Source of the DNA: Sphaerotilus sulfidivorans | Lineage (GTDB): Bacteria; Pseudomonadota; Gammaproteobacteria; Burkholderiales; Burkholderiaceae_C | Direction: 5' to 3' | DNA length: 42,822 nucleotides | Assembly (NCBI RefSeq): GCF_013426975.1 | Contig: NZ_JACCPY010000032.1 | Coordinates: 1-42,822, forward strand | In this document: one piece after another, positions 1-42,822 of the stretch | How positions within the stretch are numbered: the first letter of the stretch is position 1 | Layout of the letters: every line of letters starts with the position of its first letter | Notes under the pieces: generated by a model | Told to the model about the DNA's origin: nothing | What the model saw: only the letters and a program-made list of their open reading frames with translations | Database searches by the model: none | Position numbers and translations under genes: made by a program

Positions 1-100
1 GGCCGACGGCCGGGCGCGCCAGCAGCGCACAGCCGCCGGCCAGCAGTGCGGCCGCGCCGGCGCCCGCCGCCTGCTGCAGCCACTCGCGTCGGGTGCTCAT
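1..100 (-). CDS. napG: Tat-targeted protein, probably NapG ferredoxin-type subunit (N-terminus only)
   Basis: The gene starts at 100 on the minus strand and runs off the left edge, so only about 33 residues are visible. They contain a twin-arginine-like motif (TRREWLQ) followed by an alanine/glycine-rich hydrophobic stretch, as in a Tat signal peptide. It lies 23 bp downstream of napA on the same strand. In nap operons a Tat-exported iron-sulfur protein in this position is usually NapG, which with NapH passes quinol electrons towards the NapB/NapA pair. No cysteine motif of the mature protein is inside the window, so the identity rests on position and signal type; another exported Nap or assembly protein is possible. 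Confidence 0.5.
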   Translation of the reverse strand, partial: MSTRREWLQQAAGAGAAALLAGGCALLARPAVG

Positions 101-123
101 CGGGCTCTCCCGCGTGCTGCGCC

Positions 124-2673
124 TCAGGCGCGCACCACCTTGACGGCGCACTTCTTGTAGTCGGTCTCCTTCGAGATCGGGCAGGTCGCGTCCAGCGTCA
201 GCTTGTTGACCAGCCGGCCCTCGTCGAAGAAGGGAACGAAGACCAGGCCGCGCGGCACCTTGTTGCGGCCCTTGGTCTCGACCGAGAGCGTGATCTCGCC
301 GCGGCGCGAGGCGACCTTGACCTTCATGCCGCGCTGCAGGCCGCGGGACTGGGCGTCGTCCGGATGCATGAAGACGACCGCCTCGGGCACCGCGCGGTGC
401 AGCTCGGGCACGCGGCGGGTCATCGTGCCGGTGTGCCAGTGCTCCAGCACCCGGCCGGTGCACAGCCACAGGTCGAAGTCCTTGTCCGGGCTTTCGGCCG
501 CGGGCTGGTAGGGCAGCGCGAAGATGTTGGCGCGGCCGTCCTTCTGGCCGTAGAAGCGCAGGCCCTCGCCCTTCTTCACGTAGGGGTCGTAGCCTTCGCG
601 GAAGCGCCACAGCGTCTCCTTGCCGTCGACCACCGGCCAGCGCAGGCCGCGCACCTCGTGGTAGACGTCGAAGGGCGCCAGGTCATGGCCGTGGCCGCGG
701 CCGAACTCGGCGTACTCCTCGAACAGGCCCTTCTGCACGTAGAAGCCGAAGGCCTTGGACTCGTCGTTGCGGTAGTCCTTGATGTACTTGCTGTTGACCT
801 TCGTCAGGTCGGCCAGCGGATAGCGGTTGACCTTGCCGTTGCCGAACAGGATGTCGAACAGCGTCTTGCCCTTGAACTCGGGCTTCTTCGCGATCAGCTC
901 GGCCGGCCAGACCTCCTCGACCTTGAAGCGCTTGGAGAACTCCATCATCTGCCACAGGTCGGAGCGGGCCTCGCCCGGGGCCTGGACCTGCTGGCGCCAG
1001 AACTGGGTGCGGCGCTCGGCGTTGCCGAAGGCCCCTTCCTTCTCGACCCACATCGCGCTGGGCAGGATCAGGTCGGCGGCCATTGCGCTGGCGTTGGGGT
1101 AGACATCGCTGACGACGATGAAGGTGGCCGGATTGCGCCAGCCCGGCAGCAGCTCGCCGTTGATGTTCGGCCCGGCCTGCATGTTGTTGTTGGTGGTGTT
1201 CCAGTAGCAGCGGATCTTGCCGTCCTTCAGCGCCCGGGCCATCGCCACCGCGTGCAGGCCGATCTTGTCGGGAATCGTGCCCTCGGGCAGGCCCCAGATC
1301 TCCTCGGTGTGATGGCGGTGCTCGGGGTTGGTCACCACCATGTCGGCCGGCAGGCGGTGCGCAAAGGTGCCGACCTCGCGTGCGGTGCCGCAGGCGCTCG
1401 GCTGGCCGGTCAGCGAGAACGGGCTGTTGCCCGGCTGGCTGATCTTGCCGGTCAGCAGGTGGATGTTGTAGACCATGTTGTTGGCCCAGGTGCCGCGGGT
1501 GTGCTGGTTGAAGCCCATCGTCCACAGCGACATCACCTTGACCTTCGGGTCGGCGTAGAGCTTGGCCAGTTCTTCCAGCTGGCGCACCGGCACACCGGAA
1601 ATCTCCGAGGTCTTCTCCGCGGTGTACTCGGCGACGAACTTCGCGTACTCCTCGAAGCTGATCGGGCTGGCGTCGTTCGGGCTGCCCTTGGGCTTGCCGT
1701 CGGCGCCGGGGTAGCCGTTGCTGGTGGCGTCCTTCTCCAGCGCATGCACCGGGCGCAGGCCGTAGCCGATGTCGGTGGCGCCCTTCTTGAAGTTGACGTT
1801 CTTCTTGACGAAGTCCTGGTTCACCTTCTTGTTGGTGATGATGTAGTTGGCGATGTAGTTGAGGATCGCCAGATCGGTCTGCGGCTTGAAGATCAGCCCG
1901 GCGTCGGCCAGGTCGAAGCTGCGGTGCTCGTAGGTCGACAGCACCGCGACCTTGACATGCGGATGCGACAGGCGCCGGTCGGTGATGCGGCTCCACAGGA
2001 TCGGGTGCATCTCGGCCATGTTCGAGCCCCACAGCACGAAGGCGTCGGCCTGCTCGATGTCGTCATAGCAGCCCATCGGCTCGTCGATGCCGAAGGTGCG
2101 CATGAAGCCGGCCACGGCTGATGCCATGCAGTGGCGCGCGTTCGGGTCGAGGTTGTTGGTGCGGAAGCCCGCCTTGTAGAGCTTGGATGCCGCATAGCCC
2201 TCCCAGACCGTCCACTGTCCGGATCCGAACATCGCCAGCGAGTTCACGCCGGAGGTCTTGATCGCTTCCTTCCACTTCGCGGCCATGATATCGAAGGCCT
2301 CGTTCCAGCTGACCGGCACGAAGTCGCCGTCCTTGGCGTACTGGCCGTTCTTCTTGCGCAGCAGCGGCGTGGTCAGCCGGTCGCGGCCGTACATGATCTT
2401 GGACAGGAAGTAGCCCTTGATGCAGTTCAGGCCGCGGTTGACGGGCGCTTCCGGGTCGCCCTGGGTGGCGACGACGCGGCCGTCCTGCACGCCCACCATC
2501 ACCGCGCAGCCGGTGCCGCAGAAGCGGCACGGTGCCTTGTCCCAGCGCACTGCGCCGCCCGCCACCGGCGCCGACGCGCCTTCGGCGGCTTCGACGACGA
2601 TCGGAATGCCGGCTGCAGCGGCGGTGGCGCTCAGGGCCTGGGCCTTCAGAAAGTCGCGACGATTCGATTCCAT
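124..2673 (-). CDS. napA: Periplasmic nitrate reductase catalytic subunit NapA
   Basis: NapA reduces nitrate to nitrite in the periplasm at a bis-MGD molybdenum centre fed by one [4Fe-4S] cluster. The 849-residue protein begins with a Tat signal (NRRDFLK, residues 4-10). The cluster ligands follow in the family pattern: C49, C52, C56 and C84, with the conserved lysine K86 that bridges cluster and pterin. C182, in an RHCMAS context, is the expected molybdenum ligand. The length is normal for the family. A strong Shine-Dalgarno (GGAGGAAG) precedes the ATG at 2673. It lies downstream of napD, whose product binds and proofreads this Tat signal. Nothing suggests a broken gene. Confidence 0.97.
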
Positions 2674-2771
2674 GCTTCCTCCAACAGTGCGGCCGGATGC
2701 TCGCCGTTCACGGGAGGAAAGTCCTTGAACTGGTTCAAGACGGCCGGCACGGATGGGGCCCTCAGGAGGGC

Positions 2772-3095
2772 TCAGGTGCGGTCGTGCCGCAGGTCCACGC
2801 CGGCGGCCAGTTCATGCAGGCCGGCGCGCCAGGAGGTGGCGTTCATGCCGGCGCTCTCGACCGGGTCATCGCCGCCATGCTCGTAGACCAGCGAGACATC
2901 GACGACCCCGGGCAGCAGCGCAATCGCAGCCAGCGTGGCCGAGGCGGCGATGCCCGCGCTGTCCTCGATGACGAGAATCAGCCGGCCATCACCCGGATCG
3001 AGCGCGACATCGACGCCAGGCTGTTGGGCGAGCTGGCGCGACAGCTCCGCGACGCGATCACGGGAAGTGCGCACGATGGCGCCGAGAATGCTCAT
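2772..3095 (-). CDS. napD: NapD, chaperone for the NapA Tat signal peptide
   Basis: NapD is a small cytoplasmic chaperone that binds the NapA twin-arginine signal peptide and delays export until the cofactors are inserted. The frame is open further upstream, but the ATG at 3095 ([10 protein letters not shown]) matches the usual NapD N-terminus and has AGGAG 7-8 bases before it, giving 107 residues. The sequence shows the family's ferredoxin-like alternation, with a hydrophobic strand (RLILVIED), a helix ([10 protein letters not shown]) and a second strand (DVSLVYEH). It sits 98 bp upstream of napA on the same strand, so the two are almost certainly co-transcribed. A candidate FNR-type box lies 67-80 bp upstream of the start. 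Confidence 0.88.
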
Positions 3096-3161
3096 GGGAT
3101 CTCCTGGGTACACCCTGTCTGGGTGCGGGCTGCAATGTGACCTTGCATGCCATCCGCCAGG

Positions 3162-3175
3162 CTGATGCAGGTCAA
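3162..3175 (-). promoter_or_regulatory. Candidate FNR/Anr-type box upstream of napD
   Basis: Read on the minus strand the site is TTGACctgcATCAG, which matches the FNR consensus TTGAT-N4-ATCAA at 8 of 10 positions with the correct 4-bp spacer. Its centre is about 73 bp upstream of the napD start. If it acts at the usual -41.5 position, transcription would begin near 3127, and the hexamer CACATT (3134-3139) would be a weak -10. The box overlaps the TGA stop of the upstream YkvA gene (3172-3174). Control of nap genes by oxygen-sensing FNR homologues is well known; the assignment here rests on sequence match and location only. Confidence 0.55.
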
Positions 3176-3597
3176 GGTCGGGTGTCCGCCGCACATGCCC
3201 AGGCGCCTGCTGCCGCTGCGGCCCACAGCAGCACGATCACCGCCGCACCGACCTTGCTGACGGGCTTGCGACCCTGTTCGGTCATCCAGGCCTCGGCTCG
3301 GAGGCGGCTGTCTTCGAGCACGGCCGGCGGCAGCAGCCTGACTGCCAGCCAGATCATCCCAGGCAGCAGCAGCACATCGTCAAGGTATCCGAGCACCGGG
3401 ATGAAGTCCGGAATCAGATCGATGGGGCTGAGTGCGTAGGCCACCACGAAGAGGCACAGCAGCTTCACGGCTCGGGGCGTTTTCGCATTCCTGCAGGCGA
3501 ACCACAGGGTGACCGCATCGCGCTTGATGCGCCGCGCCCAGTGGCGAAGACGGTCTGCCAAGTGCCTGACCTGGCTGGATCTTTCAGGAGTGCGCAT
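3172..3597 (-). CDS. YkvA/DUF1232 family small membrane protein
   Basis: The 141-residue protein has an N-terminal basic region (RIKRDAVTLWFACRN) followed by the hallmark DUF1232 segment around residues 40-70, where the SPIDLIPDFIPVLGYLDD motif joins two hydrophobic stretches. A further membrane segment lies near the C-terminus (about residues 117-135). The biochemical function of the family is unknown. The gene is on the same strand as nap but its stop overlaps the candidate FNR box, so nap probably has its own promoter. The start at 3597 has no good Shine-Dalgarno, but no other methionine fits before the conserved domain. An AT-rich palindrome lies 31 bp upstream and could be its operator. 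Confidence 0.85.
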   Translation of the reverse strand: MRTPERSSQVRHLADRLRHWARRIKRDAVTLWFACRNAKTPRAVKLLCLFVVAYALSPIDLIPDFIPVLGYLDDVLLLPGMIWLAVRLLPPAVLEDSRLRAEAWMTEQGRKPVSKVGAAVIVLLWAAAAAGAWACAADTRP

Positions 3598-3627
3598 GGC
3601 AGAAAGCTGAGTTTTATGAAAAAAACA

Positions 3628-3659
3628 TTAACCATGATAATGAAACTTATCATGGTTAA
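3628..3659. repeat. AT-rich perfect inverted repeat (13-bp arms, 6-bp loop)
   Basis: The arms TTAACCATGATAA (3628-3640) and TTATCATGGTTAA (3647-3659) are perfectly complementary around the loop TGAAAC. The stem lies in a locally AT-rich stretch (about 3605-3680) that contrasts with the high-G+C surroundings. Read on the minus strand the stem is followed directly by TG and six T residues, so a weak intrinsic terminator is one reading. It also lies between two divergently transcribed genes, and a dyad of this size 31 bp upstream of the YkvA gene could be an operator for a dimeric repressor. The sequence does not decide between these. Confidence 0.7.
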
Positions 3660-3811
3660 GTGATTGACTTTTTGTCTGCAGCAAGCGTGCACCGACGGTC
3701 ACGCGGAGCCTGTTCTGTCGTGACTTCAGTCACGAACGTTCAGCGGTGCCGTGGACGGCAAAAATGGCAATCGGTAAGCTGACTTTTTTCACAATAACAG
3801 CATCAACAGCG

Positions 3812-4414
3812 ATGATTGCCGTTAAATCCGTTCTCTTGTCGGCAGTTCTTGCCGCAACGATGGTGGCTGCCGCTCAGACCAAGTCGCCGCAGCCTCCGTC
3901 GCAGGCAAAGCCGCCAGCCTACCTCGAGCTTTTTGGCGTGCAGTTGAAATCCGCCACGCGAGAGCAGCTTCGCGAGGTTTTCGAGGCGGGCGGGTTGCAG
4001 CCGGTGCGTGTCGAAGACAAGTATTGGGTCGACACCTACAGCGCGGCAGGCGTTCTGGACGGCGCGTCGGGCTTCATCGCCGGCTATGTGGGCAGGACCG
4101 GAACTTTCGCGTTTGCGCAGTACGAGTTCGAAGGCTTCATGGACACCGGTCTGGTGACCCAGGTGGCCACGATGGTGACGCACAAGTACGGGCGCGCCAG
4201 CACCCGATCAGGCAATGAGGGCCTGGGGCCGGTCACCTACACCTGGAAATTTCCGCAAGGCATGACGGTCAGCGTTTCGCGGGGCTGGCCGGATACCACG
4301 ACGTACCTGACCTTCACCGATCCGGTTGCCCACGCGGAAATGAGAGCGGAGCAGGAAGCCGACAAGCGTGCGGCCGAAAGAGAGAGGGCAAAGGCCCAGA
4401 CCCGGGCGTTCTAG
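3812..4414 (+). CDS. Hypothetical secreted protein
   Basis: I do not recognise a named family. From the ATG at 3812 the protein is 200 residues with a typical Sec signal peptide (basic start, hydrophobic LLSAVLAATMVAAA, then AQT). The mature part has a proline-rich linker and then a domain (roughly residues 40-175) with alternating strands and helices and several aromatic/glycine pairs. The tail is highly charged, rich in Ala, Arg, Lys and Glu, and may form a helix. The frame is open from 3746, and ATGs at 3746 and 3764 are alternatives; 3812 is preferred because it gives a normal signal peptide. It stands alone between divergent and convergent neighbours. The first ~60 bp are AT-rich, a possible sign of acquisition or simply of a promoter. 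Confidence 0.7.
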   Translation: MIAVKSVLLSAVLAATMVAAAQTKSPQPPSQAKPPAYLELFGVQLKSATREQLREVFEAGGLQPVRVEDKYWVDTYSAAGVLDGASGFIAGYVGRTGTFAFAQYEFEGFMDTGLVTQVATMVTHKYGRASTRSGNEGLGPVTYTWKFPQGMTVSVSRGWPDTTTYLTFTDPVAHAEMRAEQEADKRAAERERAKAQTRAF

Positions 4415-4443
4415 CCTGGCTCTCCAGCCGCACGCCGTCGGAG

Positions 4444-5490
4444 TCAAAGCCCCTTGGCCTTCAGCGCCGCATCCATGCGCGGGAAGACGCGGCGGGCATT
4501 GCCCTCGAACACCGCGTAGCGCTCCTCGTCCGTCAGGTTCTCGGTGGCGTTGACGTAGCGCTTGGTGTCGTCGTAGTAGTAGCCGGTCTGCGGGTCGATG
4601 CCGCGCACCGCGCCGATCATCTCGGAGGCGAACAGGATGTTCTTCACCGGGATCACCTTGGTCAGCAGGTCGATGCCTGGCTGGTGATAGACGCAGGTGT
4701 CGAAGAAGATGTTGTTCAGCAGATGCTCGTCGAGCAGCGGCTTCTTCATCTCCTGCGCCAGACCGCGGAAACGGCCCCAGTGGTAGGGCACCGCGCCGCC
4801 GCCGTGCGGGATCAGGAACTTCAGCGTGGGGAAGTCCTTGAACAGGTCGCCCTGCAGGCACTGCATGAAGGCGGTGGTGTCGGCGTTCAGGTAATGGCTG
4901 CCGGTGGTGTGGAAGCAGCTGTTGCAGCTGGTCGAGACATGGATCATCGCCGGGATGTCGTACTCGACCATCTTCTCGTAGATGGGGTACCAGTGGCGGT
5001 CGGTCAGCGGCGGGCTGTTCCAGTGGCCGCCCGACGGATCCGGGTTCAGGTTGATGCCGACGAAGCCGTAGTCCTTGACGCAGCGCTCCAGCTCGGCAAT
5101 GCAGGTCTTCGGGTCCACGCCCGGCGACTGCGGCAGCATCGCCGCGCCGATGAAGTTGTCCGGGAACAGCTGGCTGACGCGGTAGCACAGCTCGTTGCAG
5201 ATCGCCGCCCAGGTGCTCGAGGTCTCGAAGTCGCCGATGTGGTGCGCCATGAAGCTGGCGCGCGGGCTGAAGATGGTCAGGTCCGAGCCGCGTTCCTTCA
5301 TCAGGCGCAGCTGGTTCTTCTCGATCGACTCGCGCAGCTCGTCATCGCTGATCTTCAGCGCCTTCGGGTCGGGCTTCTGGCTGGGGTCCTTCAGCGCGGC
5401 GATCTGCAGGTCGCGCCAGGCGCCGAGCGCAGCGGGCGCGGTGGTGTAGTGGCCGTGGACGTCGATGATCAGGGGTTGGGCTTGGCTCAT
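4444..5490 (-). CDS. ligJ: 4-oxalomesaconate hydratase (LigJ/PmdE type, amidohydrolase fold)
   Basis: The 348-residue protein matches LigJ, which hydrates 4-oxalomesaconate to 4-carboxy-4-hydroxy-2-oxoadipate in the protocatechuate 4,5-cleavage pathway. Visible amidohydrolase features are the N-terminal DVHGHYTTAP metal-binding motif (residues 10-19), the PAMIHVSTSCN region near the middle, HGGGAVPYHWGRF (conserved His and Arg) and the late ASEMIGAVRG motif. Length is as expected for LigJ (about 340). The next gene on the strand, 58 bp downstream, encodes a ModA-like soluble binding protein. No ring-cleavage dioxygenase or aldolase gene of the pathway is in the window, so the rest of the pathway must be encoded elsewhere. 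Confidence 0.9.
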   Translation of the reverse strand: MSQAQPLIIDVHGHYTTAPAALGAWRDLQIAALKDPSQKPDPKALKISDDELRESIEKNQLRLMKERGSDLTIFSPRASFMAHHIGDFETSSTWAAICNELCYRVSQLFPDNFIGAAMLPQSPGVDPKTCIAELERCVKDYGFVGINLNPDPSGGHWNSPPLTDRHWYPIYEKMVEYDIPAMIHVSTSCNSCFHTTGSHYLNADTTAFMQCLQGDLFKDFPTLKFLIPHGGGAVPYHWGRFRGLAQEMKKPLLDEHLLNNIFFDTCVYHQPGIDLLTKVIPVKNILFASEMIGAVRGIDPQTGYYYDDTKRYVNATENLTDEERYAVFEGNARRVFPRMDAALKAKGL

Positions 5491-5548
5491 GGGGCGCTCG
5501 GTGAAAAGACGGGAAAAGAGGCGGACAAGGCGAACGAGGCGGCCGTGC

Positions 5549-6259
5549 TCAGGCCGGTTCCATGCCCTGGCGGCGCTTCGCGGCGGCGGCCTCGGGCGAC
5601 TTCATGAAGTCGAGCATCGCGCGCACCGCATCCGGCTGCGTGCAGGTGGCGGCGACGCCGGCCGAGAAGATCGTGGTGATCTGGATCGCGTCGGGCAGCG
5701 GGCCCACGATGTCGATGCCCTCGACATGGATCAGCTCGCTGAGCTGCTGGAAGCCCAGCTCGACCTCGCCCGCGGCGACCAGCGAGCCCACCGGCGTGCC
5801 CGGCGGCGGCGTGACCAGGCGCTCGGCCACGTCGGCGGCGATGCCCCAGCGCTCGAACAGTTTCGCCAGTGCGACACCGCTCGGGCCGGTCGAGCAGCTG
5901 ACGCTGCGCGCGGCCAGCACGGCGGCCTTGACGCTTTCTTCGCTGGAGAGGTCGGGATGTGTGGCGCCGGCGCGCACGGCCACCGCCACGCCCGAGCGCA
6001 CCAGATCCACCCGGCTGCCCGGCTGCACATGGCCGCCAGCGATCAGCTTGTCGATCGCGTCCGAGCCCAGGATCACCACGTCGAAGGCCTCGCAGGCGGC
6101 GACGCGCCGGGCGGCATCGACGCCGCCCACCGAGGCGATCTCGGCCGAGTGGCCGCTGCGGGCCTGCCAGTCGGCGACCAGCTCGGCCAGCAGCTGGCGG
6201 GTGGCCATCGAGGAGATGCCCTTGACGGGCGGCGGCAGCGCGCGGGAGTCGGAGGTCAT
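5549..6259 (-). CDS. ModA-like (PBP type 2) substrate-binding domain protein without signal peptide
   Basis: The sequence resembles the molybdate-binding-protein fold: an early helix after a conserved [11 protein letters not shown] start, a [12 protein letters not shown] segment, a [11 protein letters not shown] hinge and a C-terminal helix [18 protein letters not shown]. From the ATG at 6259, supported by AGGA seven bases upstream, the protein is 236 residues with no signal peptide and no lipobox. It therefore probably stays in the cytoplasm, unlike transport binding proteins. No ABC permease or ATPase is adjacent. It is on the same strand as ligJ but lies upstream of it, and may belong to that operon. 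Its ligand is unknown; an aromatic-acid metabolite is a context-based guess. Confidence 0.7.
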
Positions 6260-6379
6260 GCGAAATCCTGAGGGAGACTTCGCGCATTCTCGGCAGCCAC
6301 CGCCATGCCGGCCAGAGTCGGCGGGCACTAGCAGCTATCTTCCCTCGGCATCGCTGATCCGGGTTGCCCCGGATGCCGC

Positions 6380-7696
6380 TCAGCCCGTCACGGTGCTGCG
6401 CAGGCGCTCCATGCGCTCCTCGGTGCGCTCCCGGGTGCCGGTCGGCACCTTGCCGGTGATCGCCACCGCGGCCGGCGCGGCCAGCATGCGCCGGGTGCAG
6501 TCGCGCACCGCATCGGCGTCCACCGCCTCCAGCGCCGCCAGCCATTCGGCACCGCTGCGCACCCGCCCGAGCGCGAACAGGTCGAGCGCGGCCGTCTCCA
6601 GCCGGTGCTGCGCGCCCTCGCGCTGGCGCACCGCGCGCACCGCGATCTGGTTGCGCGCGCGCAGCAGGTCGGTCTCGCTGACCCGCTCGGCCTGCGCCTG
6701 CAGCAGCGCGACGATCTCGTCCTGGCAGGCCTCGAGGTGCTCGGCCGTGGTCGAGGCCTCCAGCACGAACTGCCCGGCCAGATCCGACTGGTCGGTCGAG
6801 CAGCCGGCGTAGTAGACCAGTCCCAGGCGCTCGCGCACCCGGTCGAGCAGCGGCGAGCTCATGCCCTCGCCCAGCACCGCCGCGGCCATCACGCCGGTGG
6901 CCGCCAGCGGATCGAGCCGGTCGGGCAGCGGGAATCCCGTCACCAGATGCGTCTGGCTGGAGCCCGGCTGGCGCCGGCTCTTCACCCCGCCGACCCAGGT
7001 CGGCGGCGCCACGAGATTGGGCGTGCCGGCGGGCATGTCACCGAAGACGGCCTCGACCTCGCGCGCCAGCGCCTGCAGCTCGACCGGGCCGGACACCGCC
7101 ACGATCAGGTTGCTGCCGGTGTACTGGCGCGCGACATAGCCGGTCAGCTCGTCGCGGCTGAAGCGCTCGATGTTGCGCCGCCGCCCGATCACCGGCTGCG
7201 CCAGCGCATGCCTGCCGAAGGAGGCCTCGTCGAAGAGCTTGAAGGCGGTGGACAGCGCATCGTCCTCGTCCTCGAGGAACTCCTGCAGGATCACCTGGCG
7301 CTCGCGCTCCAGCTCGGCCTCGGGGAAGCTGCCGTGGCGCACGATGTCGCCCAGCATGCGCACGAAGGTCAGTGCGTCGCGCGCCAGACCGCGCATGTGG
7401 TAGGCGGTATGGTCCTTGTCGGTGTGCGCGTTGACCTCGGCGCCGAGCAGCTCGGCCTCGAGATTGATCTGCTGGCAGTCGCGCGTCGCGGTGCCCTTGA
7501 AGGCCATGTGCTCGACGACATGGCTGATGCCGTTGAGCCGTGCGCTCTCATGGCGGCTGCCGGTGCGCACATAGATGCTGACATTCGTGCTGGCCAGATG
7601 CGAGGGCCGCACCGCCAGGATGCGCACGCCGTTGGGCAGGACCAGGACCTCGGTGTCGTCGTCGGCGCAGGCCGGGCGGGGGAGGGAATGGGTCAT
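6380..7696 (-). CDS. M16 family (insulinase/pitrilysin-like) zinc peptidase
   Basis: The inverted zinc motif HVVEH is at residues 59-63 (H59, catalytic E62, H63), and the third ligand E139 lies 76 residues after H63, exactly as in the M16 family. The 438-residue length fits the PqqL/YmxG-like single-chain group with one catalytic and one degenerate half. The C-terminal half carries the expected YYAGCSTDQSDLAGQF segment. There is no signal peptide, so it is likely cytoplasmic. Related proteins process peptides or bacterial pro-sequences; no substrate can be assigned. It stands alone on the minus strand with short gaps on both sides. Confidence 0.88.
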   Translation of the reverse strand: MTHSLPRPACADDDTEVLVLPNGVRILAVRPSHLASTNVSIYVRTGSRHESARLNGISHVVEHMAFKGTATRDCQQINLEAELLGAEVNAHTDKDHTAYHMRGLARDALTFVRMLGDIVRHGSFPEAELERERQVILQEFLEDEDDALSTAFKLFDEASFGRHALAQPVIGRRRNIERFSRDELTGYVARQYTGSNLIVAVSGPVELQALAREVEAVFGDMPAGTPNLVAPPTWVGGVKSRRQPGSSQTHLVTGFPLPDRLDPLAATGVMAAAVLGEGMSSPLLDRVRERLGLVYYAGCSTDQSDLAGQFVLEASTTAEHLEACQDEIVALLQAQAERVSETDLLRARNQIAVRAVRQREGAQHRLETAALDLFALGRVRSGAEWLAALEAVDADAVRDCTRRMLAAPAAVAITGKVPTGTRERTEERMERLRSTVTG

Positions 7697-7736
7697 GCCG
7701 GCATTGTGCCGGCAGGCGCGGGCGGTGCACCGCCGC

Positions 7737-8294
7737 TCAGCGGCGGATGAAGCGCACGAAGGCGTCGAGCTGGCGGCGGATGTGCTCGCGCGCGTCGCCG
7801 TCGATCAGCCGGCCGGCGTCGGCATCGACCTTGTTCTGCACCTGACCGATCATCACCTCGGGCAGGTTCATCACCCGCGCATCCAGCGCGACCAGCACCT
7901 GGCGCAGGTGGTACTGCGCCCGCACGCCGCCGAGCATGCCCATCGACGCACTCTGCAGCGCCACCGGTCGGGAGCCCATCGGCTTGCCCGGCAGGCGCGA
8001 GAGCCAGTCCAGCGCGTTCTTCAGCGCGCCCGGCACCGAGTAGTTGTATTCCGGCGTCACGATCACCACGCCATCGGCCGCGAACACCGCCTCGGCCAGC
8101 CGCGCCACGCCGTCGGGCAGGCCGGCGTCGAAGGTGTCCTGGTCATAGAGCGGAATGTCGCCCAGCGTCGCATGCAGCGCGATCTCGACATCGACCGCCA
8201 CCAGCTCCGGCAGCGTCTGCGCGACCATGCGGTTGAACGAGGCGCGGCGCAGGCTGCCGGTGATGACGAGGAGGCGGGTGCGGGAATCAGACAT
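7737..8294 (-). CDS. NADPH-dependent FMN reductase (ChrR/YieF-like flavodoxin fold)
   Basis: The 185-residue protein has the FMN phosphate-binding loop GSLRRASFN (residues 13-21) and the family signature PEYNYSVPGALKNALDWLSR in the middle, which binds the isoalloxazine ring. Proteins of this group transfer two electrons from NAD(P)H to quinones, chromate, azo dyes or free flavin; the physiological substrate cannot be told from sequence. A GGAG Shine-Dalgarno lies nine bases before the ATG at 8294. A long inverted repeat occupies the leader just upstream (8310-8379). Confidence 0.9.
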   Translation of the reverse strand: MSDSRTRLLVITGSLRRASFNRMVAQTLPELVAVDVEIALHATLGDIPLYDQDTFDAGLPDGVARLAEAVFAADGVVIVTPEYNYSVPGALKNALDWLSRLPGKPMGSRPVALQSASMGMLGGVRAQYHLRQVLVALDARVMNLPEVMIGQVQNKVDADAGRLIDGDAREHIRRQLDAFVRFIRR

Positions 8295-8309
8295 GGGGAA
8301 CTCCGTGTT

Positions 8310-8379
8310 CGGCGCCGGGGCACGGAAGGGTGCGAAGCCGGCATGTCCTCATGGTGCGCCGCAGCGTGCCCCGGCGCTG
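8310..8379. repeat. GC-rich inverted repeat with 40-nt loop upstream of the FMN reductase gene
   Basis: The arms GCGCCGGGGCACG (8312-8324) and CGTGCCCCGGCGC (8365-8377) are perfectly complementary over 13 bp, and one further G-T and one C-G pair extend the stem to 8310 and 8379. The loop is 40 nt. It lies in the 125-bp gap between the FMN reductase (start 8294) and the Cys-rich gene upstream (stop 8420), both on the minus strand. It may be a transcript hairpin in the reductase leader, a rho-dependent pause or terminator for the upstream gene, or an operator pair. No T-run follows it on either strand. Confidence 0.6.
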
Positions 8380-8419
8380 TCGGCCGGACCTGCGCGGACG
8401 TGTCGGACGGGTCCGACGC

Positions 8420-8788
8420 TCAGTGCCGGTCGCCGGACGGCTCGGCACCTGCGGATTCCACCTCCAGCGTGCAGTCGCAGCCGATGCCCGCGGCGATCAG
8501 GCGGCGGGCGCTGCGGCGCAGCAGCGGGGCGGCCGGACGCAGCCAGACGGGCAGCGGCGCGTGCTGGCCGGTCAGCAGGCCGCAGACATAGCGCGCGGCG
8601 CCCTCGTCCCATTCGAGCATGCGGCAGGCGCCGTCGCGGCGCTGGCTGGCGAGCATGCCGACCGGGCAGGGTTCGGTCAGGCAGCACAGGCCGCAGCCGT
8701 TGCAGGCCTGGCCGGGCGCGGGCTTGCGCGGCGCGTCGGCGTGGATCTGGATGACGCGGCGGTCGGTGGCGGCAGGAGGGGCATCCAT
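8420..8788 (-). CDS. Cysteine-rich hypothetical protein (possible metal or Fe-S site)
   Basis: The 122-residue protein has a ferredoxin-like cluster of cysteines near residues 29-41 (CNGCGLCCLTEPC), two further isolated cysteines and a late CDC pair. This pattern suggests binding of an iron-sulfur cluster or zinc. I cannot name a family with certainty; it resembles short YkgJ-like Fe/Zn-chelating proteins of Burkholderiales. The mid-region is basic and proline-rich (WLRPAAPLLRRSARR). It lies 64 bp downstream of the ferredoxin gene that ends the cobalamin operon and is on the same strand, so it may be the last operon gene. Confidence 0.65.
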   Translation of the reverse strand: MDAPPAATDRRVIQIHADAPRKPAPGQACNGCGLCCLTEPCPVGMLASQRRDGACRMLEWDEGAARYVCGLLTGQHAPLPVWLRPAAPLLRRSARRLIAAGIGCDCTLEVESAGAEPSGDRH

Positions 8789-8852
8789 CGCGCCAGTGCA
8801 GCATGGCGCGCCGAGGACGGATGCGCCGAAAAGCGCACCCTCCCCCGTCGCT

Positions 8853-9218
8853 TCAGTCGTGGGCGTCGTCGTCCGCGCAGGTGCCCGGGCCCTGGTGGAA
8901 GACCAGATCGGCGACCGGCTCGCCGCCGACCAGGTGCGAGGCGATGATGCGGTCCATGTTCTGCGGCGTGACGTCGTGGTACCAGGTGCCGTCGGGCTGC
9001 ACGCACATCACCGGGCCGCCCTTGCAGGCGGCAAAGCAGCTGACGCGGCTGCGCTTGACCCGCAGCTCGCCGTCGTTCAGGCCCGCGGCCTTGAACTTCT
9101 CGCCCAGGCTGTCGAACAGCGCCTGGGCCTGGCCGTCCTGGGTGCAGCGCGGACCGGTGCAGACCAGCAGGTGGCGGCGGTAGGCGCCGATCTTCGGCTT
9201 GACGGCGGTCTCGCTCAT
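8853..9218 (-). CDS. Thioredoxin-like [2Fe-2S] ferredoxin
   Basis: The 121-residue protein has the spacing of thioredoxin-fold [2Fe-2S] ferredoxins: C20 and C25 in the CTGPRC motif, then C61 and C65 in [12 protein letters not shown], with the [14 protein letters not shown] strand after them. It is soluble and probably carries single electrons. Its ATG overlaps the cobJ stop by 4 bp (ATGA), so it is translationally coupled to the cobalamin genes. Ferredoxins at this position in cobalamin operons are thought to serve redox steps of corrin synthesis or to maintain Fe-S enzymes of the pathway. The partner is inferred from context. Confidence 0.85.
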
Positions 9219-10243
9219 GCTTCGCTCTCCTCGGGCAGATCGGCGGCGGCGGCCTCCAGCGGCTCGTCCAGCGTGGCGCGGATGTAGTCGACCGGCAGGC
9301 GGTGGCGCGCGGCGAGCTGCTCGACGCTCTCGCCGGCGGCGTGGTCGGCCTGCAGCGTGTCCAGCCAGCCGAGCAGGCCGGTGGAGAGCGAGCGGCCGGC
9401 CTTCTCGCCGTCGCGGGTCTCGAAGCCCTGTTCGGCGTCGTACTTGTTGGCGTAGCCACGCGGCGTGACCATCAGCCCGTCGCGCACGAAGGTGCTGCTG
9501 TTGCCGATCAGCACGGTGCTGAGCATGCCGATGTCCTGCTCGGCCATCTGCGCCAGCGTCGTGAAGACGATGTTCTGACGGCGGCGGTAGGCGCTCTTGA
9601 CGATGGCCACCGGCGTGTCGGCGCGGCGGTGGCGCAGGAACAGACGCTGCGCCTCGACGATCTGGCGGGTGCGGCGGCCGCTCTTGGGGTTGTAGAGCGC
9701 GACGACGAAGTCGGCCATCGCCACCGCATCGAGCCGGCGGGCGATCACCGGCCAGGGCGTGAGCAGGTCCGAGAGCGAGATGGCGCAGAAGTCGTGCGTC
9801 AGCGGCGCGCCGACCAGCGCGGCGCAGCTGTTGAGCGCCGAGGCGCCCGGCACGATCTCGACCGCGACGTCGCCCTCTGGCGTCCAGCCGGCCTGGAACA
9901 GCACCTCGTAGGTCGGCCCGGCCATGCCGTAGACGCCGGCGTCGCCGCTGGAGACCAGCGCCACCTTCCTGCCGGCGCGGGCGGCGTCGAGCGCGCTGAC
10001 CGCGCGGTCAAGCTCCTCGGTCATGCCCTTGCGCACGACCTCCTTGCCCTCCAGCAGGTCGGCGACCAGCTTGATGTAGGTGACGTAGCCGACCACCACA
10101 TCGGCCTCGGCGATGGCGCTGCGGGCGCGCGCGGTCATGTGCTCGACGCTGCCGGGGCCGATGCCGACGAGCATGATCTTGCCGGCGGGTGGGGGGGAGG
10201 CGTCGAACTCGGCGAGTGCGGCGGGAAGGATGGGATCGTTCAC
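9215..10243 (-). CDS. cobJ: Precorrin-3B/cobalt-factor III C17-methyltransferase, with C-terminal extension
   Basis: CobJ/CbiH methylates C17 and drives ring contraction. The N-terminal SAM-binding motif [11 protein letters not shown] is at residues 27-37, and the second motif [12 protein letters not shown] and third [18 protein letters not shown] are present. At 342 residues it is about 80-90 longer than a minimal CbiH; the extra part (after about residue 262) is predicted helical and includes [14 protein letters not shown]. Some organisms have CbiH enzymes with a C-terminal redox domain, but this tail contains no cysteine. Both ends overlap the neighbouring genes by 4 bp (cobE upstream, ferredoxin downstream). 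In this cobalt-early operon the substrate is probably cobalt-factor III. Confidence 0.93.
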
Positions 10244-10686
10244 GGGATCTCCGGTTCGGGGGATTCAGGGGATGGAGCCGGGCTGCGCATCCGCGCCACC
10301 GACACGGTGGCATGGCGCCCGTCCGGCCCGCGCAGGCGGTGCTTCTCAACGACCAGCGCGCGCATCTCGTCGGCACGGCCGGCGGCCAGCAGCGCGGCGG
10401 CCTCGCTGACCGAGGGCGTGCCGGTGTGGCGGCGCACCGTCTCGGACGGGTTGGGCACCGCGACCCGGGCCAGGACGTCCGGCGCATGGAAGACCGGCGT
10501 CCAGCCCTCGGTGCGGCAGAGCGCCAGCAGGCCGGTCTCGTCGGCCTTCAGCGTGATGCTGGCCACCGCCGCCACATCGGCCCGGACCGCACCGGCCTGG
10601 GTCAGCGCCTGATCGACGGCCTGGCGCAGCGTGGCCTCGGGCGTGCCGCGGTCGCAGCCCAGGCCGAGCGCGAGGCGCGGCTTCAT
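10240..10686 (-). CDS. cobE: CobE / CbiG C-terminal domain protein
   Basis: The 148-residue protein begins with LALGLGCDRGTP, the glycine/cysteine motif that opens the CbiG C-terminal (CobE) domain. It then has SITLKADETGLLALC and a VARVAVPNPSETVRRHTGTPSVSEAAAL segment typical of the family. In Salmonella-type CbiG this domain is fused to the catalytic part; here it is a separate gene. The ATG at 10686 overlaps the cbiG stop by 4 bp, so the two halves are made in step and probably act together in opening the delta-lactone of cobalt-precorrin-5A. The C-terminal ~20 residues are proline-rich and probably disordered. Confidence 0.88.
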   Translation of the reverse strand: MKPRLALGLGCDRGTPEATLRQAVDQALTQAGAVRADVAAVASITLKADETGLLALCRTEGWTPVFHAPDVLARVAVPNPSETVRRHTGTPSVSEAAALLAAGRADEMRALVVEKHRLRGPDGRHATVSVARMRSPAPSPESPEPEIP

Positions 10687-11450
10687 GCGGCCGGCTCCTC
10701 GTGCGGCGGGCGGTAGACCACCAAGCGCTCGGCCCAGCGCGTCCAGACCTCGGGCGCGATCTCGGCGTGCGTGACCCACAGCACCGCGCGGTGGCGGGCC
10801 GGATCGACCTGGTCGAAGCGCGTCAGGCGCTCGATGCTGGCCGGCAGCGGCGTGGGCCGCGTCCACCAGTCGGGCCGGCCGGCCTCCTGCACGAAGGCGA
10901 TCGGCTCGCCGTTGACCACATGCGCCGAGACGCGGGTGATGTTGATCTTCGGCGCCTCGACGCGCCAGCCCAGCTCGCGGCCGAGAATGTCGACCGGGAT
11001 GGTGCGGCCCACGTCCGACGCGGTGGTCACCACCGGCGTGGCGCCGATCAGTCCGGCCACCTGCTCGGCCATCGCGTTGGCGCCGCCGACATGGCCCGAG
11101 AGCACCGGGATGACGAACTGGCCGGCATCGTCGATCACCGTCACGCCGGGATCGACGTCCTTGTTCCTCAGGTGCGGCGCGATCAGTCGCACCACGGCAC
11201 CGAGCGAGACGAAGAAGACCAGCTGGTCGAAGCCCTCGAACAGCGGCGCGATCTCGTCGCGCAGCGCGCCCTCGTAGGCGCGCACCGGATTGGCCACGGC
11301 GGCGAAGGCGCCGGCGAACCTGGCCGAGGTGCAGATCGACGCCTGCGGCAGCCGGCGCGCCAGTGCCGCGGCCTGCGCGGCGCCGTGCTTCGTGATGGCG
11401 ACGATGCAGACGCGCGCATCGACAGCGGAAACGGACGGGACAGCGTTCAT
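10683..11450 (-). CDS. cbiG: Cobalt-precorrin-5A hydrolase CbiG, N-terminal and central domains only
   Basis: CbiG opens the ring-A acetate lactone and releases acetaldehyde in the cobalt-early route. From ATG 11450 the protein is 255 residues and contains the family signatures VVRLIAPHLRNKDVDPGV and LSGHVGGANAMAEQ followed by TTASDV. It stops before the CobE-like domain, which is encoded by the next gene with a 4-bp overlap, so CbiG is naturally split here. The reading frame is open far upstream through cobI, but the ATG overlapping the cobI stop (ATGA at 11447-11450) is the clear start. A CbiG rather than CobF/CobG set supports the anaerobic-type pathway. Confidence 0.92.
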   Translation of the reverse strand: MNAVPSVSAVDARVCIVAITKHGAAQAAALARRLPQASICTSARFAGAFAAVANPVRAYEGALRDEIAPLFEGFDQLVFFVSLGAVVRLIAPHLRNKDVDPGVTVIDDAGQFVIPVLSGHVGGANAMAEQVAGLIGATPVVTTASDVGRTIPVDILGRELGWRVEAPKINITRVSAHVVNGEPIAFVQEAGRPDWWTRPTPLPASIERLTRFDQVDPARHRAVLWVTHAEIAPEVWTRWAERLVVYRPPHEEPAA

Positions 11451-12259
11451 GCGGCGACTCCGGGCGAGGTCTTCTTCAGGCAGCCGCGGATGCGCTCGCC
11501 GCGCACCCGGTGCGGGCTGCGCACGATCATCAGCGAGAGGTAGCTGACCTTGCGCTCGCGCAGCGCACGCAGGGCCTTGGGCGTGTCGGCCACCTGTTCG
11601 TCGGGTGCGCCGCAGCGCTCGACGAAGCTGGCGTGGCCGAGCAGCTCGCGCCGCTCCAGCCAGTCGAGCAGCTCGCCGATCAGCGGCTTGACCTTCAGCA
11701 GCACCAGGGTGTCGAAGTCGGCCAGCAGCCGGTCGATCGCCGAGACGCCGTAGGCCGCGGGCACCAGCGCCACGGTGTCGTCCTGCTCGCACAGCGGCAG
11801 CCCTTGCGTGGCGCAGGCCGCGGTGAAGGCGTTGACGCCGGCCACCACCTCGATCGGCAGCTCGGCGCCCTCTTCCTCGGCCAGCGCGCGCAGCGTGCGC
11901 GCCAGGTGGCCGAAGGTGGCGTAGGTGCTGGCGTCGCCCTCGACCAGGAACAGCACATCCTGTCCGGCGCGCAGCTTCGGCCAGACGACTTCGGCCGCGC
12001 GCAGCCAGGCGCGGGCGAGCTTGTCGCCGTCGTGCGTCATCGGGAACAGCAGGCTCTGGTGGTCGGTCGGCGGCACCAGGCCCGCGCGCGCGACGATGTC
12101 GAAGGCGTAGCTCGGCGTCTTCGTGCTGCGCGCCGGGTAGACCCAGGCGGTGTCGGTGCGCTCCAGCAGCGCCCAGGCGCGCCGCGTGATCAGGCCCGGG
12201 TCGCCGGGGCCGAGGCTGACGCCGTGCAGCGTGCCCATCTTCTTCAGGCCCGGATTCAT
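11447..12259 (-). CDS. cobI: Precorrin-2/cobalt-factor II C20-methyltransferase
   Basis: CobI/CbiL methylates C20 of (cobalt-)factor II using SAM. The 270-residue protein has the N-terminal motif GVSLGPGDPGLITRRA (about residues 13-28), the VEGDASTYATFGHL motif and the VVAGVNAFTAA segment of the tetrapyrrole methyltransferase fold. Length is normal for the family. Start 12259 overlaps the cobL stop by 4 bp; an internal ATG at 12238 (MGTLHG) is also possible and would remove seven non-conserved residues. It is co-transcribed with cobL and cbiG. Confidence 0.94.
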   Translation of the reverse strand: MNPGLKKMGTLHGVSLGPGDPGLITRRAWALLERTDTAWVYPARSTKTPSYAFDIVARAGLVPPTDHQSLLFPMTHDGDKLARAWLRAAEVVWPKLRAGQDVLFLVEGDASTYATFGHLARTLRALAEEEGAELPIEVVAGVNAFTAACATQGLPLCEQDDTVALVPAAYGVSAIDRLLADFDTLVLLKVKPLIGELLDWLERRELLGHASFVERCGAPDEQVADTPKALRALRERKVSYLSLMIVRSPHRVRGERIRGCLKKTSPGVAA

Positions 12260-13581
12260 GCGGCCTCCTTGCGGGCGCAGACGATCCACACCGGGTTTTC
12301 CGCAGCCATGCGGTGCATGTCGAGAATCGGGCGGCTGCGCGCGGCCTGCAGCTGCAGCACGTCCCAGTCGATCGCATCGGTCGCCGCCATCGCCTTGAGC
12401 GCCTGCGTGGCCACGGCCAGGTTCTCCAGCGTCACGAAGTTCATCACCAGATGACCGCCCGGGCGCAGCCGGCGCAGGCCCAGCGCGATCAAGCTGGAGA
12501 GCTCGCCGCCGGAGCCGCCGATGAAGACGGCGTCCGGATCGGGCCAGGCCTCGAGCCCCTCGGGTGCGCGGCCGTGCACCAGCGTGTGGTTGGAGACGCC
12601 GAAGGCATCGCGGTTGGCGCGCGCGATGGTGATGTCGGCCTCGTTCTTCTCGATCGCCCAGACGTGGCCCTGCGGGCACAGCCGCGCCGCCTCCAGCCCG
12701 ACCGAGCCGGAGCCGGCGCCGATGTCCCACACCCTGCTGTCGGCGCGCAGCTGCAGCCGCGCCAGCGACACCGCACGCACCTCCTGCCTGGTGATCAGGC
12801 CCTTGTCGGGCTGCCGCTGCCGATAGTCGCGGTCGGCCAGGCCGAAGCGCACCGGGTTCGGCCGCGGGCACACCCGCCACAGCAGCACCACGTTCGGATC
12901 GGCGAAGGCCTGCGGCGGCGCCTCGGCCACCTCGGCCGGCGCCAGCTCGGCGCGCACCCGCTCGTCCGGCTGCAGCAGCCGCTCGGCCACCGCCATGCGG
13001 AAGTCCTCGCCCTGCCCCTCGGCGAGCAGCAGCCGGGCGATGCGTGCGGGCGTGTTGTCGGGGCTGGTCAGCACCAGCAGGCGGTCATGTGCGCGCAGCG
13101 CCTGCGCCAGCGCGTGCAGGCCATGCGTGGGCGGCGCGCCGACCTGCCATTCGCCGGCGTCCCGGGCGTGGATCGACACGATGCGCGCGTCCTGCCAGAC
13201 CAGCTTGAGGCGCGCGCAGGCCAGCTGCAGCGTCGAGACATTGGGCAGCACCTCGATCGCCTGCACGCACAGCCGCGCGGCCAGGAAGCCGGCGATGCCG
13301 TGGCAGAGCGGGTCGCCGGTGGCCAGCACCACCACCTTGCGGCCGGCCTCGCGCGCCTCGCTCACCCAGCCGGGCACGGCGCTCAATTTGCCGGTCAGGT
13401 CGAGCCGCTCGGCGTCGGGGCGGATCTCGGCTTCCAGCAGCGCGAGCGTGCGCGCGCCGCCGATCACGCGGTCGGCCGCGCGCAGCTGCGCCCGCGCGGT
13501 CGCGCTCAGGCTGGCCGCGCCGTCGTCGAGCACGCCCAGCACCCGGCAGGGGTTGGGATCCGGAAAGACATCGGTGTTCAT
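12256..13581 (-). CDS. cobL: Precorrin-6Y C5,15-methyltransferase (decarboxylating), CbiE-CbiT fusion
   Basis: The 441-residue protein combines two enzymes. The N-terminal CbiE part (about residues 12-210) has the ATGDPLCHGIAGF SAM-binding motif, and the C-terminal CbiT part (about 250-441) has the Rossmann motif WDIGAGSGSVGLEAARL. Together they methylate C5 and C15 and remove the ring-C acetate carboxyl group. Fusion in this order is the standard CobL arrangement. It starts 12 bp after cbiD and overlaps cobI by 4 bp. All catalytic motifs look intact. Confidence 0.95.
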   Translation of the reverse strand: MNTDVFPDPNPCRVLGVLDDGAASLSATARAQLRAADRVIGGARTLALLEAEIRPDAERLDLTGKLSAVPGWVSEAREAGRKVVVLATGDPLCHGIAGFLAARLCVQAIEVLPNVSTLQLACARLKLVWQDARIVSIHARDAGEWQVGAPPTHGLHALAQALRAHDRLLVLTSPDNTPARIARLLLAEGQGEDFRMAVAERLLQPDERVRAELAPAEVAEAPPQAFADPNVVLLWRVCPRPNPVRFGLADRDYRQRQPDKGLITRQEVRAVSLARLQLRADSRVWDIGAGSGSVGLEAARLCPQGHVWAIEKNEADITIARANRDAFGVSNHTLVHGRAPEGLEAWPDPDAVFIGGSGGELSSLIALGLRRLRPGGHLVMNFVTLENLAVATQALKAMAATDAIDWDVLQLQAARSRPILDMHRMAAENPVWIVCARKEAA

Positions 13582-13593
13582 CAGCAGTCCTCG

Positions 13594-14718
13594 TCAGCGG
13601 GCCGAACTCGCCTCGGCGATCTTGCGGCCCTCGAAATCGCAGACCAGCACCTGCAGGTGGAAGCGCTGGCCGTAGCGCTCGGGCGTGGTCAGCGTGGACA
13701 CCACCTTCTGCGCCAGCGCGGCGTGGAATTCGTTCAGCAGCCCGAGCGCCTCCATGCGCTCGGCGGCGAAGCGGGCCGTCTCGGCGGCGGCGATGGCGGC
13801 GCATTCCTCGGGCGGCGCGCCGATGCCGGCGGCCAGCCCGGCCAGCAGGCCGGTGTCGACCTCGGCGCGGTTGGCGTGGGTGATGGTCTCGCCCTGGGCG
13901 ATCTTGGTCAGCTTGCCGACCATGCCGCCGATCACCACCTCGCGCAGCCCCTGCGCCACCGCCTCGTCCAGCGCGTAGCGCAGGAAGTCGCCCATCTGCA
14001 CGAAGCAGGCGGCGGGCAGCGCGGGGCGCTCCTTCATCGCGAACTGCTCGGTGCGCCCGCCGGTGGTCAGCACGACGACGCCGTGGCCAAGCGTGGCCGC
14101 CACCTGCACGCCCTGCACCACGCTGGCGCGGTAGGCGGCGGTCGAATAGGGCTTGACGATGCCGGTGGTGCCCAGGATCGAGATGCCGCCCAGGATGCCC
14201 AGGCGGGCGTTGAGCGTCTTCTTCGCCATCTCGACGCCCTGCGGCACCGAGATCGTCACCACCAGCCCGACCTCGTCGAGCAGGCCGGCGGCCACCTCGC
14301 GCAGGTTGTCCTCGATGTTGCGTCGCGGCACCGGGTTGATGGCCGGCCCGCCGACCTCCAGCCCCAGCCCGGCCATCGTCACGGTGCCGACGCCGAAGCC
14401 GCCGTGCAGCGTGACCACGCCGGGCCGGTCGGGATCGATCCGCACCTCGGCGGTCAGGTGCGCGCCATCGGTGCAGTCGGGGTCGTCGCCGGCGAACTTC
14501 ACCACCATCGCGTGGGCGGCGCGCCCGGTGCCCTCGCCCTCGCAGCGGCCGTCGTGCACGGCGAAGCGCACCCGGTCGCCGTTGGGCAGCAGGCTCTCGA
14601 CCTCGGCCGGCACCGCGCCCTCGACCAGTCCGAGCGCGGCGGCGCGGGCGGCCGCGGCCGCGCAGGCGCCGGTGGTGAAGCCGGTGCGCGTGCCGCGCTT
14701 GACGGTCTTGTCCATCAT
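13594..14718 (-). CDS. cbiD: Cobalt-precorrin-5B C1-methyltransferase CbiD
   Basis: CbiD methylates C1 in the cobalt-early route and is a marker of that route, since aerobic pathways use the unrelated CobF. The protein opens with KRGTRTGFTTGACAAAAAR and has the diagnostic GFGVGTVTMAGL and GGISILGTTGIVKPYS segments. The start was taken at 14718 (MMDKTV; the second ATG at 14715 is equally possible), giving 374 residues; the frame is open further upstream but that sequence is the shadow of cobH. A GAGG motif precedes the start. It lies between cobH and cobL with short gaps of 19 and 12 bp. Confidence 0.95.
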   Translation of the reverse strand: MMDKTVKRGTRTGFTTGACAAAAARAAALGLVEGAVPAEVESLLPNGDRVRFAVHDGRCEGEGTGRAAHAMVVKFAGDDPDCTDGAHLTAEVRIDPDRPGVVTLHGGFGVGTVTMAGLGLEVGGPAINPVPRRNIEDNLREVAAGLLDEVGLVVTISVPQGVEMAKKTLNARLGILGGISILGTTGIVKPYSTAAYRASVVQGVQVAATLGHGVVVLTTGGRTEQFAMKERPALPAACFVQMGDFLRYALDEAVAQGLREVVIGGMVGKLTKIAQGETITHANRAEVDTGLLAGLAAGIGAPPEECAAIAAAETARFAAERMEALGLLNEFHAALAQKVVSTLTTPERYGQRFHLQVLVCDFEGRKIAEASSAR

Positions 14719-14737
14719 GGAAGCGGCCTCTCCAGCG

Positions 14738-15418
14738 TCAGGCCGCGGCGGCCTTCTGCCGCGCCTCGGCCAGCGACAGCAGCGCGTGCACGGCGGCCAC
14801 CACCAGCGTCGATCCGCCCTTGCGGCCGCGGATGACGATCCAGGGCACATCGGCGATCTCGGCCATCAGGTCCTTCGACTCGGCCGCCGAGACGAATCCC
14901 ACCGGCATGCCGACCACCAGCGCCGGGCGCACGCCCGCCTCGCGGATCAGCCGCACCAGCTCGATCAGCGCGGTTGGCGCATTGCCGATGCCCACAATCG
15001 CGCCCTCCAGCCGCCCGAGCCGGTGCGCCTTGCGCATCGCCTGCACCGCGCGGGTGGTGTCCTCGGCCCGGGCCTGCGCGATCACGTCGGCATCGCTGAT
15101 GAACTGGTGCGTCGTCATGCCGAAGTGCGCCAGGCGCGGCCGCGACAGGCCGGAGCAGATCATCTCGACATCGGCCACCACCGGCGCGCTGCCCTGCAGC
15201 ATCGCCCGGATGCCGGCCTCGACCGCCTCCGGGTGGAAGTCGGTCAGGCCGTTGAACTCGAAGTCGGCGTTGGCGTGGATCATGCGGCGCACGATCGGCC
15301 ACTGCTCGGGCGTGTAGCGGTGCGGGCCGGCCTCGGCGTCGATGATCGCGAAGCTGTCATGCTCGATCGCCTGGCCGGCGCGGGTGAGCTGCTCGGTGAC
15401 GGTGTTGACGGTGCTCAT
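14738..15418 (-). CDS. cobH: Precorrin-8X/cobalt-precorrin-8 methylmutase
   Basis: CobH/CbiC moves the methyl group from C11 to C12 to give (cobalt-)hydrogenobyrinate. The 226-residue protein has the conserved RMIHANADFEF segment with the probable catalytic H48, the DVEMICSGLSR segment and the late substrate loop VGMPVGFVSAAESK. Length is normal. Its start overlaps the cbiX stop by 4 bp (ATGA). The last residues are alanine-rich. The enzyme acts one step before the amidation catalysed by CobB from the first gene of the operon. Confidence 0.95.
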   Translation of the reverse strand: MSTVNTVTEQLTRAGQAIEHDSFAIIDAEAGPHRYTPEQWPIVRRMIHANADFEFNGLTDFHPEAVEAGIRAMLQGSAPVVADVEMICSGLSRPRLAHFGMTTHQFISDADVIAQARAEDTTRAVQAMRKAHRLGRLEGAIVGIGNAPTALIELVRLIREAGVRPALVVGMPVGFVSAAESKDLMAEIADVPWIVIRGRKGGSTLVVAAVHALLSLAEARQKAAAA

Positions 15419-16293
15419 GCCGGTGCGTGCTGGTGCGCGTGCTGATGCGTGTGCTCGTGCGAATGGCCGTGGCCGAGGTCGTGCGCGATCTCGCGGTAGC
15501 TGCAGCCGTCGCAGGGCAGGCGGCTGTCGGGGGTGCCGGCCTGCAGGTCGGCGACGCGCTGCTCCAGCAGCGCGAAGATTTCATCCTCGAAGCCGAAGTG
15601 CGTCGAGGCGGCGAAGCGGATCTGCGGGTACTGCGCGCGCAGGTGCTCGACCTGGCGATGGATGCGCTGCATCAGCGTGCCGGTGTAGAGGTAGTAGGGC
15701 AGCACCACGATCTGGCGCATGCCGATCAGCGCCTGGCGCTGCACCACCCGCTCCAGCCGCGGGAAGGTGATGCCGGTGAAGGCCAGGTCGACCAGCTCGT
15801 GGTCGCCCGCCTCCTGCAGCCAGCGCGCCATCTTGGCCATGTCGCCGTTGGCGGCGCGGTCGGAGGAGCCGCGCCCCAGCAGGATCACGCCGGTGGTCGT
15901 CGGGTCCGGCATGTCGAGCGCATTCATGGCCCTGCGCAGCCGGCGCTTGAGGATCGCCAGGATCGGATCGCAGGCGGTGAGGTGCGGGCCGTAGAGGAAT
16001 TCGGTACCGGGGCAGTGCGCGCGGGCGTGCTCGATCGCCTCCGGGATCTCCATCTTCACATGGCCGGCGGCGTTGAGGATCAGCGGCAGCACCAGCACGC
16101 GGCGCGCGCCCTGCGCCGCGGCGATCAGGCCGTCGTGCAGCGAGGGCGGCGCGAACTCGATGAAGCAGACCTCGATGCGCCAGCGCGGCTGGCGCGCGCG
16201 CCATTGCGCGACGAACTCGCGGATCTCGACATTGCCGGATTCCTCGCGCGAGCCGTGGCCGACGAGCAGGATGCAGTCTGGGTGGTAATTCAT
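15415..16293 (-). CDS. cbiX: Sirohydrochlorin cobaltochelatase CbiX, long form with His-rich tail
   Basis: CbiX inserts cobalt into sirohydrochlorin and so commits it to cobalamin. The 292-residue protein has two chelatase-like halves: the first opens with LLVGHGSREESGN (residues 9-21), the second with ILLGRGSSD near residue 136, and metal-site residues occur in LILNAAGHVKMEIP. The tail has a CDGC motif followed by about eight histidines alternating with other residues in the last 25. Such His-rich tails in long CbiX proteins are thought to bind or store cobalt. Its overlaps with cobM and cobH are both 4 bp. Confidence 0.94.
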   Translation of the reverse strand: MNYHPDCILLVGHGSREESGNVEIREFVAQWRARQPRWRIEVCFIEFAPPSLHDGLIAAAQGARRVLVLPLILNAAGHVKMEIPEAIEHARAHCPGTEFLYGPHLTACDPILAILKRRLRRAMNALDMPDPTTTGVILLGRGSSDRAANGDMAKMARWLQEAGDHELVDLAFTGITFPRLERVVQRQALIGMRQIVVLPYYLYTGTLMQRIHRQVEHLRAQYPQIRFAASTHFGFEDEIFALLEQRVADLQAGTPDSRLPCDGCSYREIAHDLGHGHSHEHTHQHAHQHAPA

Positions 16294-17069
16294 GCGCAAG
16301 CCTTGCGGAAGCGGTGGGTGAAGCCCGGGTCGTAGAGCTTCGACTTGACGAGGTCCGGCCAGTGGCGCGCGCCCAGCGTGGGGCTGGCGAGGACCATGGC
16401 CTGACTGACGATGCCGGCGTCGCGGCAGCGCTGCTTGATGTCGGAAAGCGTGCCGCGCACGATGCGCTCCTCGCCCGGCCAGCTGGCCTTGTGGACGACG
16501 ACGATCGGCGCGTCCTCCGGCCAGCCCGCCGCGCGCAGCCCGGCCTCGACCTTGTGCAGCAGCGTGATCGACAGGAAGATGCACAGCGTGGTGCGGTGCG
16601 CCGCCAGCGCGGCCAGGTCCTCGCCCGGCGGCATCGGCGTGCGGCCCTCGACGCGGGTGAAGATGACGCTCTGCGTGACCTCCGGCAGCGTGAAGCTCTC
16701 GACCGCCGCCGCCGCCGAGGCCATCGCCGACGACACGCCGGGCACCACGCGCACCGGCACGCCGGCGGCGTCGAGCGGCTGCACCAGCTCGATCAGCGCG
16801 CCGTAGAGCGCCGGGTCGCCCGTCTGCAGCCGCACCACCGTCTCGTGCGCGTCGGCCTGCTCGATCAGCCAGGCGGCCATCTGCGGCAGCGTCATCTCCT
16901 TGCTGTCGGCGATGACGCAGCCCGGCGGCGCCCAGCGGGTCGCGGCCTCGTTCACCAGGGAGCCGGCGAACAGGATCGCGCCGGCGCGCTCGATCAGCGC
17001 GCGGCCCTTGACGGTCAGCAGCTCCGGGTCTCCGGGGCCGGCGCCGACGAACCAGACGGTGCCGCGCAT
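16290..17069 (-). CDS. cobM: Precorrin-4/cobalt-precorrin-4 C11-methyltransferase
   Basis: CobM/CbiF adds the C11 methyl group. The 259-residue protein opens with VWFVGAGPGDPELLTVKG, the strongest signature of the family, followed by LQTGDPALYGAL and VVPGVSSAMASAAA. Length is normal. Its ATG at 17069 directly abuts the cbiM stop at 17070, and its own stop overlaps the cbiX start, so translation is coupled in both directions. In this operon the substrate is the cobalt-containing form. Confidence 0.95.
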   Translation of the reverse strand: MRGTVWFVGAGPGDPELLTVKGRALIERAGAILFAGSLVNEAATRWAPPGCVIADSKEMTLPQMAAWLIEQADAHETVVRLQTGDPALYGALIELVQPLDAAGVPVRVVPGVSSAMASAAAAVESFTLPEVTQSVIFTRVEGRTPMPPGEDLAALAAHRTTLCIFLSITLLHKVEAGLRAAGWPEDAPIVVVHKASWPGEERIVRGTLSDIKQRCRDAGIVSQAMVLASPTLGARHWPDLVKSKLYDPGFTHRFRKACA

Positions 17070-17717
17070 TCAGGCCGCCCCGGCCAGCGTCAGGCGCTCG
17101 TCCAGACAGACCCGCGCCCAGCGCTGCGAGCGCAGTGCCGCGGCGCCACGCACCAGCGCGATGGTGACCAGCGGCTCCAGCGCCACCACACCCAGATAGG
17201 ACGCCGCGAAGCGGCCCCACTCGGCCAGCGAGACCGCCTGTTCGCCGTTGGCGAGCCAGAAGCCGACCATCAGCGTGACACCGGCGTAGTAGGCGCCGTC
17301 GAGCTTGAGCAGCGCGGCCAGACCCGGCGTGCCTTCGCCCAGGCGACGGCCCAGCGTGTGGTGCACCGCCAGCAGCGGCACGATCAGCGACAGCGCATTG
17401 ACCGCCAGATGCACCAGATCCTGCGGCTCGAACAGCAGGCCCTGCATCAGCAGGCCCAGCGCGAAGCCGAAGAGGGTCGGCAGCAGGCCGAACAGCACAT
17501 AGACGGGCATCGCGCCGATGAAATGCAGCTCGGACGGTCCCACCGGCAGGTGGAAGCTCTGCATGAAGACCGAGAAGAAGACCGCCGCCAGCAGCGTGCG
17601 CAGCCACAGGGCAGGCCGGCGCCACAGCGCCGGTGCATGCGCGGCCAGCAGGCCGACGGCGGCCACATTGGCGGCCATGATCTTGGCATCGGACAGGAAG
17701 CCGGGTTCGATATGCAT
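17070..17717 (-). CDS. cbiM: CbiM-like cobalt ECF transporter membrane component
   Basis: The 215-residue protein has about six hydrophobic segments. It begins MHIEPG, so a histidine is at position 2, the metal-chelating N-terminus characteristic of CbiM/NikM substrate-specific subunits. HLPVGPSELHFIGAMP, a conserved His-containing loop, is at residues 56-71. No CbiN, CbiQ or CbiO gene is adjacent, so the energising module must come from elsewhere or the protein acts alone. A GGAG Shine-Dalgarno precedes the start. Placement between cobB and cobM under the cobalamin riboswitch supports cobalt as the substrate. Confidence 0.88.
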   Translation of the reverse strand: MHIEPGFLSDAKIMAANVAAVGLLAAHAPALWRRPALWLRTLLAAVFFSVFMQSFHLPVGPSELHFIGAMPVYVLFGLLPTLFGFALGLLMQGLLFEPQDLVHLAVNALSLIVPLLAVHHTLGRRLGEGTPGLAALLKLDGAYYAGVTLMVGFWLANGEQAVSLAEWGRFAASYLGVVALEPLVTIALVRGAAALRSQRWARVCLDERLTLAGAA

Positions 17718-17833
17718 CGTGAAATCTCCGTGGACAAGGGACAGGGAAGAAGGGGGCAGGCGCGAGCCGGCCCGGCACGGGGCCGCCAGGGCTCCGCGCG
17801 CATCAGGTCAGGCGTGTCGGGAAGGACGGGCGC

Positions 17834-19174
17834 TCAGCCGCCGGGCGGCGGCGTGGCCGGATCGAACAGCGCCGCGATCGCGCTCGGGTTCGACGGGAAG
17901 TAGAGGTGCAGGAAGGAGGCGTGCAGCCGGCCGAGGCGCCAGACGGATTCCGGCCGGCCGTGGTCACGCTCGGCCCGGGTCCGGCCGGCAGCGGGCAGCG
18001 GGCTCTCGAACTGGCCGTGGTGGAAGGTGTGGCCGCGCACCGTGCCCTCAGGCAGGTCGGCGGTGTGCATGCCGAGGTTGACCAGGCACGGCTGCATGCG
18101 GCCCTCGCCCGGCAGCAGGCCCCACATCGCGGCGCGTCGACCGGCCAGATCGCTCAGGCCATCCCCCAGCGCGAGCAGGCCGCCGCACTCGGCGACGATC
18201 GGCCGGCCGGCGGCGTGAAAGGCGCGGATCGTGTCGCGGGTGCGGCACGCCTCCTCCAGCCGCTCCAGATGCAGCTCCGGATAGCCGCCGGGCAGGTAGA
18301 GCGCATCGGCCTCGGCCGGCACCGGCTCGTCGGCCAGCGGCGAGAAGAAGACGACGCGTGCGCCGAGCTGCGCCAGCAGGTCGACATTGGCGGGGTACAG
18401 GAAGGCGAAGGCGTCGTCGCGGGCGATGGCCACCGTGCGGCCGGCCAGGCGCCGCGGCGGGGCGTCGACCTCGGCCGGCGCGATGAAGCGCACCGGTGCG
18501 GGCAGCGGCGGTGCGGCGCGCGCGACCACATCGGCTGCGCCTTCCAGCCGGCGCTCCAGGTCCGGCAGTTCGGCCGCCTGAACCAGGCCCAGGTGGCGCG
18601 AGGGCCACTCCAGCGCCTCGCAGCGCGGCAGCGCGCCGAATGCGGCCATGCCCGGCGGCAGGCTCTCGATGACCATGCGCGCATGGCCCTCGCTGCCGAC
18701 GCGGTTGGCGATCACGCCGGCAAAGTCCAGCCCCGGCCGGTACAGCTTCAGCCCGAGCGCGATCGCGCCGAAGGTCTGCGCCATCGCGCTGGCGTCGATC
18801 ACCGCCAGCACTGGCAGCCCGAGCCGCTCGGCCAGCGCCGCGCTCGAGGCGCTGCCGTCGTGCAGGCCCATCACACCCTCGACCAGGATCAGGTCGGCCT
18901 CGCCGGCGGCCTGCCAGAGCAGCTCGCGGCAGTGATCCTCGCCGCCCATCCACAGGTCGAGCTGCCGGCACGGCGCGCCGCTGGCGTGCTCGTGCACCAT
19001 CGGATCGATGAAGTCGGGGCCGGTCTTGAACACCCGCACCCGCAGGCCCTGGCGGCGCCAGTGGCGGGCCAGCGCGGCCGTCACCGTGGTCTTGCCCTGG
19101 CCGGAGGCCGGTGCGCTGACCAGCAGCGCGGGGCAGAGGCGGTCGGGCCGCCCGGAAGGAGTCTGTGTCGTCAT
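17834..19174 (-). CDS. cobB: Cobyrinate a,c-diamide synthase
   Basis: CobB/CbiA amidates the a and c side chains of (cobalt-)hydrogenobyrinate using glutamine and ATP. From ATG 19174 it is 446 residues. The N-terminal half has the P-loop SAPASGQGKTTVTAAL and the FKTGPDFIDP motif; the C-terminal class I glutaminase half has the nucleophile cysteine in ECGGLLALG and a late GHTFHHGQFE segment. The frame stays open to 19426, but that part lies in the riboswitch and is not coding. It is the first gene of the operon, with its start immediately downstream of a hairpin that could hide the ribosome-binding site. Confidence 0.95.
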   Translation of the reverse strand: MTTQTPSGRPDRLCPALLVSAPASGQGKTTVTAALARHWRRQGLRVRVFKTGPDFIDPMVHEHASGAPCRQLDLWMGGEDHCRELLWQAAGEADLILVEGVMGLHDGSASSAALAERLGLPVLAVIDASAMAQTFGAIALGLKLYRPGLDFAGVIANRVGSEGHARMVIESLPPGMAAFGALPRCEALEWPSRHLGLVQAAELPDLERRLEGAADVVARAAPPLPAPVRFIAPAEVDAPPRRLAGRTVAIARDDAFAFLYPANVDLLAQLGARVVFFSPLADEPVPAEADALYLPGGYPELHLERLEEACRTRDTIRAFHAAGRPIVAECGGLLALGDGLSDLAGRRAAMWGLLPGEGRMQPCLVNLGMHTADLPEGTVRGHTFHHGQFESPLPAAGRTRAERDHGRPESVWRLGRLHASFLHLYFPSNPSAIAALFDPATPPPGG

Positions 19175-19182
19175 GCCTGTCG

Positions 19183-19291
19183 GCCGCACGCCCCGTGCGG
19201 CTGTCGCGAGAGAATCGCTGGCGGCATCGGGCGGGGTCGGACGCAACAGGACCGGGGCCGGTCCTGCACGGGGCTGCGGCGCAGTCCCGTG
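19183..19291 (-). promoter_or_regulatory. Leader of cobB with two hairpins and a mutually exclusive pairing (riboswitch expression platform)
   Basis: Just upstream of the cobB ATG (19174) a hairpin with 8-bp perfect arms, GCCGCACG and CGTGCGGC around GGG, spans 19183-19201. Further upstream a second hairpin spans 19267-19291 with outer arms CACGGG/CCCGTG, one mismatch and inner arms CTGC/GCAG. Nine bases of the second hairpin (19266-19274, GCCCCGTGC in the RNA) are perfectly complementary to nine bases of the first (19190-19198, GCACGGGGC), so forming one long-range helix would open both hairpins. This is how an expression platform that controls translation of cobB would look. The switching logic is inferred; no T-run marks a terminator. 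Confidence 0.55.
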
Positions 19292-19328
19292 TCGTCCGGT
19301 CGCCGCCCTCCGCGGTGCCAGTGCGCAT

Positions 19329-19530
19329 GCTTCAGGCCGGTCTCCGGGCTCGCGAGCGCGGGAATCGCCCTGTCGGGCGGTCCTGCCGATCGGGTCGCCT
19401 TCCCGGAACCGCGGCTCCAGTGGCATCGTGACCTGATCTTCTCTCGCTGACCGTTGCGGGGGCAGCGCCGGCTTTTCACCGGCTTCCCGTTTAAATCCGG
19501 CCGTTCTTCACGAACCGGATCACCTGCAGC
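19329..19530 (-). promoter_or_regulatory. Cobalamin (AdoCbl) riboswitch
   Basis: Read on the minus strand, the conserved cobalamin-riboswitch elements appear in order: an AACGGGAA core with CCGGTG hairpin, GCTGCCCCCGCAAC, the GCCACTG segment, a GGGAAGGCG element and a perfect B12 box (AGCCCGGAGACCGGCC, 19335-19350). P1 can form between GCTGCAGG (19523-19530) and CCTGAAGC (19329-19336). The element lies 155 nt upstream of cobB in the sense orientation. Binding of adenosylcobalamin to this family normally lowers expression of biosynthesis and uptake genes, so the whole cob operon is probably shut down when the vitamin is plentiful. Confidence 0.96.
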
Positions 19531-19739
19531 GGCGTGCAGTCTATCAGCTTCGGCGCGCCCCGCGCCAGTCCTGCAAGGTGCCGAGACGGACACCGCAAAA
19601 GAACGGAAAAGCCCGGCAAATCCCTTCATGGCGTCGGGAATCCGCGTGATCGAATCACTGCGCCCTGCACACGACCTGCCGCCGTCGATGACCGGACGGA
19701 GTCGCTGTCCCCTCAGTCCAGAACATTCGGAGCCCGTCC
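19531..19739. other. Divergent intergenic region, no gene
   Basis: This stretch separates the divergent cobalamin and chemotaxis operons and must hold both promoters. I see no ORF with coding features and no convincing sigma-28, sigma-54 or sigma-70 hexamer pair with proper spacing on either strand. Upstream of the receptor gene, CGGAG about nine bases before the ATG at 19740 is a fair ribosome-binding site. Confidence 0.5.
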
Positions 19740-21668
19740 ATGGCGCTGGTGACCAAGCATCGAGAGACCGTTCATGAACCCGTGGCCGCCCCGGTCGTCG
19801 CACGCGGCGTGACCCGTACGATGGCCCGCGACGCCGAGGCCGGCCGCAAGCGCGCACGCACGCTGGCCAAGCAGCAGCAGGTTGCCGAGCGGGTGGCCAG
19901 CGCATCGAGCCAGCTGTCGGCCGGCATCAACGAGGCGGCCTCCGCTTCCGAAGAGCTCAAGCGCGCGGCCGACCAGATCGCCAGCGGCGCCGAGGAAGCC
20001 TCGGGCGCAGCCCAGGAATCGCTCGCAGCGATCACCCAGGTCAGCGCTTCGATCGCCCGCCAGCTGTCCGCGGTCAACAATTCGCGAGCCAAGGCCGACA
20101 GCATGCAGGCCACCACCAGCCGCATCGATTCCGAGGTGCGCGCCACGGTGGCCAATGTCACGCTGGCGGCGCGCCGCCAGGCCGAGTCGGTGCAGCGGGT
20201 GGCCGAGCTCGAGCGCCAGGCGGCCAACATCGGCGACATCGTCAAGGCGGTGGCGCGCATCGCCGACCAGACCAATCTGCTGGCCCTGAATGCCGCGATC
20301 GAAGCCGCGCGGGCCGGTCAGCACGGCAAGGGCTTTGCGGTGGTCGCCGACGAAGTGCGCACGCTGGCCGAGACCAGCGAGAAGAGCGCCAAGCAGATCC
20401 AGGATCTGGTCGGTCAGATCCAGGGCGAGGTCAAGGCCATCGCGGCCGGCATCAACCAGTCGTCCGAGACGATCGCCGGCGAGGTCGAGAAGAGCGAACA
20501 GATCCTGCGCCAGCTCGACCGGGTGCGCCATGACGCGGCCGACATCGTGGCCGGGGCCAGCGAGATCTCCGCCGCGGCCCAGCAGGCCAGCGTGGCCTCG
20601 CAGCAGGCGCTCAAGGGCGCCGAGCAGATCGCCGCGGCGGCCGCGCAGCAGTCCTCCGCCTGCGAGGAGGCGGCCAAGACGGTCGACGAGCAGAGCGCGG
20701 CGCTGTCCGAGTGCGAGCAGACCTCGCAGAACCTGTCGGAGATCGCCGACGAGCTGAAGAACTCCTCGGACATCGGCAAGAGCGCCGAAGAAGTCGCCAG
20801 CGCCGCCGAGCAGCTCGCCGGTGCGGTGCAGGAGATCAACCGCTCGGCCGCGCAGATCATGGTGGCGCTCGACGAGATCCGCAAGGGCGCGCAGACCCAG
20901 GCCTCGGCCACCGCCGAGTCCGCCGCGGCGATCACGCAGATCGAACGCGGCGCGCAGATCGCCTCCGAGCGGGCGCAGAACGCGCGTGAGCGCTCCAGCG
21001 CGATCCGCGCCCTGATGATCGACAACAAGCAGATGATCGAGGGGCTGGTGAGCAGCATCTCGGACAGCGTGGCCTCCACCCGCACCAGCCTGCAGCAGAT
21101 CAAGGAGCTGGAGCTGGTCAGCCGCAAGATCGACAAGATCGTCGATGCCATCACCCAGGTCTCGATCCAGACCAACATGCTGGCGGTCAACGGCTCGATC
21201 GAGGCGGCGCGTGCCGGCGAGTACGGCAAGGGCTTCGTGGTGGTGGCCACCGACATCCGCAATCTCGCGCATGACTCGGCCGAGAATGCCGACCGCATCA
21301 AAGATCTGGTCAAAGGCATCCAGGACCAGATCGCCACCGTCGGCCGCGACCTGGGCGAGATCGCCACGGCCGCGCTGGCCGAGGTCGACAAGACCCGCTC
21401 GATCACCGCCAACCTGTCGGCGATGGAAGGCGATGTCGTCGAGGTCGAGAAGGGCAATGTCGAGGCGGCCGAGTCGGCCCAGGAGATCGTCTCGGCCCTG
21501 TCGCAGGTGCGCGTGGCGGTCGACCAGGTCTCCGCGGCGGCCCAGGAGTCCGAGAAGGCCGCCGAGCAGGCTTCGGCCGCGGCGCGCCAGCAGTCTCAGG
21601 GTGCCGAGGAGCTCTCCGCCGCGATCGAGGAGATCGCCTCGCTGGCCGACGAGCTGCAGAGCAACTGA
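19740..21668 (+). CDS. Soluble methyl-accepting chemotaxis protein with two signalling tips
   Basis: The 642-residue protein has no membrane segment and no recognisable sensor domain, but contains two complete receptor signalling tips. The first (about residues 172-205) reads [19 protein letters not shown] followed by [18 protein letters not shown]; the second (about 476-510) reads [19 protein letters not shown] followed by [18 protein letters not shown]. The rest is alanine/glutamate-rich coiled coil. Each tip should bind CheA/CheW, so the protein could join two signalling baseplates or two sites of one. Tandem-tip soluble receptors such as DosM of Vibrio cholerae are a known precedent. It is the first gene of the che operon, and its stop is one base from the next start. 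No CheR/CheB-tethering pentapeptide is at the C-terminus. Confidence 0.9.
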
Positions 21669-21669
21669 G

Positions 21670-23337
21670 ATGGAGGCGCTCCACACGGTCGCCGACGGCG
21701 ACGAGACGCGGGCGGCCGGGCAGACGCAGCAGTTCGTCACCTTCAGCGTCGCCGGCGAGATGTTCGCGGTGCCGATGGCGCCGGTGCAGGAGATCATCCG
21801 CGTGCCCGATGTCGCGCGCATGCCGCTGACGCCGCCGGCCCTCGAGGGGCTGGCCAATCTGCGCGGCCGGGTGCTGCCGATCATCAGCCTGCGCCGGCTG
21901 TTCGGCACGCCGGAGCGCGACAACGATGACGCCACCCGTGCGCTGGTGATCCACATCGGCCAGTCGCTGGGCTTCGTCGTCGACCGGGTGGCCAGCGTCA
22001 TCAGCGTCGATGCCAGCGAGATCGAGCCGGCGCAGGTGGTTCAGTCTGTGGTGCAGACCGATTGCCTGACCGGGGTGATCCGCCGCGAGGTGTCCGATGG
22101 TCATGGCGGCCATCGCGACCTGCTGCTGATCATCGACTTTGCCCGGCTGGTCCAGCAGCACCTCACCCGCATGATTCCGTCGCGCGAAAGCGGCGCGGTC
22201 AGCGGCTCGCGCGCGGCCGATGGCGGCGAGTCCGCCGACCGGGCCGAGCCCGGCGAGGGCAGCGGCGAGCTGCGGCTGGTGAGCTTCACGGTGGCGGCGC
22301 AGGAATATGCGCTCGACATCGCCGACGTGCAGGAGATCGTCCAGGTGCCGGAGACGATCACCGCGGTGCCCGGGGCGCCGGGCCATGTGCTCGGGCTGAT
22401 CTCGCTGCGCCGCCGGCTGCTGCCGCTGGTGAGCCTGCGCTCGCTGTTCGCGCTGGCGGATGCGGAGCTGGACGAGCATCACCGCATCGTCGTCGTGGCG
22501 CTGCCCGGCGGCGGCCAGATCGGTCTGGTCACCGACACCGTCAAGGAAGTGCTCAGCGTGCCGCGCAGCCAGGCCGACACCATGCCCGGCATCCTGACGC
22601 GCGACGCCGATCTGCAGGAGTTCTCGGCGATCTGCAGGCTCGACGGCGGCCGCCGGCTGGTCTCGATCATCGCCACCGACCGGCTGCTCGGCATGGACAG
22701 CGTGAGAGAGGCCCTGCAGCTGGGCGCCCCGGGGGTTTCCGGGTCTTCAGACCGATCCGGATCGGCCGATTCACTCTCCAGCCCGGACGCATCGATGAAC
22801 AGATCGACCCACAGCATGATTTCCCCTCCCGACGACGAGGACGCCCAGGTCGTCATCTTCCGCCTCGGCGCGGAGGAGTTCGGCGTGCCGATCATGAGCG
22901 TGCAGGAGATCGTGCGCCTGCCCGAGACGCTCACCCGCGTGCCGCGCACGCCCGAATTCGTCGAGGGCGTGATCAATCTGCGCGGCACGGTGCTGCCGGT
23001 CATCGACCAGCGTCGCCGCCTGGGCATGGACGCGATCGAGCGCAACGATCGCCAGCGCATCATGGTGTTCACGCTCGGCGGCCTGCGCACCGGCTTCATC
23101 GTCGACTCGGTGGCCGAGGTGCTGCGCATTCCGCGCCAGAACATCGCGCCGGCGCCGCAGCTCTCCGACGAGCAGATCCGCCTGATCGGCCGGGTCGCGC
23201 GGCTCGATGGCGACCGCCGCCTGGTGCTGCTGATCGATCCGACCCAGCTGCTGGCCGCGCGCGAGGTGCGTGCCATCGAGTCGCTCGAGCCTGCGGGCGA
23301 GTCCCGCACCGCCCCATCGATGGCTCGTGCCGCCTGA
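21670..23337 (+). CDS. cheW: Adaptor protein with three CheW domains
   Basis: CheW links receptors to CheA. From ATG 21670 the protein is 555 residues and has three CheW domains, roughly 18-165, 200-345 and 390-535, joined by Ser/Gly/Asp-rich linkers. Each shows the VQEI-(I/V)-(R/Q)-(V/L)-P strand. Domains 1 and 3 keep the canonical NLRG turn (NLRGRVLPI and NLRGTVLPV), but domain 2 has SLRRRLLPL instead and so may bind partners differently. Three linked adaptors could cross-link neighbouring receptor/kinase units. The start is one base after the receptor stop; the longer open frame upstream is a shadow of the receptor gene. The last CheW domain is followed by a 23-bp gap to cheB. Confidence 0.92.
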   Translation: MEALHTVADGDETRAAGQTQQFVTFSVAGEMFAVPMAPVQEIIRVPDVARMPLTPPALEGLANLRGRVLPIISLRRLFGTPERDNDDATRALVIHIGQSLGFVVDRVASVISVDASEIEPAQVVQSVVQTDCLTGVIRREVSDGHGGHRDLLLIIDFARLVQQHLTRMIPSRESGAVSGSRAADGGESADRAEPGEGSGELRLVSFTVAAQEYALDIADVQEIVQVPETITAVPGAPGHVLGLISLRRRLLPLVSLRSLFALADAELDEHHRIVVVALPGGGQIGLVTDTVKEVLSVPRSQADTMPGILTRDADLQEFSAICRLDGGRRLVSIIATDRLLGMDSVREALQLGAPGVSGSSDRSGSADSLSSPDASMNRSTHSMISPPDDEDAQVVIFRLGAEEFGVPIMSVQEIVRLPETLTRVPRTPEFVEGVINLRGTVLPVIDQRRRLGMDAIERNDRQRIMVFTLGGLRTGFIVDSVAEVLRIPRQNIAPAPQLSDEQIRLIGRVARLDGDRRLVLLIDPTQLLAAREVRAIESLEPAGESRTAPSMARAA

Positions 23338-23359
23338 TGCACAAGGAGATTGCCCGACC

Positions 23360-24487
23360 ATGCCCGGCAAGGTTCTCGTCGTCGATGATTCGGCGCTGAT
23401 GCGCCGGCTGCTCTCGGCCGTGCTGACGCAGGCCGGCTGGACGGTCGCCGCCGCCCGCAACGGGCGTGAAGGCGTGGAGCAGCTGCTCGAGTGGCAGCCC
23501 GATGTCGTCACGCTCGACATCAACATGCCCGAGATGGACGGACTGACCGCGCTGTCGCTGATGATGCAGGCGCGGCCCACTCCGATCGTCATGGTCTCGT
23601 CGCTGACCGAGAAGGGCGCGCAGGCCACGATGGAGGCGCTGGCGCTCGGTGCGGTCGACTTCATCGCCAAGCCGGGCGGCACCATCTCGCTGAGCATCGA
23701 CGACATCCAGGCGCTGCTGCTGGAGAAGGTGCGCACCGCCTCGCGCATCCGGCTGCGGCCGGGCCGACCGGCGGCCGCGATGCCCGCGCCGGTGCAGCGT
23801 GCTCCGCGCCCCGCTCTGGCACGACCCGCTCCGGCGAGTCCTCGCACGACCACGAGCGCACCGGCATCTGCATCGCCCGCTCCGCCGCGCGGTGGCATGG
23901 GCCGCTGTCCGGGCCTGGTGCTGATCGGCATTTCCACCGGCGGGCCGCGCACGCTCGAGGATGTGCTGCCGCAGCTGCCGGCCGACTTTCCCTGGCCGGT
24001 GCTGGTGGCCCAGCACATGCCGCCGAACTTCACGCTGGCCTTCGCGCAGCGCATGGACCGCATGTGCGCGCTGGAGGTGGTCGAGGTCGGCGAGCCGATG
24101 CCGCTGGAGCCCGGGCGCATCCACATCGGCCGCGGCGGCACCGATCTGGTCGTGGTCGAGCGGCTCGGGCGTCTGGTCGCACAGCCGCGGCCGGAGTCTC
24201 CCGCCCATCCCTGGCATCCGTCAGCCGACGTGATGGTCGAGAGCGCGATGCGGGTTCTTCCGGCCTCGCAGCTGGTGGGCGTGCTGATGACCGGCATGGG
24301 CTTCGACGGCGCCCGGGCGATGGCCGAGCTGAAGGCGCGCGGCGGCCGAACGATCGCCGAGGCCGAATCGAGCTGCGTCGTCTTCGGCATGCCGTCCGAG
24401 CTGATCCAGCGCGGGGGCGCCAGCGTGGTGCTGCCCAGCCAGGACGTGGCCCGGCAACTGCGCACCTGGGTGCAGCGCCTGGGCTGA
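23360..24487 (+). CDS. cheB: Chemotaxis response regulator / protein-glutamate methylesterase CheB
   Basis: CheB demethylates and deamidates receptor glutamates when phosphorylated. The 375-residue protein has a receiver domain (D9, D10, phospho-acceptor D53 in LDINMPEMD, K104), a long Ala/Pro linker (about 133-180) and a methylesterase domain with the catalytic triad S192 (GISTGGP), H219 (AQHMPP) and D316 (MTGMGFDGA). The ATG at 23360 follows AAGGAG and matches the receiver start; the frame is open further upstream within the CheW gene. All active residues are present. Its presence with CheR implies that at least one receptor of this array is methylated. Confidence 0.95.
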   Translation: MPGKVLVVDDSALMRRLLSAVLTQAGWTVAAARNGREGVEQLLEWQPDVVTLDINMPEMDGLTALSLMMQARPTPIVMVSSLTEKGAQATMEALALGAVDFIAKPGGTISLSIDDIQALLLEKVRTASRIRLRPGRPAAAMPAPVQRAPRPALARPAPASPRTTTSAPASASPAPPRGGMGRCPGLVLIGISTGGPRTLEDVLPQLPADFPWPVLVAQHMPPNFTLAFAQRMDRMCALEVVEVGEPMPLEPGRIHIGRGGTDLVVVERLGRLVAQPRPESPAHPWHPSADVMVESAMRVLPASQLVGVLMTGMGFDGARAMAELKARGGRTIAEAESSCVVFGMPSELIQRGGASVVLPSQDVARQLRTWVQRLG

Positions 24488-24533
24488 GAACCGATTCATC
24501 ACTGCCAACGACACGGGCCACAGGGGACACCGC

Positions 24534-25160
24534 ATGGGACTGAGAAAGAGCAACACGCCGGATCCGCTGCGCGAGGTCGTCGACCGCGGCTTTCCGCGCC
24601 ATGTCGACGGACTGGTCGCCCAGCTGCGCGGGGGCGATGCCGAGCAGCGCCGCTGGGCGGTGCGCGACCTGACCGGCCATCCGCAGGCTGCCGCGGCACT
24701 CGGCGCCCAGCTGCTGGTCGAGCGCGATGCGGCGGTGCGCGAGGCCATCTTCCTCGCGCTGGGCACGATGGCCAGCGACGAGGCGGTCAGCGCGCTGCTG
24801 CCGCTGCTGCGCAGCGAGGACGCCCGGCTGCGCAATGGCGCCATCGAGGTGCTGTCGGGCCTGCCCAAGGTGGTGGGGCCGCGCATCTCGGCGCTGCTGC
24901 TCGACGCCGATGTGGATGTGCGCATCTTCACCGTCAACCTGCTCGGCGAGCTGCGCCATGAGCAGGTGACGCAGTGGCTGCAGCAGGTGCTGCTGTCCGA
25001 CCGGGAGGTCAATGTCGTGGCCGCCGCCATCGAGGTCATGGCCGAGACCGGCCAGCCCGAGCACATCGACGCGCTGCGCGAGACCCGCCGGCGCTTCGCC
25101 GACGATCCCTTCATCGGCTTCGCCGCCGATGTGGCGATCGAGCGCATCCGGGCCTCATGA
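24534..25160 (+). CDS. HEAT-repeat protein of the chemosensory operon
   Basis: The 208-residue protein is built of repeated ~30-residue helical pairs with the AVR/ALG pattern (for example RRWAVRDLTGH, AVREAIFLALGTM, LRNGAIEVLSGL, VRIFTVNLLGEL, VVAAAIEVMAE), about five HEAT-like repeats in all. No catalytic motif is seen. HEAT repeats act as curved scaffolds for protein binding. The gene is embedded in the che operon and overlaps cheR by 4 bp, so a role in array assembly or in holding CheR or a receptor is likely but unproven. The Shine-Dalgarno AGGGGAC supports the start at 24534. Confidence 0.85.
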   Translation: MGLRKSNTPDPLREVVDRGFPRHVDGLVAQLRGGDAEQRRWAVRDLTGHPQAAAALGAQLLVERDAAVREAIFLALGTMASDEAVSALLPLLRSEDARLRNGAIEVLSGLPKVVGPRISALLLDADVDVRIFTVNLLGELRHEQVTQWLQQVLLSDREVNVVAAAIEVMAETGQPEHIDALRETRRRFADDPFIGFAADVAIERIRAS

Positions 25161-26065
25161 CGATGCCCGCCCCCGCGAAGGACAGGCCGATGAAAGCCGC
25201 CACCGCCCCCGCGATCGTCCCGCCGACGATCAGCGATGCGGACTTCCTGAAGTTCCGCGAATTCTTCTATCGCAAGACCGGCATCCATTTCGAGGAAAGC
25301 AAGCGCTACTTCGTCGACAAGCGCCTGATCGAGCGCATCGAGGCCACCGGGAGCGACAGCTTCCGGGCCTATTTCATCGCGCTGCGCTTCGAGGCCGACG
25401 GCCGCGAGCTGCAGCAGCTGGTCAATCTGATGACGGTCAACGAGACCTATTTCTTCCGCGAGAGCTACCAGTTCGACTGCCTGGTCAACGACATGCTCGA
25501 CGAGGTGGCGCGGCGCAAGCGCAAGGGCGGCCGAATCCGGATCTGGTCGATTCCCTCGTCGACCGGCGAGGAGCCCTACTCGATCGCGATCTACCTGCTC
25601 GAGCGCTGGCGCCACATCGACGACTACGAGGTCGAGATCCTGTCCTCCGACATCGACACCACGGTGCTGGCGGCGGCCGAGCGCGGCGTCTACTCGGCCC
25701 GATCGGTGGCCAATCTGCCCAAGCACTACCTGGACAAGTATTTCCGGCGCCTGTCCGACAACGAATACCAGATCTCGCGCGATCTGGTCGCTGCGGTCGA
25801 CTTCAGCCGCGTCAATCTCAGCGATGCGGCCGACACCCGGCGCTTTCGCGACATCGACGTGATCTTCTGCCGCAACCTGCTGATCTATTTCGACGACCTG
25901 TCGCGCCGTCTCGCCGCCGAGGCGATGTACGACGCGCTCAATCCCGGCGGATTCGTCTGCCTGGGGCACTCGGAGTCGATGAGCCGGATTTCCTCGCTCT
26001 ATGCCGTGCGCCGTTTTCCGGACGCGATGGTCTACCAGAAACCCCTTCCCGGAGAGCGCCCATGA
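25157..26065 (+). CDS. cheR: Chemoreceptor glutamate methyltransferase CheR
   Basis: CheR methylates receptor glutamates with SAM. The 302-residue protein has the N-terminal helical domain (DADFLKFREFFYRKTGIHF), the MTVNETYFFRE motif that leads into the catalytic domain, a SAM loop STGEEPYSIAIYL (preceded by WSIPS instead of the usual WSAGC/WSAAC) and the late CRNLLIYF motif. Start 25157 overlaps the HEAT gene stop by 4 bp; an ATG at 25190 is an alternative that would remove a non-conserved N-terminal extension. Its stop overlaps the next cheY start. No TPR tail is present. Confidence 0.94.
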   Translation: MTMPAPAKDRPMKAATAPAIVPPTISDADFLKFREFFYRKTGIHFEESKRYFVDKRLIERIEATGSDSFRAYFIALRFEADGRELQQLVNLMTVNETYFFRESYQFDCLVNDMLDEVARRKRKGGRIRIWSIPSSTGEEPYSIAIYLLERWRHIDDYEVEILSSDIDTTVLAAAERGVYSARSVANLPKHYLDKYFRRLSDNEYQISRDLVAAVDFSRVNLSDAADTRRFRDIDVIFCRNLLIYFDDLSRRLAAEAMYDALNPGGFVCLGHSESMSRISSLYAVRRFPDAMVYQKPLPGERP

Positions 26066-26490
26066 AGCACATTCTCGTGGTCGACGATGCCGCGACCGTG
26101 CGCATGTATCACCGCAAGATGCTCGGCGATGCCGGCTGGAGCGTCGACGAGGCCGTCAACGGACTGGAAGCCCTCGAGCGGGTGATGGCCCGTCCGGGCG
26201 GGCCGGCCTACGACCTGTATGTCGTGGATGTCAACATGCCCAAGATGGACGGCTACACGCTGGTGCGCGAGCTGCGCCGCCTGCCGCAGCTCGCCCAGGC
26301 TCCGGTGCTGATGGTCTCGACCGAGGCCCAGATGCATGATGCCGCCGCTGCCGAGGAGGCGGGCGCCAACGGCTATCTGATCAAGCCGGCGCGCCCGCGC
26401 GATCTGGTGCTGACCGCCGCGCTGCTGATGGGCGATGGCGTCACCGCCCGGCGCATCGCCGCCGGTCGCATGCAGGGAGTCAGCGCATGA
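26062..26490 (+). CDS. cheY: CheY-like response regulator (first of three)
   Basis: The 142-residue single-domain receiver has the acidic pocket D8/D9, the phospho-acceptor D56 (VVDVNMPKMDG), a conserved serine in LMVSTEA and the lysine in YLIKPARP. It carries about 20 extra residues at the C-terminus (RRIAAGRMQGVSA) compared with a minimal CheY. Its ATG overlaps the cheR stop and its stop overlaps the cheA start, each by 4 bp, so it is made together with the kinase. It is clearly different in sequence from the two later CheY proteins. Whether it acts on the flagellar motor cannot be told. Confidence 0.93.
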   Translation: MKHILVVDDAATVRMYHRKMLGDAGWSVDEAVNGLEALERVMARPGGPAYDLYVVDVNMPKMDGYTLVRELRRLPQLAQAPVLMVSTEAQMHDAAAAEEAGANGYLIKPARPRDLVLTAALLMGDGVTARRIAAGRMQGVSA

Positions 26491-28901
26491 ACTCGACCGA
26501 ACTCCTGGAGCAGTTCATCCTGGAGGCACGCGAGTGCCTCGAGTGCATCGGCCAGCGTCTGCTCGATGTCGAGAAGTCCCCTGACGACACCGAACTGCTC
26601 AACGACCTGTTCCGCCAGGTCCACACCCTCAAGGGCAACTGCGGCCTGTTCGAGTTCAAGGCGCTGGAGCGGGTGGTGCATGCCGGTGAGGATCTGCTGG
26701 ACCGGGTGCGCAACGGGGCCCTGGCCTACGGGCCGGAGATTGCAGACACGCTGCTGGAGGCGATGGACTTCACCGCCGAGCTGATCGATGCGATCGAGAC
26801 CCGGGGCGCGCTGCCGGAGCAGGCCGACGAGCGGGCCAGCCCGATCGCGCAGCGTCTGCGCCAGCATCTCAGTGCGCCTGCGGAGCCTGCTGCGCCTGCC
26901 GCAGCGACCACATCCGTGCCGGCACCGCCTCCTGAGCCCGCGCCACTCCCGGCCTGGGCCGAGCGCATTCCCGAGGCGGCTCGCCAGGCGGGGCGCATCG
27001 CGGTGCGCTACCAGCCCGAGCCCGACTGCTTCTTCAAGGGCGAGGATCCCTGGCACCACGCCCGGCTGACCCCGGGCCTGCGCCATCTCTCGGTCGCGGC
27101 CCGTCAGCCCTGGCCGGTAGCGGACGACTTCGACTGCTATGCCTGCAATCTCGATCTGGTGATCGTCAGCGACGCACCGCAGTCCGAGGTCGCGGCGCAT
27201 TTCCGCTATGTGCCCGAGCAGATCGAGCTGGTGGAGATGCCGGCCCCTGTGGCCGCCGCTCCGGTGGTGCTCGATCTGTCGGCGGTGCGCAACGAGCAGG
27301 AGGGATCGCGCGGCGTCGCAGCATCGATCGATCCGGCCGACGAGCATGAGGCGCTGATGCTCAGGCGCCTGCAGCAGATCTGGGACGACCAGTGTCGGCT
27401 GCTGGGCCGCGCCGGCGTGGCGGCGGGCACGGTGGCCGCCACCCGCGCGACGCTGCAGAACCTGCTGAGCTGCATCGACGACGAGGCGGCGCGCAGTGCG
27501 CACGCCTCGCTGGCCCAGCTGCCGCCGGGGCCGGCGCCGCTGCTGCAGTGGGCACGCCAGCATCGGCCTGGCCGTCCGGCGGCCGCACAGGCCGATCCGC
27601 AGCCGCTCACGGCGGCGGGTAGCGCATCGGACCCGGTCGCCGGCAGCCCGGCCGCCCCGATTCCTCAGCGTGGGTCGACCGGCCAGGGTGCTCAGGCTGG
27701 TGACGAACCCGGCTCGCCCGAACGCGGCCAGAAGGTGCTGAAGGTCTCGCAGGACAAGATCGACCGGCTGATGGAGCTGATCGGCGAGATGGTGGTGGCC
27801 AAGAACGCCCTGCCCTATCTGGCCACCCGCGCCGAGACGGTGTTCCAGCAGCGCGAGCTGGCCCGCGAGATCAAGGCCCAGTATTCGGTGATCAACCGCA
27901 TCGCCGAGGACATGCAGCACGCGATCATGCAGGTGCGCATGCTGCCGGTCGGGATCATCTTCCAGCGTTTCGGCCGCCTGGTGCGCGACATCGGCAAGAA
28001 GCTCGGCAAGGATGTCTCGCTGGTGGTCGAGGGCGAGGAGACCGAGGCCGACAAGAACGTCATCGAGTCGCTGGCCGATCCGCTGATCCACATCCTGCGC
28101 AACAGCCTGGACCACGGGCTGGAGACGCCCGACGTGCGCGTGGCCAGCGGCAAGCCGCCGCAGGGCGTGCTGCGTGTCGCGGCGCGCCAGGAAGGCGACC
28201 GCGTCGTGCTGACGATCAGCGACGACGGCGCCGGCATCGACACCGAGCGGGTGCGGGCCAAGGCGGTCGAGCGCGGGCTGATCCCGGCCGACCGCGCCTC
28301 CTCGCTCAGCGACGTGGAAGCGGTGCAGCTGGTCTTCCTGCCGGGATTCTCCACGGCCGAGTCGATCTCCGACCTGTCGGGACGTGGCGTCGGCATGGAC
28401 GTGGTGCGCACCGCGGTCGAGCGCATCAACGGCCAGGTCGAGCTCGAGAGCGAGCGCGGCCGCGGCACCACGGTGCGGCTGACGCTGCCGCTGTCGATGG
28501 CGGTGACCAACGTGATGATGATCGAGGCCGGCGGTCGCCACTTCGGCGTGCCGATGGATCTGATCGTCGAGACGGTGCGGGTGCCGGCCGAGGACATCCA
28601 CCATTTCAAGCGTTCGCAGACCACGGTGCTGCGCGGGCGCATCGTGCCGCTGCGCGCGCTCTCCGACATGCTGGGCATGGACCTGCCGCCTCAGCCCAAC
28701 AGCGACGGCGAGCTGGCGGTGCTGGTGGTGCGGCTCGGCAGCGAGAGCATCGGCCTGCTGGTCGACAACTTCCACGGCACCTCCGACATCATCCTCAAGC
28801 CGCTCGAGGGCGTGCTGGCGGGCATCACCGGCTTCGCCGGCACCGCGCTGATGGGCGATGGCAGCGTGCTGATGATCCTCAACCCGAAGGAGCTGGTCTG
28901 A
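26487..28901 (+). CDS. cheA: Chemotaxis histidine kinase CheA with atypical middle region
   Basis: The 804-residue kinase has an N-terminal HPt domain with the phosphorylated H46 (HTLKGN), a P3 dimerisation region (about 410-500), an ATPase domain with N-box LADPLIHILRNSLDHGLE (near 530), G1 DDGAGID and G2 GRGVGMD, and a C-terminal CheW-like P5 domain (about 665-804). Between HPt and P3, in place of a typical P2, are two modules: about residues 170-250 with YQPEPDCFFKGEDPW and DCYACNLDLVIV, and about 285-355, helical (LRRLQQIWDDQCRLLGRAG), separated by Ala/Pro linkers. A GGGAG Shine-Dalgarno precedes the start. It supplies phosphate to the receivers of the operon. Confidence 0.94.
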   Translation: MNSTELLEQFILEARECLECIGQRLLDVEKSPDDTELLNDLFRQVHTLKGNCGLFEFKALERVVHAGEDLLDRVRNGALAYGPEIADTLLEAMDFTAELIDAIETRGALPEQADERASPIAQRLRQHLSAPAEPAAPAAATTSVPAPPPEPAPLPAWAERIPEAARQAGRIAVRYQPEPDCFFKGEDPWHHARLTPGLRHLSVAARQPWPVADDFDCYACNLDLVIVSDAPQSEVAAHFRYVPEQIELVEMPAPVAAAPVVLDLSAVRNEQEGSRGVAASIDPADEHEALMLRRLQQIWDDQCRLLGRAGVAAGTVAATRATLQNLLSCIDDEAARSAHASLAQLPPGPAPLLQWARQHRPGRPAAAQADPQPLTAAGSASDPVAGSPAAPIPQRGSTGQGAQAGDEPGSPERGQKVLKVSQDKIDRLMELIGEMVVAKNALPYLATRAETVFQQRELAREIKAQYSVINRIAEDMQHAIMQVRMLPVGIIFQRFGRLVRDIGKKLGKDVSLVVEGEETEADKNVIESLADPLIHILRNSLDHGLETPDVRVASGKPPQGVLRVAARQEGDRVVLTISDDGAGIDTERVRAKAVERGLIPADRASSLSDVEAVQLVFLPGFSTAESISDLSGRGVGMDVVRTAVERINGQVELESERGRGTTVRLTLPLSMAVTNVMMIEAGGRHFGVPMDLIVETVRVPAEDIHHFKRSQTTVLRGRIVPLRALSDMLGMDLPPQPNSDGELAVLVVRLGSESIGLLVDNFHGTSDIILKPLEGVLAGITGFAGTALMGDGSVLMILNPKELV

Positions 28902-29137
28902 TGGGCATCCGATACCTGAAGAAATCCGTCACGCTGCAGGGCCGGATCAGCGCCGAGGAAGCGGAAGAGCTGCAGCAGTGGCTCAAGTCGCAGCCCCGGG
29001 CGGCCGTCAATGTGGGCAAGTGCGAGCACATGCACGCCGCGGTGCTGCAGGTGCTGCTTGCCCTGCGACCTCGTGTGACAGGCATGCCGGCCGATCCCTG
29101 GCTCCAGGCGGCCCTGGCGCCGCAGGCTTCGTCATGA
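28901..29137 (+). CDS. Small STAS-like (anti-sigma-factor-antagonist-like) protein
   Basis: The 78-residue protein looks like a minimal STAS fold: a strand VTLQGRISAEEAEEL, a helix, a hydrophobic strand AAVNVGKCEHMHAAVLQVLLAL where the switch serine would normally sit near the end of the second strand, and a short tail. No obvious phosphorylatable serine is at the expected DSSG-like position; the sequence there is CEHMHAA. The ATG overlaps the cheA stop by one base (TGATG) and AAGGAG lies eight bases upstream, so it is a real, coupled gene. Short STAS-like proteins are found in some cytoplasmic-array che operons. Its partner is unknown. Confidence 0.72.
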   Translation: MGIRYLKKSVTLQGRISAEEAEELQQWLKSQPRAAVNVGKCEHMHAAVLQVLLALRPRVTGMPADPWLQAALAPQASS

Positions 29138-29204
29138 AGCGGCGGCCACCCCAGCCGCTGCCGTGCCAGCCCGACTTTCTCCATGAACTGCAGGGGGCTC
29201 CCCG

Positions 29205-29570
29205 ATGAAACACGTCTTTCTGGTCGACGACTCCGCGACGATGCTGATGAGCCTGAAGGGCACGCTGGAGATGAGCGGCTTCAAGGTCGACACCGCCGGA
29301 GACGGCCAGGCGGCGCTGGACCGGCTCAAGACCGGTCTGAAGCCCGACCTGATCATCACCGACATCAACATGCCGCGCATGGACGGCATCCAGCTGATCC
29401 GCGAGGCGCGCAAGCTGCTGCGCTTCACCCCGATCCTGGCACTGACCACCGAGAGCCAGCAGGGCAAGCGCGACGAGGCCAAGAAGAACGGCGCCACCGG
29501 CTGGCTGGTCAAGCCGGTCGGCGGCTCCGATCTGGTCAAGGTCATCAAGCAGGTGCTGCCCGGAGCCTGA
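29205..29570 (+). CDS. CheY-like response regulator (second of three)
   Basis: The 121-residue receiver has D8/D9, phospho-acceptor D53 ([11 protein letters not shown]), T81/T82 and the lysine in GWLVKPVGG. It is about 60% identical by eye to the third receiver (30951-31334) and shares the unbroken run [15 protein letters not shown] with it, while both differ from the first. It lies between the STAS-like gene and the second receptor-like gene, with 67- and 70-bp gaps. The two paralogues flanking that receptor suggest a gene duplication. One of the set could be a phosphate sink, a common role when several CheY proteins share one CheA. Confidence 0.93.
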
Positions 29571-29640
29571 TCCTGAGCATTCTCCCTCGCCTTTTCCCAT
29601 GCCGCATCAGGCAGGCAGCGGCAGCACGCACGAGCACATC

Positions 29641-30915
29641 ATGAACCAGAGAACGGACACGACCTCGCATGTCGCCGCATCGCCGGCATGGCGCCGCCTG
29701 AACGCTCGCCATGCGGTGCTGGGCAGCCTGGGGCTGCTGACCGTCGCGGTGCATCTGGCCTGGCCCGAGCTGGTCGGCACCGGCACCGCGGGCGCGCTGA
29801 TCGGCGGCCTGGGCGCCGGCCATGCCCTGGGCCGCTGGCAGGGGCCCAGCGGTCGGGTCCGCCAGGACCGTGCTGCCGACGTGATCGCGCAGGACATCGG
29901 AACGCTGCGCCAGGCCTTCGGCATTCTCGAGGCCCAGGTCAAGGCGACCATCAAGACCTCGGAAGATGCGGTCATGTCGATGATGGAGCGCATGCAGCGG
30001 GTGCATGCCACGGTCATCCAGCTGCATGAGCGGGTCGACCAGGCGGTAGGCCGATCGCACAGCCTCTCGGCGGAGACCCTGTCGCGGGCGGGCCAGCACA
30101 CCGCTGCGGTCAGTTCGCTGGCCGAGCACCAGAAGGCCTTCGAGCAGGGGCGCGACGAGAGCGTGCTGCGTGTGCGGGCGGTGGCCGATCAGGTCCGTGC
30201 GCTCACGCCGCTGGCCGAGCTGATCTCCAACATCTCGCGCCAGACCAATCTGCTGGCGATCAATGCGTCGATCGAGGCCGCGCGTGCCGGTCAGGAAGGC
30301 GCCGGCTTCAAGGTGGTGGCGGCCGAGGTGCGCAATCTCTCCACCCAGACCGCCGAGGCGGCGCAGAAGATCACCGAGGGCATCGCGCATGCGGCCGAGC
30401 AGATCGATCTGCAGTCGTCCGCACGCTCTGCCGGCAGCGACCGAGGAGCGTCGTCCAGCACGGCCGAGCAGCTCGACGAGATCGCCAGCCACATCGAGAC
30501 GATGAGCCGCACCCTCGGCGATGTCGTGCCCTACCTGGGCGATCTCTCCTCCAGCATGGACAGCACCATTCGTGCGATGACCCAGGACGTGATCGACACG
30601 CTGGGCGACATGCAGTTCCAGGACATCAACCGCCAGATGCTCGAGCAGGTCAACATGGCGCTGGTGGGCATGTCGGAGCATTTCTCCCAGCTCTACGAGC
30701 TGCTCGACGGCGATGCGCCGCCGCCGCCCGTTCAGCTCGAGCACCTGATCACCCGCTGGAGCGAGAACTACGTGATGCACAGCCAGCGCAAGGCCCACGC
30801 CCAGGCCACGGGCGGTGCCGGTTCGACCGGCTCATCAGGCTCGGCACCGGTCCGGCCACAGCCCGAGCTGGCTGCGGTCAGCGAGCCGGCCGGACCCAAG
30901 ATCGAGCTGTTCTGA
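29641..30915 (+). CDS. Receptor-like signalling protein with short membrane anchor and CheZ-like QDxxxQ motif
   Basis: From ATG 29641 the protein is 424 residues. A short hydrophobic region (about residues 25-60, glycine-rich) could be one or two membrane segments. The signalling tip near residue 200-235 reads [20 protein letters not shown], then [17 protein letters not shown], with A in place of the usual K of GKGF. Past the tip there is no long methylation helix; instead, at residues 325-332, comes QFQDINRQ, which matches the CheZ active-site pattern (D-x3-Q, here D328 and Q332). A proline- and glycine-rich tail ends the protein. It may therefore both join the array and dephosphorylate a CheY. 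An ATG at 29599 is an alternative start; neither has a clear Shine-Dalgarno. Confidence 0.82.
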
Positions 30916-30950
30916 TCCTGAATCCTGAAGTCCGAAGTCTGGAGGAGACG

Positions 30951-31334
30951 ATGCAAACCATCCTGGTGGTGGAGGATTCGGCGACGATGCGCCAGAGTCT
31001 CCAGAACACGCTCGAGATCAGCGGCTACGCGGTCGTGCTGGCGCCGGAGGGGCAGACGGCACTGGCGCGGCTGCAGTCCGGGCTGCGCCCGGACCTGATC
31101 ATCACCGACATCAACATGCCGTGCATGGACGGCATTTCCTTCATCGCCGAGGCGCGCAAGCTGCTGCGCTTCACGCCGATCCTGGCGCTGACGACACGCG
31201 ACCAGCAGGCCAAGCGCGATCAGGCCAAGAACATCGGTGCCACCGGCTGGCTGATCAAGCCGGTCGGGGGCAGCGAGCTGATCCGGCTGATCAAGCCCTT
31301 GCTGCCCCCGCAGAATCCGTCCGGCCGGCCCTGA
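30951..31334 (+). CDS. CheY-like response regulator (third of three)
   Basis: The 127-residue receiver has E8/D9, phospho-acceptor D53 (ITDINMPCMDG), T81/T82 and the lysine in GWLIKPVGG. A strong GGAGGAG Shine-Dalgarno precedes the ATG. It is a paralogue of the receiver at 29205-29570 and is the last gene of the che operon; its stop codon directly abuts the stop of the convergent inositol permease gene (31335). No terminator fits between them, so transcripts may run into the antisense of the next gene. Confidence 0.93.
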   Translation: MQTILVVEDSATMRQSLQNTLEISGYAVVLAPEGQTALARLQSGLRPDLIITDINMPCMDGISFIAEARKLLRFTPILALTTRDQQAKRDQAKNIGATGWLIKPVGGSELIRLIKPLLPPQNPSGRP

Positions 31335-32360
31335 TCAGCCGCGGCGGTTGCGCTGGCGATACTGGTCAGCCACCACCGCCGCGACGATGATCGCGCCCTT
31401 GACCATCTCCTGGTAGTAGGCGTCGATGCGGATGAAGGTGAAGCCGGAGGTCATCACGCCCAGGATCAGCACGCCGATCACGGTGCCGGTGATGCGGCCC
31501 AGGCCGCCGGCCAGCGAGGTGCCGCCGATCACGACCGCGGCGATCGCGTCGAGCTCGTACATCACGCCCATGCCGGACTGGCCGGAGACGGCGCGTGCGG
31601 CGGTCACCGTGCCGGCGATGCCGGCCAGCAGACCGGCGATCGAGTAGACCCAGATCAGGTGGCGGTTGACATTGATGCCCGAGACCCGTGCCGCCTGGCG
31701 GTTGGCGCCGATCGCGTAGGTGAACTTGCCGAAACGGGTGTAGCGCAGCACCACATGGAAGATGGCGGCCAGCACCAGGAAGATGATGACCGGGTTGGCG
31801 CCTGCGCCGATCCAGGCGAAGTCGTCGGTCAGCATCGACACCGGCATGCCGTTGGTGAACCACTTGGCGAAGCCGCGTGCGGCCACCATCGTGCCCAGCG
31901 TGGCGATGAAGGCCGGGATCGCGGTGTAGGCGATCAGCGAGCCGTTGATCAGCCCGACGATCAGCCCGACCAGTGCACCGGCCAGGACCGGCCAGATGAT
32001 CGGCAGGTCGGTCAGATGCGGAAAGATCGCGCGGGGGAAGTCCGACACCTGCGCCAGGCTGGCCGAGACGACCGCCGCCGCCGCCACCACCGAGCCCGAG
32101 GACAGGTCGATGCCGCTGGTGATGATCACCAGGTTGACGCCGATGGCGATGATGCCGATGACCGCCATCTGCAGGATGATGATCTGCAGGCGGTCGACAT
32201 TCATCAGGAAGCTCTGGCCGTTGACCCACCAGCCCAGGCCCTCGAACAGCAGACAGATGCCGACCAGCACCAGGAAGATGCTGGTCTCGGGCGGCCACTT
32301 GCGCTTGGCCGGCTTGAAGGTCATCGACTGGGCGCCGACAGTCGCGTTGGTGCTTGCCAT
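31335..32360 (-). CDS. Sugar/inositol ABC transporter permease (RbsC family)
   Basis: The 341-residue integral membrane protein has about eight to ten hydrophobic segments and the RbsC-family signatures GVNLVIITSGIDLSSGSVVA, NGSLIAYTAIPAFIATLGTM and AIAAVVIGGTSLAGGLGRI. It forms the channel of the importer with the ATPase upstream (32426-33961) and the binding protein (34049-34978). GGAGA precedes the ATG at 32360; the longer open frame upstream is a shadow of the ATPase gene. Head-to-head position with the iol genes makes myo-inositol the likely substrate (IatP-type). Confidence 0.9.
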   Translation of the reverse strand: MASTNATVGAQSMTFKPAKRKWPPETSIFLVLVGICLLFEGLGWWVNGQSFLMNVDRLQIIILQMAVIGIIAIGVNLVIITSGIDLSSGSVVAAAAVVSASLAQVSDFPRAIFPHLTDLPIIWPVLAGALVGLIVGLINGSLIAYTAIPAFIATLGTMVAARGFAKWFTNGMPVSMLTDDFAWIGAGANPVIIFLVLAAIFHVVLRYTRFGKFTYAIGANRQAARVSGINVNRHLIWVYSIAGLLAGIAGTVTAARAVSGQSGMGVMYELDAIAAVVIGGTSLAGGLGRITGTVIGVLILGVMTSGFTFIRIDAYYQEMVKGAIIVAAVVADQYRQRNRRG

Positions 32361-32425
32361 GAAGGTCTCCGCTTCGGTGAGTTCGTTGATCTCGTGGATC
32401 TTGTTGATGTGCGTGTGCCGGGAAT

Positions 32426-33961
32426 TCAGCGCGAGGCCAGGTCCATGATGGTCACCTGATCGGCCTGGGCCCGGTCGACGATGCCGGTCATGCGGCCCTC
32501 GTGCATGACCATGACCCGGTCGCTCATGCCGAGCACCTCGGGCATTTCCGAGGAAATCATCAGCACCGCGACGCCCTCGCCGGCGAGCCTGCTCACCAGG
32601 CGGTGGATCTCGGCCTTGGCGCCGACGTCGATGCCTCGGGTCGGCTCGTCGAGGATCAGGATCTTCGGACGGGTCAGCAGCCAGCGGCCGATCAGCACCT
32701 TCTGCTGGTTGCCGCCGGAGAGGTTCTGGATGACCTCCTGCAGGTCCGGTGTCTTGACGCGCAGCGTGCGGCTCATCTCCTCGCAGTCGCGCCTGAGCTG
32801 CGCCTCCTGCACGAAGCCGAACCTGACATGGCGGTCCTGCAGCACCGCCGTCTCCATGTTGGAGAGGATGTCCAGGATCAGGAAGCAGCCGGTGTCCTTG
32901 CGGTCTTCGGTCAGGAAGGCCATGCCGTGCTTCATCGCGGCGGCGGGCGAGTCGATCTTCACCGTCCGGCCACGGATCGCGATCGTGCCGCCGGTGGCAG
33001 GCACCACGCCGAACAGCGCCTCGGCCACGTTGGAGCGCCCCGAGCCGACCAGGCCCGCCAGGCCCAGGATCTCGCCGGCGCGCAGGTCGAAGCTCACGCC
33101 CTCGAAGAGACCGTCGACCTTCAGGTCCTTGACCGACAGCACCACATCGCCGATCGGCACCTCTTCCTTGGGGAACATCTGCGTGATCTCGCGCCCGACC
33201 ATCATGCGGATGATGTCGTCGCGGGTCACGTCCTTCGAGGCGTGCGTGCCGATGTACTTGCCGTCGCGGAACACCGAGAACTCGTCGGCGATCTCGAACA
33301 GCTCGTTCATCTTGTGGGTGATGTAGACGATGCCCTTGCCCTGGCTGCGCAGCTGCCGAATGATGCGGAACAGGTGGGCGACCTCCTTGTCGGTCAGCGC
33401 CGAGGTCGGCTCGTCCATGATGAGGACGTCCGAGTCGAAGGACACCGCCTTGGCGATCTCCACCATCTGGCGGCTGGCGATCGACAGGCTCTGGATCTCG
33501 GTCTCGGGATCGAGATCGATGGCCAGGCGGTCGAACAGCGCCTGGGTGCGCCGGCGCATCTCGGCGTGGTCGACCAGGCCGAGGCGGCTCTTCGGCTCGC
33601 GGCGGATCCAGATGTTCTCCGCGATCGTCATGAAGGGCATCAGGTTGAGTTCCTGATGGATCATCGCGATGCCGCGGTCGAGCGCATCGAGCGGGCCGCT
33701 CAGCGCGACCGGCTGGCCCTTGATGCGGATCTCGCCCTGATCGGGCATGTAGACGCCGGCGATGATCTTCATCAGCGTCGACTTGCCCGCGCCGTTCTCG
33801 CCCATCAGCGCGTGAACCGTGCCGGCACGCAGGCTGAACTGCACATTGTCGAGCGCGACCACGCCCGGAAAGGCCTTGCGGATGCCCTGGATCGCCAGCA
33901 GCGGCGGCGCGGCGGAGGAGGCGGCCGCATCGGGCCGCTCGACGGTGGCGGTGTCGGACAT
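32426..33961 (-). CDS. Sugar/inositol ABC transporter ATP-binding protein (RbsA family, double ATPase)
   Basis: The 511-residue protein has two ABC domains. The first (about 20-250) has Walker [10 protein letters not shown], signature LSIASRQ and Walker [14 protein letters not shown]. The second (about 270-505) has a degenerate Walker A (GLVGSGRSN), the intact signature LSGGNQQKV and Walker [15 protein letters not shown]. Strong first and weaker second nucleotide sites are typical of RbsA/IatA-type ATPases. It is the middle gene of the importer operon, 87 bp after the binding protein and 65 bp before the permease. Inositol as substrate is inferred from context. Confidence 0.93.
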
Positions 33962-34048
33962 CGGGGGTCTCGCGGGGTTCGGGTCGGTGGGGAGGAGAAA
34001 GCTCGGCGGGCGGCACGCCGGCCGCCCGTGATCAGCGCACCGGCGCGA

Positions 34049-34978
34049 TCAGTTCTTGCCGGCGTACTTGCTCAGGTTTTCCGGCGTGACCAGCTCGAAG
34101 GGCACGTTGACGAAGCGGTCGACCGGCTGCTTCCTGATCAGCTTGAGCGCGGCATCGACCGAGCCCGCGCCCTGGCCGGCGGCGTTCTGGAACACCGTGA
34201 CCTTCAGCTCGCCCGCCTTCATCGAGGCCAGCGCGTCCGGGGTGGCATCGATGCCGCCGACGATGCTCTGCGGCGTCCACTTCTTCGAGGCCTTCAGCGC
34301 GTTGATCGCGCCCAGCGCCATCTCGTCGTTGTTGGCGATGATGGCGTCGAACTTCATGCCCGACGACAGCCAGTTGGTGGTGATGTCCTGGGCGGCGGTG
34401 CGGCTCCACTTGCCTTCGCGCTTGTCGGCGATCTTCAGGCCCGAGCACTCCTTGGTCTTGACGACATCCTCGATGTCCTGGGTACGGGTGCGCGCGGCCT
34501 CGTTGGAGAGCTCGCCCATCAGCACCAGCACCGTGCCCTTGCCGTTCAGCAGCTTGCAGATGTGCTGGGTCTGCAGCGTGCCCGAGACCTTCTCGTCGGA
34601 GGCGACGAAGGCCACGCCGGCGGGCAGCTTGGCGAAGTCGGCCGGCTTGCGGTTGACATAGACCAGCGGGATCTTGGCGTCGGTCACCATCTTGGTGATC
34701 TTCGGCGTCACGTCGGTGTCGACCGGGTTGACGATGATCGCGTCGAACTTCTGCGCGATCATGTTCTGGATCTGGCTGAGCTGCTTGCCCACGTCGTTGC
34801 CGGCGTCCTCGAGCTGCGCCGAGGCGCCCGCCTTCTTGGCGGAATCGTTGATGCCGTTGCGCAGGATGGTCAGGAAGGTGTCGTCGAAGGCCGCCATCGT
34901 CACGCCGATCTTCTGGGCGTGGGCCATCGGGGTGGCCAGCGTGCCTGCCACTGCAACGGCCATCAGCATCTTCTTCAT
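34049..34978 (-). CDS. Periplasmic inositol/sugar-binding protein (peripla_BP_4 type)
   Basis: From ATG 34978, preceded by GAGGAGACAG, the 309-residue protein has a Sec signal peptide (MKKMLMAVAVAGTLATPMAHA) and a ribose/inositol-binding fold: QKIGVTMAAFDDTFLTIL at the mature start, the DAIIVNPVDTDVTPKI hinge strand and the NNDEMALGAINAL segment near residue 230. The MAAFDDTFLT start is typical of inositol-type binding proteins rather than ribose. The frame is open to 35101 but that part has no coding features. It is the first gene of the importer and shares its promoter region with iolC. Confidence 0.92.
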   Translation of the reverse strand: MKKMLMAVAVAGTLATPMAHAQKIGVTMAAFDDTFLTILRNGINDSAKKAGASAQLEDAGNDVGKQLSQIQNMIAQKFDAIIVNPVDTDVTPKITKMVTDAKIPLVYVNRKPADFAKLPAGVAFVASDEKVSGTLQTQHICKLLNGKGTVLVLMGELSNEAARTRTQDIEDVVKTKECSGLKIADKREGKWSRTAAQDITTNWLSSGMKFDAIIANNDEMALGAINALKASKKWTPQSIVGGIDATPDALASMKAGELKVTVFQNAAGQGAGSVDAALKLIRKQPVDRFVNVPFELVTPENLSKYAGKN

Positions 34979-35108
34979 CTCTGTCTCCTCTTCGAAGTCG
35001 GCGCCCCGGGCGCCATCCGGTTGGGTGGGTGAGCCAGTGTCCGGTGGAGCGGGCGCGTTGGCCTGTCGGTCCGGCACGGTGGCAACTGTAGCTTCAGGCA
35101 CGCAAATT

Positions 35109-35137
35109 TTGGAAAAACATTTCTAAGTGAATACACT
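35109..35137 (+). promoter_or_regulatory. Candidate sigma-70 promoter of the iol operon
   Basis: TTGGAA (35109-35114) and TACACT (35132-35137) are separated by exactly 17 bp and each matches its consensus at 4 of 6 positions. Transcription would begin near 35144, giving a leader of about 145 nt before the iolC ATG. The -35 region lies inside the left GGAA-N6-TTCT box and the transcription start lies inside the right GGAA-N6-TTCC box, so a bound repressor would block this promoter. The region is locally AT-rich. Confidence 0.55.
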
Positions 35138-35153
35138 AAGGAATTGTTTTTCC
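35111..35153. promoter_or_regulatory. Paired IolR-like operators in the divergent inositol control region
   Basis: Two boxes fit the GGAA-N6-TTCC pattern reported for RpiR-family IolR: 35111-35124 (GGAA, six bases, TTCT) and 35140-35153 (GGAA, six bases, TTCC). Together they form a larger dyad whose outer arms GGAAAAACA (35111-35119) and TGTTTTTCC (35145-35153) are perfectly complementary. Between them lies a weaker dyad, CTaAGTG and CACTaAG (35123-35140). The site is between the binding-protein gene and iolC and would control both operons. No regulator gene is in the window, so the identity of the binding protein is inferred from the motif. Confidence 0.6.
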
Positions 35154-35191
35154 GTATCTCCTAGACTGGGCGCCAACTTCCGCACAAGCCT

Positions 35192-35231
35192 GCGCATCGG
35201 CGCATCAATCAGCGCATCAATCAGCGCATCA
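35192..35231. repeat. 12-bp tandem repeat in the iolC leader
   Basis: The unit GCGCATCAATCA occurs at 35200-35211 and 35212-35223, followed by a partial third copy GCGCATCA (35224-35231) and preceded by the related GCGCATCG (35192-35199). It lies in the untranslated leader of iolC, about 60 bp before the start codon. Its length could change by slippage. No function is apparent. Confidence 0.75.
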
Positions 35232-35289
35232 GCGTTTGCACTTGCCTTCACAGCCTCCGGGCTGCCTCCATCACGGGCCGGACATTTCC

Positions 35290-37245
35290 ATGAGCATCCT
35301 GAACTTTCCCGCCGGGCGCCGCATCGACCTGGCCTGCCTGGGTCGCGTCGCGGTCGACCTGTACGCGCAGCAATTCGGCAGCCGTCTCGAGGACGCTCGC
35401 AGCTTCCAGATGTACCTGGGCGGCTCCTCGGGCAATGTCGCGTTCGGCGTGGCGCGCCTGGGCCTGAAGACCGCGATGGTCTCGCGCGTCGGCAACGACC
35501 AGATGGGCAACTTCCTGCGCGAGACGCTCGAGCGCGAGGGCTGCGACACGTCGGCGCTGCAGACCGATCCCGAGCGCCTGACCGCGCTGGTGCTGCTGGG
35601 CCTGAAGGACCGCGACACCTTCCCGCTGCTGTTCGTGCGCGAGAACTGCGCCGACATGGCGGTGCGCGCCGACGAGATCCGCGAGGACTTCATCGCCGAA
35701 TGCCGCGCGCTGGCCCTGACCGGCACCCACCTCTCCACCCCGACCACCCGCGAGGCGGCGCTGACCGCGCTGGACTACGCCAAGAAGCACGGCACGGTGC
35801 GCATTCTCGACATCGACTACCGCCCGGTGCTGTGGGGCCTGACCTCGCGCGGTGCCGGCGAGAACCGCTATGTGCCGGACGCGCGCGTCACGCAGCAGCT
35901 CCAGCAGGTGCTGGGTGAGTTCGACCTGCTGGTCGGCACCGAGGAAGAGTTCCTGATCGCCGGCGGCGTGCCGGGAGACCTGATGGCCTGCCTGCGCGCG
36001 GTGCGTGCGGCATCCGGCGCGGTGCTGGTGGTCAAGCGCGGCGCGCTGGGCTGCTGCGTCATCGAGGGCGACGTCCCGGCCGAGATCGACCATGCGCCGA
36101 CCTTCCGCGGCGAGCGCGTCGAAGTGCTCAATGTGCTGGGCGCCGGCGATGCCTTCCTGTCGGGCCTGCTGGCGAGCCTGCTGCGCGGCCAGGACTGGCG
36201 GGAAGCCACCCGCACCGCCAATGCCTGCGGCGCCATCGTCGTCTCGCGCCATGCCTGCTCGGCGGCGATGCCCACGCCGGCGGAGCTGGCGCACTGGTTC
36301 TCCGGCAGCCGCAACCCGAAGGTCGATGCCGACCAGGATCTGGCGCATCTGCACCGGGTCACGCCGGCGCGCGCGGTCTGGGACGAGCTGTGCGTGATGG
36401 CCTTCGACCACCGCAGCCAGTTCTATGATCTGGCGCGCGAGGCCGGCGCCGACGAATCGCGGATCCCGGCGCTGAAGAAGTTGCTGGTCAAGGCGGCCGA
36501 GCAGGTGGAAGTCAGCCATCAGCTGCAGGGCCACACCGGTGTGCTGATCGACGGCGGCGATTACGGTCAGGACGCACTGGCCGCCGCCACCGGCCGCGGC
36601 TGGTGGGTGGGCCGTCCGGTCGAGCTGCCGGGCTCGCGCCCCTTGCGCTTCGACGGCACCCGCTCGGTCGGCTCGGCGCTGGTCCACTGGCCGACCGAGC
36701 AGGTCGTCAAGTGCCTGGTGCACTACCACCCGGACGACGCGGTCGACCTGCGCCTGGAGCAGGAGCAGCGCGTGCTCGAACTGTGGGAGGCCACCCGCGA
36801 AAGCGGCAACGAGCTGCTGCTGGAGATCATTCCCCCGAAGGCGATGACGGCCGCCGGCACCGAGGACGAGGCGGTGCTGCGCGCGGTCAAGCGCTTCTAC
36901 AACCTGGGTGTCCGGCCGGAATGGTGGAAGCTCGCGCCGATGAGCCCCGAGGGCTGGACCCGCTTGGCCGCGCTGGTGGCCGAGCGCGACCCGCACTGCC
37001 GCGGCGCCGTCATCCTGGGCCTGAACCAGCCGCTGCAGTACCTGGCCGACAGCTTCGCGCTGGCGACCAACCCGATCGTCAAGGGATTCATGGTCGGGCG
37101 CACGCTGTGGGTCGAGGCCTCGCTGAAGTGGTTCGCCGGCCAGATCGACGACGCGGCCTTCATTGACGAGGTGGCGCGCAACTTCGCCACGCTGGTCGAG
37201 GCCTGGAAGCGCCGCCACGACGGCCGCAGCGCAGCCGCCGCCTGA
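35290..37245 (+). CDS. iolC: 5-dehydro-2-deoxygluconokinase IolC fused to a DUF2090 (IolJ-like aldolase) domain
   Basis: From ATG 35290 the protein is 651 residues. The N-terminal PfkB kinase (about 1-340) has GGSSGNVAFGVARLG and the catalytic NVLGAGDAFLSGLL motif with the base aspartate; it phosphorylates 5-dehydro-2-deoxygluconate. The C-terminal half (about 355-640) is a DUF2090 domain starting CVMAFDHRSQFYDLA, whose fold is that of class I aldolases and which is proposed to cleave the resulting 6-phosphate to dihydroxyacetone phosphate and malonate semialdehyde. Such fusions are common in Proteobacteria that lack a separate iolJ. The frame is open from 35236, but the conserved kinase start fits 35290. 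Confidence 0.93.
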   Translation: MSILNFPAGRRIDLACLGRVAVDLYAQQFGSRLEDARSFQMYLGGSSGNVAFGVARLGLKTAMVSRVGNDQMGNFLRETLEREGCDTSALQTDPERLTALVLLGLKDRDTFPLLFVRENCADMAVRADEIREDFIAECRALALTGTHLSTPTTREAALTALDYAKKHGTVRILDIDYRPVLWGLTSRGAGENRYVPDARVTQQLQQVLGEFDLLVGTEEEFLIAGGVPGDLMACLRAVRAASGAVLVVKRGALGCCVIEGDVPAEIDHAPTFRGERVEVLNVLGAGDAFLSGLLASLLRGQDWREATRTANACGAIVVSRHACSAAMPTPAELAHWFSGSRNPKVDADQDLAHLHRVTPARAVWDELCVMAFDHRSQFYDLAREAGADESRIPALKKLLVKAAEQVEVSHQLQGHTGVLIDGGDYGQDALAAATGRGWWVGRPVELPGSRPLRFDGTRSVGSALVHWPTEQVVKCLVHYHPDDAVDLRLEQEQRVLELWEATRESGNELLLEIIPPKAMTAAGTEDEAVLRAVKRFYNLGVRPEWWKLAPMSPEGWTRLAALVAERDPHCRGAVILGLNQPLQYLADSFALATNPIVKGFMVGRTLWVEASLKWFAGQIDDAAFIDEVARNFATLVEAWKRRHDGRSAAAA

Positions 37246-37300
37246 GTCCTGCAACACGCCACCGTTGCCTGCTGATCCCCCGAATTTTCTACCGAGATCC

Positions 37301-39193
37301 ATGATGGACAGGAAGACCGTGAGACTGACCGTGGCCCAGGCGCTGGTGCGCTACCTGGCCGCGCTGAAGGCGGAAGTCACCCAGCCCGACGGCCGCACCG
37401 AGGTGCTGCCCTACTGCGGGGGCGTGTTCTCGATCTTCGGCCACGGCAACGTGGCCGGCCTGGGCGAGGCGCTGCAGGCCGAGAAGGCGGTGCTGCCGAC
37501 CTTCCGCGCCCACAACGAGCAGGGCATGGCCAACGCGGCCATCGCCTACGCCAAGACGAACTTCCGCCAGCGCATCATGGCGGTGACCTCCAGCATCGGT
37601 CCCGGCGCCACCAACATGGTGACGTCGGCCGCGCTGGCGCATGTGGCCCGCCTGCCGGTGCTGCTGCTGCCCGGCGACGTCTTCGTCAGCCGCCTGCCCG
37701 ACCCGGTGCTGCAGCAGGTCGAGAGCTTCGAGCAGGGCGACCTCAGCGCCAACGACTGCTTCCGCCCGGTCACCCGCTACTTCGACCGCATCACCACGCC
37801 CGAGCAGCTGCTGGTGGCGCTGCCGAGGGCCATCCAGGTGATGACCGACCCGGCCCAGTGCGGCCCGGTCTGCCTGGCGCTGCCGCAGGACGTGCAGACC
37901 TTCGCGCACGACTGGCCGGAAGACTTCTTCCAGCCCGAGGTGATCCGCTTCCGCCGCCCGCCGGCCGAAGCGCGCGAACTGGCCGCGGCCGCCGAGCTGC
38001 TGAAGTCGGCGAAGAAGCCGCTGATCGTCGCCGGCGGCGGCGTGCTCTACAGCCAGGCCTGGGCCGAGCTGGCCGCCTTCGCCGAGGCGCACGGCATCCC
38101 GGTGGCCGAGTCGCAGGCCGGCAAGGGCAGCCTGGGCTGGAACCATCCGCTCAACCTGGGCTCGATCGGCGTGACCGGCTCGCCGGCGGCCAACCGCCTG
38201 GCCGAGGACTGCGACGTGGTCTTCGCGGTCGGCACCCGGCTGCAGGATTTCACCACCGGCTCGCACGCGCTCTATGCCCACGCGAAGCTGCTGAGCCTGA
38301 ACGTGCAGCCCTTCGATGCCGGCAAGAAGCGCGGCCGCATGCTGGTGGCCGATGCCCGCGACGGTCTGGCCCAGCTCGGCGCCGCGCTGGGCGACTGGAA
38401 GGCCGACGCCGCCTGGACCGCGCAGGCCCGCGATCTGGCCGCCGGCTGGTTGGCCCGCGTGACCGAGCTGACGCTGGACACGCCCGCCGCCGGCACGCTG
38501 CCCTATGACGCCGAGGTGATCGGCGCGGTGCGCGAGTCCGCGGCCGACATCGGGCTGGACTCGGCCGCCAGCGACATCGTCGTCTGCGCCGCCGGCACCC
38601 TGCCCGCCGAGCTGCACAAGCTCTGGCGCTCGGGCGTGCCCGGCAACTACCACATGGACTATGCCTATTCGTGCATGGGCTACGAGGTGGCGGGCGGCCT
38701 GGGCGCCAAGATGGCCCGCCCCGAGCGCGAGGTGATCGTCATGGTGGGCGACGGCTCCTACATGATGCTCAACAACGAGCTGGCCACCTCGGTCATGCTG
38801 GGCCGCAAGATCATCGTCGTGCTGCTGGACAACCGCGGCTACGGCTGCATCGAGCGGCTGCAGCTCAAGTCCGGGGGAGCCAGCTTCAACAACATGCTCG
38901 ACGACTGCATTCCCGAGGGCGGCGTGCCCTCGGCGATCGACTTCGCGATGAACGGGCGCTCGCTCGGCGCCGAAGCGGTCCATGTCAAGGACGTGGCCGA
39001 GCTGCGCCGCGAGATGGCCCGCGCGCGCCGCGCCACCCGCAGCCAGGTGCTGGTGATCGACACCACGCACCACCGCACCACCGGTGACGGCGGCGCCTGG
39101 TGGGAGGTCGCCATCCCGCAGGTCTCGCAGCGCCCCGAGGTCGAGGCCGCGCACGCCCGCTACCTCGACGCCAAGAAGAAGCAGTTCAACTGA
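37301..39193 (+). CDS. iolD: 3D-(3,5/4)-trihydroxycyclohexane-1,2-dione acylhydrolase IolD
   Basis: IolD is a thiamine-diphosphate enzyme that opens the diketo-inositol ring to 5-deoxy-glucuronate. From ATG 37301 (or 37304) it is 630 residues, normal for the family. The pyrimidine-domain glutamate region reads FRAHNEQGMANAAIAYAK, and the cofactor-binding motif GDGSYMMLNNELATSVMLG ends in the LLDNRGYGCIERLQ segment. It lies 55 bp after iolC in the same direction. The longer open frame upstream overlaps iolC and is not coding. Confidence 0.95.
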   Translation: MMDRKTVRLTVAQALVRYLAALKAEVTQPDGRTEVLPYCGGVFSIFGHGNVAGLGEALQAEKAVLPTFRAHNEQGMANAAIAYAKTNFRQRIMAVTSSIGPGATNMVTSAALAHVARLPVLLLPGDVFVSRLPDPVLQQVESFEQGDLSANDCFRPVTRYFDRITTPEQLLVALPRAIQVMTDPAQCGPVCLALPQDVQTFAHDWPEDFFQPEVIRFRRPPAEARELAAAAELLKSAKKPLIVAGGGVLYSQAWAELAAFAEAHGIPVAESQAGKGSLGWNHPLNLGSIGVTGSPAANRLAEDCDVVFAVGTRLQDFTTGSHALYAHAKLLSLNVQPFDAGKKRGRMLVADARDGLAQLGAALGDWKADAAWTAQARDLAAGWLARVTELTLDTPAAGTLPYDAEVIGAVRESAADIGLDSAASDIVVCAAGTLPAELHKLWRSGVPGNYHMDYAYSCMGYEVAGGLGAKMARPEREVIVMVGDGSYMMLNNELATSVMLGRKIIVVLLDNRGYGCIERLQLKSGGASFNNMLDDCIPEGGVPSAIDFAMNGRSLGAEAVHVKDVAELRREMARARRATRSQVLVIDTTHHRTTGDGGAWWEVAIPQVSQRPEVEAAHARYLDAKKKQFN

Positions 39194-39246
39194 GCTGCCG
39201 GCCCGAACCCCTGAACATTTCCCTCTTCTTTCTCAGGAACCCCACC

Positions 39247-40185
39247 ATGACCTGGAACGTCCGCATCGGCATCAATCCCCTGTCCTGGATGAACGACGAC
39301 CTGCCCTCGCTGGGCGGCGAGACCCCGCTGGAGACGGCGCTCTCCGAAGGCCGCGAGATCGGCTACGCCGGCTTCGAGCTGGGCAACAAGTTCCCGAAGG
39401 ACGGTCCCGGCCTGAAGGCCAAGCTCGACGAGTTCGGCCTGGTCTGCGTCTCGGGCTGGTATTCCGGCTTCCTGGCCGAAGTGCCCGTCGGCCAGACCGA
39501 CGCCCAGGCGGTCGCCGCCGAGATCGAGCGCGCCCAGGCCCACCTGCGCAAGCTGCAGTACAACGGCGTCAAGGTGGTCGTGTACGGCGAGTGTGCCGGC
39601 ACCATCCAGGGCCAGATCGACACCCCGGTGGCCAAGCGTCCGAAGTTCAAGGACGACGCGGCCTGGGCCGCCTACGCCGAGCGCCTGAACGCCTTCGGCC
39701 AGCACCTGATCGAGACCTACGGCATCAAGCTGGCCTACCACCACCACATGGGTGCCTATGTCGAGAGCCCGGCCGACGTCGACAAGCTGATGGCCCTGAC
39801 CGATCCGGCCAAGGTCTTCCTGCTGTTCGACACCGGCCACGCCTACTTCGGCGGCGCCGCCGACCCGGTCGCGGTGCTGAAGAAGCATGTCGGCCGCGTG
39901 GTGCATGTGCACTGCAAGGACGTGCGCGCCCAGGTCATTGCCCGGGCCCGCAACGACGGCTGGAGCTTCCTGCACGGCGTCATCAACGGTACCTTCACCG
40001 TGCCCGGCGACGGCGTGATCGACTACGACGCGGTGCTCTCGACGCTGCACGACGCCGGCTATGAGGGCTGGCTGGTGGTCGAGGCCGAACAGGATCCGGC
40101 CGTGGCCCCGAGCTACGAGTACGCCAAGAAGGGCTACGACACGCTGCGCGCCATCGTCGACCGCATCGACGCCAGCGCGGTCTGA
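39247..40185 (+). CDS. iolE: myo-Inosose-2 dehydratase IolE
   Basis: IolE dehydrates 2-keto-myo-inositol to the diketone that IolD then hydrolyses. From ATG 39247, with AGGA upstream, the protein is 312 residues with a TIM-barrel sugar-isomerase fold. Probable metal-binding residues occur in FDTGHAYFGG, VHVHCKDVR and VVEAEQDP; the early segment INPLSWMNDDLPSLGG is typical of the family. It lies 53 bp after iolD. Confidence 0.95.
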   Translation: MTWNVRIGINPLSWMNDDLPSLGGETPLETALSEGREIGYAGFELGNKFPKDGPGLKAKLDEFGLVCVSGWYSGFLAEVPVGQTDAQAVAAEIERAQAHLRKLQYNGVKVVVYGECAGTIQGQIDTPVAKRPKFKDDAAWAAYAERLNAFGQHLIETYGIKLAYHHHMGAYVESPADVDKLMALTDPAKVFLLFDTGHAYFGGAADPVAVLKKHVGRVVHVHCKDVRAQVIARARNDGWSFLHGVINGTFTVPGDGVIDYDAVLSTLHDAGYEGWLVVEAEQDPAVAPSYEYAKKGYDTLRAIVDRIDASAV

Positions 40186-40208
40186 CCGCTCAACCGCCAG
40201 GAGCCGAC

Positions 40209-41024
40209 ATGCCCCAGTCCCCCCTGCTGGTCAAGGCCGCCGCCGGCCGCCAGATCTGCGACATCACGCCCGAGAGCGCCGGCTGGAGGCACGTCGGCTT
40301 CCGGGCCCTGCGCCTGGAGGCCGGCGAGAGCGAATCGCTCGAGACCGGCACGCGCGAGCTCTGCCTGGTCGTGCTGACCGGCACGGTCGACGTGCAGGTC
40401 GGCGGCACGACGCACGCCGGCCTGGGCTCGCGCGAGAGCGTCTTCGAGGAGAAGTCGCCCGACGCGCTCTATGTGCCCGGCGGCGAGACGGTGGTCATCA
40501 CCGCGCGCGGCGCGGCGGAAGTGGCGCTGTGCACCGCCCCGTACGATGGCGGCAAGTCGGTGCGGCGCATCGACGGCAGCTCCATGCGCCGCAGCGTGCG
40601 CGGCCAGGGCAGCAACACCCGCTATGTCTGCGACGTGCTGATGGCCGACGACCCGACCGCCGATCACCTGCTGGTGACCGAGGTCATCACGCCGGGCGGC
40701 CACTCGAGCAGCTATCCGCCGCACAAGCATGACCGCGACATGCCGCCCGAGGAGACGCTGCTCGAGGAGACCTACTACCACCGGCTCAACCCGCCGCAGG
40801 GCTTCGCCTTCCAGCGGGTCTACACCGACGACCGCAGCCTCGACGAGGCCTGCGTGGTCGAGGACCACGACGTGGTGATGGTGCCGCGCGGCTACCACCC
40901 CTGCGTGGCACCGCACGGCTATGACCTGTACTACCTCAACGTGATGGCCGGTCCCGGCCGCGCCTGGCATTTCAGGAACGACCCGGCGCACGAGTGGATG
41001 CTGCAGACTCCGCCCAAGCCCTGA
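40209..41024 (+). CDS. iolB: 5-deoxy-glucuronate isomerase IolB
   Basis: IolB isomerises 5-deoxy-glucuronate to 5-dehydro-2-deoxygluconate, the substrate of IolC. The 271-residue protein is a bicupin; the second cupin shows GGHSSSYPPHKHD with the metal-binding histidines and glutamate (HKHD ... PPEETLLEETYYH) and a late H in PRGYHPCVAPHGYD. GGAG precedes the start. It is the last iol gene here. No iolG (inositol dehydrogenase) or iolA gene is in the window. Confidence 0.94.
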   Translation: MPQSPLLVKAAAGRQICDITPESAGWRHVGFRALRLEAGESESLETGTRELCLVVLTGTVDVQVGGTTHAGLGSRESVFEEKSPDALYVPGGETVVITARGAAEVALCTAPYDGGKSVRRIDGSSMRRSVRGQGSNTRYVCDVLMADDPTADHLLVTEVITPGGHSSSYPPHKHDRDMPPEETLLEETYYHRLNPPQGFAFQRVYTDDRSLDEACVVEDHDVVMVPRGYHPCVAPHGYDLYYLNVMAGPGRAWHFRNDPAHEWMLQTPPKP

Positions 41025-41028
41025 TCCG

Positions 41029-41045
41029 GGCGGCCTCAGGCCGCC
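41029..41045. terminator. Possible hairpin terminator between convergent genes
   Basis: GGCGGCC and GGCCGCC form a perfect 7-bp stem around the triplet TCA, located between the iolB stop and the receptor pseudogene, whose stop codon is the loop. Neither strand has a T-run after it, so an intrinsic terminator would be atypical; it may only be a pause site. Confidence 0.35.
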
Positions 41046-42420
41046 TGGGCCTGGAGCCTGAAGTCGCCGACCAGCTCGCCGAGCCGGTCGGCCTGTTCGG
41101 TCAGCGCGCTGACCGCGGCGGCGGTCTGTTCGGCCATCGCCGCGTTCTGCTGCGCCACCGAGTCGAGCTGCTGCAGCGCGCCGCGGGTCTGCTCCAGACC
41201 GCCCATCTGGCCGCTGGCCTGCTGCGAGATGGTGCTGATCAGGCCGAAGACCTGCTCGATCGAGCACATCAGCGCCTGCGTGCTGTCGCCGGCCAGGCGC
41301 ACCTGCTGCGAACCGGCGGCCACCTTGTCGAGCGAGTCGCCGATCAGCGACTTGATCTCGCGCGCGGCCTGGGTGCTGCGCTGTGCCAGGCTGCGCACCT
41401 CGCCGGCGACCACCGCGAAGCCGCGGCCCTGCTCGCCGGCCCGGGCGGCCTCCACCGCCGCATTCAGCGCCAGGATGTTGGTCTGGAAGGCGATGCCGTC
41501 GATGATGCCGATGATGTCGGAGATCTTGCGCGCGGCGGCCTCGACCTCGCCCATCGTCGACACCGCCTGCGAGACGGTGCGTCCGCCATGGGTGGCGACC
41601 TCGCTGGCCGAGCGCGCCAGCTCGTCGGCCTGGCGGGCCGATCCGCCCGTCTCGGTGACCGAGCCGCTCAGCGTGTCGAGCGTGCCCAGCGTCACCTGCA
41701 GCGTGGCGGCGGCCTGCTCGGCGCGCTGGCTCAGGTCCTGACTGCCGCTGGCGAGCTCGCCGCCGGCCAGGCTGATCGAGGCCGCGGCCTCGTGCACGCC
41801 GCTGACCATCCGGTTCATCTGCTGGCGCAGATTCTCGAGCGCCAGCAGCACCTCGCCGATCTCGTCGGCGCGGCCCGGCGGGATCGGCCGCGACAGGTCG
41901 TGCGAGGCCATCTGCGCCGCCGCGTCGACCGCCTGGCGCAGGCCGCGGCTGATGTCGCGCGTCAGCCAGGTGCCCAGTCCGGCCGCCACCAGCAGCGCAA
42001 GCACCGCACCGCCGAGCAGCACCTGGCCGGCCTGCGCGGCCACCGGTGCGGCTGCCTCTGCCACCTGGCGCTGCGTGGCATCGTCCCAGTCGCTGAGCGC
42101 ACGCAGTGCCTGCGTCCAGGCGACCAGCCTGGCCTCATTTTTTTCCTGGTCGGTGCTCATCGCCACCCGGATGCCGAAGGCCACAGCGGCTTCTCCCCGG
42201 CTGGCGTATTCCTGGCGGGCCTGCGAGATGATCTCGACTGCAGTGCGTTCGGCTGCTGCTGCCTGGTCGAGCAGCTTCCGGCCGGCCTCGTCCGTCACCA
42301 GCTCGCGGGCCTGGACAAAGCCGGCCGCGCAGGATTTCGCCTGCCCGTCCAGATCCTTGTAGAGCGCCTCGATCGACGAGGGATCTGCTGCAGCGAAGCT
42401 GCGCAGCGTCGCGCCATAAG
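41036..42420 (-). pseudogene. Membrane methyl-accepting chemotaxis protein, 5' end lost to an IS5-family insertion
   Basis: About 460 codons remain. They encode the membrane-proximal part of a periplasmic helical ligand domain, one membrane segment ([19 protein letters not shown]), a HAMP domain ([18 protein letters not shown]) and a complete signalling domain with tip [19 protein letters not shown] and [18 protein letters not shown]. The start codon, first membrane segment and start of the sensor domain are missing because the reading frame runs into the left end of an IS5-family element at about 42413-42425. The open frame continues to 42616 inside the IS, but the residues there are IS antisense. 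Without its first membrane segment the protein cannot be assembled normally. The function of the intact receptor is unknown. Confidence 0.88.
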
Positions 42421-42695
42421 AGCGGCTAACAAAACACAGTCGTCGCCATCGCTGTCTGAATCGTTGAAGGCCGATGAGAGACAAGGAAGTCAGCGCTGCC
42501 CTGTGGGAGAAGTTGGAAGGGTTGCTGCCTGAGGCACCGCGGCGCTCGGCCCAGGGAGGCCGGCCGCGGGTGGACGACAGGCGGGCCTTGAACGGCATCC
42601 TGTTCGTGCTGCGCACCGGGATTGGGTGGGAACACCTGCCGCAGGAGCTGGGCTACGGCAGCGGCATGACGTGCTGGCGGCGGCTGAGAGCCTGG
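42421..42695 (+). mobile_element. IS5-family insertion sequence fragment (left end only)
   Basis: The left end begins with AGCGGCTAACAAAACACAG close to 42421, with the transposase start 53 bp inside, as in IS5-family elements. Recognisable similarity stops after WRRLRAW near 42695; the rest of the transposase and the right inverted repeat are missing, and unrelated sequence follows. The exact left boundary and any target-site duplication cannot be fixed without the intact flank. Confidence 0.75.
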
Positions 42696-42737
42696 CCAGG
42701 GCAATTGCATGAAGCCCGATCCCCTACTTCGGGCTGA
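42474..42737 (+). pseudogene. IS5-family transposase, N-terminal fragment
   Basis: The first ~74 residues match the N-terminal domain of IS5-type transposases: [33 protein letters not shown] and [21 protein letters not shown]. The catalytic DDE residues lie further on in this family and are absent. The last 13 codons (from about 42696) are read from unrelated flanking DNA and end at a chance stop at 42737. The fragment cannot transpose by itself. Confidence 0.85.
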
Positions 42738-42822
42738 TGCCGAGCACGGTCTCCAGATACTTCGGGCTCCAGGCGGCCTTCTGGCGCTTGATGTTGAGAC
42801 TGGTCTTCCTGGATTTTTCCTG
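42724..42822 (-). CDS. C-terminal end of an unidentified protein (partial)
   Basis: An open frame enters from the right edge on the minus strand and ends at TAG (42724-42726). The 32 visible residues are strongly basic and then amphipathic (KTSLNIKRQKAAWSPKYLE, then TVLGISPK). This composition and the G+C-rich third positions look like coding sequence, but I cannot assign a family. A small hairpin (AGCCCGA/TCGGGCT) overlaps the stop codon and could end its transcript. It stops about 30 bp from the point where the IS5 transposase similarity ends, so it was joined to this locus by a rearrangement. Confidence 0.5.
   Translation of the reverse strand, partial: QEKSRKTSLNIKRQKAAWSPKYLETVLGISPK

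Follow-up and report, generated by a model that had tools for sequence, protein, structure and literature searches.

The chemosensory operon examined here belongs, by its gene content, to the established class F9, and its last receptor-like protein is probably a receptor-coupled CheY phosphatase. The operon occupies positions 19740 to 31334 of the window (the whole stretch of DNA that was analysed, 42,822 nucleotides) and comprises eleven genes, as the earlier note had described, all on the + strand and with intergenic gaps of -4 to +67 bases. The operon type is already known; the CheZ-like module in the terminal receptor-like gene appears to be new. A literature search of limited scope turned up no previous description of a fusion between a receptor and CheZ, nor one of a HEAT-repeat protein in F9.

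Gene content, class and conserved order of the operon

The genes and the parts of the terminal receptor-like protein discussed below are as follows.

19740 to 21668, + strand: DosM-type soluble receptor, 642 aa, with a tandem pair of MCP signalling domains (two Pfam MCPsignal stretches)
21670 to 23337, + strand: CheW3, 555 aa, with three CheW domains (three Pfam CheW stretches; alignment A1)
23360 to 24487, + strand: CheB, receiver and methylesterase (Pfam, NCBIfam)
24534 to 25160, + strand: HEAT-repeat protein, 208 aa (Pfam HEAT_2, E 2.3e-22)
25157 to 26065, + strand: CheR methyltransferase (Pfam)
26062 to 26490, + strand: CheY1 (Pfam; conserved positions)
26487 to 28901, + strand: CheA histidine kinase, 804 aa (Pfam Hpt, H-kinase_dim, HATPase_c and CheW)
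28901 to 29137, + strand: STAS-like protein, 78 aa (STAS_2, E 3e-4, weak and under the curated cut-off)
29205 to 29570, + strand: CheY2, on which the putative phosphatase module is presumed to act (Pfam; adjoining gene with motif or tail)
29599 to 30915, + strand: MCPZ (our name), receptor-like protein with a CheZ-like module, 438 aa (MCPsignal at residues 182-329; alignment A3; predicted long hairpin)
29683 to 29838, + strand: predicted N-terminal helices of MCPZ that may anchor it in a membrane, residues 29-80 (AlphaFold helices 29-53 and 64-80)
30496 to 30693, + strand: MCPZ CheZ-like helix region, about residues 300-365 (hhalign against CheZ; profile test)
30613 to 30636, + strand: MCPZ QFQDINRQ, residues 339-346, with putative catalytic D342 and Q346 (conservation in A3)
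30901 to 30912, + strand: MCPZ C-terminal IELF, residues 435-438, putative CheY-docking peptide (xELF conservation)
30951 to 31334, + strand: CheY3, CheY2 paralogue (alignment)

Pfam agrees with the domain make-up read earlier from the letters alone (a two-tip receptor, a triple CheW, HEAT and STAS-like proteins and three CheY proteins), the STAS_2 match being weak. Likewise, no flagellar or CheD family was matched among the eleven operon proteins, in line with the absences that the earlier note had listed. Genes for FliM, CheZ and additional CheA proteins are present elsewhere in the same genome; a non-motility output of the operon, suggested as possible in the earlier note, would fit both these genes and the literature.

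The DosM-type receptor shows no membrane segment (maximal 19-residue hydropathy 1.1), and its relatives in F9 loci are 36 to 81% identical to it across most of its length. The likeness to DosM that the earlier note had pointed out is correct. A passage of PMC9321776 describes a two-tip receptor together with a triple CheW as unique to F9, and passages of PMC7534058 ascribe both to cluster I of Vibrio cholerae. The window holds two tandem signalling domains, a concatenated triple CheW and clustered cheA, cheB, cheR and cheY genes. As DosM and CheW3 have already been published as F9-defining, a novel operon class is rejected, and the operon called non-canonical in the earlier note should rather be assigned to F9. 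The arrays of V. cholerae cluster I are described, in the published extracts, as cytoplasmic and double-layered. Since the DosM and triple CheW of the window constitute the published F9 signature, the genes here are best expected to build a double-layered cytoplasmic array.

Conservation of the gene set was surveyed in 71 loci, the window included, in which both DosM and CheA are present and over 4.5 kb follows the CheA start; two of the 71 are one contig. CheB, CheR and CheY1 were each found in all 71 loci, the HEAT gene in 69 (both misses being one contig), and the STAS family and CheY2 in 66 each. The genes found keep the same order in 70 of the 71 loci, the exception (L098) being a contig that starts inside CheW3. 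The earlier note had proposed such a survey of the two-tip receptor, triple CheW and HEAT genes. The gene set lies far beyond chance, and the F9 arrangement is shared by loci across Proteobacteria and in actinobacteria of the Actinoplanes type. The relatives set was the best 80 of at least 530; L022 and L090 are one contig, and other near-identical rows were kept. Of 62 rows, 41 went into alignment A4; for A5 the figure was 34 of 71.

A CheZ-like module in the terminal receptor-like protein

Behind its chemoreceptor domain, MCPZ carries a helix with the sequence QFQDINRQ that matches the CheZ core [FY]QDxxxQ and is followed by a linker and a tail ending in IELF. The earlier statement that the operon has no CheZ gene was therefore misleading, as the receptor-like protein at 29599 to 30915 bears a CheZ-like module. 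The D and second Q of the motif were present in all of 61 MCPZ proteins encoded downstream of CheA that a BLAST comparison with the receptors of the window had picked out with no use of the motif. The motif pattern was matched by 59 of these proteins (the others read QVQDVTRQ in L029 and QGQDVMRQ in L030), and 58 ended in xELF. In alignment A3 (62 rows, part of them selected by motif or tail), no column is invariant except Q339, D342 and Q346, position 340 is F or Y in 57 rows and xELF ends 58. The median length from motif to C-terminus is 74 residues in the MCPZ family versus 75 in CheZ.

In a screen of 87 loci for the genes beside CheY2, 6 were without CheA and 14 without a scored CheY2, leaving 67; a gene with motif or tail, which was itself the selection criterion, adjoins CheY2 in 62 of these. 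No neighbour with motif or tail was found beside the CheY2-like gene in four of the 67 (L043, L081, L083 and L104), and the contig of another scored locus, L070, ends 352 bases past CheY2. Two of the 14 loci without a scored CheY2 (L036 and L054) carry the module. Three shorter CheY2 neighbours (L060, L064 and L099) have no MCPsignal match, yet the D, the Q and the ELF tail are present; because the A3 neighbours were selected for motif or tail, these three were found via the features they reportedly keep. CheY2 (121 aa) and CheY3 (127 aa) of the window share 80 identical residues when aligned.

At E<=0.01, a profile built from the F9 C-terminal region recovered 20 of the 28 CheZ proteins compared, versus 1 of 23 other receptor frames. 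The CheZ set was drawn from PF04344 loci, was restricted to proteins with [FY][QH]D[LI][TS]GQ and counts one protein twice (as L141 and as L152). A tip pattern served to select the control frames from stretches around MCPsignal matches; DosM is among them, as is one frame that is probably spurious. None of 560 shuffled CheZ, 250 shuffled receptor, 25 reversed receptor or 28 reversed CheZ sequences was matched. Smaller profiles recovered fewer: 11 of the 28 CheZ proteins with 13 betaproteobacterial rows, 9 with 14 mainly gammaproteobacterial rows and none at E<=0.01 with three actinobacterial rows. The betaproteobacterial and full profiles each also match one other receptor of this genome. In whole-genome searches the profile landed on three places called CheZ by PF04344. 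Profile-profile comparison by hhalign, with 59 of the 61 BLAST-chosen proteins as input, gave a score of 41.1 against CheZ (P 6.7e-6), while three controls scored 17.0 to 25.4.

The Pfam CheZ model (PF04344) matches 14 of 62 family members at E<=1, weakly (best 1.7e-4). The MCPZ of the window was matched neither when the genome was searched (E<=10, 14 candidates scored) nor when the proteins were scanned (E<=1), and as this protein does not pass the curated cut-off it is filed as CheZ-like and not as a Pfam CheZ member. A sequence search of the PDB with A4 was headed for the most part by coiled coils of no relevance, fragments of viral spikes, with CheZ (1kmi) sixteenth at E 0.051. Structure comparison, in which 656 of 786 chains were aligned, listed chemoreceptors first and no CheZ among the 50 matches listed. 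The AlphaFold model of MCPZ contains a long hairpin and a low-confidence, unstructured C-terminal stretch. The N-terminal region is weakly hydrophobic in the window (maximal hydropathy 1.45); a membrane segment is predicted for the terminal receptor in most relatives. A plasmid search with the Alteromonas protein gave no match.

Proposed mechanism and alternative readings

In the scheme that we propose, DosM, CheW3 and CheA would form the double-layered cytoplasmic array expected from work on the V. cholerae F9 system. Going by their families, CheR and CheB would adjust the receptors and CheA would phosphorylate the CheY proteins. The chemoreceptor tip of MCPZ may place it with the array or other receptors, or may read them, and its ELF tail would dock the CheY of the neighbouring gene. 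In CheZ proteins the tail is DDLLxSLGF or DIDALF-like, not ELF, so the docking role is proposed by analogy. On a helix past the tip of the signalling hairpin, D342 and Q346 would act like D143 and Q147 of E. coli CheZ. By homology, MCPZ would speed hydrolysis of the CheY phosphate, most likely serving the adjacent CheY. Such a protein would unite a kinase-controlling receptor tip with the enzyme reversing that kinase's work, and a CheZ-type off-switch could explain how signals end in F9 systems.

It is quite improbable that MCPZ is an ordinary minor chemoreceptor in which the QFQD..RQ helix and the ELF tail have a structural role or tether CheR or CheB. Such a role would suit the MCP signalling domain found in 59 of the 62 aligned rows, and in other receptors CheR is known to be tethered by a C-terminal peptide (Aer2 passage of PMC7184735). 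However, A3 shows less variation at the D and Q than at the receptor tip, two profile tests tie the helix to CheZ, and motif and tail are also found in CheY2 neighbours without a recognisable receptor domain. The CheR tether is disfavoured for the ELF tail in particular: a second CheY-MCPZ pair, at C121, keeps the tail with no CheR match in its 16-kb surroundings, and a valine in the tail of McpA prevents interaction with CheR homologues, according to the same portion of PMC7184735.

Loss or change of catalysis in a module that still binds CheY, leaving a phosphate-dependent CheY sink or a localisation device, also seems unlikely to us. The residue ahead of the second Q is mostly R345 in the MCPZ family versus G in the CheZ proteins examined, and residues in and beside the CheZ motif affect CheZ localisation (an extract of PMC7750401), both of which would suit such a module. 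Against it, retention of D and Q throughout the BLAST-chosen proteins is expected for catalysis above docking alone. A receptor-coupled phosphatase is the preferred reading of MCPZ. As for the other unusual genes, the proposal in the earlier note that the HEAT and STAS-like proteins and the triple CheW are architectural parts of the array may be entertained tentatively. Almost every F9 operon examined has the HEAT and STAS genes, and the triple CheW is described within F9 base plates in PMC7534058; the weak STAS_2 similarity argues against an architectural role.

Comparison with F7 clusters, V. cholerae cluster I and CheZ

The motif is not confined to F9 loci. Genes in L205 to L207, which are laid out as described for F7, carry the same motif and an EVELF tail directly beside CheY; they are likened to McpA through their gene order and the published valine at the second tail position. 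The C-terminus of McpA is conserved, with a role called unclear in the published extract. We lean, somewhat, towards the view that the VC1394-type (F9) and McpA-type (ancestral F7) "receptors" are mainly array-coupled CheY phosphatases serving the adjacent CheY. If so, these proteins would supply the signal termination that has been missing from F9 and ancestral F7, accounting for both the conserved McpA C-terminus and the dispensability of McpA for the array. A built-in CheZ module would complete the signalling cycle in both classes and mark the adjacent CheY as the output, and the conservation of the McpA C-terminus, an acknowledged puzzle, would become a simple biochemical question. In contrast to the window, the McpA-like receptors PA0180 and VCA1088 belong to the F7 array class with an Aer2-like receptor.

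V. cholerae cluster I has in common with the window a DosM, a triple CheW, its own CheA, CheB, CheR and CheY, and a terminal receptor. Of that receptor, VC1394, the published extract says just that it belongs to the 24H receptors and has a transmembrane region; the gene at its position here encodes a CheZ-like module, the comparison being with the published description of VC1394. Finally, MCPZ and CheZ (PF04344) have in common the [FY]QDxxxQ core, a long helical hairpin (predicted in MCPZ), a similar distance from motif to end and an acidic-hydrophobic C-terminal peptide. Unlike in CheZ, the module in MCPZ is fused to a chemoreceptor tip, often accompanied by a membrane segment, and ends in an ELF tail.

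Operon class, conservation and genomic setting

Eleven co-directional genes with intergenic gaps of -4 to +67 bases extend from 19740 to 31334, and the gene list drawn up for this operon in an earlier note from sequence alone was borne out by Pfam, although the STAS match was weak. On its gene content, the operon is filed as a member of the known chemosensory class F9, because it carries the two-tip soluble receptor DosM and the triple CheW (CheW3) and a single gene order recurs across loci. The combination of a tandem-signalling-domain DosM with a concatenated triple CheW is described as unique to F9, with the complete set in 64 of 2,781 species (PMC9321776). CheW3 searches, own genome counted, matched 9/398 genomes of the phylum at E<=1e-40 and 6/120 of the family at E<=1e-100. 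Among the best 80 of 530 relatives in a scan of named genomes, the closest were Burkholderiales and other betaproteobacteria (Aquabacterium, Leptothrix, Rubrivivax, Pelomonas); others included Chromatiaceae, Methylococcales, Methylobacterium, Sphingomonas and Alteromonas, and eight loci were from Actinoplanes-type actinobacteria.

The genes detected shared one common order in 70 of 71 examinable loci (window included; two represent the same contig), with HEAT in 69 and STAS in 66. Between STAS and CheY2, an extra ~0.7 kb was present in two F9 operons (L018, L019) and an Alteromonas locus (L103), and a CheW-like frame in L046. In the HEAT protein (24534-25160), R41, R102, R132, N162, V163 and R189 scored 1.0 over 81 rows (each number is higher by two than in the protein itself); these positions are strongly conserved, and a partner is likely. 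In the STAS-like protein (28901-29137), L24, Q50 and P63 were invariant and H45 and A47 nearly invariant in 34 aligned proteins.

The window spans one entire contig of a 4.39 Mb draft assembly encoding four CheA-type dimerisation domains, one FliM and two CheZ genes, both CheZ genes on other contigs. The flagellar motor and CheZ are therefore encoded elsewhere in the genome. The operon is flanked by corrin/tetrapyrrole genes upstream (16290-19426) and a sugar-type ABC transporter downstream (32426-35101, minus strand), and a link to the operon was seen for neither.

A CheZ-like motif and tail beside CheY2

Within this conserved gene set, the receptor-like protein adjoining CheY2 (MCPZ) carries a conserved D/Q motif, a conserved tail and profile similarity to CheZ. 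Its features are as follows.

29599-30915, plus strand: MCPZ, 438 aa
MCPZ residues 182-329: MCP signalling domain
MCPZ residues 339-346, after the signalling domain: QFQDINRQ
MCPZ, after QFQDINRQ: linker, then C-terminus PKIELF

CheZ is a four-helix-bundle hairpin whose phosphatase motif DXXXQ comes after AXXFQ (with Tyr in place of Phe in epsilon-proteobacteria); a linker then leads to the CheY-binding region at the C-terminus (PMC7750401). In a set of 61 proteins downstream of CheA, chosen through BLAST similarity to the two window receptors and independently of the motif, 59 matched the motif pattern; the others read QVQDVTRQ (L029) and QGQDVMRQ (L030), and D and Q were present in all 61. 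An xELF C-terminus was found in 58, the rest being one FQLF and two truncated where the contig stops. A second screen, for a CheY2 neighbour bearing motif or tail, was positive at 62 of 67 loci; none was found at L043, L081, L083 and L104, and at L070 the contig runs out. Q339, D342 and Q346 were the only invariant columns in the 62-row alignment, and receptor-tip residues were nearly invariant. Tails were IELF (48), FELF (5), VELF (2) and LELF, AELF and MELF (1 each); of the remaining four, one read FQLF, one had residues beyond ELF (L064) and two were incomplete at the edge of a contig (L077, L101).

A 41-row F9 C-terminal profile was compared with 28 CheZ proteins taken from loci that an independent search with the Pfam CheZ model (PF04344) had located, a CheZ core being required and one protein occurring twice. 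Every one of these proteins matched at E<=10, 20 of them at E<=0.01; the two CheZ alignments displayed across the motif both kept it in register. At E<=0.01, matches were obtained for 0/560 shuffled CheZ, 0/250 shuffled receptors, 0/25 reversed receptors, 0/28 reversed CheZ and 1/23 other receptor frames of the genome, namely a receptor on contig C79 with a degenerate motif. Smaller profiles matched 11/28 CheZ plus one control receptor (13 rows, beta), 9/28 (14 rows, mainly gamma) and 0/28 (three rows, actinobacterial). Alignment of the module with CheZ by hhalign scored 41.1 (P 6.7e-6, probability 84.7) versus 17.0, 25.4 and 23.5 for controls. With the Pfam CheZ model, 14 of the 62 aligned proteins gave E<=1, the lowest value being 1.7e-4; the window's MCPZ was not matched in that scan.

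Forms, copies and predicted structure of the module

Forms of the module without a receptor domain exist: open frames of 303, 253 and 191 residues (L060, L064, L099) adjoin CheY2 with D, Q and ELF, and no MCPsignal match was found in them. As these were located via motif or tail, they establish existence and not frequency. Judged from such sequences, the module is separable from the receptor domain.

A second pair occurs in the host genome outside the F9 operon (C121, about 125687-126920, minus strand; L156), where a CheY 81% identical to CheY2 is followed by an MCPZ relative with FQDINRQ and IELF and, read by eye, no evident membrane segment. A genus-mate's MCPZ copy is only 57% identical to the window's overall, yet the two agree at all of 20 residues surrounding the motif; adjacent to this copy lies a second one (L201), which carries QYHDVFKQ and ends in HIELF. 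Two receptor-phosphatase-like copies were seen in some F9 operons (L201, L202). The C79 receptor (184559-185185; L006), directly preceding another CheA, has QSHDRFTQ and a VEFF tail and may carry a module that has decayed or diverged. Another receptor of the genome (C111, L119) has tail VEFF without the motif, and an ordinary chemoreceptor gene near the window's contig end (41036-42616, minus strand) has neither motif nor ELF tail.

The AlphaFold model of MCPZ (62 sequences, mean pLDDT 80, pTM 0.51) predicts two N-terminal helices, a single long hairpin (84-229/231-369) in which the motif sits towards the base, and a C-terminal end without regular structure. The motif D follows the tip glutamate by a median of 113 residues (48 rows), and the end of the motif precedes the C-terminus by a median of 74 residues, versus 75 in CheZ. 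A clear membrane segment was found in 41 of 62 proteins as aligned, an undercount since long N-termini were trimmed; the window's MCPZ scored weakly. D342 and Q346 would be the putative catalytic residues, the C-terminal tail may dock CheY, and the receptor tip would couple the module.

Comparison with known systems

Over 299 genomes, the F9 profile matched 96 at E<=1e-4, including three places called CheZ by PF04344 (G047:C6, G016:C1, G028:C1). Some matches in other genomes lie in F7-layout clusters. Three loci (L205, L206, L207) share the order receptor, CheY, CheA, CheW, receptor ending DWEEF, CheR and CheB, their first receptor having ALQFQDMSSQ and tail GEVELF; a CheD-like gene was flagged in L205. 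Four others (L195, L196, L200, L208) have FQDR(T/V)SQ and tails ending TFF beside CheY. Another chemosensory cluster (L198), with a 1086-aa CheA-like frame and CheW, contains a short receptor (6128-7198) with LQFEDMVTQ and tail DEGEIELF. In F7 systems, the array does not require the McpA-like receptors, whose C-terminus is very well conserved although its role is unclear, the P. aeruginosa pentapeptide having valine at its second position; cheZ is described there as also included only in F6 systems (PMC7184735). By gene order and published description, the EVELF tail of L205-L207 fits what is described for this McpA-like C-terminus.

The operon itself belongs to a known class; the proposed reading of one conserved component as a receptor-phosphatase was not found in the literature searched, the main F9 paper lying outside its coverage. 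Like V. cholerae cluster I, where the same DosM/triple CheW pair accompanies double-layered cytoplasmic arrays of unknown function (PMC7534058), the window encodes both proteins, and by analogy with that work its system would form arrays of the same type.
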